Shown here one piece after another: positions 1-64,000 of a stretch of 64,000 bases of DNA (its first letter is position 1; each line of letters starts with the position of its first letter). Source of the DNA: Sabellastarte sp. h YS-2021 (lineage: Eukaryota; Annelida; Polychaeta; Sabellida; Sabellidae); NCBI GenBank assembly GCA_964017235.1, contig OZ024927.1:56301293-56365292 (forward strand). Reading direction: 5' to 3'. The notes under the pieces were generated by a model. That model did not search any database. It saw only the letters and a list, made by a program, of their open reading frames with translations, and was not told the origin of the DNA. The translations under genes and the position numbers were made by a program.

Positions 1-320
1 TTGACCTTTGACCTTGTCGTAGTTACTTTGGCCTATAAAATTGGTAGGGACATTGGTCCGGGTATGTAGGTGTACAACATAATTCTTTGACCTTGCTGTA
101 GTGACCTTGACCTATAAAATCTTGTCCTGGCTATATCTCGGAAACCACAATGAGCTTTATTTGGAGCTTTATATAACTGACACTGCTTTGAAAGTCTTTT
201 TACAGTTTTTGGTACTTCTATATTTCTTGGTGTTGAAAACTATTTCCCCAGGCTGTAGGGTACGGGCATCTCTGATGCCATTTGTAGTTTTTAACAGAAG
301 ACTATATATTACAATGTGAG
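1..320 (-). repeat. Interspersed GGTCA-rich repeat, degenerate copy
   Basis: TGACC/GGTCA-rich sequence with short segments shared with 30610-30820, 43770-44340 and 61290-61640. Shared features are TATAAAAT or AAGATTTTAAGGTCA-like stretches, 'cctacacccc..accaatgtccctacca', and 'gagatatagcccagacaag'. Here the family reads on the minus strand. A small open frame across 101-319 has no coding character. It is a repeat family, not a gene. Confidence 0.6.
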
Positions 321-732
321 CTTTAACCGTTTATTGGCACAAGCTCTAATCAACTGAACTAATATTTCTAATTCATTTTTCGGATTTGTGCTTCTAAAAG
401 GAAGACTGTGGACAGTCTTCAGTGATGCAGTTGTACAGAGCTTTTACTTAACAGAGGGCACATAGTGAATGGTTTTACAGATTGAAAGGAGTGCATTGTG
501 GTAGATAAAGATTCTCCACTGTGAAACATTACAGTGTCAGGCAACCCACTGACATTTCACCCAGTCACATGGGCAAACTTCCAACCTAAAACCCTAAAGG
601 CAGGATGCCAATGTTAGATTTGAGCCTTTTACTTAAAAGATAGGGCATGTATGCTATCCAGCACATATGCAAATAATACTGGTAATTATGTATTTTTAAA
701 AGTCTAGTAAAATCAACGAATATACAAATTTT
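320..732. other. Unassigned non-coding DNA
   Basis: AT-rich sequence with no convincing ORF, RNA gene or repeat terminus. It leads into the fold-back structure at 733. Confidence 0.5.
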
Positions 733-1145
733 CATATTTTTAAATGTAAAATACATTTTTATGAAGAAAAATGTATATACCTACCATATGAAAACACTTG
801 GGTTAAGCTTGGCTTGGCGTTCGGTGACTGCCACATACACCATACATGGAATTTAAAGTATGAGGGGAGACCCTCTTTAAACCTATGTACTTGCTATCCT
901 TTGATCCTTGGTGACCTTACTCACTCTGCCATGCGCAGCAATACAGACATAGTTCATTCTTTTTGTGAATAAACATAAATGCTGGAAAAAGGTCTTTTAA
1001 AAGTGGGGCAGGCGGGAGGGTGATTTGCTGTTTTCATATGCTAGGTATATACATTTTTCTTCATAAAAATGTATTTTACATTTAAAAATATGAACTTTTA
1101 TTTTATAAAAATGTAATATACCCTACCATATGAAAACACTTGGGT
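733..1145. repeat. Fold-back element with 63-bp inverted arms
   Basis: Positions 733-795 and 1030-1092 are inverted copies of each other with one mismatch over 63 bp, separated by about 234 bp. A third, partial copy in direct orientation follows at about 1100-1145 and shares 'ctaccatatgaaaacacttg'. No transposase is present. It could be a MITE or fold-back element, or the terminal/internal complementary repeats of a DIRS-type element. The almost perfect arms suggest a recent insertion or an active palindrome. Confidence 0.7.
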
Positions 1146-4100
1146 TGAATGCCCACTAGGAAGGATGGTGGGAAAAAGACATACTGAGGAAAACCACCCT
1201 AAGGTTAAATTGCATTAAGAGGATACTTCCTGGTACAACTGAACCCAAAACCTCTGTGCTGAAGAGATAACTCTACTGGGTTAAGTGAGTAGAATTAACC
1301 ACTGCAATAACTTCAGCACTGCTGTCTACACCCTATTAGGTCAGCTCAAAGGAGTGGCATAATGCCACTGTTCTCAGAATAGGAACATGCCAAGAGGCAC
1401 TAAGAAGCAAGGTTCTCAAAATAGAGATGAAGAACAGATTCCCTAAAAGGGAAATGCCACCCCCCTTTTTCTGAGACTGAAAGTCTCAGATTGTCTTAAA
1501 TTGAGGAATTTAAGCAGAAGAGAGAGAAATGACTGAGTGGAACTAAGTCCAGGACACTCAAGAAATTATAAAGATTCTTAAGTGCAACATCTCTCAGAAA
1601 AAATAAGTGAAGTGCAAGAATTCAGAGAAGAATTTCCCATGGTGTGAAGCAGTGGAAAACCACCTGAAAGACCAAAATGATGCCTGGGCAAAAACATCAT
1701 GGACCTTCACATGTGGTACAGAGTTTGAGGGAATAAAGGATAACATGTTAATCCAAAAAGATATTGTCTGAGCAGCAATATCACCCTCTTTGGACTTCAG
1801 AAGAAAGACAAAGAAGAAATCCTCCCAAGATAGTCAGAATAGCTAGATAGATAGTATCTGAGGAATCTGACAGTAAGGAAAGAAAAATCCTCTAAGTCAT
1901 CCTGACCAAGATAAAAGGCAAAACAGGAACAGGCTTCTGGAGGTAACTGGCTTAAGCCAGGGAAGCAAGATCTGACTTAAGGATGACTTAGGCCATCCCT
2001 AGAGAGTGAGAGGATACCTTTAAAGGAAACAAACTCACTCCTTCTCCTTCCCAAAAACAAGGGAGTAAGAGAGACTGTCTAATATGTGGAAAACTTGGCT
2101 CAGCAAGTGAAAAGGGTTCAAGAGGAGCATTGGTAAGAGCCTGCAGAACCAAGTTTTAAATACCAAACAGGTAGGTGACAACTACCCTTATCTTGGACTT
2201 AAAGAAGCTCTAAATGAGTCTTCTAAGCTCCTTATATGAACCCAACTCCAAGTGCTAAACTTGAGAGTAGCTGACCTGTATCCCTATTACCTGAGGAAAT
2301 ATTTCAAAATAGGAAAATTCAGCAATAAAAGGGACAGTTGAAGCATGGCAGAGTGGCCATGTTTCTCACAAGTTTTTGAAGCAGTTCCACATTGCTTTAT
2401 AGACAGTTATGGAGGATTAAATATCCTCCAGGACCCCTCCTCTGAAGATTTTTCTGTAAGGAGACTTCAGCCACAAGGCATGAAGAAAGGAACTCCATAA
2501 GAATAAATAACAAACCTCTATATGAGGTTAAGAAGAATAACAGGAAGAGCCCTTGGCTTTCTTAAAGGAAATCTTGAGGCCAAACCTTGGCAACTGGCAA
2601 GGAACCTTGGCAAGGAAGGCTACAAGAAGAAGCTACAGCTCAGAAAGAAGAATAACTTCTTGGTCATAAGAGGGCACAAAGCTGAAGGAGGGAAGGAGTA
2701 AAACAAGTACTCCGGACCGAAAAACTCCAGGGCATCTGTTGCCAGAGAGCAACAGGAGGCACATGCAAGAGCAGCTTGTGATTGAATCACATGGCAAAGA
2801 GATCTAAATCAGATGAGAAGTCTGAGACTATCATCTGAAGATCCAAGAATTGAGAGACCACTTTATATGAAAGGTCAGATAAGACCTCCAGAGATGGTTT
2901 GCCAAGAATTCATGCCCCTGGAACATGTGTAGGTGGAAGAACAAACTTGTTCTTGTAAAAATAATACCAAACAGGTGCCAAAATAGAAACACATGTCCCA
3001 AGAGTGGAAGCTCTCTTGATATAAAAAGAAAGCACAGACATCAGTGTTGCCTGAGACTATCTGAAGTGTCTCTTGAAGAAAGGACACGTGAAGAACAAAT
3101 GTCTTGAGAACAAGACATCTGTGTTGTCTGAGGCTGTAAATATGGTCCTTTAATGAAAGTAAAGAAGAGGAACAAATGTCTGAGCAAAAGGGCCTCTTTG
3201 AACTCTAGAACATATTGGACTGCTATATCAAAGATGGACCTTAGGTGGTCAAAAGAGCACAAAGAGCTTCCCTAACCCTGAAGTGAAACATCCATGTAAG
3301 TAGATGTAAAAACTAGGGAATTAAAGGGAGGTATGCAATGGCATAGTTCCCAGGAAAATACCATCTTAAATGAACCTTCACACAAGGCTCAAAGAATGGA
3401 CAATCCAGAGCATCTTTGAGAAGGAAAATCAAAGTGTCCTGAAAAAGGGTCATGAGCAGGCGACCTTGAAGAAGTGATTTCCAAGTGGAAGCCAGGAGAA
3501 TTAAAGGTGCCAAGTTGGAGAGGAAATTTAAAGAAGTTCTAAGACAGAGAAAGGATGAGCTGCTAAATAGACAGGAGAGGAACGCCTTTAGACAGGTTAA
3601 GAACCTGGCCCAGGAAGGAGACCTGTTGTAGGAACAGATCTAACTACTTCCTGCTAAAAACACTGCAAGTTAATAGTCAACTCTGAGAGAGTTGCCAAAT
3701 GAGCCTCTGACAACTATTGGCTCTAATGAGCCCATTTGTAGTCACATGTGCACTGAGATGCCCAACCTCAAAGCCAACTTTCCTTGACTAAGGAAGTAAA
3801 TCCTGAAAGGCTATTGGCTAGGCCAAAAGGCATTGCCACAAAGTGGTACACCCTGTACAAGAGCAAAACTCCGAGCAAGAGTGAACCAAAGGAGCCAAAG
3901 GAGAGAAAGGAGCATATAGAGGAAGAGAAGTGGTCCACTGGTCAATTAAAAGGGAGAAAATGATCAACTGATAAGTTTCATTCTGATAGTTTGGAAAACC
4001 AGAAAAAGATCTTTATCAAGAAAAAGATCCAAATAATGCTGGTTTCCAGTCTTCTATGTCTTTGTCAAGACTAAGGACCTGAGAAAATCAGGTAAACAGG

Positions 4101-5690
4101 AGCTCAGGTACTCGAACTGCTCATGTGAACAGCAAGTGTGAGACTGAATGACAAAGAACAGCACTCTTCTGAGAAGACATGCTGAAGAAGAAGGAATCAG
4201 GAAAGTGGAATCTGAGAGACCACTGGAAGGGAAACCAAATTCCAGAATTCTGGAAAAATAAAAGCTGCACCCAAACATTTCAAATGAAAAGGAAGAAATC
4301 AGCTGATCTCCCACTGGCAAGTGGAGGGATCTGGAAGTAAGAGCCAGTTTGAATGATACACTATTATCTCCTGAAAGACACCATTATAGAGGTGGAGGCT
4401 GAGCCTCTACCTCTGGAAGGCATTCCACCATCAGAATGTTGGAACCTGGAAAGGAACCACACCCCTTAAACTTCTGCTTATACTGTTATATGTGAGAAAA
4501 AGAAGTCTCTCAAGAGAGACACCACAAAAAAACAGTAAAAGACCAACAAGGGCCCAATTAACCCTACCAAGTGCTAGGCACAAGAGAGGGAACTGGATCT
4601 TTCCAAACAGCTGAAAAGGAGCTGATAGATTCATTGAAAAGATGTCCAAAGTATGGTGGATGAAAAAGACCATTCAGAAGAACTGTCAATCAACTTGACT
4701 AGGTGATCAACCAAACAGGACTCAAGGACAAAATTCCAGAATTTTAAGAACCATTAGGTCCATCCCAGATCTCTCCTAATGTCAGTAACATCTGACTAGG
4801 AAAGAGAGAGTCTTGAAAAACCCCACCAGGCTAGATGCCTGATTAAGTCAACCCAAAAACCCCTGAAGTGGGTTTGTACCAGGCAGAACTAAGTTTTAGA
4901 AGGAAACTTTGGGTAAAAACCCAACTTTTCAAACTTAGAAAGAGAAGATCCCAAAACACATGAGCAGCAGAAAAAATATGAAATCATGAAGGAACTTCTG
5001 GGCCAGGAAAAAGGGGATGACCCATAGGAAAAACTGAGACTGCTAAAAATATTAATGAGAGCAATCATCTGTTATCCCCTAATTCTGTTGAACAGGAGGC
5101 CTAAAAATCTATGAAGACTGAAGGACAACTTCTCAAACTTAGAAAGAGAAGATCCCCAAAAACATAAGCAGCAGAAAAAATATGAAATCATGAAGGTAAT
5201 TCTGGGCCAGGAAAAAAGGGATGACCCATAGAAAAAACTGAGTCTGCTAAAAAAATTAATGAGAGCAGTCATCTGTTATCCCCTAATTCTGTTGAACAGG
5301 AGGCGTAAAAATCTATGAAGACTGAAGGACAAAGTCCAAAGCATCCAAATAGTCCAACAGACTGGCACAAAAAATGTTGGAATTAGGCCCCAGTAGTCTG
5401 CCTGAAGGTCAACTACAGACAGAGGGAACCCAACATACCCAAACGGGAGATGTACCAGTAGGTAGTCAGATCTAAAAACTGGTGAAAAAGTATTTAAAAC
5501 TGTTGAATAACAGTAGATGTTTACCAAACCCCAATTTTTTCCTAGAAAAGAAAATGAATGGAGCTACTATAAGAATAGCAAAATCAGTTGGATTCAACTG
5601 ATAAGAAGTTATACTTAAGAAGGGCCCTGAACAAAAATGGTCTTGAGAAGGCAATCCCAGCACCAAAAAGTAGCCTGATTAGGCTGAACC
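1146..5690. other. 4.5-kb purine-rich, strand-asymmetric non-coding region
   Basis: The + strand is dominated by A and G (runs such as agaagagagagaaatg and gaagaagaaggaatc). Its complement is therefore pyrimidine-rich and gives short Phe/Ser/Leu-rich frames that are composition artefacts. I see no conserved domain, no repeat terminus except the fold-back at its left edge, and a LINE 3' end at its right edge. It may be a fossil element, an intron or a non-coding RNA locus. Confidence 0.45.
4928..5335. repeat. 204-bp tandem duplication
   Basis: Positions 4928-5131 recur at 5132-5335 with few differences. Both copies carry 'caaacttagaaagagaag' and 'ctaattctgttgaacagg', at an offset of 204 bp. 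It lies inside the purine-rich region. Confidence 0.85.
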
Positions 5691-6508
5691 AATTCCAATT
5701 CCAATTCAACTTTTATAGCGCTTAATCTCTGCCAGGGTGACAGACTCTAAGGCGCAACATCATAGGTATAGTCACAAAAATCATCATCCTTATCCGTAGC
5801 AATGGTCGACATCACGGAGAACGCCATATGAGGTGGAAAATACTAAGGAGGATAAGCTTGGCAGAACAGGTATACCCTAAGTTTTTTTCTGAAAGAAGCA
5901 ATGGAAGTGGCAGATCGTACATCATCAGGGAGTTCATTCCATATTTTGGGAGCATCATATGCAAAGCTTAAACTAAGCTGCTTTGTGGATGTGTAAATAG
6001 ATGGTTGGTATTGAGGAACATGTAGAATGATACCATCAGATTGACTCAACCGGGTATTATAGGCAGATTGTCTAACTTTGAGAAATGGGCTGAAATATTT
6101 AGGACAGTTAGTATGTAGGTATTTGTATACCAACAAGGCAGTCTTGAAGATGCAACGGTGCCTTATGGGTAGCCAATGAAGGGCTTTTCTTAGTGGGGTG
6201 GTGTGAGAAAGACATGTGGCTCTACAAACAGTTCTGGCCAGACTTTTTGGAATGCATTGTAGCTTGCGTAGGTTAGCAACAGATAGACCCCTAAACAAGG
6301 AGTTACAGTAGTCAAGCCTGCTCCCCACAAGTGCGTTTGCCATAAGAGCAGCATCACGAGTCAAGTACTGTCGAATTTGTCTAAGATCCCTCATCTGGAT
6401 GAAACAAAGTTTACATACATTTTTAACATGTTTGGTGAAGGAAAAGTCTGAGTCAAACCAGACACCCAAATTCTTAACGGCATCAGAAGGTATCAGTGAT
6501 TCACCCAA
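5690..6508 (-). pseudogene. L2/CR1-like LINE, RT C-terminal part and 3' tail
   Basis: The open frame at 5843-6508 encodes the C-terminal end of a non-LTR retrotransposon reverse transcriptase, downstream of the catalytic core. It has 'VKNLGVWFDSDFSFTKHV', 'LVGSRLDYCNSLFRG', 'LHWLPIRHRCIFKTALLVYK' and a terminal 'FRKKLRVYLF', all typical of the L2/CR1/Rex1 group. The 3' UTR contains TATAGCGCTTAA, and the element ends near 5690 in a short AATTCC-type tail, as expected for this group. The frame opens without a proper ATG because the upstream RT core is missing. It belongs with the fragment at 7127-7627, the two being separated by an internal deletion. Non-functional. Confidence 0.85.
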
Positions 6509-7126
6509 TATATTTACTGGAAAGAATGGGTTTAACTTTTTTTTGTTGAGACTTGCTCCACATTTGTTGAGACAATTGCAATCAGTAATTCAGTTGTACA
6601 GCCACCTAGCTGCACTTTCTGAATTTAATGGTCATCTTGATCAATTTATGGAGCTATTATGCTCTTTACTCACAAGTCCTTTTATTTGTGTATCTACATA
6701 TTTATTCAAACCTTCACTCCCATAAAATGGTGTGTTCAGCCAATACTTAACACGCAAATGGTTTGAACTTTTATAGAGCCACAATCTCTTTAAAATAGCT
6801 ATCTTATTGATATCTAATGGTTATTATGACTGAAAACACTTTAAATAACCAAAATTTAAGATTTCATATCTGTTTCCTCTTCAAAAATCCCAAATCCACC
6901 AAATCCGCCAAATCCTCATTTTAGAGGCTCTATTTGGCGGATAATCCTCTCAAATTGGCGGATATAAGTGGATAGGTTTTTTGTACCTTAGGACCAAATG
7001 TGGGAGGACTGTTCAGCCTCTGATGAGAAAATCCATAGTATTTTCGAAATATTGCCAAACACTTTGGACAATATAAGGCAGTTAATTGAGGGATTAACAG
7101 TCTGTCACTGACACACAAACTCCTAT
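6509..7126 (-). other. Degenerate interior of the LINE, RT core missing
   Basis: Only about 620 bp lie between the two recognisable LINE parts, where more than 1 kb of RT sequence is expected. Just upstream of 6508 the minus strand still reads LINE-like residues, then hits stops. The middle (6880-7120) holds short repeated 'ccgccaaat/ggcggat' words and no domain. I read this as an internally deleted LINE. Confidence 0.5.
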
Positions 7127-7627
7127 TTATCTATTTGATGGAAGAACCTTGTCAGGGATACGGTGTAAGGCAGAACGCAGAACTTGCCACAGTTTTTTAG
7201 GGTCATCACCGTTTTCTTTGACAAGAGCTCTAAAATATGTGGCTTTGTCTTTATTAGCTAGTGAATTACACCTGGCAATTTGTTTGCGCAGCCTAGCACG
7301 GTTAAGAGGAGTTTTCTTTTTGCGCCAGATGCGTTGAATCTGTCGTCGGATGGATTTAGCATTTTTGTAGGTATCTGATAGCCACTTTGCTGGCTCCTTG
7401 GCAAGACAGCGAGTAACCTTTGGAGCATGTTTGTCCAGAAGGTTGGAAAGATTGTTAGTGTATTGATCATACAGTTTTTTCGCAGTGTCACCCAGACAAG
7501 CAACAAAGGAACAATTGCTCAAGTCATTGCGTAGAGTGTCCATGTTTATTTTATGATATCTCCTGTAAGTCACTCTGTTAGCTTGTGAATTAGCAATTTT
7601 TGGAGTTTTAATTTGGCATTTGATCAT
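7127..7627 (-). pseudogene. LINE ORF2 linker between endonuclease and RT
   Basis: A 166-codon open frame with the features of the segment between the AP-endonuclease and reverse transcriptase of L2/CR1-type LINEs. It has a basic stretch 'IRRQIQRIWRKKKTPLNRAR', followed by aromatic/Lys-rich sequence ending 'DDPKKLWQVLRSAL'. The endonuclease upstream and the RT core downstream are absent. It shares orientation with 5690-6508, so both are probably parts of one deleted element. Confidence 0.75.
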
Positions 7628-8664
7628 TGCATGGGCCCTTGGCTCAGAATTGAGCCCAAAACACAGAAACCAGGATCCGTATCCCAGAATGTCAAATTAA
7701 AGAGCCTAAACAAGTAAAGAACCGTGAATGTACTAAGTGAATGTACTAGGTATGTACTAAGTACCGTAATGTTATGCTGTAAAAATGCGTTAAAAAGGGA
7801 ATTATTACACAGTATGCTCTGAAACAATAATACTCAAAGAATTATGTGAAAGGAATGCATAAACAAACCTGTAAATGCTTTAATCGCTAAGAAACTGAAT
7901 ATTTTCTAACAACCGATCGATTGACCTCCATTTTGGATGTGACATCATCGTCACGTGACCTGGTTAATGATTCGTAAAAAGGCAAAAAAATACGGTCCAA
8001 ATACACGGTGAAACGAAGATTTTCGTGTAAAGAATGATGGAAAACCGTAAATTGACAATTATAATGCCAATAGAAGTGAATAAATGAATTAATTCACTGT
8101 GGAAATGATTATTTCCAAAGGAAATCCCACATTCTGAAACTATGTGACCTGATGAGTGATAATACGAGCTCTGACAAATACGCAAAAATATTGCACAAAA
8201 TAGACAATAAATTCACCAGAAATCGAAGTAAAAGGTAAATAAAATGGAGGAAGAGTGAATAAAACAGCCTAAGTGTACTTACAGAGCATCAAAAAACGTT
8301 GTAAATGCAGGTCTTAATGAGGTAGCGAAAACACCTGTTGACACTTCAACCGCCACAAAAAGAATGAACTATTTCTGTATTACTGCTCATGGCAAAGTGA
8401 ATTAGATCACCAGGGGCCAAAGGGTAGAAAGTACATTGGTTATCTTCCAAAGTTGAAAAATTGTTTAAGGCATGCAGATCTCTTTGTTCATTTGTTCCCC
8501 AGAGCCACGACAAGTGAGGTACCCCCACCCAAAGTGTGAATATTTCAACACTTTATCACAATTTTCTCATTGATTATTGCAGGGATTTCTCTCTCATCTT
8601 GCATATATATACTATCCCACTAGTAGATTCTCTCATGTGAGTATCAGGCCTGGATCTGTCTTAA
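7628..8664. other. Unassigned non-coding DNA
   Basis: Over 1 kb without a supported gene. It contains a 'tgacatcatcgtcacgtgacc' stretch near 7938 that combines CRE-like and E-box-like words, but no promoter context. Open frames here are short and unconserved. Confidence 0.4.
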
Positions 8665-9118
8665 TTGTTAATTATGGTATACTGAAAAACTTAATACATT
8701 ATACAGTTAAATACAGAAATGATAGATAAAAAACCTTACCAAACATCCTGAGGAGGTAACCCATCATGGGATTAGATTCCTGAAGACTTGGCTGCAGCGG
8801 ATGTGCCCCCCCTTCTTTTCATTTTGAGGATGAGCAGTCTGGGGGGAAGGGTCTAGGACTTGTTGTGCCACTACTACGGGTCCCAGATACAATATATTGT
8901 TGTGGTTGTCTGACCAAGTAAGGTATATGTATATGTGTTGTGAGCTTTCCAGTGACCCGCTTGCATGATTTGGACCACCGATACCCCCACCGTAAAAGGC
9001 CTTAGAGGCCACAAAGGCCCTATTGTCATGCGATTTGACTTGGACCAAGTCCAAGGCTTGTTGGTCTGCTTATTTGTAACAAAGTAGGATAGTTTGTTTG
9101 AGCTAAGAAGAGAGTGTA
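8665..9118 (-). mobile_element. DIRS-like 3' end, inverted copy (left arm)
   Basis: This is the inverted counterpart of about 9750-10215. The minus strand encodes the C-terminal end of a DIRS-type tyrosine recombinase, including the box II-like 'KSH/KSN..' region and 'HWKAHNTYTYT', followed by the same Pro/Gln-rich tail and 3' flank as the right arm. Frameshifts and substitutions break the reading frame. Arms and spacer form a large potential hairpin. Confidence 0.8.
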
Positions 9119-10116
9119 AAGCAACTCCCTCTGTAAAGCAAGTCTCAGACTTCTTCATGTACCTGTACCAAGATCTAAACAGGCGCCCTTCGACCATTGA
9201 TGGTTATAGGACGGCCATTGTTGACACCTTGGGCTCCACATTTCTCAAAGTTCAGACCTTAACAGGTTACTCTCCAGTTTTCACAGGGATCATCCTAAAA
9301 GATCCAGGAATCTTCTTAAGTGGAACCTTTCTGTTGTACTCAATGAGCTCACAAAAGCACCCTTTGAACCTATTAAAGACACATACCTCAAACATCTTAC
9401 CCTAAAAACTGCTTTGTTGCTAGCTCTGGCCTCCGGCAAGCGCTGCAACAAAATCTTGCCTGTGTTGCAAACAAAGTATCAAATTAAGGCCAATGGGAAC
9501 AGGTGGCTTTGTTCCCCTCTTCAGATTTCATAGCCAAAAACCAACTAGCAAGAGAAGGTTCTCAAAGTTTGTCTCCAGTGACTATTCCTGCTCTAACTAC
9601 CATTGTAGATATACAATTCAAAGAAGACAGGACCTTGTGTCCAGTACATGCCCTGCAGTACTATTTAGATTGAACCAAAGACCTAAGAGGGTCTCGATCC
9701 CTTCCCTTTATCTCCTTTAAGAAAGGACATACCTCAGACCCACTACACTCTCTTCTTGGCTCTAACAAACTACCCTATTTTGTTACAAACAAGCACACCA
9801 ACAAGCCTTGAACTTGGTCCAAGTCAAATCGCATGACATTAGGGCCTTCGCAGTCTCTAAGGCCTTTTACGGTGGGGTATCAGTGGACCAAATCATGCAA
9901 GCGTGTCACTGGAAAGCTCACAACACATATACAAATTTTTCCCTAAAAGACCTCACTTGGTCAGACAACGACAACAAGATGTATGTGGGACCAGTAGTAG
10001 CAGCACAACAAGTCCTAGACCCTTCCCCTCAGACTGCTCATCCTTGGAAAGAAAAGAAGGGGGGGGGGGCAGTTCCACTGCAGCCAAATCTTCAGGAGTC
10101 TAATCCCACGGTCTAG
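9119..10116 (+). pseudogene. DIRS-like tyrosine recombinase remnant
   Basis: The + strand carries a frameshifted tyrosine recombinase, the enzyme that integrates DIRS elements through a circular DNA intermediate. 9120-9290 encodes the SAM-like core-binding part ('FFMYLYQDLNRRPSTIDGYR'). 9310-9440 gives 'LTLKTALLLALASGKR', whose Arg fits catalytic box I. 9820-9960 gives 'SHDIRAFAVSKAFYGG' (box II His and Arg) and 'HWKAHNTYTNFSLKDL'. In related proteins the nucleophile sits in an FYLxDL context. Here a Ser occupies that place, so the enzyme would be dead even without the frameshifts. No RT or gag of this element is visible nearby. Confidence 0.8.
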
Positions 10117-10215
10117 GTATTGGTTACCTCCCCAGGATGTTATGGTAAGGTCTCTTATCTATCATTTCTGTGTTTAACTGTACAATGTATTAAGTCTTTC
10201 AGTGTACCATAATCT
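9750..10215 (+). repeat. DIRS-like 3' end, right arm of the inverted duplication
   Basis: It matches the reverse complement of about 8665-9118 over roughly 450 bp with moderate divergence. Shared words include 'acactctcttctt', 'gtcactggaaagctcacaac' and 'caagtcctagacccttcccc'. A 10-G run at 10060-10070 corresponds to a C-run in the left arm. Confidence 0.8.
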
Positions 10216-10422
10216 CATATATAGGGTGGCAAGTTTATGAGATTCAAGGTTAGGGCTGGTATTTATTACAGTGATGCCCTTGAGGGCTATACTCACATAA
10301 GTGAGCACAGCTACACTTAACCCTTCAATCAAAACATCCAGACAGTATCGGTACTGTCATTCATTAATCTTCTGATTTTTGGCTTCTTACAGGTCCGATT
10401 TACGGTTGGATTCAGCATTCAA

Positions 10423-10513
10423 TTCCACATGGTAAGCTATTGTAGCGCAATAAAATTAAAAGTTTTAATTACTTAAATGTAGCTTTTGTAAGCTACAAGC
10501 TTACCATGTGGAA
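10423..10513. repeat. Perfect 16-bp inverted repeat (hairpin)
   Basis: The left arm at 10423-10438 (ttccacatggtaagct) is exactly complementary to 10498-10513. An AATTAAAA/TTTTAATT palindrome lies in the loop. Its place just past the recombinase remnant suits a DIRS terminal or internal complementary repeat. Confidence 0.7.
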
Positions 10514-10633
10514 CTTGAGAGTGTCCCACCCTGCCTTCCTGCTGTTTGCCAGCTGAGATTTATGGGCTAAATTTACGAGAGGAGAAGGGTTAGAAATGAG
10601 ATTACACTGTTATGGTACACTCTCAGAACGGGG

Positions 10634-10679
10634 ATCCGGTCAATACTAAACGTCTATTTTTCCTGGACATTGACCGGAT
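10634..10679. repeat. Perfect 11-bp inverted repeat
   Basis: atccggtcaat at 10634-10644 pairs exactly with 10669-10679 around a 24-nt loop. It may mark the 3' edge of the DIRS-like remnant. Confidence 0.6.
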
Positions 10680-10774
10680 GCCTGCAGCCTAATAAAATAG
10701 CATTCAGTTCCAAGCTACAATTAAGGAATTAAAATTTTCAAATTTTTAGGTATTTTTTTAAAATATGTTATTCA

Positions 10775-11520
10775 GCTACTTTTGGGTCAGCCATAACATA
10801 ATAAAATTGCAGACCTGTAGCACATGGCATAGCTGAGCAATAGCTACTTTGAGGTTCTCACTGTTGATTAAATCAGGCGTAGCTTGAAAACTATTGCATT
10901 TAGAGTATTTTCTTTAAATTTGTTGTAAAGCTACATTTGGGTCAGCTATAGCATAGTAAAATTGCAGACCTGTATCTCATTACATAGCTGAATAATAGCT
11001 ACTTTGAGGTTATCACTGTTTAGTAAATCAGTTGTATCTTGAAAAATATTGCAATTGGAATAATTTCTTTATGTTATTCGCCTACTTTTTGATCAGCTGT
11101 ATCATAGTGAAATTGCAGACCTGTAGTTCATTGTATAGTTGAGCAACAGCTACTTTGAGGTTCTCACTGTTGAGTAAATCAGTTGTAACTAAAAACCTAT
11201 TGCATTTAGAGAATTTTGTTAAAATATGTTATTCAGCTACTTTTTGGTCAAATATAACATAGTGAAATTGTTGCCCTGTAGCTCATTGCATAACTGTGTG
11301 ATAGCTATTGTCAGGTTTTTACTGTTAACTAAATCAGTTGTAACTTGAAAACTATTTCTCTTGGAGAATTCTGTTTACTTTTGGGTCAACTATACCAAAA
11401 TTGCAGACCTGTAGCTCATTCCATAGCTGAACAAAGGCAGCTTTGAGATTCCCACTGTTGATTAAATTAGTTGTAACTTGAAAACTATTGCAATTACAGT
11501 ATTTTCTTCTTTTACTTCTA
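10775..11520. repeat. Satellite-like array, units of about 150 bp
   Basis: Five diverged copies begin at about 10775, 10930, 11081, 11235 and 11380. The shared skeleton is 'gctactttt-gggtcagctataacatag-aaattgcagacctgtagctcattgcatagctgag..atagctactttgaggtt-tcactgtt..taaatcagttgtaacttgaaaactattgca'. The same unit recurs at 20160-20960, and a shorter relative forms the 133-bp array at 18941-20110. Confidence 0.85.
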
Positions 11521-12240
11521 CTCTGAAACTCAAAACACAGTCAGCTGACACAGAGCCGTTTTCGGGCACTGATTGCATGTTTGTATAATAGCTATAAGTA
11601 AAAATACGTGTGTTGCTGAAAATAATGGACAATTTAATTAAGCAAAATAAGTAAACATCCAGATGAAAGTTTTTAAAATCCCTGATACTTTCCCCAAATA
11701 TATATCCACCAGTTTGGAATTTTGGTATAAATTATTGCAAGTAGGGTATCTACATGAATCATCAACTATAATGTACTCCTGACAGTCTTTAAGCTGGTTT
11801 AAATATTTTCATTCCCCAGGGCCTGCCCGTGATCTATGCTACAAATTGGTTATAATATAAAACTGATCCAACTTGATGAGGAAATTATGGCCTCATTTTG
11901 AAAGGTTACTTATTCAAGTACACATTAAGTACTGTAGCTAGAGAGCTGATACTTACATACAATAATCTACACAAAAAGTTGCAGACCTTGAGATGCTAAC
12001 TCAAAATGTTTATATGTTTACATGTTAAATTAATAAGCCGACATGTTGAGATAGTAACTCAATATAATGAGATAATCACTCAACATTTTGAGATTATAAG
12101 TGGACATGTTGAGAAAATAAGTCGACATGTTTAGATTCTAAATCACCATATTCAGAAAATAAGTTAACATCTTGAGTTGGGTAACTTGATATGTTGAGGT
12201 CCTAGATTACCAATTAAAAAAGCACTAATACTCTTCCATA
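11521..12240. other. Non-coding DNA with a short degenerate tandem repeat
   Basis: Between 12040 and 12210 a unit of roughly 20 bp recurs imperfectly ('gacatgttgaga-taataagtc', 'aacattttgagattataag'). Nothing else is recognisable. Confidence 0.5.
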
Positions 12241-12299
12241 GTTATAAATCTCCTGAGATAAAAATCTCTTTATCCTTTATCAATCATTTTAAAGCTTAA

Positions 12300-14720
12300 G
12301 GCAATGTATATGTTGTTAAACATTTATCAAATGAAAGGTATCAGTACCTCCTAGATGTTCATCTTAAAGCCGTCTATCTTGAAAAGGAAGTTCTTAATTG
12401 CTCTGATTTCAATTGTCATAATGAAAGCCACAGATCACATTTACAAAGTTACTATAAATGTATTATTGATGCCTGTATTACTGCAGCCAGTGTATTTTCA
12501 AAGAGTGTTAGTAAGTCTAGCAGAAGTTTAGTCCCTGGATGGTCTGAACTTGTAAATGATTATAAGAAAAAAGCTCTTATGTGGCACTCAATTTGTAAGA
12601 CAAATGGTTCACCTAGGTTTGGTCTCATTGCTGACATCACGCGTAAAACTAGAGCTGATTACCACAGAGCTGTTAAATTTGTTAAAGTAAATAGAGAAAT
12701 GTTAGTCGCCAATAAAATGGCTTATGATCTTAGTAGAAATATTACACAAAATTTCTGGGATGCAGTTAAAAAGGTTACTAAAAGTAAAATACTTTTTCCA
12801 AATAATGTTGACAGTTGTCGTAGTGAGGAAGCTATCAGTAATCTATTTGCGAATAAATACAGAAGTTTGTATAACAGTGTTTCATATAATGTAAATGACT
12901 GTAATAAATTGAAAACTGAGATTATTGATAATATAAAAGAGTTGTGTGTGCAAAAAATAAGTTTGGTGGTCTTCATAAATTTACTGTTGCTGATGTGAAA
13001 AATGCAATTTCTGGTATGAAAAGAAATAAAATTGATTCTGATGGGGAGTACAACTCTAACCATTTTATTTATGGTACACATAGATTGGTAGTATCTCTTA
13101 TGATTTTTTTCAATGGCATACTTGTACATGGATTCTCCCCTAGTAAATTTCTAAAGGCTATTGTGATTCCTATTCCTAAAAGTAAAAAGAAAAGTCTTAA
13201 TAACTCTGACAACTATCGTGGGATTGCTCTAGGGAACATTACTGGTAAGCTTATGGATATAACGTTAATGAATTGTAGTAAGAACATTTTCAAGACCTGT
13301 GATTTACAGTTTGGATTTAAAAAAGGCCATTCAACCATGCAATGTACTTTTGTTGTTAATGAAGTCATTCAGTATTACAGAAATAAAAACAGTGATGTGT
13401 ATGTTATGTTATTAGACGCTAGTAAAGCTTTTGACAAAGTCCATTATATGAAATTATTTAGTCTTCTATGTAAAAGGGGTTTGTGTCCTATGATATGTCG
13501 CCAACTGTTGTATGTGTACACCAATCAAACAATAAGTGTTAAATGGGGAAGTCAGCATTCTTGTAATGTTTCCATTTCTAATGGGGTTAAACAAGGAGGC
13601 ATACTATCTCCTGTCTTGTTCACAATCTATATTGATGTGTTGTTTACAATGTTGAAGGACAGTGGTCTTGGCTGCCATATTGGTACAAATTTCAGGGGTG
13701 CTGTAGGGTATGCTGATGATATTGCTCTCATAGCTCCTTCAGTTATGTCTTTAAAGAAAATGTTACACATATGTGATAGATTTGGTGGTTCTTATGATGT
13801 CACATTTAATGTCTCCAAGTATCGGCTTATTCATTATAGTAACTATAGGGATGAATTTAAAGGCATTAATCATAATGACTTTTTTATAAAGAAATCAGAT
13901 TTTGCTTGTCATTTGGGTAATGTAATAGGACCTAATCCTGATAAATTATATGATTTGGTCATAAATAAATTTATCACCAGTTTCAATGGGTTAAATGTAA
14001 TTTTCAGAAGAGCCTCTGTGAATGTGAAATATCATTTATTTAAGACATTTTGTATGAACCTGTATGTGGCAGTCTTTTCTGGGATCTCAGTAGTGAAAAA
14101 GTAACATCTTTTTATACTTTGTGGCGTAAATGTCTGAGGAAATTACTGGATCTTCCTTACACCACACATTCTAGATATATACCATTAATTGTGAATGATG
14201 TGCCTGTTGAGACCCAATTATTTAGAAGAGTCAATAACTTTATGTGTAACATGTCAGCTAGCACTAATTTGTGTGCAAAAATGTGTACTAAATTGGTTAT
14301 AAATGGTAGTTGTTCTAATATATCCAAAACTTTAAATCATATTATTTACCATACCAATGTATCAATGAAAGTAATGTGTAATACTAAATGTCAACTTTTA
14401 AAAGCAGTGAGAGATCACAATACAATTAATGAAGAATGTAGGAAATATTAAAGGTTTGTTAACTATGAGGGTCTTTAAAAATGGATTTACTGCTGGAGAA
14501 ATAAATGCCATGCTAAATTTTGTATGTACCACCTGAGACACTAATTCACTTGTCTATGTAGTTTATGCAACTCTCCTGTATATTTTTTATGTATCATTCT
14601 GTTTCTTTTTTTTTACCTGTATTACTATGTGTTTTTTTTTCATTTGTTCTTCTTTTTTGTAATTAACCAACATCTATCAACTTTGTGCTTTGTATGCACG
14701 AGAAATAAATAAACAACGTT
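12300..14720 (+). pseudogene. Non-LTR retrotransposon with RT domain, frameshifted
   Basis: A LINE ORF2 spread over three frames. 12579-12998 covers the linker ('DYKKKALMWHSICKTNG', 'RADYHRAVKF'). 12944-14104 covers the reverse transcriptase: 'DNYRGIALGNITGK' near residue 90, 'LLDASKAFDKVH' at 157-168, 'SNGVKQGGILSPVLF' near 212-226 and the catalytic 'GYADDIAL' with YADD at 256-259. 14050-14451 covers the thumb and C-terminal part. The catalytic Asp pair is intact, but two frameshifts and loss of the 5' endonuclease make the copy dead. Upstream of 12579 LINE-like residues continue with stops. The 3' end is probably the 'gagaaataaataaac' tail near 14700-14715. Clade is Jockey superfamily (CR1/L2/Crack-like); I cannot be more exact. 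Confidence 0.88.
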
Positions 14721-15530
14721 CAGAAAGCCCAAGTAACTTAAAAGAGACCTTTTGGTTTGATCAATCAGAGGGACCATTTTACTTCCCTTCATTATCTTGA
14801 TTATCTTATTGATGTTAAATCATACACACATAATTCTGTACATTCAAGCAGGAATATTAAGTAGGACGTAGGTGTACAATTGGTTATAGACATACATCAA
14901 ACAAAAGGCCTACGTAAGTATAGTTTCTCCTGTTTTCCTTTGCGAAACATCGCCTAAAAAGAGTTTACAATGAAGAAAATCCATCTACTGTCCTGTTTTT
15001 AGAGTTTATACCAGTCACCTTTAGAAAAAGATATATTTGCCATTATCTGCATTATAATGTTTTTTTCGATGTAGACATACTTCAATTATATTGTGGAGTC
15101 AATCCAAACAAATCTACAGAAAAAATAAAAGGGTTTATAAATGGCACCAGATAAACATTGTGTCACAAGAAATTATTTTAAAATAAACTATTTTGGGAGG
15201 GTCGGGGGGGGGGGGGGGGGGGGGGGTTATGATGTTCCCCAATGACATATTGGTGAGAGAGTGTCGCGTGTGGCTACAACACACAAGAAAGATACAGATA
15301 GATATAACTCAAAACTGTGTATGGAAACATCTACTGTAAGTTTTAGCAGTTGTATTATTGTTGTGTTGTAATTTTCTTCACATGTTTTGTGGGAGAATTC
15401 AATGGTCTAGTATTGTAAAATTTTGTTCTAGTTAAACTAATTGGCACTACTTCAAGAAATTCTGGAACTTATGGAAACTATTTTATAGGCAGAGGCTACA
15501 ATGACAGATCATAAGTACTTTCCACACCTG
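14721..15530. other. Unassigned DNA with a long G-run
   Basis: No gene is visible. An almost uninterrupted run of about 25 guanines occupies 15200-15227 (one C early in the tract). It could form a G-quadruplex and is prone to sequencing error. Confidence 0.6.
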
Positions 15531-15612
15531 TACATGAGGTGGATTCAAACCCACAATCATGGACCAAATGAAAAAAGTGACAGACCCATTAACCACTGAG
15601 CCAATAGAGGTA
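15440..15612 (-). mobile_element. tRNA-derived SINE
   Basis: On the minus strand an A-box-like TGGCTCAGTGGTT (15591-15603) is followed by a B-box GGTTTGAATCC (15541-15551), with about 40 nt between them. This is a tRNA-like RNA polymerase III promoter head. Cloverleaf pairing is poor and there is no CCA-ready 3' end. An unrelated body follows, so I call a SINE and not a tRNA gene. The 3' boundary is uncertain. Confidence 0.65.
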
Positions 15613-16150
15613 GGACCTTTGCCCATGATATTTAATCATTTTATATAATAAAGCTATTTGGTTTATCTAAATAGAAGTGACAAGATATACCCCTGTAACT
15701 GAATTCTCATAACTGATCTTACATGTCAGAATCTATAATAATAATAATATATCTCTTACAAAAAAAAGTGGATAGCAAGAAAATTATATGACCATTCTTG
15801 TCATAATGAAAAAAATCTATGAAAAATTGCATGCACACAAATTATGTATCTTTCTGTTCCCTGTAGCCAAACCATGACAAGAGCATGAAACTAATACAGA
15901 AAAAAGTTTATGCTTATGTAAACAATTCTTGACGATACGTTTCAGTACAAATAATGAAATGTCAAACTTTCAATTATTGGCAAATTGCATGTGGAAAATG
16001 TCTCAATATAAAAAACATAACGGAGGTACGTTGATGTGTATTTTAATACAAAAGTCAGTGTCAGGTTTTGTGTATAGTAGGTTGTTGTTAAGGTACACAG
16101 ACAATAACTTTAGTTAAAGTGGTGTTTCCATATTCCTGACTTAGTTCCCA
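15613..16150. other. Unassigned non-coding DNA
   Basis: AT-rich, with a short ATA/ATAATA run near 15733. No gene or repeat edge is supported. Confidence 0.4.
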
Positions 16151-16152
16151 AC

Positions 16153-16204
16153 CTTCCCAATTTTGCGGTCAGGATAGTATAGGGCTGAAAGCAAAATTGG
16201 GAAG
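16153..16204. repeat. Perfect 14-bp inverted repeat
   Basis: cttcccaattttgc (16153-16166) is exactly complementary to 16191-16204. A partial third copy of the motif (ttcccaa-tcacaaaatcagg) lies near 16270. It may be a small hairpin element. Confidence 0.6.
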
Positions 16205-16549
16205 TCAGGCAAAGTCAGCAATGATCAAACATGTTTAATATATATTTTTTCTTTGAAAAGTCAGCAACTTTGCTTCCCAACTCACAAAATCAGGATGGGT
16301 CCGGAATAAAGTAGTATTTGAGATATATTAAAGATTGGATAGGTCGGAATGCACTCAAAGAAAGTTCCAGCAAACCCCAACAGCCTCCAACATTTCTGGG
16401 TACGTCCTGCCATGACAGGGATTTCGACCTTAACCCTGGTCTAAGTGCGATGCACTGGAAAAGAGATCCAGGCCTCTAACTAGCATCAGAATTACAACTC
16501 CACAGAAGTGGAAACCTACGGAAGCTCTGGACTGCAAAACTTTTTTTTT

Positions 16550-18390
16550 CTTTTACTACCTTGAATATACCAGTTAGTTAACTATAATACACCAGTTAGT
16601 AACTGGAATATACGAGATAATAACTGGAATATACCAGTTACTAACTTGAACATACAAGTTAACTAACTTGAATGTACCAGTTAGCTAACTTGAAAATACA
16701 ACTTAGGTAACTGGAACATACCAGTTAACTATCTTGAATATACCAGTTAATAACTGGAATATACCAGTTAGTTACTTGAATATACAACTTACTGACTGGA
16801 ATATACAACTTACTAACTTGAATATTCTAGTTTACTAGCTTGAATATGAGTTAATTAACTTGAATATACAAGTTAGCTAACTTGAATCTACGAGTTAGTA
16901 ACTAGAATATACGAGTTAGCTAACTTGAATATTCAAGTTATTAACTCGTATATTCCAGTTATTAACTTGTATATTCCAGCTGAAGTTTTTCCCAAACAAA
17001 TTCAGCTGAAATTTTTCCCAAACAAATTCAGCTGAAATTTTTCCAAAAACAAAATACATAACACCATTCCCTAAAAAAATTAAACCAAAACACACAGAAC
17101 TACGGAAGCTCTGGACTGCCAAAGTTTTTTTTTTTTACTAACTTGAATATACGAGTTAGCTAACTGGAATATACGAGTTACTAACTGGAATATACGAGTT
17201 AGTAACAGGAATATACAAGTTACTAACTTGAAAATACCAGTTACCTAACTTGGATATACCAGTTAACTAACTTACATATATGAGTTAGCTAACTGGAATA
17301 TACGAGTTAGCTAACTGGAATATACGAGTTCTTAACTGGAATATACGAGTTAGTAACAGGAATATACAAGTTACTAACTTGAAAATACCAGTTACCTAAC
17401 TTGAATATACCAGTTAGCTAACTTGAATATACGAGTTAACTAACTGGAATATACGAGTTAGCTAACTGGAATATACGAGTTAACTAACTGGAATATACCA
17501 GTTACTAACTGGAATATACCAGTTAGTAACTGGAATAAACAAGTTACTAACTTGAATATACCAGTTAACTAACTTGAATATATGAGTTAGCTAAGTTGAA
17601 TATATGAGTTAACTAACTGGAATATATGAGTTAACTAACTGGAATATACGAGTTAGCTAACTGGAATATACAAGTTAATAACTGGAATATACGACTTAGT
17701 AACTAGAATAAACCAGTTAGCTAACTTGAATATACCAGTTAGCTAACTTGAATATACCAGTTAGTTAACTGGAATATACAAGTTAATAACTGGAATATAT
17801 GAGTTAGTAACTGGAATATACCTTTTAGTTAACTGGAATATATGAGTTAGCTAACTTGTATAATTCAACTTGAATATACAAGTTACTAACTTGAATATAC
17901 CAGTTAGCTAACTGAAAGATACAAATTACTAACTTGAATATATCAGTTAGCTAACTGAAATATACGAGTTACTGACTAGAATATATAGGAAGGTTACTGA
18001 AATATAAAAGTTACTAGATTGAATATACCAGTTGGCTTACTGAAGTAGATGAGCTAATAACTGGAATATGCAAGTTAGTAACTTGAATATACCAGGCTGT
18101 TAACTGGAATACATAAGTTCCTAATTTGAATAAACCAGTTAGTTAACTGAAACATGCAAGTTACTTACTTGAATATACCAGTGCTAACTGGAAAGGCAGG
18201 TTATTAACTGGAATATACGAATTACTAATTTGAATATACCAGTTACCTAATTTAAATACAGGAATTAACTAATCTGAATATACCAGTAAGCTAACTTAAA
18301 TATACAAGTTAGCTAACTGGAATATACCAGTTAGTTACTGGAATATACGAGATAGCTAACTAGAATCTATGAATAGGTAACTGGCATACA
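16550..18390. repeat. Palindromic 20-22 bp minisatellite
   Basis: About 85 tandem units of the type 'ggaatatacgagttagctaact', with variants cca/cga/caa before gtta and both 'ttgaa' and 'tggaa' starts. The core agttagctaact is its own reverse complement, so the whole array can fold on itself. Near 16975-17140 it is interrupted by three 29-bp copies of 'cccaaacaaattcagctgaa' and by a second copy of 'ctacggaagctctggactgc', which also precedes the array at 16517. That indicates a higher-order duplication. Confidence 0.92.
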
Positions 18391-18940
18391 CTTATTGTAT
18401 CCACCGGATACATCCGGTTACTAGATACTATGGTTTTCGCGGGGGTACGCCACCGACGCCACGGCAGTGTGTAGATGATTTCTCGTTACCCCTCTGCAGC
18501 CAAAAGTATTAGCAGTAGAGGCCTCAAATTTGCAGGATAGGTTCAATGGTACAAAAGCTTGCCTCCAAGTTTTTTTGGCCCTGTGTCCAAAAACAAGATG
18601 GCCACCACGGCCGTTTCATTCAAATTTTTAGGGACTTTTGCTGCCCCAGTATATCAAAGGGCATGCAATGTACACTTTCCAAATTTGCAGGATATGTTCA
18701 TCATGGTCAAAGCTTCTTTGGGAATTATTCTGGATATCTAGACAAAAACAAGATGGCCACCATGGGTGTTTCTTTGACCGTTTTTTAACAAAATACAAAA
18801 AGTGCAAATATCTCGAAAACCGTAAGAGATAGAGCGATTTCGAGTGATTTTTGACCCGCAGGGTAGTAGAAAAGTATTCTGTTGAAACATGAAAGTTTTC
18901 AATTTCACATGGTCAAGTTTCAGACCCATAGCTAATTACT

Positions 18941-20110
18941 CACCTACTCAAAATGAGTAAATGCGAATTATCTCTAAAAGTATTGCAGATAGCCAATTTT
19001 TCTCAAATAACTCATTCACCTACTATTGGGAGAGATTTCACTTGGTGAAGTTTCAGACCCGTAGCTAATTATTCACCTACTCAAAATGAGTAAATGCTAC
19101 TTATCTCTAAAAGTATTGTGGATAGCCAATTTTTCTCAAATAACTCACTCATCTACTTTTGGGAGAGCTTTCACTTGGTGAAGTTTCAGACCCGTAGCTA
19201 ATTATTCACCTACTCAAAATGAGTAAATGCGAATTATCTCTAAAAGTATTGCAGATAGCCAATTTTTCTCAAATAACTCCTTCACCTACTATTGGGAGAG
19301 CTTTCACTTGGTGAAGTTTCAGACCCGTAGCTAATTATTCACCTACTCAAAATGAGTAAATGCGAATTATCTCTAAAAGTATTGCAGATAGCCAATTTTT
19401 TTTCCAAATAACTCATTCACCTACTTTTGGAAGAGCTTTCACATGGTCAAGTTTCAGACCCATAGCTAATTACTCACCTACTCAAAATGAGTAAATGCGA
19501 ATTATCTCTAAAAGTATTGCAGATAGCCAATTTTTCTCAAATAACTCATTCACCTACTTTTGGGAGAGCTTTCACATGGTGAAGTTTCAGACCCGTAGCT
19601 AATTATTCGCCTACTCAAAATGAGTAAATGCTAATTATTTCTAAAAGTAATGCAGATAGCCAATTTTTTCAAATAACTCATTCACCTACTTTTGGAAGAG
19701 CTTTCACATGGTCAAGTTTCATACCCGTAGCTAATTACTCACCTACTCTAAATGAGTAAATGCGAATTATCTCTAAAAGTATTGCAGATAGCCAATTTTT
19801 CTCAAATAACTCATTCACCTACTTTTGGGAGAGCTTTCACTTGGTGAAGTTTCAGACCCGTAGCTAATTATTCACCTACTCAAAATGAGTAAAGGCTAAT
19901 TATTTCTAAAAGTATTGCAGATAGCCAATTTTTCTCAAATAACTCATTCACCTACTTTTGGAAGAGCTTTCACATGGTCAAGTTTCAGACCCGTAGCTAA
20001 TTACTCACCTACTCAACATAAGTAAATGCCTATTATCACTAAAAGTATTGCAGATAGCCAGCATTTCTCAAATAACTCATTCACCTACATTTTGGAGAGC
20101 TTTCACATGC
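18941..20110. repeat. 133-bp tandem satellite, about 9 copies
   Basis: Units starting 'cacctactcaaaatgagtaa' occur at 18941, 19074, 19207, 19340, 19475 and 19608, then continue to about 20110, so the period is 133 bp with small indels. Consensus elements are 'aaaagtattgcagatagcca', 'ataactcattcacctac' and 'tttcagacccgtagctaatt'. Copies are very similar, so homogenisation is recent. Confidence 0.93.
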
Positions 20111-20159
20111 TAAAGTTTTTTTATGAATTTTTTAAATAATTTTTAATGCATTAAAATTC

Positions 20160-20965
20160 ATGAAATCATGCACTAAATCAATTATAACTTGAAAAGTATT
20201 GCATTTAGAGCACTTTGTTAAAATATGTTATTCAGCTACTTTTTCCATAGCTACAACATGGTGAGTAACTTGGGTGTCTATCTCAATAGCTAAGTGAGTA
20301 ATAGCTACTTTTGGATTTTTCACTAACTTCCATCATGAGTAAAATCACTTGTAACTTGAAAACTATTGCATTTACAGAATTTTGTGCAAATATGTTATTC
20401 ATCTACTTTTGTACTTTTGGGTCAACTATAACATAATAAAATTTCAGACCTGTAGCTCATGGCATAGCTGAGTAATAGCTACTTTTAGGTTATCACTGTT
20501 GGGTAAATCACTTATAACTTGAAAACTGTTGCATTTAGATTATTTAGTTTCAATATGTTATTCACCTATTTTGAGGCAGCTATAACATAGTAAAATTCCA
20601 GACCTGTGGCTCATTGCATAGCTGAGTAATAGCTACTTTGAAGTTCTTACTCAACACTAAATCATTTATAACTTGAAAAGTATTGCATTTAGAGCATTTT
20701 GTTAAAATATGTTATTCACCTACTTTTTCCATAGCAACAACATGGTGAGTAACTTGGGTGTCTATATCAAAAGCTAAGTGAGTAATAGCTACTTTTGGAC
20801 TTTTCACTAACTTCCATCAGGAGTAAAATCACTTGTAACTTGAAAACTATTGCATTTAGAGAATTTTGTGCAAATATGTTATTCACCTACATTTGGTTCA
20901 GCTATAACATAGTAAAATTTCAGACCTCTAGCTCATGGCATAGCTGAGTAATAGCTACTTCTGCC
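20160..20965. repeat. Second array of 150-bp type units
   Basis: About five diverged units homologous to 10775-11520 (shared 'aacttgaaaa-tattgcattta', 'tatgttattcacctac', 'cagacctgtagctcat'). They follow directly after the 133-bp array. Confidence 0.85.
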
Positions 20966-21024
20966 TTTGCTGGTGGATACATTTTGCATCAGGCCACAGA
21001 TGCGTCCTTGGTCTAGTTACAAAC

Positions 21025-21415
21025 TTCACTATACCGGTTAACAGACTGGAATATGCTGATATACTATTTAGCTAACTGGAGTTAGTAGCTGGAATATACA
21101 AGTTAGTTACCAAAATATTCGAGTTAGTAACTGGAATATACAAGTTAATAACTCTAATATAACAATTAACTAACTTCAATTTATGAGTTTACTAGCTTGA
21201 ATATATTTGTTAGTTAACTTAAATATATGAGTAAGCTAAGTTGAATATTCTAGCTAGCTAACTGGAATAAACAAGTTAGCTAACTGGACTATACCAGGCA
21301 GCTAACTTGTATATTCCAGTTATTAACTCATTCATTCAAGTTAGTTCACTGGTATATTCAAGTAAGTTAGCTAGAATATTCCGGTTAGCTAACTGGTATT
21401 TTCCAGTTAGGTTAT
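21025..21415. repeat. Right-hand part of the 20-22 bp minisatellite
   Basis: Degenerate copies of the 16550-18390 unit ('agttagctaactgga', 'ggaatatacaagtta'). More diverged than the left part. Confidence 0.85.
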
Positions 21416-21419
21416 ACCT

Positions 21420-23755
21420 AAGTGGGGACTGGGAGGAAAATCTCTATCAACTATGTATGCAGTGAGGGATGCTCACCGATACATGTCCCTAGTGGGAATG
21501 GTGGAGGAGAAGAGGATGTCAGCCATGTACGCAGTGGGGGATGCTCACTGATTCAAGTTCTTAGTGGGGATGGAGGGAGGAGAGGAGGATCTCAACCATA
21601 TATGCAGTGGCAGATGCTCAGTGTCATATGTCCCCAGTGGGGGGAGGAGAGGAGGATCTGTGCCATATACACATTGAAGGATGCTAAGGGACACATGTCC
21701 CTAGTGAGAAGGGTGGAATAGAGGAGGATCTCAGCATTGTGCTCAGAGGGGGACATTCACTGACACATGTCCCAGTCGGGGATGGAGAGGAGAAGAGAAT
21801 CTGTGGCATGTATCCACTGTAGGATAGACACTGACACATGTTCCCAGTGGGGGTGGATGAGGAGAGGAGGATTTGTGCCATGTACGCAGTGGGGGATGCT
21901 GAGTGACACATGTCCCTAGTGGGGAATGGGGAAGGGTGGGAGGATTTCTGCCATGTATGCAATGGGGGACGCTCACTGACACCTGTCCCCAGTGGGGGAT
22001 GCCAGAGGAGAAGAGGATCTCTAGCATGTATGAAGTAGGGGAAGCTCAGTGTGACATGTTCCTGGTTAGGGAGAGGGAGGATCTCAGCCATGTATGTAGA
22101 GGTGGTTGTTTAGTCAGACATGTCTCTAGTGGGAAACAGGGATGAGAGGAGGATCTGTGCCATGTACACAGTGGGGGCCACTCAGTGACACATGTCCCCA
22201 GTAGGGGATTGGGGAGAAGAGGAGGATCTAAGCCATGTATGCAGAGGGGGACACTCAGTCAGACATGTCCCAAGTGGGAGATGGGGGAGGATAGGAAGAT
22301 CTCAGCTAGATACATAGTGGGAGACATTCAGTCAGACATGTCCCCAGTGGAAGTTGAAGGAGGAGAGGAGAATCTGGGCCATGTACACAGTGGGGAAACA
22401 CTCAGTGACACATGTCCCTAGTGGAGGATGGGAGAGGAGAGGAGGATCTTCGCAATGTACGCAGTTGGGGACGGTCATTGACACATGACCCCCGTGGGAG
22501 ATGGGGGAGGATAGGAAGATCTCAGCTAGATACATAGTGGGAGACATTCAGTCAGACATGTCCCCAGTGGAAGTTGAAGGAGGAGAGGAGAATCTGGGCC
22601 ATGTACACAGTGGGGAAACACTCAGTGACACATGTCCCTAGTGGAGGATGGGAGAGGAGAGGAGGATCTTCGCAATGTACGCAGTGGGGGACGGTCATTG
22701 ACACATGTCCCGAGTGGGGGATGGTGGAAGAGAGGAGGATCTCAGCCATGTACATAGTGGGGGATGCTCAGTGACACATGTCACCAGTGGGGGATGGGAG
22801 AGAAGAGGAGGATCTGTGCCATGTACGCAGTGGGGGACACTCACTGACACATGTTCCCAGTGGGGGATGGTGGAGGAGAGGAGGATCTCTGGCATGTACG
22901 CAGTGGGGGATGCCCAGTGACACATGTCCTCAGTGGGAGATGGTGGAGGAGAGGAGGATCTGTACCATGTACGCAGTGGGGGATGCTGAGTGACACATGT
23001 CCCCAGTGGGAGATGGTGGAGGAGAGGAGGATCTGTACCATGTATGCAGTGGGGGACACTCACTGACACATGTCCCCAGTGGGGGATGGTGGAGGAGAGG
23101 AGGATCTCTGGCATGTACGCAGTGGGGGATGCCCAGTGACACATGTCCCCAGTGGGAGATGGTGGAGGACAGGAGGATCTCTGGTATGTACGCAGTGCGG
23201 GACGGTCAGTGACACATGTCCCCAGTGGGAGATGGTGGAGGAGAGGAGGATCTGTACCATGTACGCAGTGGGGGACACTCACTGACACATGTCCCCAGTG
23301 GGATATGGTGGAGGAGAGGAGGATCTGTACCATGTACGCAGTGGGGGACGCCGAGTGACACATGTCCCCAGTGGGGGATGGTGGAGGAGAGGAGGATCTC
23401 TGGCATGTACGCAGTGGGGGATGCCCAGTGACACATGTCCCCAGTGGGGGATGGTGGAGGAGAGGAGCATCTCTGGCATGTACGCAGTGGGGGATGCCCA
23501 GTGACACATGTCCCCAGTGGGAGATGGTGGAGGAGAGGAGGATCTGTACCATGTACGCAGTGGAGGACACTCATTGACACATGTCCCCAGTGGGAGATGG
23601 TGGAGGAGAGGAGGATCTGTACCATGTACGCAGTGGGGGAGGCTGAGTGACACATGTCCCCAGTGGGATATGGTGGAGGAGAGGTGGATCTGTGCTATGT
23701 ACGCAGTGGGGGACACTCACTGACATATGTCCCCAGTGGGGGATGGGGGGGAGGA
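21420..23755. repeat. 73-bp minisatellite, about 32 copies
   Basis: The unit is roughly 'gggggatggtggaggagaggaggatct-tg-catgtacgcagtgggggac-ctcagtgacacatgtccccagt' (in pieces). The period is 73 bp, most regular between 22700 and 23740. Because 73 is not a multiple of three and the unit lacks stops, open frames of up to 291 codons appear in several frames of both strands. I treat them as artefacts. A three-unit block is duplicated (22278-22464 and 22498-22684, offset 220). Diverged copies lie at the left end and homogeneous ones at the right. Confidence 0.95.
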
Positions 23756-24290
23756 TAGGGTGACTAAATCTGTTACTATCTTTTCAGAATGATTAGTTTG
23801 TGTTCCATAATGTTATACTCGTATTGTGTGATAAACAAAAGCCAACATTTCAGTGATCTATTTTTTCTCTTCAAATAATGATTTCTCTTTGAGGCATCTC
23901 CCATTACGGACATAACCTGGTGGGGGACATCCCCCACTACGTACATACCATCCCCCATCGCACGCACTCACTTCAGCGCTGAGGATGCCCCTCGTTTCTG
24001 TTGTCACCAGTGACCTTGGTTTGTGCAACTGATCAAGGTCAAACCATCATGACACTCTGTAAACTGTCAGATTATCATGTTAGTAGCTTTTATAGGCTTG
24101 CCATTGTAATCTCTCAAGGTCTATGCTAATTTGTAAAGCATCACATGTATATGCTAGCAATGGTCTGTGTTAATAAATCGAAAGTATTACTGTCAATGTA
24201 AATTATTGTCTTACAAGATTTTAGTAGAATTAAATTATATATTAATCCCAAATTCTAGTGTTATTTCTTGCCTTGTGCCCAGGCGGAATG
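23756..24290. other. Unassigned DNA after the minisatellite
   Basis: Relict minisatellite words ('cccccactacgtacatacc') persist to about 23960. The rest shows no gene or repeat edge. Confidence 0.45.
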
Positions 24291-24565
24291 TGTTGCACAG
24301 CTATTTTTTTTTCATTATATAGGTGTGTCAACTAATTATTTATACAAAGTGGCGCCCTGTTCTGGCGTATATTTTAAATTTCTTCATAAAAAAAGACAAA
24401 TATATATAATATAGGAATCGAGTAATATTCCTACTATATATCACTGCTGTGTTGTCCTCATGTTAAGGACACAGCTGTATTTTCTATTAATTTAGAACCA
24501 TATTATGTAAATGTAGAACTGTGTTAACATCATAGCTTACATTATCAAAATATTCCTATGTTGTG
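24291..24565 (+). repeat. Interspersed repeat, copy 1 (pair at 37162)
   Basis: It aligns with 37162-37425 ('gttgcacag', 'aaa-tggcgccctgtt', 'tcgagtaatattcctact', 'tatatcactg-tgtgttgtc', 'gaactgtgttaacat'). Both copies abut Ngaro-type elements but on different sides, so the relationship to Ngaro is unclear. Confidence 0.75.
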
Positions 24566-24598
24566 CTTGGTCTGGTTAAACTCGACACATTTCACACA

Positions 24599-26180
24599 TT
24601 ATTTTAACACATTGACTACTGCCAAATTGTCACAGAAAATTTGAATTTCCTTGTGAGTCCAACAGTGAGCCCATAGTCTCAAAGCCACCAAGATGTTAAC
24701 TACTCCAAAGTGCACTATGGTCAAGCTATTACAGAACGTGTTCAGATAGTCGGATGTGTAGACATTTTCATTCCATTTAGAACCTATACCTGCCAAGTAT
24801 GCATCAACAAACACATCCATGGATGGTGGACTGCTGACCATAACCACTTTACCATTATAGTTTGTAAGATATTTATTATGCCATCTTAAATCTTAATGAA
24901 ATTGTTCAGTTAACCGAATTCTTCCCCCTATGGGTATTATGTAACACTTCAAGCATTCTGTTAATAAACAGACGAGCTGGAACCAGCAATTGATGCCTAG
25001 CTGCATGGAGTTTATTGGGCCAATACTTACAAATATTCTTAATTTCAAGTAGCATGGCCTCAGATATTGAAATCTGACCATTCATAACATCTACTGAGAT
25101 ACGCATACATATTAGTCTCTGAGGAGGTGGCTCCAGCTTGTCTGGATTAATATACCTAGATAACGAAACAAAGCTTTTAAGGTATCAAAAGCTTGGTTGG
25201 TGTCACATCAGGTATGAAACCCTATTATGTTATCAATATAGTTGTGCACTGAGAACCCATGTAACGTCATGACGTCACATAAGATACCTGTGTCCCTTTC
25301 ACAGAGGGCACGTCAAGTTTTCAGGCTGAACGCCATGATCAAATCTACATACACCTATTGCTTGTGGCTGATACTCATGACATCATAGTTTTTGGGATCT
25401 AAATGCAAGTTGCGAAACGCTTGACTAATGTCCATTTTATAAAGAGATATGCATCTTTACTAATTTGATTTATATTGTCCAATGTATCATCCACTGAAGG
25501 ATAAAAATTCTTAGCCATCATAACAATTGTCCTCAATGGCTGAATTGACTAACTGACCCCTTGGCAGCTTAAGTCCACTATTAAATAGTCTGCTGACATT
25601 AGGTTTAGGTCTGGTGAGATGAGATTATTAAAAATGTCTCTAGGACAGGGACCCACCATAGCTTTACATGCTATTTCCTTCTACAAGTAAAATTCTGCAT
25701 CTTCAAGAAAATCCTTAACTGATACCCATGCTGACCAGTAAACTACTAAAATTACTTCCAACATTGATGGGATCTGGACTACTGTGCCTTTGGGGTAACC
25801 TGTCAAAACTTTTAGTTGTATTTAAGTCAACAGGAGAGTAATTGTCTAAATTGCCTGCTTTTCATTGCAGGCAGGTACATGTATATGCCTGCTAAGGTCA
25901 TCCGGTGATCATAATATATTGCAAATGACATTTGACTTAATTTTAACCAGTTAGAATCTCCATTAACATAAGTTAAGCTATGAAACTGTTAGAATCTCCA
26001 TTAACATAAGTTAAGCTATCCCAGTTCCACAAGTCTTTTTTTAACCACACTAACCTTCTGAAATCATGTTGCTCATCTTTTATGTTGCTCTTTGCTCTCT
26101 CACATTTGCCCCAAACTGGATGCTTATGGTCCATACCACATTTCTTACATGAAGAAATATTACACAACTAGTCCCAGGTG
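24599..26180 (-). pseudogene. Decayed Ngaro-like element, copy 1
   Basis: The minus strand keeps, in order, a gag-type N-terminal Cys/His cluster near 26167-26100 ('CKKCGMDHKHPVWGKC', like that of the intact element). Then come RT remnants (25250 region, 'HNYIDNIIGF', with the catalytic YIDD changed to YIDN) and a connection segment at 24906-25106 ('EAMLLEIKNICKYWPNK', 'LFINRMLEVLHNTHRG'). An RNase H start lies at 24847-24599 ('MDVFVDAYLAGIGSKW', 'IFCDNLAVVNVLK'). Most of gag, several RT blocks and the recombinase are lost, and stops and frameshifts are frequent. Homology to 33413-36673 establishes identity. Confidence 0.8.
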
Positions 26181-26985
26181 TACTGATGTCTATTATAAAG
26201 TAAATAAAACACAAATATAGTATAACAAATGTTTTGACAAATTATTATTAATGAATGAATAACAAAGCCAAAATACCAATGTGCATAGATAAAAGTGGGG
26301 AGAGGGTTAAAAAAGGGAAGGCAAGGAGCTGATTGGGTGACGATAGGAATGCAGTGATTGGTACAACAAGGGCAAGGGTGAGATTATTCTGGCAGATGTC
26401 TCAAGCTGATTGAAATGCAGTCACATCGAGGGTGATTGTCATAATAGTCACACCTGTACTTTTGATTGCTCTCAATCAAGGATCACTTTTTTATTGTGAC
26501 CGCTTCATTCAGTCTTCTTTCCCAAGGCCACAAAATATCTCTACAGTGCCCAAGGTAGGTTAGATGAATACTACTGAGGTTGGGATTACTATTTTTATTC
26601 TATAGTTAACAAGACTAAAATATATTTACATACAGTATAATAATAAAGGCCACCTTAAGACAAAAGATTATTTATTATGTTAAGGTTAGGTTACAAACTA
26701 CAGGAGTTAAGGTGGCCTGCCCAAGGGGGGGTGACCTAATAATATTGATCTAAGGGAGGATAAGGACCTTAAGGTTGGACCTTATATAGATAGGAAGGTG
26801 AGTATAGGAGATACCATTTGGGTTAATATACTTAGGACAAGAAAGTAAAAGTTTGACTTGATAAGAAAATAAAGGTATCATAACCTTTGAAGGTCAGAGC
26901 ATGGAAGATACCCATTGTGTTAATATGCTTATAAAAGGAAAGTAAAAGAATGACTAGATAAAAATATGTAGGTATCATGACCTCT
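26181..26985. other. Unassigned DNA with a two-copy repeat
   Basis: Two diverged copies of about 115 bp lie at 26785-26890 and 26895-27000 ('ggttaatatactta', 'ggaaagtaaaag-tgac', 'aggtatcat-acct'). Nothing else is supported. Confidence 0.5.
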
Positions 26986-27002
26986 GAAGGCATGTCTCAC
27001 TG

Positions 27003-27125
27003 GTATGGGTGTAGTATGTAGAGATAGAGTATATGCTACTCCTATTGTCCAGATACCTAATTTTATATTAACCATAGTTCACCTTGAGATGTTGAATGTG
27101 GTTATTGCACTTCGTACTTGGGCCT
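27003..27125 (+). pseudogene. Ngaro-type RNase H fragment
   Basis: It encodes 'GMGVVCRDRVYATPIVQIPN' followed by 'HLEMLNVVIALRTWA'. This aligns with the RNase H segment of the intact element ('GMGLYWDNNVYAVSRHV', 'QLEFLNALIAIRTFA'), including the catalytic Glu. It is an isolated fragment with no other domain attached, possibly the 3' part of another truncated copy. Confidence 0.65.
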
Positions 27126-27540
27126 GTATAATATTGTCATCTTCAGTTTCGATGAAAAGGCGGTTCAGCACAAAAATGAGGGGGAGGGCAGAGCCAAAAC
27201 CTGGCCTACTGTGCCCTGTTTTAATGAGTGTATAGTTTCTCACAAATAATCTGTCACTTTGAAACACTGAACACTACCGGTGTTTAGCCTCTACTGTCTA
27301 CACCCGGACCCCATGGATCCTCACTGTGGATCTCAACCCCTCTTTCACTAACACAATGAGCAACACCTTTGTCATATATTATACTGTGGGAAGCACGGCC
27401 TGGTAGGGTCCACTTTAACTTTGTCATTGAAAGGACAAGCACGTACATGAAAGGAAGATTTGTTTTTATCAAGTTTATTATATACTGGTTTTATTTAGAG
27501 TTTCAACATTTATGTGATTAGAATTTTACTATGGGTAAGA
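27126..27540. other. Unassigned sequence, possible 5' region of Ngaro copy 2
   Basis: No gene. It sits upstream of the gag-like sequence at 27540 and could be that element's leader or A repeat, but it does not resemble the A repeats of the intact element. Confidence 0.35.
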
Positions 27541-29060
27541 AAAAACAGTACAATCTACAGTGAAGGGGAAGGCTGGCAGCAAAGGCAAGACGAAGGCAAA
27601 GCGCATAGATATGGACGGGTCTTACTTGTCACCTCAACCTACGACCAGCAGTATTGTGGACACAATGCAAGGTAATTCAATGGTATCTCCCTTGCCGCAT
27701 TCAGATGTCATCTCCCTTCTCCATAGAATTGAACAATCCAATAAAGAGCTGATACAGCAAGTAAAAAAGATGGAGAAACAGAATGCATCTGTGACGCGTT
27801 CTAGTTCCCCTGTCACAGTGCCACGAGCTGGTGTGAACTCGCAGAATGTGTTAACTGCAGCTACCTCGTGTGTTGGTGGGCCCGCCGGACAACAGGGGCA
27901 CCCCATGGCTGTAGATCCTTCTAGGTGGAGACAACAAGCCCAGGGATTTGGGCAGGATGTGGCTGTAGGGCAGCAAGCAGGTGCAAGCCATAGACCACCT
28001 CCCACATTGGAAGCAGTTAGATCTTCTTCAGAAGGCTGGCAGCAAAGGCAAGACGAAGGCAAAGCACATAGATATGGACGGGTCTTACTTGTCACCTCAA
28101 CCTACGACCAGCAGTATTGTGGACACAATGCAAGGTAATTCAATGGTATCTTCCTTGCCGCATTCAGATGTCATCTCCCTTCTCCATAGAATTTAACAAT
28201 CCAATAAAGACCTGATACAGCGAGTAAAAAAGATGGAGAAACAGAATGCATCTGTGACGCGTTCTAGTTCCCCTGTCACAGTGCCACGAGCTGGTGTGAA
28301 CTCGCAGAATGTGTTAACTGCAGCTACCTCGTGTGTTGGTGGGCCCGCCGGACAACAGGGGCACCCCATGGCTGTAGATCCTTCTAGGTGGAGACAACAA
28401 GCCCAGGGATTTGGGCAGGATGTGGCTGTAGGGCAGCAAGCAGGTGCAAGCCATAGACCACCTCCCACATTGGAAGCAGTTAGATCTTCTTCAGAAATCT
28501 CCAAGGCGGTGACACATTTGTTGTCTTATTATGATGACCAGGCGGAGATGGACGTACTGCAAGGTAAGGGTCCATATGGTCGTAGGAAATCTGGACGTTA
28601 TAATGTAACTGATACTACAAATGTCAAACCAGAATTTAAGTGGCCCAATGAGGGTTATATCACCAACTCCAGTGTAAAGAATCCAGCCTATGATGACATG
28701 AGCATGGCACAGTGGGTAGCAGGTCAGTTACATAACATTTCTCAATTCGAAGATTCAGTGTTAGTGAAATTGATGCTACAGCAGGTGACTCTGTCTATCA
28801 GGCATGCAGTTGCCATCCCATGGGCTGCAGTTAGGGCAGCCTGGGGCGTTTCTATGACCCAGTTGGAGGAAGGTCACCTTCAGTGGTCGGATCAGACTCA
28901 GTGGTCGCTGAATAGAATCAACAGCTCACAGATTGCTGTTTTGAATGGGCAAGCAGTAAGTAATGTATCCAGTAAGTCCAAATTGTGTAAATTTTTCAAT
29001 GAGGGCTCTTGTAGTCACGAGTCGCATCATCGGGTTTATCGACACTTCTTTTTCAGTTGA
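27540..29060 (+). pseudogene. Ngaro-like gag, with internal tandem duplication
   Basis: Gag-like ORF1 of a second Ngaro lineage. 27560-28030 encodes a Ser/Pro/Gln-rich N-terminal part with a short coiled-coil-like stretch ('LLHRIEQSNKELIQQVKKME'). The same 463 bp are then repeated at 28031-28496. The repeat length is not a multiple of three and shifts the frame, and the second copy also has a stop at 28194-28196. 28500-29050 continues the conserved gag region ('MSMAQWVAGQLHNISQFEDS') into an incomplete CCCH-type finger ('LCKFFNEGSCSHESHH'), which matches the C-terminal finger of the intact element. Dead copy. Confidence 0.8.
27568..28496 (+). repeat. 463-bp tandem duplication inside gag
   Basis: 27568-28030 and 28031-28496 are near identical. 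The junction lies at 'cttcttcagaa' joined to 'ggctggcagc'. Very few substitutions separate the copies, so the event is recent relative to element decay. Confidence 0.9.
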
Positions 29061-29090
29061 TTAAAGTTTTATAGTAATAATTCATTACAG

Positions 29091-30560
29091 TTGATTGATA
29101 CAAATGTTTTTGATTCTGGTACTAGTCAATTTTCTGTACTGGCAGAACAGGCTGGTACTTGTGGTCGGCATTACAGTCAAAATATTGAGAATAATAGTGT
29201 ATTTTCCTTTGGTAGTTGTGCTCGTCTTGCTGTTGAGGGTGACACCAACAGTTGGACGATAACAAAATTTAAAGATTGCTGCCACGAGTCGTGGTTTGAC
29301 AAGTATAATACACAAAACGGTATATGGAATAGTACTGTTTTCATGTGTGATGCATCTGGTGCATTGGTGGGTACTTGCACGCGTTCAATTCCAAATTTGG
29401 ACATTTGTCAATTGGTGAATACTCAGTGCATACAGGTTATGCTGTCTGTTCATGAAATTATTGATATTTTTGGCTTGGGATGTGGTCATATTGTTCAAAT
29501 TACAGGATCTAGGGACGAGTATGTAAATGGTATTTATCATATATGTTGGAATGATAAATTGAAGGTTCATGTTATACAGAGACAGTCGTCTGAGTGGGGT
29601 GGGTTCATGCAGCTGGTTGATGCATTTCCTATTATAGTTAGGCGTACACAGCTGCTTGATAATACAGTTGATCCTAAACTTCACTATGACAACTACTGTA
29701 AAGATATGCAGTCTTTTGAGTACTATGGTTGTTCATATACGACATATATTACCTATATAATAGTTTTGCTGTGTCACCATGATGATAGTTATGGTTTGAA
29801 GTATCCTGATGATGACTGTAGTCACAGTGGCGTTCATACTGAGTTTAATCGTCAGGTGTCATCGTTACTGTTGTGTCAGTTGAATGAAGGTCATGACTTG
29901 GATACAAAGCTTCGGTTTCCTAATGGTAACCTGGTAGATTTTAATTTTTCGTGTAAGACCGGAGGTCATCTGGTCCATGCTGATACTTCCTTTTGGTTTG
30001 TAGGCCCTGACATGGACTTGGTACAGATTGACTCGGTTCAGAAGTGCCTGGAGGTCGCAGATATTATACTGGGTACAGGACTGCTGAACTATAGGATGGC
30101 TCGTATTCCCATTAAGTCGGGGTTACACTTAAGAGCTTGGGAACAATATTTGGTAGATTACCCTGACCAGCGCCTCTTACAGTACCTTACCTTTGGTTTT
30201 CCTCTATCTATTGATAAAATGAATGAATTAAACAATCATCACATTGTCAACCATTTCTCAGCTCGTCAGTTTACGGACGCAGTTACAGAGTACTTATATA
30301 AAAAAATAAAAGAACGCGCTATTGTAGGACCCGTGTCTGAGGTAAACCAGATGGTGATAAGCGCCCAGTTATTATGGACCTGTCTGGACCTGTTAATTTG
30401 GATAAACTTACTTCTCCCACGAAAAAACTCACATGTTTGGGTATTGAGGTGGACATTGAGGCTAATGTCTTGCGTATTGCCCCTGACAAGATACATGAAA
30501 TTCACCAAGAGTGCCTTCTGGTTCGTCAGAAAACACATCTTACTAAAAACAATTTCAATC
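29091..30560 (+). pseudogene. Ngaro-like RT ORF with catalytic core deleted
   Basis: The open frame 29091-30372 covers the N-terminal extension and the segment leading to RT ('YLTFGFPLSIDKMNELNNHH', 'IKERAIVGPV'), which aligns with 'YLEYGFPLCVNRDAFVFNEH' and 'LQNRAIVGP' of the intact element. A short shift follows. Then 30350-30540 in another frame reads 'PDGDKRPVIMDLSGP' joined directly to 'TSPTKKLTCLGIEVDIEANV'. Compared with the intact element, roughly 140 residues, including the YIDD catalytic box, are missing at that junction. RNase H and recombinase are absent. The long upstream ORF shows this copy is not very old. Confidence 0.82.
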
Positions 30561-30609
30561 CCTTTTGGGTAAGCTGTTATACATACAGAAATGTGTTAAG
30601 CCGTCACAA

Positions 30610-30820
30610 AGTCAAAGGTCAGACTAAGGTCACAACTATGACATGGTACTTGTACAACTACTAATCAATATCCCTAATAAGTTTCAACAGCCTACACCTT
30701 ACTGAGACACTTTCTGAGACATAGGCCAGACAAGATATTTACCCCTGCTCAGCTGCCTACCCAACCGTCTGCACGTGCAGCTAGACACACCATGGGTGAA
30801 AATAATACTTTCATTTGGAC
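30610..30820 (+). repeat. Interspersed GGTCA-rich repeat copy
   Basis: 'aaagtcaaaggtcagactaa', 'cataggccagacaagatat' and the end 'acaccatgggtgaaaataat' match the copies at 43770-44340 and 61290-61640. Confidence 0.65.
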
Positions 30821-31663
30821 AATGTATAATCATAATTTGGCCATTTCTCAATGACCATGGGTAACAGTACATTATGTTACTTGCCATTTTGAAACCATTT
30901 ACAGGGATAATCAAATCAAGTGATAACTTACAGAGCGATTAGCAAATCACCATCTAAGGAATAACTACTCTTAAGAAAACACAGGGTCATGTGGAATTGA
31001 TTTGTATTAATTGCATTTAACTTTTCTTATTGTCTGGCCATAGACCAAACACAAACTAGTCAATATATTAAAATAGGCATATTCAAGGCCCAATTAAAGA
31101 TCATAGTGTAACAGTAGCAATATCACTAATTGTCTGCTCATGAAATCCTTATAAGACTAAGTGCCCTATTAAATGTCATTGCTTAAGTCACTCTGGTCAG
31201 TTAGGTTTTGAAACAGCCAAGCCATTTTGAAACCAAATAGAGATTTGAAATGGCCAAATAAATATGGCCAGTGACCGTTTCAAAACGGCCGAGGTTATAA
31301 AACGGTCAGGGACACATACATAAACGTTTGAAGTAATCAGTCAAGTGTGACATTTTTGTTCATAATAGACCCATAAACTGATCACAGGGTTTTCAGCAAT
31401 AAGAGACAAAGAAAGCAATGTTTTAATGTTTCTACAAATACTTGAGAAATGATATCTAGCACAATGATAAAAGGATGACATCTGAGCTATGAACATTAAA
31501 ATACATTAAAGATTGGATGTTTTTGTAAGGCTCGAATTCAAAAAATTACGAAAATTAGACCCATTAACTGATCATTGCTGCCATGAAATAATACTTCATT
31601 TTCTAGAGCTAAAACATGCACTACTTCCCACTTTAAATTGGTAAAATAGCCTCATTATTTGAT
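30821..31663. other. Unassigned DNA upstream of the intact Ngaro
   Basis: Contains a cluster of complementary words 'gaccgtttcaaaacgg' and 'aaaacggtcagg' around 31270-31310, a small palindrome. No gene is seen. The element's target site is at 31663/31664. Confidence 0.4.
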
Positions 31664-31846
31664 CAGTCGACATGGCAGAAGTTAGAAGGAGAGAAATAAG
31701 TAAACATGGATAATAAGACAATGAATAGGCATAATATGAACTTTTGGGACAACTGAGTCCTTTTATTTGACACTTGACAGACTAATGACACTTGCTATGT
31801 TAGTATATTACCCACAATACATAAAATAGACGTAAAAAGGACCCAA
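31664..31846 (-). repeat. Ngaro split direct repeat B2 (3' end)
   Basis: 183 bp, identical to B1. Its outer edge 'cagtcgacatggcag' at 31664 is the 3' end of the element. Confidence 0.93.
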
Positions 31847-32061
31847 CATAGATAAACAAAGATAAAACTGTAAGCAGTTAAAATAGTAGAGCATGTTTAA
31901 AGAAAAACTGAACTAAAAGATACAGTAAAACAAGCTATGTAGATAGCGTAACATAATGATACGGTGCACATATCCATATAATGTATATATATAACTGGCT
32001 GAACAGTGTATGGTAACATGACCTGTGAGAAGGTGCAGTTATAATGGGGCGGTGGGTGGGT

Positions 32062-32259
32062 GCTTTTAACCCGTCCACAACAAATGTAAGAATGAAGAGG
32101 TGGAGCTGGAAAGCTTGGGGGGTGGAAGAATTGGCGGGAAAGCAGGATTCATGAGGTGTCAGATTGATATTGACACCAATGCTTTGACAAGAATTACTTG
32201 AACATAAATGACACTTCAAACCCTGTCAGACTGATACGTTCTGCATGCATTAACAACAA
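32062..32259 (-). repeat. Ngaro split direct repeat A2
   Basis: Identical to A1 and directly joined to B1 at 32259/32260. Toward B2 about 215 bp of sequence without an A1 counterpart follows (31847-32061). Confidence 0.93.
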
Positions 32260-32442
32260 CAGTCGACATGGCAGAAGTTAGAAGGAGAGAAATAAGTAAA
32301 CATGGATAATAAGACAATGAATAGGCATAATATGAACTTTTGGGACAACTGAGTCCTTTTATTTGACACTTGACAGACTAATGACACTTGCTATGTTAGT
32401 ATATTACCCACAATACATAAAATAGACGTAAAAAGGACCCAA
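32260..32442 (-). repeat. Ngaro split direct repeat B1
   Basis: 183 bp, identical to B2. It begins six bases beyond the end of the recombinase frame and joins A2. Confidence 0.93.
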
Positions 32443-32447
32443 GCCCA

Positions 32448-33467
32448 TTATGTAGAGAGATGTTGTTGAAAGGTAGTGGCCACTGTTGAGGAAGCTTTTG
32501 GGGTAAATTTAAGGTAGGCATGGATGGCATTGGAGGACCAACCCCCATGGGCCTTCAAATTTTGCAAAGGGACGTCATGGTCAGCAGCCCATGATACAGC
32601 AGATCTTCTAAAGGCGTAGAACCCATAATGGGAGGGGTCTAAATTCAGGGAGGTGAGAATTCTGGACAGTGTGGCACTAACCATGGGGGCGGAGATAGGG
32701 GAAAAGGAGGGAGGGGAGACAAAAAGGGGGGAAGAGGAGGGTCCAGGGGTGGAGGCAAGGAGGACCTTGAGTGCAGACACTGGGCATAGGGGGGAGGATG
32801 GGAGGGATGGAATTTGGACAACCTGGTGTTTGGACGAGGATTGCATGGATTTAGCCCACTTCACAATCACATGGGCCCCTGGGGGGCCAAAAATAATATC
32901 ACCCCGTGTGAAATTGCGTGTGGGGTCAAATTTTCTTGAGGAGGAGGGGGCCAGATTAGAAAGGCGAAGGAATGCAAAATAAGCAAGAAGGAAGATAGAT
33001 TTGTAAATGAAACCAGATGGGAAGGACTCACATGCTTTGACCAGGTTTAGGAGAATAGGGACAGAAAAGTTGGCTTTAAACTTGGGAGCATAGGGGGCAT
33101 TCATAGCTACAGACTTGATGAACAAATGAACCTTTCTGTGAGACAAGGGGGCGTACGGAACGTCAAGTAGACGGAAGTAATGACGCAATACGGACACATA
33201 CGAGTTTAAAGCTTGAGCTCTGGAACCATTACGGACCAAAAACTCCATAAAAGCCAGAATTGAGTCTAGCTCCTGGATTGGGATTTGGCAGTAGGAAGTG
33301 AAGGCCAAAAACAGGGAAAATTTGTCCATGTAGGCCTGAGAGGTGCGTGGTCTAAGGCCAGATGATATTCTGACATAGGCTGCCTCCACCAGTGATCTAG
33401 CTGGACCTGAAATTAAATAAACACATTTGGGTAGAAGTGGCAACCATTGACAGGCCACCAAGTGCAA
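32448..33467 (-). CDS. Ngaro tyrosine recombinase
   Basis: A 339-residue tyrosine recombinase that integrates the circular cDNA. A SAM-like core-binding domain occupies about residues 25-125 ('GLRPRTSQAYMDKFSLFLAF'). The catalytic domain has box I Arg168 ('AFLRLSN'), a Lys-bearing strand ('VIVKWAKSM', 200-208), box II 'YGFYAFRRSAVSWAA' with Arg287, His307 in 'AHGGW' and nucleophile Tyr318 ('AIHAYLKF'). The usual box II His is Tyr284, a possible single-base change. The frame opens at a TTG with no good ATG and overlaps the RT frame. A 'tttatttaatttcag' acceptor-like sequence sits just upstream of the conserved part (about 33410), so splicing is possible. Confidence 0.9.
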   Translation of the reverse strand: MHLVACQWLPLLPKCVYLISGPARSLVEAAYVRISSGLRPRTSQAYMDKFSLFLAFTSYCQIPIQELDSILAFMEFLVRNGSRAQALNSYVSVLRHYFRLLDVPYAPLSHRKVHLFIKSVAMNAPYAPKFKANFSVPILLNLVKACESFPSGFIYKSIFLLAYFAFLRLSNLAPSSSRKFDPTRNFTRGDIIFGPPGAHVIVKWAKSMQSSSKHQVVQIPSLPSSPLCPVSALKVLLASTPGPSSSPLFVSPPSFSPISAPMVSATLSRILTSLNLDPSHYGFYAFRRSAVSWAADHDVPLQNLKAHGGWSSNAIHAYLKFTPKASSTVATTFQQHLST

Positions 33468-35446
33468 TGGTGAAACAACTGATCATTAATGATACCCCTT
33501 TCAAAAACTCTGGACAAAATGTCCGCCTTAACATTGTCTTTACCTGGAATGTGAGTACATTCTACTTTTATGTCATAAGTAGCTAAAAGTAGCCAGATGG
33601 ATCTGGCTACTTGCTGCATGTAACTGTCTCTAATTCTGGCATTTTGCAGTGCATATACTACAGCCTTGTTGTCAACATGTAACCGTATGCACTGGCCCGT
33701 CCAATTCTTGGCAAAGGTTCTAATGGCTATCAATGCGTTTAAAAATTCCAGCTGGGTGATACTGAGACCTTGGGTGGCCAAGACATGCCTTGAAACAGCA
33801 TAGACGTTATTATCCCAGTACAAACCCATGCCAGAGAGGGACGCGTCAACAAACACGTCAAGCTTATTTCTGGCGTCATTGAACATGACCCTGCCATTGG
33901 CCTTAGTCAAAAATTGGACAAACCAAGAGAGATCCTGCTTCATTTCATCATTAAGAACAATACGTCCAGTAGCTTTTCTAAGATTGTTCAGTAATCTATT
34001 CACAAAAATTCTTGCAGCATGCACACAGCGGTGGATATACAATAGCCTTCCCAATAGACTTTGCAATTGTCTCTTAGTGACATATGATCTAGTTAAAAAC
34101 AATCTACAAGTGTCAACAATTTCCAGTATTTTTTCATGTGGAATAGTAAGTTGACGTGCGTCAACATCTACACAGATACCCATACAAGTTAAAACCCTAG
34201 TGGGGGGGACAACCTTCTTGGGGTTTATTGGAACCCCAAGAAACTCGAATAAAGAATACAAGGTGTCGAATTCTTGGTCAGCCTGGTGACGCGGATGAAT
34301 CGCTATGACGTCATCTATATAGTTCCGAACTATGACGCCCTTTGACGCCATGACGTACCGAATGACGTCTGTCGTACGCTGGCACAGAGCACTGCCCGTA
34401 CGCATCCCCATGGGAACGCTAATGTCCAGATACGAGTTTCCTCTCCACTTGAGACCTAACAAGTCATAGTCTAAAGGGTCGACGCGCAAGTTACGGAACG
34501 CCCTTGATACGTCAATTTTCGACAACATAACATCACCCCCCAAATGATCAACAGCGTCAACTATATCCTCAACAGATGGATATTTCAAGATGTACGGTAC
34601 ATCATCATAAACTTCATTTGAGATATGATCATTAACAGCCCGACCCCAAGGGTGACTAAGATTAACAATAACGCGTCTAGTGTCATCAGGTTTTGGTCTT
34701 GACAGAATTGGGGAATAATGGACTTGAAAAGGGAAGTCCTGACAAGGGCCTACAATGGCCCTATTCTGAAGTTCTTTGTCAAAATACGTATCAATATCAT
34801 CAGGGAACTGGACAGCAGAAGGGTGGTTTACAATATGTTCATTAAATACGAATGCATCTCTATTTACACAAAGTGGAAACCCGTATTCCAAATATTCTAA
34901 CAATAGTTTATCATGATAGTTTACACACAAAGCCCTCCAATTGTCGATATTCAAATCAGTGGGTACCTTTACTCTAGCCACTTTATAATTAGGGCAGCCA
35001 GTGGCTGCCACCAATAAGTGGGCGTCACATGCCCATGACAACAAATTGTTTCTATTTAGATTTACAGGAGGCTTGAACAATGGAACAGGAATCGATGCTT
35101 GGCTAATGAAACCGAACTGTGCATTCACACCATTGTTAAAATCCATGACACCTTTGACAGTATTATGAATGAAACACCAATTGACACCTTTGGTCGAACA
35201 ATTACATAGTTTATCCATAAACTGGGTTTCCAAATGCCCTTTATCATGACTTGACACCTTTGGCACGTCCAAAGAACAAATATTTGCATCAGATGACAAC
35301 TTTTTAACAATTGCATACCCACTGGTTACATTTAATGTGATTTTTGACAGAAAATTATGTACAAGGTCAGAACCACTGGCAGTGGCCTGATGAGAATTAG
35401 AATTTACTAGTCTATTGGTATTAATTTTTCTTACAGTACTTAAAGT
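33413..35446 (-). CDS. Ngaro ORF2, reverse transcriptase / RNase H
   Basis: Polymerase ORF of the intact Ngaro. Counting from the TTG at 35299 (628 residues): an N-terminal extension; RT blocks 'RRVIVNLSHPWGRAVND' near 208, 'KIDVSRAFRNL' near 261 and 'SALCQRTTDV' near 303; catalytic 'NYIDDVIAI' with YIDD at 327-330. RNase H has all acidic residues: D485 in 'FVDAS', E518 in 'TQLEF', D543 in 'HVDN' and D593 in 'VKADILSR'. There is no upstream ATG: the frame stays open for 49 codons back to the gag TGA and on into gag. Translation therefore probably needs stop-codon readthrough, reinitiation or splicing. The 3' end overlaps the recombinase frame by 55 bp. No inactivating change seen. Confidence 0.92.
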   Translation of the reverse strand, partial: TLSTVRKINTNRLVNSNSHQATASGSDLVHNFLSKITLNVTSGYAIVKKLSSDANICSLDVPKVSSHDKGHLETQFMDKLCNCSTKGVNWCFIHNTVKGVMDFNNGVNAQFGFISQASIPVPLFKPPVNLNRNNLLSWACDAHLLVAATGCPNYKVARVKVPTDLNIDNWRALCVNYHDKLLLEYLEYGFPLCVNRDAFVFNEHIVNHPSAVQFPDDIDTYFDKELQNRAIVGPCQDFPFQVHYSPILSRPKPDDTRRVIVNLSHPWGRAVNDHISNEVYDDVPYILKYPSVEDIVDAVDHLGGDVMLSKIDVSRAFRNLRVDPLDYDLLGLKWRGNSYLDISVPMGMRTGSALCQRTTDVIRYVMASKGVIVRNYIDDVIAIHPRHQADQEFDTLYSLFEFLGVPINPKKVVPPTRVLTCMGICVDVDARQLTIPHEKILEIVDTCRLFLTRSYVTKRQLQSLLGRLLYIHRCVHAARIFVNRLLNNLRKATGRIVLNDEMKQDLSWFVQFLTKANGRVMFNDARNKLDVFVDASLSGMGLYWDNNVYAVSRHVLATQGLSITQLEFLNALIAIRTFAKNWTGQCIRLHVDNKAVVYALQNARIRDSYMQQVARSIWLLLATYDIKVECTHIPGKDNVKADILSRVFERGIINDQLFHHCTWWPVNGCHFYPNVFI

Positions 35447-36673
35447 TCACTTGACCTTGTCCTTTCCTTGGTCCCCAGTCCTACGCCTCAAGCAATCCTG
35501 AGTTTTATGATAAAAGTAACGTCCCACTTCCTTAAAACAGTAGGAACATGCATGCTTCCAAATTTGGCCCCCTACCACGTGATCAGATGAAAATTTACAG
35601 TCGTTCTTGTTGAAGTCCTCACAAATCTTATCTTTTGCTGCACCTTTATTGTCCCTGGTGTTGGTGGGATTCGACTTTGCAGGGATGACACGAGCTGTAT
35701 TCCGGATCCGGATTTTCTCGACCATATCCGGACGCCTCCATGTAACTTTCCCTCGCTCCATGTCCTGTAGTAGGACCATATGCGCGTGGCGAGCTGTCAA
35801 CCAGTTGGTTTCAAGAGCATCCTGTAACAGATGGCGACCATATTCGAGCATATTGTTCCGGACAGTGTTACTGTGCTCCTCCTGGATGCATCCCATAAAC
35901 CCAATAAGGAACTGGATGGGGGAGAGGTCCTTGTATTCTGGGAGGTTTCCCCCCGCACCAGGGAAGCAATGATGGTGGGGCCAGGGGATCTCCAGTTTTA
36001 CTGAGTTGTCCCCAGCCCTGTGCAAGCCCGACTTTAACTTTTTACCTGGTTTGTGGTGAGAAGATCTTGCCTGCCCCTGTAGCTTCAACAGTTGCCTCTG
36101 TACTTTCCTCTGTGTGGCGTCATCTTGCTTCAAAAACTGCATGGAGGGCTGAGCATCTGACAATTCAGTGTCTGATATGTCAGATAGATGTGAATCTGAT
36201 GGTTTCGAGGTGAACCTGGAGTCCTCCTCGTCCGATGAGTCAGCAACAGACTGATGCGTCGCCCTTCTGACGTGTTGACGCCCTGCCTTCCTAGACAGCT
36301 TACCCTCTGCTACTGGGGAGCTGTGCACGAACTGTGACGCTGACACTATGGGGTCTTGCTGGTTAATTTTCTTCTCTAGCTGCTCATTTTTGTCCTCTAG
36401 GTCCTGCATTTTTCGTAAAATTAAATCCAACTTAGTGTCCAAGTTATTCGTGGGCCCGGGGTGGGCCCCATCCCCAAGGATCTGATCTGAGCGCGAAGCC
36501 TTGTTTCCTCTGTCCATTTGCTGTACTGAGCGGTGTGTTGCATTCACAGAGTCCTCTTGATCAGCTGACATAGCTGGAGCACTGAGATTGAATAAGCGTT
36601 TACATCTATTCCCTACAGGTCGAGAATGTTTTTTATCACACTTGGAACAGTAAGCCAGATTTTGAGATGCCAT
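35447..36673 (-). CDS. Ngaro ORF1, Gag-like protein
   Basis: A 408-residue Gag-like protein expected to package element RNA. The start ATG at 36673 lies 78 bp inside A1. The N-terminus has a Cys/His cluster (C9, C12, H16, C24 in 'YCSKCDKKHSRPVGNRC'), also seen in decayed copy 1. Residues about 85-105 look coiled-coil ('LILRKMQDLEDKNEQLEKKI'), followed by acidic and basic low-complexity sequence. The C-terminus carries a zinc-finger-like cluster ('ICEDFNKNDC', then 'HACSYCF', 'YHKTQDC'). The reading frame ends at a TGA (35447-35449) and continues open, in the same frame, into RT. Capsid assignment is by position and homology to other YR elements. Confidence 0.88.
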   Translation of the reverse strand: MASQNLAYCSKCDKKHSRPVGNRCKRLFNLSAPAMSADQEDSVNATHRSVQQMDRGNKASRSDQILGDGAHPGPTNNLDTKLDLILRKMQDLEDKNEQLEKKINQQDPIVSASQFVHSSPVAEGKLSRKAGRQHVRRATHQSVADSSDEEDSRFTSKPSDSHLSDISDTELSDAQPSMQFLKQDDATQRKVQRQLLKLQGQARSSHHKPGKKLKSGLHRAGDNSVKLEIPWPHHHCFPGAGGNLPEYKDLSPIQFLIGFMGCIQEEHSNTVRNNMLEYGRHLLQDALETNWLTARHAHMVLLQDMERGKVTWRRPDMVEKIRIRNTARVIPAKSNPTNTRDNKGAAKDKICEDFNKNDCKFSSDHVVGGQIWKHACSYCFKEVGRYFYHKTQDCLRRRTGDQGKDKVK

Positions 36674-36750
36674 GATACACTAAAACACTAAAATTTCTTA
36701 TAAAATTAGTCCTTATGTAAATTCCACAATTGCTTTTAAATTCCACAATT

Positions 36751-36948
36751 GCTTTTAACCCGTCCACAACAAATGTAAGAATGAAGAGGTGGAGCTGGAA
36801 AGCTTGGGGGGTGGAAGAATTGGCGGGAAAGCAGGATTCATGAGGTGTCAGATTGATATTGACACCAATGCTTTGACAAGAATTACTTGAACATAAATGA
36901 CACTTCAAACCCTGTCAGACTGATACGTTCTGCATGCATTAACAACAA
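36751..36948 (-). repeat. Ngaro split direct repeat A1 (5' end)
   Basis: 198 bp, identical to A2 at 32062-32259. It ends at the outer boundary 'gcatgcattaacaacaa' on the + strand. It contains a 53-codon upstream frame rich in Cys (start 36908), also present in A2, which I do not take as a gene. Confidence 0.93.
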
Positions 36949-37161
36949 TACTGACCAACGATAAGAGTAGAATCTACTGGCAAACTGGACCCAAATGTAA
37001 TGCCTTTTGCTATGCTCGTTGGCAGTTATAAATGGTTGCCATAGCAGTCTGGCCACTCGGTTTTATTGCTGGTGACTTCAGTACATCAAAGAAGGGATCT
37101 GTGCCAATCATATCCTATACCCTGTATCTGTTTTCATACTTATTGTTACCCCTCACTATGG
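36949..37161. other. Flank of the Ngaro element
   Basis: No gene. Starts at the element's 5' boundary. Confidence 0.4.
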
Positions 37162-37425
37162 ATATGTTGCACAGTTTTTTTCGTTGCTTTGAGATTTCAA
37201 CTTGTTTTACTAATTAGCTATACAAAATGGCGCCCTGTTGTGAGGTATATTTTAAACTTTCTTCATGAAAGAAGAGAAATGTATACAATATAGGACTCGA
37301 GTAATATTCCTACTGTATATCACTGATGTGTTGTCATGTAAATGACACAGCTGCACTTTTTAGAACCACATTATGTAGGTGTGGAACTGTGTTAACATTA
37401 CAGTTTAATAATATCCCTATGTTAA
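37162..37425 (+). repeat. Interspersed repeat, copy 2 (pair at 24291)
   Basis: Homologous to 24291-24565 in the same orientation. See shared words there. Confidence 0.75.
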
Positions 37426-38272
37426 ACGAGAGGCATTGTACAAATAGTTATATTCCTGTATAGATGCATGAAAGGAATCCCCATGAAAGTCCCCTAATAT
37501 ATATATTTACTTCCTTGTAGAGTTTCTCAATAAAGCTAAATCTATACACGCCTTTGTTCATTTGCACTTGTCATAAATTGAGAAAGGTGGGAGTTAAGAA
37601 TGGATATTTACCATGTCCTCTTGTTTATTGTTTATTTAGAAGTTTCCATGGTAACTGAGATCATTCGGGGGTAAGTGTATCTCTCAAAAGTTAATTGTTT
37701 AATATTTAAAAAGAGAATATCTTCTTCCATTTTTCCTTGTAGAAAGTGTTTTGTCTGTTGTAATGGACCACCTAATACTGCAGTTATAAACAATTTATTT
37801 TTAATTTTAACTGGATAATTTATATTTTAAGGTTTTTTTTCTTCTTTTGGTGATGTTCCTTCATAATGTTTGCATTTTATTATTTGTATGTAGCAGTGTT
37901 TCATTTGACAAAATAAAGCTATCATCTAAAATTATCGTCAAAAAAGTTATAAATAGGATAGTTTGATTTATGTTTTAAACTGAGAGAAGGGTTATGCCTT
38001 TAATTTAATGAACATTGTCTTATATTGTTCAATTTTAGTTTTAAAATTCTTGTCACTTTCCAATGCTCTAAACAGTATTCAAGTTAATGTTGACTAATTT
38101 TTTCTTGATTCAGCTTATAAATTGAAGAAAATACTTATTATATTATCAATTTCTACAATTTTTGTAATTTTGGTCATTGGAATATAGCATTGCAAACCAT
38201 TGTTCCAGTAACCATAAACTGATAACATACTCGCTCCAATAATTAGTCCAATAATTGTAAATTAAACGAGGC
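37426..38272. other. Unassigned non-coding DNA
   Basis: AT-rich (long T and A stretches), no supported feature. Confidence 0.4.
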
Positions 38273-38625
38273 ATGTTGGTTCAGTAGGTAGCCCACTCTT
38301 CTCTCGGGTTATGGGTAAGAATTGAAGTTTTTAGTGCAGAATCTGGACCAACTAGTAAGTATTAAGAGTTTTCTCCATCCTCTCAACTAACAGTCGTAAT
38401 GTGATCAATACAGTGTGATGCTTTTGAAAAAAACCCTTAAAATCCAAACAAGTATTTGAACATCAAACTGGATAACAGGATTTAATTAACTTCAAGAAAA
38501 GACTTGAAACCTTTCTATTTAAGAGTGTTTATTTATTTGAGTAGCGCAGTGATTAGTCAATCAGTGACTAGAATTGACTACATAAGACCTTATTATTATT
38601 ATAATTATTATTATTGATACCTTTT
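38273..38625 (+). mobile_element. SINE with LINE-like 3' tail
   Basis: The head 'ggcatgttggttcagtaggt' resembles an RNA polymerase III A box, and the expected B box near 38325 is degenerate. After about 150 bp of body, 38480-38560 can still be read as an L2/CR1-type RT C-terminus ('FKKRLETFLFKS'). It is followed by 'gagtagcgcagtg' and an (ATT)n tail at 38588-38615. A tRNA head plus a LINE 3' end is the standard SINE design for borrowing LINE machinery. Old and diverged. Confidence 0.55.
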
Positions 38626-38814
38626 TGAGATGGGTATCCTTTGGTATTGAAGAATATTGGTATAATGATAAAAAGAATTTCGCTGCAGCTTAAATGATTT
38701 ATTTTGTACATATAACTTTAGACAATCAGCTCCCCAAAACAAAGTTTACACAGAACCTGAGATAATGCATGAAATAACATTAAAATCCTATATACTAGTA
38801 TATAGTAAGCCTTA

Positions 38815-40945
38815 CCCACCAGGCACAAGACGTCATTTCGATATCAATGATTGTCTAAACTGGGACCTGATGTCATTTTGATAGCATAATGATATCTAGA
38901 CATTATTTGATGGAAACAGACCTGTTGGTCATTACATGTGATGTCAGTTTGACATCATTTAATTGCGCAAAATCTGCTATTTTTCTCTCCACATCATATT
39001 GATGTCATTGTGCCATCAGAGGATAGATTAATGTACACCATAAGTTGGTAATTTTTGTGACTTCTTTTTGACTTCTTCAAACTTCCCCAATATTTTTTCT
39101 CTTTGGCTCAATAATGTCACTGTTACATCATGAAGTTCATAGATGTTTTTTTTACTTTAATATTTCTTGACACATCATTTTGATGTCATTATTAACACTT
39201 ATTTCTCATATTTAACACACAGGCTGTTTGAGTTATATATTTATGTGTAACATCAATCCCAATTGTCAGTCAAACCCAATTGATTAATCACGAATCACTG
39301 AAAAGAATTTTGATCACTTCCATAATCAAGATTTCACTGAGAGCAGATTTTACCTACTACCAAAAATTTACAAAAAGGACATCAGTGGCAGACAAATTTG
39401 CAGTACTACAAACCATCCCACTTTTTGAATAAGTAAATATAAAAAAGTATATGGCAGGAGCACCCCCTTAGATCAATGACACTACTGACTTTTTGAAACA
39501 ACTGTAACTAATACCAGCATTACCATATGGCAGTCTGCTGGTAATCCTTGATGTAACTTTGTCATATGCAAACATTCAAAAGGAAAAAGGAATTAGGGTA
39601 GGAAATCACAAATTAAGGGACCCTAAAATGATCAAACATACTGTACATAATGAAGCTTATGAGATTAGTATTACAAAATACAAACTTCACTTTTATTTAT
39701 TTATTTCACTTTTAAAAGCAAATAACCATCAATTTGTGTTTAAATATGTTTTATTAAAGTAAAATACTTGAAATACTGCAACAATAGACCGGATATATAC
39801 TCCAGTCTCCAGGTAATTAAAATTTCTAGTTGTTGGTGGCAATTACAGGCGATAATAGACAGGTTCGGTCGTTTTCTTGTTAACAGTCATTCAAGTATTA
39901 GGTTGATCTACCTGTGATTGTTTGTTAACTTTTCTTACATGCATGATAAACTGAATTTGAGATGTAGTGGCACTGATATTTTGTTGTGTAATTGCTGTGT
40001 ATGAAGTGTACTAAAAGTACCAATAAATTTTTATTCACATTCCTGTTTATCACTCTCTGTAGGTACCAGTAGGAAACTGATGCCAATTCTTTATTATACA
40101 CAATTCCTTATTTAATTTAGTTTTATGTTATTTGAACAAAATTTAATTAATTTAAAATTTAATTTATTATCCACCACACATCGTATTTGACCAGTACAGA
40201 GGGTTATACGGAGCGGGATATATTTCATTTGTATACAACGGCGCCTCAATCACTTCCGGTTTTTCACCAATATCTCAGAAACTGTGTTACCTACAAATAT
40301 GTATTATATATCATAAGAAAGGTCTTCTTACAGTGCTTCTACTTATGTTTGTTACATAAGACTTCATGCAGAAATGACGGAGATATTGCAGGTTAAAGAT
40401 TGCAGTTGTTATATTCACTGGTGCCCATGATGCTTTCTGACATCCTTTTTCATATTCTCTCATCAAATATTCATACTATTGAACCCATAAATCGTACAGA
40501 ATGATGGATAATAAAAGTAAAAAACATTCCTCATTAGACATATGAAAATATATCAATCAAGAAGATTGACAATATAATACTGTTTTCTTCATTGTGATAT
40601 ATTTTTTCTGTATATGTCACTGGAGAACTTTTCCTATTGTAATGAAACTGTTCTCAAAAGGACGTATATAATTTTGGGTGGATTTGAAACTTTAAATTAC
40701 TTCCAATTTGGATGTCATAAAAATTTAATTTTGATATAATATATGATGTCATTTAGAGTTCCCAAAAAGGATGTCATTTTGATATCTTGAAAATAACGTC
40801 TTTTTGATGTCACGATAATGATGTCATTTTGATGTCGTGAAAATGATGTCATTAGAACTTTCAAACCAAATCAAAAAAAGACAGTTTATTGACATCGGGC
40901 CCGTTGTCATTTTGATGTCTATACGATGTAAGTTTGCCCACTGGG
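38815..40945. mobile_element. Non-autonomous DNA element with CCCACC/CCCACTGGG ends
   Basis: Left end CCCACCAGGCACAAGACGTC and right end (reverse complement) CCCAGTGGGCAAACTTACAT are imperfect terminal inverted repeats, each flanked by TA (38813-38814 and 40946-40947). Both subterminal parts are packed with 'gatgtcattttgatgtc' palindromic words (38860-39190 and 40700-40930). The 1.5-kb interior has no transposase. Its end design is shared with 62113-62860. Confidence 0.65.
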
Positions 40946-40947
40946 TA

Positions 40948-43300
40948 TATACTGTAAAAGTTGAAATTTTCACTTAGCATTAAATTCAGCTGTTTTAGCT
41001 AATGAGCTTGAATAGAAAAGCATAATTCCTAGTGAAATATGAAATATTCATTTGTCTCTCAAGTAGAAACCAGCTCAAAGCGATGAATTAGTGAATTTTC
41101 ACTTATACAGTATATAGTCTATCTCAAAGCGATGAATTAGTGAATTTTCACTTATACAGTATATAGTCTATCTTATAAAAACAATTACGTAGCCCTGATC
41201 ATATGTTCCCCCCGGAAGTTTCCATATGCCATTGCATATTTTCTCTTGATCTGAAGGCCAAAGTTCTGTCAGAATTTTGGTTTTCAGTTTCTGATTTAAC
41301 ATCTAGGTGCCACAGTGATATGGACCTGTCTCAATATGACCCTGGGTGTTGAATTCTTTGTAAAACCCTAACTTTTACCAGCAACTAGGTTATGTAGTAA
41401 GTCACAGATTTAATTCATAAGAACTTGTGCCTTGGGTTAAATTTCTCTGTTAGCCTGAATTTTGAAATGTAATATCAGGAAGGAACTTGTCAATGTCTGA
41501 TATAGTGTGAGTAAAACCCAGAAAAAATCTATTGGTCTTTTTCTCTTCTTTCCCAAAAACTGGTAATGTAATACTAACTATAAAATCTTTTGAAAGTAAC
41601 CTCTGATCTAAAATCCAATAAAAATATGTGTATCTTTGTGGTATTTTCTGTTTTACCCTGCAGAGGAAAGTCTTTCTGAATGTTGGCAGGCTGATATTTT
41701 TGTTTACAGTAAAAAGTTCAATGACACAACTGTAACAGATAAGTAGATTAAATAAATAAATTTCACTGAATTACAACAAAATGTCCAGCAATAGTTCTGA
41801 AGTCATTGATCAAAATAAATGTAGCAAGTAATCATTAACCAAACTTGAAAATCACCGGGTCCCTCAGATTTATCTGAAGTCATTGGGTATGTGCATATAC
41901 CATAAACAAATAATACATTCATAAAGATAACCTGTGGAGTAGCTACAAAAAGTGGAATTACTTCCTCAAATTTTAAGTGTTTTTTTCCCAAATAATAGAG
42001 ATTAGTTAAATATTTGATCAGTTTTATCTGTATATTTAGCATGAGTTATTTTTGTTGATCCCCTCTTCTTCCACAAAAATTCAGTGTACAATAAAACTTC
42101 ACTAAGGGCACATTTTGTCTTGATGAAATTGCAAGCATCGTGTGTATCCCTTTTCACACAGAGAGTACATCTCAAAACCAACCTGCGTTAATATACTGAA
42201 CTATTCATACACATTTGCAACTGGAAAATATTGCAATAAAGTATGATGTTATTCTTTGTTATGCTTGGACGAACACAAGCACAGCAAATCAGAGGATGGT
42301 CTTTTGATTCTGAAAAACAGACAAAATCGGGTGCTTGAGGTGTCTTCATTTTATTAGCCAATTGCAATACCATACTGACTGGGAAAAAGTAGTAGAGTGG
42401 TTACACCCATATTTACACACAACAAAAAGAGCTGATCTAATGATAACAGTATTTAACATACCCTGTCAAAACACAAAAGGGTTTTTGTGTGTTTGACAAA
42501 TCCCATACCAAAACTTCCCCATTTTTCTGATCTTGAGGAAGAAAATTCACCCTTTCCTTCCATTTAAAATGGGCTCGTATTTATGTGGTGTATACAGATG
42601 TGTAGGTTAATCCCAGACATAAATATAAGCATTTTTCAGCCAGGTTTGATCTGAAAATGGTAATAATTACTGATAATTTTGCCAGACAGCTACATTCCTT
42701 GTTCGAATGGCCACGACAGAGCAAGACTTTTTCCTTCATAAAATCTGAGAAAATATCAAATAATGCTAGTCATATCACAGAACTATTTTGTCAATGTTCT
42801 GAGTCATGTCTAAGCAAATATATACTCGTAGCCATATCATGAAACTAAATTTATTTTAAATGTCCTGAGTCACGTCTTTTCACTATTAATTTCATACAGG
42901 TTATTTTCCTGTTAATTTTCAGCCCGACATCCCAGCCTAGATAGTAAAATGTTATAATAATAGAAATCATTTTCATAATTTAAGGAAACCCATCTCCTCT
43001 CCATCTTATCATAATCTGGTTTCAAATCCAGCTCATGATAAAATTAAAAGTGGTGCTAAAAGAATGTGAAATCCAAACTTAAAAGTGGCAAAAGGACACA
43101 GTCAAACCTGTGGTAGTCCGGGCTAAGACATTTGATGAAACTTGCCCCGATTCTTAAAACTTCATGGGTCTTTCACACATCCCTGAAAATAATTCTGATG
43201 ACCTGCTGATGCAGTTCAGATAGTAAGCTAGATTGTATTATTCAAAACATGGACATAAAAGAAGTAAATTAGCTGAAGGGCCGATGTAATGAAGGGACTT
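40948..43300. other. Unassigned non-coding DNA
   Basis: No gene recognised. It contains an exact 50-bp tandem duplication at 41073-41172 ('ctcaaagcgatgaattagtg' and onward). Confidence 0.45.
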
Positions 43301-43304
43301 AAGC

Positions 43305-43560
43305 CTAGGGCCATTTTCACAAAGGGTCTTAGACTAAGCCAGGACTTAGGCTAAGTCAGGGACTTAAATCTAAAATCTGAGTCTTTTGTTTTAGCAAAGT
43401 CTGCTTCTTTAATAGATTTCACAAAGAGTGACTTAGGTAACCCCTGATCGCAGACTCAAGTTTAAGATTTTCGGCTCGGATATTTGACACTACTCATCTA
43501 GGTCTACAGGTTCAGACTCGAGCAGACTCAACTTGAGAGTGGGGGCTAACTTTGAGCAAC
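43305..43560. repeat. Candidate MITE-like repeat
   Basis: 'attttcacaaagggtcttag', 'cttaggctaagtcaggg' and 'gactcaagtttaag' show internal palindromy of the CTTAG/CTAAG type common in MITEs. No matching opposite end is identified. Confidence 0.3.
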
Positions 43561-43769
43561 CAAAGAGGTGGCTCAAGTATCTCAAGTTTATATTATATCA
43601 TCTATTCATGATTATGTTTATAATTATAAATCATGAGTGTTCTAATGTCTTGAAAACAAATAAAACTGAATTTACATCAGTTGTAGTGGAGACTTTTGGC
43701 TCAGACCTATTGTATACAGACTGGAACCCAGAACGCAGCTAAGACCAAAGACACAGATTTATACCAGTG

Positions 43770-44340
43770 GCTCAGCCTAAGGCAGTCAAGGTCAAATGTG
43801 AAATCAAGGTCACATAATGACATTGCGCACCTATACCCCAAACAATGTCCTCACAAAGTTTGAACTTTTTATACCATGCATTGTCGAGATATAGCCCGGG
43901 CAAGTTTTTATAGGTCAAGGCCACTACAGCATGATCAAAAGTCAAATCATGGTCCCACTATACTGTTGCAAACCTACACCCCCAACCAACATTCCTGCAT
44001 CAACTTCCTGCACCTTATAGTTTTCAAATTTTGTCTCAACAAGATTTAAAGGTCATGGTCGCTACTGCAAGATGAAAGTTGAAATCAAGGTCACATCATG
44101 ACATTACACATATACACCCCTAATCAATGTTTCTGTCATGTATCAACTTGCTGTGCCTTATGGTTTCTGAGATGTTGCAAACTTACACTCCAAAACCAGT
44201 GACCCCACAAAGTAATAACTTCCTATATCTTACGGTTTAAGAGATACAGCCCAGACACAATTTTCCCACCACCCATCCAACCGAACACGATGGGTGAAAA
44301 CCATACTGTACAGCCCCTTCAAAGGCTGTTTGGTAAAAAT
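43770..44340 (+). repeat. Interspersed GGTCA-rich repeat, longest copy
   Basis: Several tandem-like segments of about 150 bp, each with 'caaggtcacat-atgacatt', 'cctacaccccaaccaa', 'gagatatagccc' and 'aggtcaaggcca'. It ends with 'aacacgatgggtgaaaacca', as in the 30610 copy. Confidence 0.75.
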
Positions 44341-46459
44341 ATTGAATAAATATATGGAGTCATGAATAATTTATGATAATATGTAGTGTACACAATACTT
44401 CATACCAGAGATGAATACGTATATATATATACATGTATGCACGTGACATTTTTAGTTCACAGGTCAAGTAAAGAAAATATACAACAATGCAACCCTCTGT
44501 CGAGTTTGATAATTGATTAGCAAAATATACGGGTAACAGTCATGGTAAAGGAGGAAGTAAATTCATGTCATTCGTACATACGACAAATAGGCCTTCACTT
44601 CTCAATTGTTATTTGTGTGCTCTCAAGATGAAACCTGAAAAACGTTCTGCAAATAAAGACATGCTGAAAATTAAAAGTCAAAGACTCAAGACACCACAAA
44701 TACTTTTACCTGAAATAGGCTTTGTCTGGATCTGTTCTATAACAACACTTTTTAAAAATGATTAATATAGAGAAAATTTTACTGAAAAGTACAATGTAAC
44801 AGATATTGGTACCTGAGTTTATTGGTAAAAATACTTCCAGGCAAATTATTCAATATTTCCACTGTGATCAGAATCATCCCAGGTACATTGTATTGTTGAC
44901 AATCATTCCTGTGAAATATGCCCGTTTTGCCTGGTTTTTGGTCATCCGAGTATTTGGGGATATTTAGACGTTGCTCGTGATTTCTTACTTTCAAGACATC
45001 TGGTGTTAAGTTTCCAGTTAAGCGATCTATAAACGGGGATTTAATGTATTTAATTGGGTGATTTTTTTTCTGTGCGTGTTGCTTTTTGATATCTGTATTT
45101 TAAGATATCTTATGCTAAGTGGCCTGTTCAATATCTTTAATACATTATACACAAAATACTGAGCACTAAATATTTAATATTTATAGGTATTTTAATATAG
45201 CCTATAGTTGTTTAATTGGGCGCTGTTTTTTTTTCTATTTTTGTTGCTGCTACATATCTTTATTTTAAGTTATTTTATGTCGAGTTGGAGTCATCTTTTT
45301 TTGTTTTGATTCGGTAACACAATGGGTTGGATTCAGGGGACTTTTTGTTGATAAATGTCATAAAAGAGAGTACATAGGCAGATATTTGAAATTTATGTTT
45401 TTGTGTGAGAGTTTGTTCTATTCATTTTATTAAATATAGCTATAGAAAGTTTATAATAGCGACAGCTAGTCAAAAGCGTTTTGTGAGCATTTCATTAGAT
45501 CTATTTGGTTTTGTAAAATAAAGGTATAGAAAATCTGTAATAGCCAGAGCTATTCAAAAACCAAGGGCAAAAAGGTATGTACCTGTCATTTGTGATATAA
45601 AAGTGAACAATATATTCCTCTTTAAATGTCAAACCAAGTGTACAATGACTGATTGAAACTCAAATTTGAATTTAAAATTTCTAATACAGTATCAGAACAG
45701 GAGGCATCTAGAGAGGAATATATAAACATTGCCTCTTCCAACTAAAAGGTCAAAGGTCTGAATGGAAGCCAGATATGGGTAATACAGGTACAACAAGATG
45801 TACTCAGAGAGAGCAAAACGCTCGACTCCATGTGACCAGTCTCTAAAGTGATATAAAGTATTGTAAGGCAGACAATAAAATAAAACCAAACATGTAAATT
45901 AATTTTCGAAGAAATATCAAGTAGAAAGCCAAATTCATTAAAAATACATTGAAATGGGACCTCTGAAAATTCTTGATTTTTTTTGTATCCAAAATAAGAT
46001 CCAGATCTATTTTTTTGGTAACTTCTTCCTTTGGCCAGGTCCTACCCACAAAAATTTTTTTAATAAAGATCTGTTCATTAATTCTTGAGTGATCTAAAAA
46101 CAGATAGACAGACAAATAGACAAACAATTTGCACCCCAAAACATAAACTGCTGGTGGAGGTAAAATATAGCTTAAAAGTCACTTCTTGGTGAAAATCACT
46201 CATGGTAAATTTTTGTGATGGACTGTCAAGGAATTGAAAGAAAAAAAGAGAAAATAAACATAGAAATAATAATTAATAAAAATGATGAATATACCACCTC
46301 CCTCTTTATTATCTTTGTGTCAATTTCAAGACATAAAATGAGAAGAAATATTTTTACTTAAAGACAGCAAGTATCACAAGCTAGGTTTGTGACCTCACAA
46401 TGAGAATTGCATTGTGACATCATTAAGTATAATGACATCAGAAAGCAAAATATTGATTT
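44341..46459. other. Unassigned non-coding DNA
   Basis: AT-rich. A short (TA)n lies near 44420. Two diverged copies of about 90 bp sit at 45045-45130 and 45205-45290 ('tttaattggg', 'ttgctgctacatatctttattttaag'-like). Many poly-T tracts, no gene. Confidence 0.45.
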
Positions 46460-46463
46460 TTAA

Positions 46464-46745
46464 CGCTCGAGGATAGGAGAGGGTTATTGTGATCAGTTTG
46501 TTTCTGTCTGTCTGTCTGTCTGTGCACCGTTTAGCCCTTATAACTCAAAAACTATAACACCAATCGAGCTCAAATTTGGTGGGCAGGTATTTCATGGGGT
46601 ACAGACGGATTCTACCAAATGTGGTGTAATTTGTTTGAAAATTAAAGCCAAGAGAGAGTTTAATGTGTTAAATAATTTCTTTTAAACAACTTGTTAATTG
46701 AAAATAAAAAGTGTATGACTGAGTGTATTGAAATATCGTCGAGCG
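46464..46745. mobile_element. 282-bp MITE with TTAA target duplication
   Basis: Terminal inverted repeats CGCTCGAGGATA (left) and CGCTCGACGATA (right, reverse complement) are flanked on both sides by TTAA (46460-46463, 46746-46749). Inside the left end is a (TCTG)n tract followed by 'taactcaaaaacta'. TTAA duplications point to piggyBac-like or Kolobok-like transposase use. No ORF. Confidence 0.75.
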
Positions 46746-46749
46746 TTAA

Positions 46750-47006
46750 TTATTATCTAGTTATTATGTACATTTGTAGGATCACAGGCTAAGTCACAGT
46801 ATAATTTATAAACGCACAATACTTAATTAACTCAACCTAACATATACTAATCATAAATTAATACAAAGCGAGAGCTTTTTGAATCAGGTAAAATTTGGCG
46901 ATATTTCGTGATACCAGCTTAACACTCTATAAAAAGGTGGGACTTTCTTCACAATACAAACAAACAAACAATGGTACCTGTACACAACACCAATCATCCA
47001 GTTAAG
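46750..47006. other. Unassigned spacer between two MITEs
   Basis: No gene or repeat edge seen. Confidence 0.35.
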
Positions 47007-47219
47007 CTTAAACTCACTACACCTGCGTATGCGTACGCGTATGCATTCAGCATAAACTCACCTGTTTTGATCCTGCGTAGATTTATATTGCGTATTCTGT
47101 GTTTTGATTGTGATTTCCTTTAGTTCCCCCCCCCCCCCCGAGGCTTTCATACGCAACACATTGCACTGAGAATTAATGCAACGCAAGGAAATATACACAA
47201 CGCAGATAGTGAGTTTAAG
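47007..47219. mobile_element. 213-bp MITE-like inverted-repeat element
   Basis: Ends CTTAAACTCACTA...CTGCGTA and, inverted, CTTAAACTCACTATCTGCGTT form terminal repeats of about 20 bp with a small gap. The interior has alternating tgcgtatgcgtacgcg and a 14-C run at 47126-47139. A further 'gtgagttttaagcttaag' beyond the right end hints at a nested or duplicated end. Confidence 0.6.
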
Positions 47220-48280
47220 TACAATAATTTACATTGAAGTTTAGTGAGTTTTAAGCTTAAGTGTTCATTTACACACACATTCAAGCAATCAACGATTGAG
47301 CCCCACATTTCGGACCTCAGAGCAATACCCTAATGGAACATGGAATGTGGGCACTTCCTACAGCCACACAGCACCAGTAAAGATCACTCCACCTCACATC
47401 TGTACTTGCTCGAAAAACATTCAACTTTCTTATACACACGAAACACCCCCTCTATAACCCTGACCCACACATAAAAACCCTTACCAAAGCCAATTCTCTA
47501 CTTCTGGTTGTGCTTTTTTTCTTCATAATAATTATGTAGTACATAGACTTTATTACAGAAATATGTTTCCTTGTTTATTACAGTCACACTTTGAATATAG
47601 AATGGATGTAGAATTAATAGCCTACTTGTGTGCACATTTGTTTACAGATGTCTTACATTATGCTGTTTTTTGGTTTCATTGAAGAAAAGAGTTTTGGACC
47701 CTGAATATGTGCAGAAATTTCAAACATGGTTTACACTTAACAGCCGTGTAACGATTATAAAAATAGCATCAGAGATGGCTGTACCCCACAGCCCGGGGAA
47801 ATAGTTTTCAACACCATGAAATACAGAAGAACTGAAACAGTTCAAAGATCAGGAGACTTTCAGAGTAAACAGTGTCAGCTTTGTAAAGGCCCAAATAGTA
47901 TTTAAGAATAGAAAATAATGTTTAAGAGATAGACAACATTTATGTTAAGATAAAGTTTTAAAATGACAACTTAATAGTACGATGATGGCATTAATCAGTA
48001 AACTAAAATTATAAATCTGTAAAATTTAGAAATTGAAGTATAACTGTCAATGGAAATAGCACAATTAAGTAAAAGTATATTTAATAATCACCTACAGCAA
48101 TCCACATATCTTTATGATAAGAGAAATGTGTCTTAAGCTTCTCTTACTTGCCATCGTACGTGCATACACACATAAGTCTGCTGCAAATATTGTTGAAAAA
48201 TAGGAACGTAGCCTGGTAGTGGGGTAGCAGAGATTTGCACGTGCAAACAAGGTATATTTTCCCAAGAAGAGTGTCACTAC
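47220..48280. other. Unassigned DNA left of the LTR element
   Basis: No gene recognised. The four bases 48277-48280 (CTAC) form the left target-site duplication of the LTR element. Confidence 0.45.
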
Positions 48281-49359
48281 TGTACCATTAATGGTTTGGC
48301 TGGGGGGTGTGTCCAGGTACAGAGATCACTTGTAGCAGTTCAAAACACTTTCTTTCAATTTCACTAATTTATTTCTCACAGTATTTATTCCAAATGAGAG
48401 TACCAAAACACAGTAAATGATAATCCAAATAGTTGAGCACAATTAATTCCAGCAAAAATAAAACACAATTGATTCCAATAAGATTGACAATTAATTTTCG
48501 GCAAATTATATTAGTAATCACTTTGACAGCTCTTTCCCAGTTGATGAATTACTTCTATGCCAAAGCTAGCTTCAGTGCTGTAGGGGCACATATTTATAGG
48601 GAACAACAAGGACATATATAGATAGGTAACATGCTAGGAAGGAAACAAAGAATAGCTGACTAGATAGAAAACAAGGCAATGTCATGGTCAGATAGACAAC
48701 AAGGAGGGACTTACAAGAAAGGGGAAGGTTGTTGTGTAGCCAGATAGAAGGGAATAGCATGCAATGTTGAGGCCAACTGCTCTAATAAGGCAGGGCCAGG
48801 AGGAAGGTAGAGGCTAGATATATTTATGAGAAAGTAATGTGAAGGTAGTTTAAGTAGGGAATGCTTGAAGGTAAAGGATGCATTAGTGAGGTGGAAGGAC
48901 ACAATTTACTGAGAAGGAAGGTCACTAATAAAGGCCAAGATAGTTCTTAAAATGTCAGGGTTTTTACATAGGAAATAAATATAATGCTAAGGTTATTTCT
49001 ATAAGTTTAAGGTTAGCTTGAGCAAGGACTGTAAGTATTAATTAGTGCTGGTCAGTATTGGCCAGGAAAAACAAGGGGAGAAGAGAAAAGCAGCACAGCT
49101 GACTTTGTAAACAAAGATGAGTAGGATGCTGGGAGAGAGATTAGATAATACATGCAGGGAGATTTCTAGCATTGCAACTAATTAGCAGTGTGCCCCTATA
49201 CTTACACTAGCTTGGCAAAGTAAAATATTCTCAAAGTAAATTTGTAAAGAATGATTCTAAATTAATTCAAAATGTTGTTAATACTTTAATTGGTAAATTA
49301 TTTCTATCAAAATCTAAATTATTTTAATTATTTAATGAATGAAATTGGGCCGTGGTACA
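48281..49359 (-). repeat. 3' LTR
   Basis: 1079 bp, identical to the 5' LTR except at six single-base positions that I could find (for example A/G at 48323, C/A near 48587, A/G near 48744). Confidence 0.97.
48368..48389 (-). terminator. Polyadenylation signals in 3' LTR
   Basis: Two sense AATAAA hexamers at 48389-48384 and 48373-48368, downstream of the TATA box and so placed to end an R region. Confidence 0.55.
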
Positions 49360-50091
49360 CACCGACGGTTTAAAAATCACTTCATCCTTGAAGTGTGTAC
49401 AACAAGGAAGACAAGTAAACAATGATAAATAAATACAATAAAGTTAATACAAAACTTATTATACAATGTAATACTAATCGGTTATAATACAAAGAGGTAG
49501 CAAAGTGTAGGCACAGATGAATAAGGATATACATATGAAATATAAATACATAAACTATAAGATGATTAAAAGTGCCCACAATTTGAAAGACTTCATTATA
49601 TTGCACCAGTTATGAAAATACTTAACAGTGCAGACAAATCAGCATCATGAAAATTACTTTTAATCATTACCTCAATTAATAATGCAATAAGTTTTGATGT
49701 GCACATTAAGAATTTAAATTTGAGGCACATGACACAATAGACACTAAATAGTATTCAATATACTGTATATAAATAAGTAATGAGCAAAGTTTAATACAAG
49801 ATAAATACAATAGAGGGAGACATATTAGTACAGTATGCAAGATAAATACAATAGAAAATGACATCTTAAAAGTTTAATACAGCACTCATGATAGAAGAAA
49901 ATGGCTTAGTAGGACATGAATACATGGCAGCAAAATATGAATAAAACATAGTAATTTAAAAAAAAAAAAAAAAATGAAGTGCACATCATCATGAAAAGAA
50001 AACGAAATGCAGTTTACAATGTAAAAGATGGAGTTTTGATAAAAATGAAAGGCAGAATGGGTCTTGAAACAATGAAAAGGGGATATGATTC
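49360..50091 (-). other. Untranslated 3' region before the 3' LTR
   Basis: AT-rich, with a 17-A run (T on the sense strand) near 49958. A clear polypurine tract next to the LTR is not obvious: the sense sequence just before the LTR is 'aaaccgtcggtg', with 'aaggatgaag' 20 bp further away. Confidence 0.5.
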
Positions 50092-50607
50092 CTAAGTTTT
50101 GTGGATGGATAAGAAGAGGAAATAATGTTGGAGATGATACTCAAGTGCGTCTGGGAATGAGGTGAGGAGCTTAATGTGTGGGTTTAAAGTACAAGGGATT
50201 TGAACAGAGTTACAAAGGGGGATTTTTGTGACATGGGTGATGAATGAAAATATGTTGAAAGTTGGGAAGTGTGTCTGAAGGGTTTGCATGTTAATAACTA
50301 CAGAGTCAGAATTGATGGCCATTAAAGTTGGAATTTTAAATGTAGGGAGATTATTTGAACTTAGAGATGTGAAGGATGAGGTGTTAGGACTGTTAGTGAG
50401 GGAGGGGTTAGGTTGGGAAATGGCGTCAGTAATATCTTGGAGGTAGTCGGTAGCGGAAAACGTCGGGGTAGAGGAAGCGGAAGCAGAGGTAGATGCGGAG
50501 TCTGATGTGGCTGTGGTCCTGGTTTTCTTTGGGGAGGGTGCGGCCATAGTGTCAGTTGATGATGTGGATGAGGTTAGCAGGGATCTTAGGACTGTATGGT
50601 CTTCCAT
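50092..50607 (-). CDS. ORF-B: Ser/Thr-rich accessory protein of unknown function
   Basis: 171 residues starting MEDHTVLRSLL. Residues 12-85 are dominated by Ser, Thr and Ala, with a small basic patch 'APSPKKTRTT' that could be a nuclear localisation signal. The C-terminal half (about 88-171) is a normal-complexity, Leu/Phe/His-rich region ('THFPTFNIFSFITHV', 'LEYHLQHYFLFL') that could fold. No recognised family. It lies after ORF-A and about 730 bp before the 3' LTR. The ready-made splice acceptor supports real expression. Confidence 0.6.
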   Translation of the reverse strand: MEDHTVLRSLLTSSTSSTDTMAAPSPKKTRTTATSDSASTSASASSTPTFSATDYLQDITDAISQPNPSLTNSPNTSSFTSLSSNNLPTFKIPTLMAINSDSVVINMQTLQTHFPTFNIFSFITHVTKIPLCNSVQIPCTLNPHIKLLTSFPDALEYHLQHYFLFLSIHKT

Positions 50608-50610
50608 CAG

Positions 50611-50645
50611 CTAAAGTGAAGAATGAGAAAAAAAAAAAAAAAGAG
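50611..50645 (-). other. 3' splice site with polypyrimidine tract before ORF-B
   Basis: Sense strand has an uninterrupted T-run, then ctcattcttcactttag (AG at 50612-50611), three bases before the ORF-B ATG (50607). It is the strongest acceptor of the element. Confidence 0.65.
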
Positions 50646-50714
50646 CACAAAAGAAATTGTATGAGGTAACTATAAGGGAAGGCTTTGATATGGAGGGATG
50701 CTAGTGAAATGGGA

Positions 50715-51152
50715 TTAGAAAAAGGGGGATGGTTTTAGAGGTTTTAACATGCTAATGTAGGCCTGTTTGTCAACCCAGGGCCCGCTGTCGTCACTCTCCT
50801 GGTCCCAGTTTAGGTAGTAGGACTGAAAGACTGGCTTGTCTGCCTTCATTTCGTCCTCTCCGTCGTATTCGTCTGTAGAGGGGAAGTCATTGACATTGAT
50901 CTCCTCCAGCGACGGCATGCTGGAGGTAGAGCTGCTTAGCTCATCATCACCGAAGTGTGATTCCGTCCTAGTTGATGAGACGTCCTCATCTATGTTCATG
51001 CATTCCAAATCGTACATCAGTATGTCTGGCGCCTCATCATCGTCATCACTGTGGGCAGCATATTCTAGGATGGTTTCTTCAATCGGGTATGGGGACTGAC
51101 CATTCAACCATCTGGTGATGTGGTCTTGGGTTTTGATTATCAAGCGGGGCAT
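50715..51152 (-). CDS. ORF-A: acidic accessory protein of unknown function
   Basis: 145 residues from the ATG at 51152, chosen because it follows a strong 3' splice site. The open frame extends further upstream to 51278 but has no reason to start there. The N-terminus is basic/hydrophobic ('MPRLIIKTQDHITRWLNG'), and the rest is strongly acidic with Asp/Glu/Ser runs ('AAHSDDDDEAPDIL', 'STDEYDGEDE') and a Trp/Tyr-containing C-terminus. No known domain. Position between env and the 3' LTR matches where complex retroviruses keep regulatory genes. An acidic activation-domain role is possible but is only an inference from composition. Confidence 0.65.
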   Translation of the reverse strand: MPRLIIKTQDHITRWLNGQSPYPIEETILEYAAHSDDDDEAPDILMYDLECMNIDEDVSSTRTESHFGDDELSSSTSSMPSLEEINVNDFPSTDEYDGEDEMKADKPVFQSYYLNWDQESDDSGPWVDKQAYISMLKPLKPSPFF

Positions 51153-51154
51153 CT
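51153..51154 (-). other. 3' splice site directly before ORF-A
   Basis: Sense 'cccattatttacag|ATG': the AG at 51154-51153 touches the ATG of ORF-A. Confidence 0.6.
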
Positions 51155-51449
51155 GTAAATAATGGGTTGTAGGACAGGTAAGTGACATGAAATGTGGAAG
51201 AACATGCACAGATGAAATCACTAATTGCATTATACTATGTAAGGCATGATGGGTTATATATACACGTGTTAGATACATTACTATACATATTTATAAACAG
51301 TTTATACAGTTATACACAGTTATATACAAACATGCAGGGATATACATACTTATATAGCTATACACTAAGTCATGCAAACATGGAGTACTAATACAAGACA
51401 ATACAGCTCGAGCAACAAATAACATTTGTGCAAATGGTGGCTACTGGGG

Positions 51450-53861
51450 TTAAGCACCAATTGAATCTTCAGCATCATGTGCTGGATTGTGATAGATACA
51501 AGTACTAGACTGACATTGTTGGATAGTTTGTGGCTTAGTAGACAACAACCACTTGTGAATCTCAATGTACTCACCGAAAGTACATGCTATGAGTTGAATT
51601 TCATTCAGGTTTTCTAAGACTTTTCTTGTTTTCAAGATTTTAGAAATTGGAACATTGATTTTGCAAGGCAAAGTAAGCTTGTAGTCATCTTCTGTTTTTA
51701 AAATTAAACCATTCCATGTGACAGTGATAGTCAAAAGGTACCGAGAGATAGATACCTTCGGTGCAAGAGCGGTTGAAGTCTCTACTCTCAAATCCTTAGC
51801 TATTTGTCCTGTGTGAGATAAATGTATGGCAACATAATCATTTGCTCCAAAGAGTGTCATGCTAATCTTAGTATGTGGTACCCTTTTGCCAGTTATCTTT
51901 CTTAATCTTAAACAAATGATACAGAGGGCAACTAAACATGCAAGTATGATTAAAGGTATAAGGTGATATGGGGTCATGCTAGCTTCGTTAGTTTGGGCTT
52001 TCTGTGTTGTGGTTAGCAGGAAATCCAATGCATGTGCACTTCTTACAAGAACTAAAAGTTTACAATAAACATTTGTAGACAATCCTAAAGCCACCATCAC
52101 AAGTACTAGATTAATAAATGTAAGAAATGTCACGCTACTACTTATTTCTGGTTTGACCATCATACCAAGTTCACTAGTTAGTTTTGAGGTTTTATCAGAG
52201 TATAACTTTCCTTTAGCATTTATATTCTTGACAATACGTCTTAATGACAGTTTAACACTTTGTTCCCTTTTAACAACATCATCAAATTCAGAAGTTAGGA
52301 TATTAACTTCGGGGATTTTTGGAAAAACTGGTTTTGAGAAAAATGATTTTGCTGTTAAGTTGAATAAATCAGTATTGGTTTTATAGAAATTTACTAAGGC
52401 TGCCAGATTGAGAGAGTGATTGATCGTTGGTGTTGTTAACCCATCACAATTTTCCAAAGTAGGTGGGATAAAGAAACTTTGTCCCTTTAAGGAACAAGCA
52501 CAGGGCAGTTGTACAATACAGAGTTTACATGGAGTAACATGTAATGGGGCTTTGCTAGGGCAGGATTGTATCCAACTAGTATCTGAGCTGGACACTAAGT
52601 AGGCATTTTCTGTGATGGTTATTACATGGGATTCTGAAGTGTTTGATTTTGGTAAATATGAAACAGAACAAAACTGGGCTACTGATCTTGGTTGGTCATA
52701 AAATAATGCTGTAAGGCAATTTGGATTACTACTTTCTATCATAGTCAATGCTTGATTGCATCTTTTAAAGTGATTACCAGTGCAATACTGGTATTCGCTT
52801 TCAGAGAGCAAAGTATAGAACAATTTATCACTACTAATAGCAAGATAAGGTTTAAGAATGTCAATAATAGTTCTGTCTTCTTTGTCAGCTGCAACTGGGA
52901 TAGGGATACTGTTGACACGGTAGAGTGTGAATGCAGTTGTTGTTGTTGTCACCGGCATTCTGACTTTGATGAAAAGTTTGTAATTATCCAGTTTGTACAC
53001 AATGTCTTGAAGGTGATAATAAAATCCAGTTTCAGTATGAGTCAGTTTAAATGGGCCAGTTTTTGAAAGTTCATATCCGATTGTATCCAAAGCATAGCGA
53101 AGATCTTGTGGTGGAATAAAGTAGTATGGTAGATATCCCTGAAGGAGGGTTTGGATTGCTTGCTCAGTATGAAGGAGATGAGTCTTGACATCAAGCAGTA
53201 GACCGGTGTACTGGGCTCCATAGATGTGAAGAATGTTTGTTAGGCGTGTGAATGAGAATTCATCTTTGATAGCACGGTTCCAGAGGTTTGCGGCCAAGTT
53301 GGTTGCATCTGAAGTTAATTTTACTGCCTGTTTTAAAAGTTCAAATTTCTTATCAGCTTTGATAATGTAGGACTGAAATGCCTGTGTGACAGCGAGAACA
53401 TCTTTATTGTTATCTGCATTGTTTCTGTTGATCTGCTCTATTTGTTTTGCCAAAATTTTGGTGTCTCTTTCAGTGGAGACTCCAAACAGTGACTTTGCGA
53501 ATCTGCCAACAAATCCTAATAAGGCACGTCGACTTCTAGTCTGGCTGGCATGCTGCAACATTTCTTTGATGTTTTTCTCAGCATCATGGACATCTTTTCT
53601 TAGCCTGTCATGTTGGTTGATGTAAGAACGAATTGTGGGACAAAAATGCTGTGTAGTTAAAGTGTCATTTGGCAGTCTTGAAGGGAAGTTTCCACAATAC
53701 AGATCAGATTTGGGCAGCGGGCCTTCTTCGAGAGACACAACAAATGTTTGATGCCATACACTGTGGGCATTATCCAAAATACCCTGTTTATGAAATGTCA
53801 CTCCACAATTGTCATGTCGCCATAATCCTCTCTTGCTCTGCATTTCCCATAGGAGAAGCAC
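51450..53861 (-). CDS. env: Env: fusion-type envelope glycoprotein
   Basis: An 803-residue open frame. A furin-type site RSRR (109-112) is followed by a hydrophobic, Gly/Phe-rich fusion-peptide-like segment (113-127). A predicted helical region rich in Ile/Asn/Lys (130-200), a Cys-rich ectodomain (Cys near 360-472) and N-glycosylation sequons follow. A membrane anchor lies at about 577-600, a second hydrophobic segment at about 634-652, and a long tail of about 150 residues ends the protein. This order resembles baculovirus F-like envelopes of errantiviruses. The open frame has no signal peptide: one is readable at 53902-53850 in a different frame, starting with the ATG next to the splice site, so a small indel probably separates it from the body. 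Description only; function is inferred. Confidence 0.85.
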   Translation of the reverse strand: MLLLWEMQSKRGLWRHDNCGVTFHKQGILDNAHSVWHQTFVVSLEEGPLPKSDLYCGNFPSRLPNDTLTTQHFCPTIRSYINQHDRLRKDVHDAEKNIKEMLQHASQTRSRRALLGFVGRFAKSLFGVSTERDTKILAKQIEQINRNNADNNKDVLAVTQAFQSYIIKADKKFELLKQAVKLTSDATNLAANLWNRAIKDEFSFTRLTNILHIYGAQYTGLLLDVKTHLLHTEQAIQTLLQGYLPYYFIPPQDLRYALDTIGYELSKTGPFKLTHTETGFYYHLQDIVYKLDNYKLFIKVRMPVTTTTTAFTLYRVNSIPIPVAADKEDRTIIDILKPYLAISSDKLFYTLLSESEYQYCTGNHFKRCNQALTMIESSNPNCLTALFYDQPRSVAQFCSVSYLPKSNTSESHVITITENAYLVSSSDTSWIQSCPSKAPLHVTPCKLCIVQLPCACSLKGQSFFIPPTLENCDGLTTPTINHSLNLAALVNFYKTNTDLFNLTAKSFFSKPVFPKIPEVNILTSEFDDVVKREQSVKLSLRRIVKNINAKGKLYSDKTSKLTSELGMMVKPEISSSVTFLTFINLVLVMVALGLSTNVYCKLLVLVRSAHALDFLLTTTQKAQTNEASMTPYHLIPLIILACLVALCIICLRLRKITGKRVPHTKISMTLFGANDYVAIHLSHTGQIAKDLRVETSTALAPKVSISRYLLTITVTWNGLILKTEDDYKLTLPCKINVPISKILKTRKVLENLNEIQLIACTFGEYIEIHKWLLSTKPQTIQQCQSSTCIYHNPAHDAEDSIGA

Positions 53862-53903
53862 AACAGTAAGACTAGGATGGCTGACACAGTCTTCAGTTCC
53901 ATC

Positions 53904-53906
53904 CTG
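53904..53906 (-). other. Candidate 3' splice site for env
   Basis: Sense 'attgatttcag|G' with AG at 53905-53904, just before an ATG at 53902 and about 100 nt downstream of the pol stop. The position fits a spliced subgenomic env mRNA. Confidence 0.5.
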
Positions 53907-54005
53907 AAATCAATATTAATATTTACAATTTTGCTTCACTGCAACAGTTATATTGAACAGAATACTCATTTTAACACACTGAATAATGAGCTATAAGAAC
54001 TGAAT

Positions 54006-57000
54006 TTAATTATTCTGCTTTTGTCCGGTGACCGGTATCTCATGTGACTTTACATATTCCTTTGCAAATTCATTTAAGTTTTCCTCAGGCTCATATGTCC
54101 TAGCAGTAGGTGGGTACCCTTTCCAATCTATTAGATATTCAATGTCTCCAGCTTTGTTATATCTGCCTTTAATAATTTTGTTAATTTCAAACTCGTCAGG
54201 TCCTAGTTGAGGTTGTTGCATTTGTCCATCTTCTGGTTGTGTCACTTCCGGTTGTGGGCTGTCTGGTTGCGTGTCATCAGACTGATTAGCTTCGGTTCTG
54301 AGCACCGGTGGATCTGCCATTTCAACATCTGCTAAATGGTCTGTATCTGGTCCTCTACTGTCATCCACTTTTACTGGCTCAGGTGGTTTCTCTCGAGTCT
54401 TAGGAATAGTCTGTAGGTATCTTAGTCTGTCAACTCTGCTTAAGTCTTGGGCATCATTTCGTTGTTCTGGCATAAGTTTCTCAAGATCCTGGGGAACAGG
54501 TGGGAGAACAGCTCTGTGATGGAACCTCTTCATTCTGTTGACATGGACTGGATTCTTCAGTGGCTTCAAGTCATGCGCTTGGACAACTTTAAAGTTTGTT
54601 TCACCACTTTTGTCCATTAGAAGGTAAGGTCCAGACCAGTTATGGAACAGCTTTGGACTTCCACCTACATTGATCTCTGGGAAGAAAATCCAAACTAGAT
54701 CACCAGATTCAAATGGCTGATCATTACTAGTCTTGTCATAGCGTTCTTTAATTCTCACTTGGGAACTAGCAATGTTGTTCTGGGCTACTTCTCTGGCACG
54801 GGCAGCTTGTAAGGCATACTCTCTAACAGTTCTAGGTAGAGTTGTCAAAGTTGGCAAAATAGTATCAAGTGGGCAGAACGGCTCTCGTCCAAACATCAAG
54901 AAGAATGGAGAGTACTGAGTGGAATCTATGCAGACTGAAGTATTATAGCCATAACATACTGCTCTGACAAACAAGTCCCAATTCTGATGGTCTCTTGTCA
55001 CATACATGGAAAGGTTCTTTCCTAATGTGGAATGGAATTTCTCCAGGAGTCCATCTGTCTGTGGGTGGTATGGACTGGTGTATATCCTCTCAATGTTGAG
55101 AAGTTTACAGGTTTCTCTTACAATCTCAGATAGAAAGTTGCTGCCTAAGTCACTAAGAAGTTGCTGCGGCGGAGAGTATCTGAAGCAAATTTCATTAACA
55201 AGTATCCTAGCGATGGTAGCTGCTTGGGTGTTTGGCAACGGAAAGGCTTCAACATATCTGGAACTGTACTCGATGAATGTCAAAATGTACTTGTTTCCTC
55301 TGGGAGTACTGGGCATGTGCACAATGTCCATTGCCCATCTTTCATTGGTGGCTGCAGGTGACAATGGTTGCAGTGGTGCCTTGGTGGGGTGGACTGGATT
55401 CTTCCTTGTGTTACACCTTTGGCACGAGAGAACAAAGTTTTTGCAGTCCGTGTACATTCCTCTCCAGTAATATTTGAGACGTAAATCAGAGTAGGTCTTC
55501 TGAGTTCCATGGTGTCCTGCACATAAGTCACCATGCACTGAGGTAAGAACATCAAACTTTAGTTCTTCTGGGACAACTAGGCACGCTCTAACTTCATCAA
55601 CTTGTCTTTGGGGAGAAGACACTTTTCCATCCAAGAGGTGGTACAACACACTGTCCTCAATGAAGTATTGGTCACTTGTAAATATAATATCCTTTTCTCT
55701 CTTCTTGTCAGCTGGTAATGTCCCTTCTTCCAGGTACTTTATCATGGGTCCTGCCATCTTGTCATCGAGTTGACACTTTCTCAGATTCTCCTTGCTCCAG
55801 GTGACTTTGGGGAGTTGTAACTTTGGCTGATACTCTTGTTTTGTCCTCTGTCCTTTTAGTCTTGTCCTCCTTCCTTCAAAGGTGATTGGGGCCACATTGA
55901 CTGCCATACTGCCATCTGTGTCATTTATGAAAATCTTGTCATCTAGTTCTCTGTCAATCACGCTCTCTGGGCTGTCATTCTTTTCTGTCTTGTCCTCATC
56001 TGGGTCATCATATTCTCGTCTACTGAATCCATCTGCATTTCCCAGTTTGTTGCCTGGTTGGTGTCTTATGGAGTAGTTGAACTGTTGTAAGTATGCAACC
56101 CATCGAGCAATGCGTCCTTTGGGTTGTTTTTGATTGAGAATCCACTTTAATGCAATATGGTCTGTCACAATAGTCACATGCACACCTCGGAGGTAAGAAT
56201 CAAAGTGCTTCATTGCTACAATCACAGCTAAACACTCACGTTCTGTTGTACTGAACCTTTTCTCTGCTGGGCTGAGCTTCTTTCCACCATAGCTGATAAC
56301 TCTCTCCTTGCCATCTTGGATTTGTGAAAGTACCATACCAATTGCTTCTGAGCTGGCATCAGTATAGAGTATGTAATCACTGTTGTAATCCGGATAGGCT
56401 AGGATTGGAGCTTCTGTCAGTTTCTTCTTGAGAATTTGAAATGCTTCCTCACAGCTATCAGTCCAGTGAAATGGAGCTTCTCTTTTAGTCAGGTCAGTTA
56501 ATGGTGCTGCGATTTTGGAGTAGTCTTTTATATACTTCCTGTAGTAGCCAACGAGACCGAGGAAGGCACGGATATCTCTTACTTTCCTTGGGGTTGGAAA
56601 TTCCTGAACAGCTTGACACTTCTCTGGTTGGGGTTCTATTCCAGCGGCACTGACGATATGGCCCAGAAAGCGAATACGTTCGCAGCCAAAAATGCACTTG
56701 GGTGGTTTGAGGGTCAGCTTAGCTTGTCGCAATCTTTGGAATACAGCTTCTAGGTTGGAGATATGGTCCTTGAAATCCTTGGAGAACACTATGATATCGT
56801 CCAAATATAATAAGGCGATTTCCCAGTTGAGATTCTGTAGCACACAGGTCATGAGGCGACTGAAGCAGGCAGGTGCGTTGGTTAGGCCAAAACTCATGCG
56901 ATTGAATTCGTAGAGTCCATCGTGGGTGACGAATGCAGTGTATGGTTTTGATGATTCCGCGATTGGCACTTGGTGATATCCAGACTGTAGATCAAGTGTT

Positions 57001-58022
57001 GAAAAATACTTTGCTTTAGTTGATCCAAGACTCTCCAGACAGTCAGAAATTCTCACCAAAGGAAAATTGTCAACAATAGTCTGGTGGTTCTGCATTCTAT
57101 AATCAATCACCATCCTATAAGTTCCATCAGCCTTGGACACAAGCAGGACTGGACTTCCAAATGGGGACACACTGGGACGTATGATACCATCTTCCAAGAG
57201 TTGTTTCACTTGCTGGGATATCTCCTTTCTTAGCTTAGGGTTGCTGCGGTACGGCGAGGCCTTGAAGGGTCTTGCATCTTCCTTCAATTTGATTTCAAAC
57301 TCAAGAACGTCTGTGCATCCTAACTTATCACCCTTCTTAAGAAACACATCTGAGTAGTCCCACAACAAAGAGAGAAGTTCATCAATTTGCTCAGAGTTGA
57401 AAGTACTGTTGCTCAGGTCAAACAGGTCTGAGAACTCTTTTGGTGGCTGGAACCGTACCTTCTTCTGTACAGGAGCTGTACTGTTGACACTCAGGCTGGG
57501 TTCCATGACTTCTGAGATCTGGTCTGCAGGATGTAGTCTCTCAGCAATGGCTACACGTGTGCCTTGGATCAGCAACTTTCTTGTGGCATCCGGGTTAAGA
57601 ATTCTTACAGGTACCCATGGTTTGTCCTTATCAATGGTCACTAGAGAACATGCAACAGCTAATCCTAGGTTTGCAATTGATCTATGACTCGTAAGTATAG
57701 CTAGTCCTGGGATATGTTGACCTGTGACTTTTGCCCAAATAACTATTTCACTCAGTGGGTCAACATAAATGTCTTTTGGAACTTTCAGGACATGGTCTTG
57801 TTGTGGATACACACATCTTTTGCCAAAATTGATTATCATTTTTGCTTTCTTTAAGAAATTGTATCCTAAAATAATGTTATATGGAAGAGCAGGAGAATAG
57901 TAGGCCTTAATGCCATACTGGTGACCTTCTGCAATGATGGTAATGTGAATTTCCTGTTTGTAAGTAGTATAAGTTCCATTTATTGCTCTAGCTGAAAGAT
58001 TTTGTTTTACTTCTTTCAAATT
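54006..58022 (-). CDS. pol: Pol: RT, RNase H, integrase, chromodomain
   Basis: Counting from the TTG at 58019 (1337 residues). 47-56: protease C-terminal strand ('YNIILGYNFL'). RT about 240-420: 'RMVIDYRMQN', 'FSTLDLQSGYHQVPI', 'FGLTNAPACF' and catalytic YLDD at 405-408. RNase H about 548-665: D553 in 'YTDASSEA', E593 in 'TTERECLA', D620 in 'VTDHIAL'. Integrase: H2C2 zinc finger (H829, H836/837, C866, C869), then D898, D957 and E993, an exact DD35E spacing, and a GPY-like 'WSGPYLLM' near 1128. Residues 1275-1328 form a chromodomain ('FEINKIIKGRYNKAGDIEYL', 'DWKGY', 'TYEPEENL') that in chromoviruses targets integration to histone marks. No internal stop after 58022. Upstream TAG separates it from the protease active site. 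Confidence 0.95.
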   Translation of the reverse strand, partial: NLKEVKQNLSARAINGTYTTYKQEIHITIIAEGHQYGIKAYYSPALPYNIILGYNFLKKAKMIINFGKRCVYPQQDHVLKVPKDIYVDPLSEIVIWAKVTGQHIPGLAILTSHRSIANLGLAVACSLVTIDKDKPWVPVRILNPDATRKLLIQGTRVAIAERLHPADQISEVMEPSLSVNSTAPVQKKVRFQPPKEFSDLFDLSNSTFNSEQIDELLSLLWDYSDVFLKKGDKLGCTDVLEFEIKLKEDARPFKASPYRSNPKLRKEISQQVKQLLEDGIIRPSVSPFGSPVLLVSKADGTYRMVIDYRMQNHQTIVDNFPLVRISDCLESLGSTKAKYFSTLDLQSGYHQVPIAESSKPYTAFVTHDGLYEFNRMSFGLTNAPACFSRLMTCVLQNLNWEIALLYLDDIIVFSKDFKDHISNLEAVFQRLRQAKLTLKPPKCIFGCERIRFLGHIVSAAGIEPQPEKCQAVQEFPTPRKVRDIRAFLGLVGYYRKYIKDYSKIAAPLTDLTKREAPFHWTDSCEEAFQILKKKLTEAPILAYPDYNSDYILYTDASSEAIGMVLSQIQDGKERVISYGGKKLSPAEKRFSTTERECLAVIVAMKHFDSYLRGVHVTIVTDHIALKWILNQKQPKGRIARWVAYLQQFNYSIRHQPGNKLGNADGFSRREYDDPDEDKTEKNDSPESVIDRELDDKIFINDTDGSMAVNVAPITFEGRRTRLKGQRTKQEYQPKLQLPKVTWSKENLRKCQLDDKMAGPMIKYLEEGTLPADKKREKDIIFTSDQYFIEDSVLYHLLDGKVSSPQRQVDEVRACLVVPEELKFDVLTSVHGDLCAGHHGTQKTYSDLRLKYYWRGMYTDCKNFVLSCQRCNTRKNPVHPTKAPLQPLSPAATNERWAMDIVHMPSTPRGNKYILTFIEYSSRYVEAFPLPNTQAATIARILVNEICFRYSPPQQLLSDLGSNFLSEIVRETCKLLNIERIYTSPYHPQTDGLLEKFHSTLGKNLSMYVTRDHQNWDLFVRAVCYGYNTSVCIDSTQYSPFFLMFGREPFCPLDTILPTLTTLPRTVREYALQAARAREVAQNNIASSQVRIKERYDKTSNDQPFESGDLVWIFFPEINVGGSPKLFHNWSGPYLLMDKSGETNFKVVQAHDLKPLKNPVHVNRMKRFHHRAVLPPVPQDLEKLMPEQRNDAQDLSRVDRLRYLQTIPKTREKPPEPVKVDDSRGPDTDHLADVEMADPPVLRTEANQSDDTQPDSPQPEVTQPEDGQMQQPQLGPDEFEINKIIKGRYNKAGDIEYLIDWKGYPPTARTYEPEENLNEFAKEYVKSHEIPVTGQKQNN

Positions 58023-58236
58023 CTATTTTAATGAAGGTATTTGGTCAAATAAGCATGGACCGACAATTGAATGATTTGCACCAGAGTCGAGTAGAGCTTC
58101 TACACTTATGTCCATAATTTTTATGTTCAATTTACATTCATCTTCTTGCAAGCAGTTATTGACCTTAACACTAGAGTTTGAGTTCTTAGTAGCTTCCCTG
58201 CTCCGTCCCCAGTTGGGAACAGGGGCTTTTAGTTTC
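58023..58236 (-). CDS. pro: Protease N-terminal segment, ends at in-frame TAG
   Basis: The -1 frame after the slippery site runs 71 codons and contains the aspartic protease active site 'VEALLDSGANHSIVG' (Asp at 58088-58086). It stops at TAG (58025-58023). The same frame continues open immediately afterwards into the rest of protease and RT. So the catalytic Asp-Ser-Gly lies on one side of the stop and the ILG-type flap/strand on the other. Either a recent nonsense mutation or a readthrough codon. Confidence 0.8.
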
Positions 58237-59455
58237 CCTGAAACTTCCTTTGTGGGCCAGGTGACGGGCTCCTAAATCTTCCATTTGACATCCTGGCTCT
58301 ATTGGTCCCATTGTTGGAGGGCTTGTACTGCTGGGCTCTGCATTCCCTCTGGACATGTCCAAGTCGTCCACAGTTCCAGCAAGTCGGTGGCTTTCGGGTT
58401 GAAGTCTGCGGGCTTGAACTTGTTGGTGAGGACTTCCAGGTTCTCTGCCAGGGTGCTGGGTTGCTTGACCACTGCCTTCGAGGAGCTGGATGGGAAGTTC
58501 TAACCTGCTGATCCATCTTAGTTGCCAGGGAGTCGAACTTCTCAGCGAGCGATTCCAAACTGTTCTGAAGAGATTTGGTGTGCTGCTTCAGAGCATCGTG
58601 GGAGTCACTCATGCTTGAATTGACTGCCATCACATTCCCCATGTAGGAAGGAAGAGTTAAGGTGTTCTGGGCCTTTAGGGCTGACTCGATGTGTCTGGCT
58701 TTAGTGGTCAAGTCCTCAAGTCCATTGAAAGGCAGGTGCTGCATGACTAACGTCTTTACCTCAGGTAGTAGTCCATTTATAATCAGGGTCATCTGGAGGT
58801 TGTTGTCGTAATGGTAATCTGCCATCTTGGACTGCGCGTCTGTGATATATTCATCAACAGACTCACCTTGTCTCTGTATCCGGGCCAAAATTGCCATCTG
58901 CCTCTGTAGCTGGGTGTGAGCTGCTGCTATGTACTTCTCACGGAATGCTGCTTCCAGGGCCTGGTAGTCTTCCTTGACCTGGGGCTGCAGGGAGTTAAAC
59001 CAGGTCTCTGCACTTCCTGTCAGAAGCAGGCCTAAGAGGGTGCATCTGTCATTGCCTTGGATACCTCCTAGGTTGGCATACCTTTCAAAGTTATGCCACC
59101 AACAGGTAGCAGTTTCTGGGTGCAGGCCATTGAAGGATGACGGTTTGAATGCCACTGCAAGAGGGTTGATGTTAGGCTGCACTGGATTCATATCTGGGTT
59201 TGCGTCTGCGGGTTGTTCCTGCGCTGGTGCGACGGGTGGTGCTACGGGTGGTGCTACAGGTTGTGCTGGCGGTGGTGCTACCGGTGGTGCTGGTGGCGGT
59301 GCTACAGGTTGTACTGGCGGTGGTGCTTGTTGTTCCATTAAATTTTCTTCACGATTTAAATAATTTTGCTGCTGATTTTTCACAGTTATTTCTGAATTTC
59401 TAACTACTAGTTTAGGTTTTCTACAGGGTAATATTCTAAGATTATAACTGCACAT
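58229..59455 (-). CDS. gag: Gag polyprotein
   Basis: Structural polyprotein. From the ATG at 59455 it is 408 residues. An internal ATG at 59338 ('MEQQAPPPVQPV') would skip 39 residues and may be the real start. A Pro/Ala-rich tract (about 40-85) precedes the capsid-like region, whose retrotransposon Gag signature includes 'CWWHNFERYANLGG', 'LLLTGSAETWFNSL' and 'FREKYIAAAHTQLQRQM'. A single CCHC zinc knuckle lies near the C-terminus ('CWNCGRLGHVQREC', C-x2-C-x4-H-x4-C), followed by a basic Arg/Ser tail expected to bind RNA. The TAA stop comes directly after a GGGAAAC slippery heptamer, and pol lies in the -1 frame. Confidence 0.93.
   Translation of the reverse strand: MCSYNLRILPCRKPKLVVRNSEITVKNQQQNYLNREENLMEQQAPPPVQPVAPPPAPPVAPPPAQPVAPPVAPPVAPAQEQPADANPDMNPVQPNINPLAVAFKPSSFNGLHPETATCWWHNFERYANLGGIQGNDRCTLLGLLLTGSAETWFNSLQPQVKEDYQALEAAFREKYIAAAHTQLQRQMAILARIQRQGESVDEYITDAQSKMADYHYDNNLQMTLIINGLLPEVKTLVMQHLPFNGLEDLTTKARHIESALKAQNTLTLPSYMGNVMAVNSSMSDSHDALKQHTKSLQNSLESLAEKFDSLATKMDQQVRTSHPAPRRQWSSNPAPWQRTWKSSPTSSSPQTSTRKPPTCWNCGRLGHVQRECRAQQYKPSNNGTNRARMSNGRFRSPSPGPQRKFQGN
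58232..58238 (-). other. Gag-Pol -1 frameshift slippery site
   Basis: Sense G GGA AAC, in gag phase, followed immediately by the gag TAA. A 6-nt spacer then precedes a structure at 58225-58194: CCCC/GGGG outer stem with inner GTT/AAC, and an alternative TTCCC/GGGAA pairing that would make an H-type pseudoknot. Shifting one base back opens the protease frame. Confidence 0.85.
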
Positions 59456-59543
59456 TGAAAGGTTCTATTGTACTACTATGATGCACACATTTGTTAATAT
59501 TGAAACACTAAAGAATAGCGCCACACACTGTTTAGTCACATAA

Positions 59544-59786
59544 TTATAATAAAAGTTGCATTTCAAGATATATAAGCAGAACTTCCAAAGCACAATAATC
59601 GTCCTTGGCATAGATTACTAAACTTCTCTTTGATGGTTCATCAATTATAATACTGTCTTTATGATTTGCTACCCATTGTAATTCATCCATTACAGTACTG
59701 ATATTTTTTTCACTATATTTCTCTAAATAATCATATTTTACAGTTACTAGGTTCTGTCCTTGATAAAGTTTATAACCAGGAGCCAT
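59544..59786 (-). CDS. Leader ORF of 80 residues, unknown function
   Basis: An ATG-initiated small ORF between the primer binding site and gag, just downstream of the candidate splice donor, so it would be present only on unspliced RNA. The product is mixed acidic/basic with several Tyr ('VKYDYLEKYSEKN') and a hydrophobic C-terminus ('LEVLLIYLEMQLLL'). No known domain. It may be a genuine accessory protein, a translation-regulating upstream ORF, or chance; the length alone does not decide. Confidence 0.45.
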   Translation of the reverse strand: MAPGYKLYQGQNLVTVKYDYLEKYSEKNISTVMDELQWVANHKDSIIIDEPSKRSLVIYAKDDYCALEVLLIYLEMQLLL

Positions 59787-59810
59787 TATTGCATTATAAA
59801 ATTGTCTCTC

Positions 59811-59816
59811 ACCCTG
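59811..59816 (-). other. Candidate leader 5' splice site
   Basis: Sense CAGG|GTGAGA with GT at 59812-59811, about 60 nt downstream of the LTR and upstream of the leader ORF and gag. It is a good match to the animal donor consensus. It could join the leader to acceptors before env, ORF-A and ORF-B. Confidence 0.5.
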
Positions 59817-59858
59817 TATATTCTGTTGCTGTTCAACTGCTGTCCACTAGAATTTCTG

Positions 59859-59876
59859 TACCCAGCATCTCCACCA
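59859..59876 (-). other. Primer binding site
   Basis: Immediately after the 5' LTR, the sense strand reads TGGTGGAGATGCTGGGTA. TGG complements the tRNA CCA end. The implied tRNA 3' acceptor strand CATCTCC would suit an alanine-type tRNA, but tRNA identity is an inference. Confidence 0.75.
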
Positions 59877-60955
59877 TGTACCATTAATGGTTTGGCTGGG
59901 GGGTGTGTCCAGGTACAGGGATCACTTGTAGCAGTTCAAAACACTTTCTTTCAATTTCACTAATTTATTTCTCACAGTATTTATTCCAAATGAGAGTACC
60001 AAAACACAGTAAATGATAATCCAAATAGTTGAGCACAATTAATTCCAGCAAAAATAAAACACAATTGATTCCAATAAGATTGACAATTAATTTTCGGCAA
60101 ATTATATTAGTAATCACTTTGACAGCTCTTTCCCAGTTGATGAATTACTTCTATGCCAAAGCTAGCTTCAGTGCTGTAGGGGAACATATTTATAGGGAAC
60201 AACAAGGACATATATAGATAGGTAACATGCTAGGAAGGAAACAAAGAATAGCTGACTAGATAGAAAACAAGGCAATGTCATGGTCAGATAGACAACAAGG
60301 AGGGACTTACAAGAAAGGGGAAGGTTGTTGTGTAGCCAGGTAGAAGGGAATAGCATGCAATGTTGAGGCCAACTGCTCTAATAAGGCAGGGCCAGGAGGA
60401 AGGTAGAGGCTAGATATATTTATGAGAAAGTAATGTGAAGGTAGTTTAAGTAGGGAATGCTTGAAGGTAAAGGATGCATTAGTGAGGTGGAAGGACACAA
60501 TTTACTGAGAAGGAAGGTCACTAATAAAGGCCAAGATAGTTCTTAAAATGTCAGGGTTTTTACATAGGAAATAAATACAATGCTAAGGTTATTTCTATAA
60601 GTTTAAGGTTAGCTTGAGCAAGGACTGTAAGTATTAATTAGTGCTGGTCAGTATTGGCCAGGAAAAACAAGGGGAGAAGAGAAAAGCAGCACAGCTGACT
60701 TTGTAAACAAAGATGAGTAGGATGCTGGGAGAGAGATTAGATAATACATGCAGGGAGATTTCTAGCATTGCAACTAATTAGTAGTGTGCCCCTATACTTA
60801 CACTAGCTTGGCAAAGTAAAATATTCTCAAAGTAAATTTGTAAAGAAAGATTCTAAATTAATTCAAAATGTTGTTAATACTTTAATTGGTAAATTATTTC
60901 TATCAAAATCTAAATTATTTTAATTATTTAATGAATGAAATTGGGCCGTGGTACA
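59877..60955 (-). repeat. 5' LTR
   Basis: 1079 bp. TGTACCACGG... at 60955 and ...AATGGTACA at 59877 in the sense direction. Flanked by CTAC at 60956-60959, matching 48277-48280. The sequence also holds small open frames that recur in the other LTR and have no coding signature. Confidence 0.97.
60187..60196 (-). promoter_or_regulatory. TATA box in 5' LTR
   Basis: Sense-strand CCTATAAATA, a good TATA element, with a plausible start about 30 bp downstream near 'cagcactgaagc'. The same box is in the 3' LTR at 48591-48600. It would drive the full-length RNA. Confidence 0.6.
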
Positions 60956-61289
60956 CTACTTGAAGATCAAAGAACAGACTGTGACTAGCTACAGGTTGTA
61001 CAATGGGTTTTTATACATGCAAGGTACACGTGAGTGTATCTTACAGCACATGGAAACAATGTAAGTAAATGGGGATAACCTGCAACACTAGTAAGGAGAA
61101 TGCACGTGCCTAAATGTCCCTTAAGTTACCCTTGAGATATGGATACATTTGTAGCTATGCTGCGAGCACGCAGAGAATAATGTCCATGCCAATTTTCATT
61201 GCGAGGAGTCTGCAACCTCAAAAATCTGTTATAAAATTGCAAGTGTAGCTTAAGTGTCCCTTGCAAATCAGTCGATTTTTTAGATATGA
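60956..61289. other. Unassigned flank of the LTR element
   Basis: Begins with the right CTAC target duplication. No gene seen. Confidence 0.4.
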
Positions 61290-61640
61290 CAGGTCAACAC
61301 ACTTTCCCAGAGCCAAAGTTAAAGGTCACACCATGATGATGCACACCTACACCCCCTAACCAATGTCCCTACCAAGCATGAACTTCCTATGCCTTACAGT
61401 TTTTGAGATATAGCCCAGACAAGATTTTAAGGGTCAAGGCCACAACAACAAAATCAAGGTCAACTCAAGGTTGCACCATGCTGCTGCACACCTCTAACCA
61501 ATGATATTACACCCCCTAACCAATGCCCCTACCAAGTATCATCTTCCTACACCTTCCTGAAATATAGCCTGGACAATATTTTACAGATCAAGGTCACTAC
61601 AACAAGGTCAAAGGTCAACCCTTTTTTATTATTTTTTTCT
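61290..61640 (+). repeat. Interspersed GGTCA-rich repeat copy
   Basis: 'cctacaccccctaaccaatg', 'gagatatagcccagacaag' and 'aaggtcaactcaaggttgca' match the 43770 copy. Two to three internal subrepeats of about 150 bp. Confidence 0.7.
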
Positions 61641-62112
61641 GTTTGGAGATTTTGTTCTGCATACTAAATCCCTGATATGGCTTGCCAGATTTTTATGAAA
61701 TTTTGATGAAAAGTGTACCCTGAAAAGATCTGCGTCTCGTGAAGCTTTATTCGTAATCCAATTGAAACTGCTGATTTGTCAGCTATTTCTCTGTGAATAT
61801 TCAGTTTTCGAAGTTCGTATGCTGCTATAGCCTAGACCTTTTCATAGTGTTTCACCACATTTGGTAAAACAAATTTGCGCTTGAGATTTACACAGGTATG
61901 GTATAATAATAAGCGCTGCCATGGCAACCCACAGAGATTATAGTTGATTAGGCAATGCAATTAATCCTCTTCTATATCCATAGCATCCATTTTACTGATT
62001 TTTATATGGTTTTAAAATTTGAACTGATGTTTTTGTTTAGTGTTTTACGTCATGCCGAGTACCTTATTGGATATATTATGGGGGGTAGTTGGAATGGCAG
62101 AGGATACCAGTA
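61641..62112. other. Unassigned non-coding DNA
   Basis: No supported gene or repeat terminus. Confidence 0.4.
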
Positions 62113-62860
62113 CCCAGTAAACATTTTTGGGTTTTCCAAACATTTGAAAGGAAACATTTGGGGACGGTTAAAAAATGATGGGTACGATAACCATTTATAA
62201 TATGGATTCAAAACATGTTAGGAATACTTTTTATTAAACGTTTAATGGCAAATGTTAGAAAATCGTTACAAATGAACATAATGATGTCTCAGTAATAATG
62301 GGGTCAGAGGTCAAATTCAATACTTTTTTTTATTATATTTATGTCTAAAATTGCAAGATAGTGGCTTAAAAATTGTACCTCCATTCAATTCTTACTTTTA
62401 GGGATTGTATGCCGGACAATATTTGGCAAAGTTTTTTTTTTAAATCCTCTCAAACCACTTGCTATTAAAGGTTTGTAAAACATTTTCAGAGCAAACATTT
62501 ACAAAACATTGTCAACGAATGTTGTTTAAATGTTTCATGTTTACTGTTTATCAAACATTTCATGATGAATGTTTGAAAAAAATTTCCAGCATAACCTTCA
62601 TTTCTTCAGCTATTTTGTAAATGTTTAAAACATTTCCAGTCAAACCTAGTTTCTTGAGTTATTTTATAAACGTTTAATAAAAGTTTGGAGCAAAAACGTT
62701 TGTATAGAAAATGTGTATAAATCGTTTTTTAAACACATAATATTACAGTTTAACATTTACTTGAATATATTAAGGAAGTCATACGATAGGGTTTAAATAG
62801 ATTTGTAAAACGTTTTGTAAATGTTTAAATCATTTAAAGACGTTTTTAATGTTTACTAGG
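62113..62860. mobile_element. 748-bp non-autonomous DNA element with CCCAGT end
   Basis: Left end CCCAGTAAACATT and right end (reverse complement) CCTAGTAAACATT are terminal inverted repeats flanked by TA on both sides. The interior is crowded with AAACATTT, AAATGTTT and AAACGTTT words in both orientations. No ORF. It shares terminal design and TA duplication with 38815-40945. Confidence 0.65.
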
Positions 62861-63754
62861 TACATACAGTTGGTTTAAGGTTCTGTGCTATTATCTATAT
62901 TCAGTTAAATTAAGTCTCCAGTTTTCCCAGATGAGGTCTGCCAGGATTCGAAGGTTTTTGTATTGAAGACTTAATTTCAAGAAAATTAGTGCACTGAACC
63001 GTTATGTCTCTTTAGACATGATCCAATAAAAACGAGCTACAGTCATCTTGTTTCAATATTTTTGTTCTTTTTAACTTTTTACCACCCACTTAAACTTTGG
63101 TAGAGTTCACTAAGTGCAATGAAAAAGTGCACCGTAAAGAGATTTACACCTGGAATAATTTTGAGTATAACTTAATAAGAACTGTTTACATGACAGCCTT
63201 TCATTCAGTTTAGTGATGTTGTCTTACACCACAGACTAAACCCCTTGACAAAGTTTCACTATTTTTCATTGGAAAGGGGCAGTCAGAGAGGTGATCTTCA
63301 TTTTTGGCTAGTGTCCAATAAAAATAAGGTTATTCTGTTGACTTTTGCTTTTGCAATCAATTATGTTTCAATTTTGTGATCTTCTGGCCTTTGACCTAAT
63401 TTGGTAATTGTAGAAACCCACAAGATATACAAATGAATGGGTTTTAGTTATGACCCTATTGTCAACTGTTTTGTTTAAATTTGCATGATATTTTAAATTT
63501 GTATGGTACCAAAGAAGAACCTCTTTCAATAAATTTATCATATAAGTTTAACTGGATAAATGCCATATACATAAACAACACATCCTAAATAACACATAGA
63601 ACAAGATGGAATTTGTTTTCTGAGTTAGTGAAATAAGTATTGAATAAAATATGGGGGAATTTTCACTGACTATCAGTTGATTCTTTAATGCAATAATAAG
63701 ACATGGAGTAAGCACTATACATACTTATTATAATGTTGTTTTCTTCTATTCCAG
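62861..63754. other. Presumed intron upstream of the exon
   Basis: AT-rich with no repeat terminus. It ends in 'ttttcttctattccag', a standard polypyrimidine tract and AG. Confidence 0.4.
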
Positions 63755-63853
63755 ACACCATGGAGGAACTCACTACTGTCCCAGTAAATACTATGTCAAA
63801 GTGCAAGCATACGTAAGATACTACACGTCATGTGGATGGTGGGGAAGAGGAAG
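63755..63853 (+). CDS. Probable host-gene exon, extracellular-type peptide
   Basis: A 99-bp open segment bounded by a strong acceptor (polypyrimidine tract, ccag at 63751-63754) and a donor AAG|GTAGTA (GT at 63854-63855). The frame beginning at 63756 reads 'HHGGTHYCPSKYY', then 'VKVQAYVRYYTSCGWWGRG', and leaves two bases for the next codon. The exon is therefore phase-symmetric (2-2) and a multiple of three. An earlier donor-like cGTAAGA at 63812 is possible. Cys spacing and the SCGWWGxG motif recall N-terminal Cys-rich/EMI-like parts of secreted EGF-type proteins, but I cannot confirm a family. Only the one exon is visible. Confidence 0.5.
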
Positions 63854-63855
63854 GT

Positions 63856-64000
63856 AGTATATTGTTCTGAATCATGCTAATCGTGTTTCAGTGTAGATCT
63901 GTGGAAATAAAAGTCATTCGTGAAATGCCATAGACTGTTGAGACGCAAAATAGACTCTCCTTTGGAATTAGATTACTGCTTGTCAAGCTATCATGGGTAC
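63856..64000. other. Presumed intron, window end
   Basis: No further exon recognised before the window ends. Confidence 0.35.

What the first reader, a model, noticed from the sequence alone, without database searches (positions are those of the whole stretch)
48281..60955. Complex-retrovirus-style LTR element combining a chromodomain integrase with an Env and spliced accessory ORFs
Seen: paired LTRs, gag, -1 pol, DD35E integrase ending in a chromodomain, furin/fusion-peptide env, then two more ORFs and a leader ORF. Known: chromodomain Ty3/Gypsy elements (chromoviruses) usually lack env, while env-bearing Gypsy elements (errantiviruses) usually lack a chromodomain and accessory genes. The combination in one recent 12.7-kb insertion suggests an undescribed lineage of endogenous retrovirus-like elements.
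Basis: partly seen in the sequence, partly recalled or inferred. Interest (0 to 1): 0.92.

Follow-up and report, generated by a model that had tools for sequence, protein, structure and literature searches.

The report
Chromodomain retrovirus-like element with accessory genes
This is a recently inserted but damaged endogenous retrovirus-like element from an unnamed, probably animal, genome; its relatives there combine an integrase that may read chromatin marks with a viral entry protein and small extra genes, apparently made by splicing as in complex retroviruses.

Summary
On the minus strand, 48281-60955 is a 12.7-kb LTR element: 1,079-bp LTRs with 6 mismatches and a 4-bp target duplication. 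It has gag, a -1 frameshift site, protease-RT-RNaseH-integrase, a C-terminal chromodomain (Pfam 3.6e-10) and a Baculo_F-type Env (7.2e-10). This copy is broken in pol and at the start of env. Two near-identical copies elsewhere keep both 3' ORFs open.

In the host genome (1.79 Gb; 72 env matches) I fetched pieces beside 10 divergent env loci (9 families). Integrase plus chromodomain lies upstream in 9 of 10, down to 28% Env identity. Integrase and Env distances correlate, r=0.98, or 0.88 without the 28% families. ORF-B recurs in 7 of 10 loci, ORF-A in 3 of 10 by tblastn, the leader ORF in 4 of 5. A donor precedes the leader ORF in 6 of 6 loci, four families.

The parts
59877..60955 (-). 5' LTR (1,079 bp, TGT...ACA)
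   Evidence: 6 mismatches against the 3' LTR; GTAG target duplication
48281..49359 (-). 3' LTR
   Evidence: the LTR edge is where the alignment to the C7 and C3 copies ends
59861..59876 (-). primer-binding-site-like sequence TGGTGGAGATGCTGGG directly after the 5' LTR; tRNA not identified
   Evidence: similar motifs in L056, L057, L060 and a variant in L061
59807..59815 (-). predicted major splice donor AGG|GTGAGA (last exon base 59813), between PBS and leader ORF
   Evidence: second of 601 GT sites by score, tied at 8.9 with 51575; best donor within 200 nt of the leader in 6 of 6 loci, four families
59544..59786 (-). leader ORF, 80 aa, no convincing Pfam match
   Evidence: 0 of 2,000 shuffles as long; protein found in 4 of 5 divergent 5' pieces (three families), 39-60% identity (alignment)
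58229..59455 (-). gag with CCHC zinc knuckle
   Evidence: Retrotrans_gag 1.6e-8, zf-CCHC 1.4e-5
58232..58238 (-). slippery heptamer G GGA AAC directly before the gag stop (-1 frameshift)
   Evidence: downstream RNA fold not significant (z -0.46)
58026..58271 (-). protease part of pol, -1 frame relative to gag, ended by an in-frame stop in this copy
   Evidence: RVP E 0.0042, 17.8 bits, below Pfam's cut-off of 20.7; relative P0009 has this part joined openly to RT
54006..58022 (-). pol: RT, RNaseH, integrase (H2C2, DD35E, GPY/F-like WSGPY), chromodomain
54048..54191 (-). chromodomain (pol residues 1278-1325)
   Evidence: Pfam Chromo 3.6e-10; HP1 5.1e-9; translation checked
53903..53904 (-). predicted env splice acceptor, first exon base 53903; start ATG at 53902
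   Evidence: score 5.2, rank 51 of 822 AG sites; one of 4 of 228 internal ATGs with such a neighbour
51450..53909 (-). env, Baculo_F type: furin-like RSRR, hydrophobic ALLGFVGRF, hydrophobic segments, conserved tail; signal peptide out of frame in this copy
51450..51887 (-). Env tail domain, predicted beta-rich fold, weak resemblance to mononegavirus matrix proteins
   Evidence: pLDDT 81-93 per ten residues up to residue 110 of 145; against:
50715..51152 (-). ORF-A, 145 aa, acidic (34 D/E, 9 K/R), starts right after a predicted splice acceptor (score 6.0, rank 38 of 822)
   Evidence: open in C7 and C3 copies; relatives P0030, L037, L041, L055
50092..50607 (-). ORF-B, 171 aa, S/T-rich, starts 3 nt after a predicted splice acceptor (first exon base 50610; score 9.0, rank 8 of 822)
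   Evidence: open in C7 and C3 copies; 7 of 10 divergent loci; alignment

Best explanation
This is one damaged copy of a diversified lineage of endogenous retrovirus-like Ty3/Gypsy elements whose gene set is leader ORF, gag, pol with a chromodomain integrase, an F-type env, ORF-A and ORF-B. Shown by sequence: LTRs, frameshift site, domains, a donor-like site before the leader in four families, acceptor-ATG pairs, co-divergence of integrase and Env, and protein-level conservation of ORF-B and the leader ORF (of ORF-A less widely). Inferred: unspliced RNA makes Gag and, by -1 frameshifting, Gag-Pol. One donor downstream of the PBS is joined to acceptors in front of env, ORF-A and ORF-B, giving three spliced mRNAs, as in complex retroviruses. 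Env is cut at RSRR and drives membrane fusion between cells. The chromodomain steers integration to chromatin with methylated histones. ORF-A, acidic and produced by splicing, is a transcriptional activator or other regulator. Env's tail domain works at the inner membrane, perhaps as a matrix-like adaptor to Gag.
For: Domains. LTRs and target duplication; the C7 copy has its own duplication TATC and LTRs with 1 mismatch and 1 gap in 1,080. Env family: 72 matches in the host genome. Integrase and chromodomain upstream of env in 9 of 10 fetched divergent loci. Integrase and Env distance matrices, one locus per family: r=0.983 over 9 families, 0.877 over the 7 without the 28% families; 0 of 5,000 permutations reach either (with a near-duplicate locus included 0.976 and 0.948). 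ORF-A and ORF-B without indels or stops in two other copies, while the adjoining 732-nt non-coding stretch has indels of 1 to 13 nt. ORF-B tblastn 1e-6 to 1e-31 in 7 of 10 loci (6 of 9 families), ORF-A 4e-4 to 1e-11 in 3 of 10. Leader ORF 1e-17 to 2e-28 in 4 of 5 divergent 5' pieces. Donor in 6 of 6 loci. Of 228 ATGs inside the element 4 have an acceptor scoring 5.2 or more within 3 nt, and three of these are the starts of env, ORF-A and ORF-B (the threshold was set after seeing the sites).
Against: No transcript was seen; splice sites are predictions from simple home-made matrices, and the best-scoring donor of all lies inside gag (58867). The env acceptor-ATG pair was found in only 3 of 9 divergent pieces, two of them of one family. 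ORF-A is not detectable by tblastn in 7 of 10 loci; in L039, L043 and L053 only an acidic ORF in the same place after an acceptor speaks for it. ORF-A and ORF-B were not found in the two 28% families or in L047; the leader ORF was not found in L058 and not sought in the 28% families. The codon-usage test was uninformative. No accessory protein matches Pfam or a solved structure convincingly. This copy itself is broken in two genes.
Confidence: 0.8

Rival explanations
1. An env-bearing Gypsy element of a kind already reported across metazoans, in which a chromodomain and extra ORFs are known but not in the papers that I could see.
For: PMC13172572 (passages) cites Chary & Hayashi 2025 for envelope-carrying gypsy elements across metazoan phyla and 289 representatives; that paper is not held. 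Env is Baculo_F type.
Against: Passages of the 2009 review PMC2774666 put chromodomain elements in one branch and the animal retroviruses of Ty3/Gypsy in the other, and found no chromoviruses in cnidarians, molluscs, protostomes and basal deuterostomes at that time. Eight paper searches that bore on the question listed no element with chromodomain, env and accessory genes (mostly listings, not all opened).
Confidence: 0.3
2. A chromodomain retrotransposon that picked up env and ORFs by chance in this one copy, so the combination is an accident.
For: The neighbours of most pol relatives (P0010, P0011, P0013-P0029) are unknown, so env-less relatives could exist.
Against: Integrase-chromodomain beside env in 9 of 10 divergent loci, co-divergence r=0.88-0.98, near-identical 3' ends with ORF-A and ORF-B in C7 and C3.
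Confidence: 0.02
3. The extra ORFs are not genes: ORF-A, ORF-B and the leader ORF are open by chance or are regulatory sequence.
For: Codon usage gave no clear frame for ORF-B; no known domain.
Against: ORF length beyond shuffles; protein-level similarity in divergent elements (ORF-B 20-31% over whole alignments and up to 43% in tblastn, leader 39-60%); acceptor next to the start codon.
Confidence: 0.07

Closest known systems
Chromoviruses (chromodomain Ty3/Gypsy, e.g. the vertebrate V-clade; names from PMC2774666 passages)
   Same: gag-pol order, integrase with a GPY/F-like module and a C-terminal chromodomain
   Different: Env and three accessory ORFs; that review describes chromoviruses as retrotransposons, apart from the branch with animal retroviruses
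Errantiviruses / env-bearing Gypsy elements of insects and other metazoans
   Same: F-type Env (Baculo_F); spliced env of errantiviruses is recalled
   Different: Chromodomain integrase, leader ORF and two further ORFs behind acceptors, long Env tail with a folded domain
Complex retroviruses of vertebrates (foamy viruses, lentiviruses, deltaretroviruses; recalled)
   Same: Predicted leader donor feeding env and accessory genes; small 3' genes, one of them acidic
   Different: RT nearest to Ty3 among solved sequences (379 bits, against 122 for the best retroviral entry, Pr125Pol); chromodomain; F-type Env
Jingchuvirales glycoproteins and elements that captured them (PMC10084718 passages; Anakin named in PMC12440569)
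   Same: The Env tail model's two best viral matches are a Riboviria protein and the glycoprotein of Culverton virus (Aliusviridae, Jingchuvirales)
   Different: E-values only 2.4e-3 and 4.4e-3; ectodomain is Baculo_F type; no sequence match was shown
Bdelloid rotifer LTR elements with env and other extra ORFs (PMC5408684 passages)
   Same: Retroelements with Env or other ORF3 genes in an invertebrate
   Different: The paper states that no chromodomain was found there

Membership tests
Chromovirus | Protease-RT-RNaseH-integrase order of Ty3/Gypsy | tested here: met
   relative P0009 has all parts in one frame
Chromovirus | Chromodomain at the C-terminus of integrase | tested here: met
   Pfam 3.6e-10; 6 of 8 sequences of alignment A2, window included, P0012 and P0013 ending before or at its start; 9 of 10 genomic loci, Pfam in 4 of 4 tried
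Chromovirus | RT inside the chromovirus branch of a Metaviridae tree | not tested
   No named reference RTs available; only a tree of 22 pol proteins without names
Errantivirus | Baculovirus F-like Env | tested here: met
   5 of 9 members; 2 of 2 of the 28% families
Errantivirus | RT inside the errantivirus clade | not tested
   no reference set
Errantivirus | Integrase without chromodomain (recalled as usual, not strictly defining) | tested here: not met
Complex retrovirus (Retroviridae) | Accessory genes expressed by alternative splicing from a leader donor | tested here: inconclusive
   Predicted donor and acceptors; no RNA data
Complex retrovirus (Retroviridae) | Retroviridae-type RT | tested here: inconclusive
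   Ty3 is the best solved relative, retroviral entries far behind; no tree
Mononegavirus matrix protein (Env tail) | Matrix fold | tested here: inconclusive

The most novel reading that the evidence does not exclude
An independent origin of complex retroviruses outside Retroviridae: a chromodomain Ty3/Gypsy lineage with an Env able to carry it between cells, a leader protein, an acidic spliced trans-regulator (ORF-A) and ORF-B, whose Env has its own cytoplasmic matrix-like domain shared with jingchuviral (negative-strand RNA virus) glycoproteins.
Probability: 0.3. Interest if true: 0.92.

Novelty: new variant of a known kind. Interest (0 to 1): 0.72.

Why it matters
Chromodomain targeting and Env-driven spread have been treated as features of different Ty3/Gypsy branches. 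A lineage that has kept both through deep divergence, together with accessory genes, would be a second, comparable case of the complex-retrovirus way of life. It would let one ask directly whether accessory genes and leader-donor splicing arise whenever a retroelement becomes infectious, and how heterochromatin targeting fits with cell-to-cell spread.

Tried and rejected
Scans of viral contigs with pol and env gave no relatives; genome contigs gave one 42% relative in a contig filed as a TM6 bacterium. The whole-Env model is poor (mean pLDDT 38.7), so only the tail domain, folded alone, is used. A BFVD search with the poor model ranked a Sichuan mosquito mivirus glycoprotein first (E 1.3e-5, TM 0.11); I give it no weight alone. 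Env against solved sequences gave nothing or one chance-level row. Foldseek of the tail against PDB gave no match below E 0.1 and no matrix protein in its 50 rows. I first took the PBS for tRNA-Ala from memory; the C7 copy differs there, so I drop it. RNA structure behind the frameshift site is not significant. Codon usage was uninformative, and its env row was in the wrong frame. The first ORF-A/B comparison ignored gaps and is void (lower part); replace it. The ORF-A composition was read in a wrong frame; one search replaces it. L062 did not contain the 5' end of the C3 copy; the script stopped on it and finished the C7 pair. Ten loci hold one near-duplicate pair; one search repeats the test without it. 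Rfam and tRNA scans of the window gave nothing. The copy number of integrase and of each accessory ORF genome-wide was not obtained.
Full report
What is there. The element lies on the minus strand. Its LTRs are 48281-49359 and 59877-60955, 1,079 bp each, with 6 mismatches and no gaps, TGT...ACA ends and GTAG on both sides. In order from the 5' LTR: a primer-binding-site-like TGG sequence, a predicted splice donor, a leader ORF of 80 aa, gag, pol, env, ORF-A, ORF-B, a non-coding stretch and the 3' LTR.

Gag and pol. Gag has a Retrotrans_gag match and a CCHC knuckle. Pol has RT, RNaseH, H2C2, rve and a chromodomain at residues 1278-1325. GGGAAAC ends exactly at the gag stop codon and pol lies in the -1 frame; that GGGAAAC is a retroviral slippery site is recalled. 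No significant RNA structure follows. In this copy an in-frame stop lies between protease and RT; in relative P0009 that place is open.

Chromodomain. The last 71 residues match HP1, CDYL2, LHP1 and CBX proteins among others. At the positions of HP1's methyl-lysine cage (recalled) the window has F, W and Y; the divergent copies mostly have Y, W and Y. Binding to methylated H3K9 is an inference from that.

Env. Baculo_F matches at 7.2e-10 and in 5 of 9 members of the Env alignment. RSRR followed by ALLGFVGRF gives a furin-like site and a likely fusion peptide. Eight public proteins are relatives, 43-98% identical; only the 7,995 candidates sharing most words were scored. The signal peptide in this copy is out of frame with the rest because of a short deletion relative to P0001; in the C7 and C3 copies the frame is longer, 832 against 819 codons. 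After the hydrophobic segments near residues 589-617 and 646-664 of P0001 comes a conserved tail of about 140 residues. In the five relatives that reach it, positively charged residues follow the last segment, which by the positive-inside rule suggests a tail inside the cell; the number of membrane passes is not settled.

Other copies. The host genome has 1,785,957,881 bases in 647 contigs. Its name is not given; that it is an animal is my inference. A 201-bp internal stretch occurs four times, the window included; one of these places is rearranged. The copies on C7 and C3 match through the fetched 3' end at 98.7%, up to the LTR edge, so they are separate insertions. The two LTRs of the C7 copy differ by 1 mismatch and 1 gap in 1,080, with the duplication TATC. 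ORF-A and ORF-B are open and without indels in both, with 2-4 substitutions each, while the neighbouring 732-nt non-coding stretch has indels of 1 to 13 nt. ORF-A also occurs as P0030 (98%) with the same longest-contig length, 668,318, as the 98% Env relative P0001. The ENA proteins may come from this same host or a near one, so they are not independent.

Divergent families. An Env search of the host genome gave 72 matches from 62 scored of 447 candidates, 27-100% identical; several rows can belong to one element. I fetched pieces beside 10 of them, chosen over the identity range; two of the ten (54%, C18 and C7) are 99% alike, so they stand for 9 families. Integrase and chromodomain were found upstream in 9 of 10, not beside the 68% locus; Pfam confirms Chromo in 4 of 4 tried, and Baculo_F in both 28% families. 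With one locus per family, integrase and Env distances correlate at 0.983 over 9 families (8 divergent ones and the window) and at 0.877 over the 7 without the 28% families; 0 of 5,000 permutations reach either. In a tree of 22 pol proteins the window is with P0009 (SH-aLRT 95) and then P0012 (90), whose contig lengths, 15,743 and 370,767, equal those of the Env relatives P0003 and P0002; that these are the same contigs is an inference.

Accessory genes. ORF-B is found by tblastn in 7 of 10 divergent 3' pieces (6 of 9 families; 1e-6 to 1e-31) and ORF-A in 3 of 10 (4e-4 to 1e-11); in three more pieces (L039, L043, L053) an acidic ORF sits in ORF-A's place right after an acceptor. Neither is found in the two 28% families or in L047. 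The leader ORF is found in 4 of 5 divergent 5' pieces (three families, 39-60%; not in L058) and at 100% in the C7 copy; 15 columns are invariant in six sequences. ORF-B alignment: five invariant columns in six sequences, most similarity at the C-terminus. None has a convincing Pfam or PDB match.

Splicing signals. AGG|GTGAGA at 59813 is second of 601 GT sites in the element, tied with one other; the best (58867) lies inside gag. In the window, the C7 copy and four divergent loci (three families) the best donor within 200 nt before the leader ORF is AGG|GTGAGA, AGG|GTGAGT or ATG|GTGAGT. Acceptors directly precede the starts of env, ORF-A and ORF-B (ranks 51, 38 and 8 of 822); 4 of 228 internal ATGs have such a neighbour, three being these. 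Acceptors beside the ORF-B start score 8.7-13.2 in five divergent loci. For env the pair is seen in 3 of 9 divergent pieces. In L059 the donor follows an ATG, so its spliced genes may borrow that start codon.

How it probably works. Shown: anatomy, homologies, conservation. Inferred: unspliced RNA for Gag and Gag-Pol, three spliced RNAs from one donor, Env-driven spread between cells, chromodomain-guided integration, regulatory ORF-A, membrane-side Env tail.

Known or new. Passages of PMC2774666 place chromodomain elements in one Ty3/Gypsy branch and the plant and animal retroviruses of the family in the other, and found no chromoviruses in cnidarians, molluscs, protostomes and basal deuterostomes in 2009. 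PMC12440569 (abstract and passages) names chromodomain and envelope as separate acquisitions of chromoviruses and errantiviruses. PMC5408684 (passages) reports bdelloid elements with env and extra ORFs but no chromodomain. PMC13172572 (passages) cites Chary & Hayashi 2025 for env-bearing gypsy elements across metazoans; that paper is not held. Eight of my ten paper searches bore on the question and listed no element with chromodomain, env and accessory genes; I saw listings and opened only some papers (PMC4131045 on frogs, for example, was not opened). I call it a new variant of a known kind. The mended correlation (0.88 instead of 0.95 for the core families) does not change my odds.

Noticed in passing
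window 32448-36679, minus: DIRS-like element: tyrosine-recombinase-like ORF 32448-33482, RT/RNaseH-like ORF 33413-35446 and a further ORF 35447-36679; a possibly related fragment lies at 28197-30572 on the plus strand (by eye, no family search).
   Followed up: no
window 5843-7696 minus and 12300-14451 plus: Fragments that look like non-LTR retrotransposon reverse transcriptases (by eye).
   Followed up: no
window 21453-23753: 73-bp tandem array, 31.8 copies; G+C 54% in 22001-24000 against 38% for the window, open over long stretches on the minus strand.
   Followed up: no
G000 C5:21162365-21164497 and C5:21174373-21176505: Two Env genes with equal scores 12,008 bp apart, about one element length: perhaps a tandem pair sharing an LTR.
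   Followed up: no
L038 and P0012: One family (54% Env) has a stop inside its chromodomain in L038, and the public cluster P0012 (13 members) ends at the same place, while the sister copy L052 has no stop there: a common defective branch, or loss of the chromodomain.
   Followed up: partly
L059: The leader donor follows an ATG (ATG|GTGAGT), so spliced genes of this family may take their start codon from the leader exon.
   Followed up: no
L001: A Gypsy pol relative (42%) in a contig filed under a TM6 bacterium genome: probably eukaryotic contamination.
   Followed up: no
window 51450-51887: Env tail domain with a possible matrix-like fold, perhaps shared with jingchuviral glycoproteins.
   Followed up: partly
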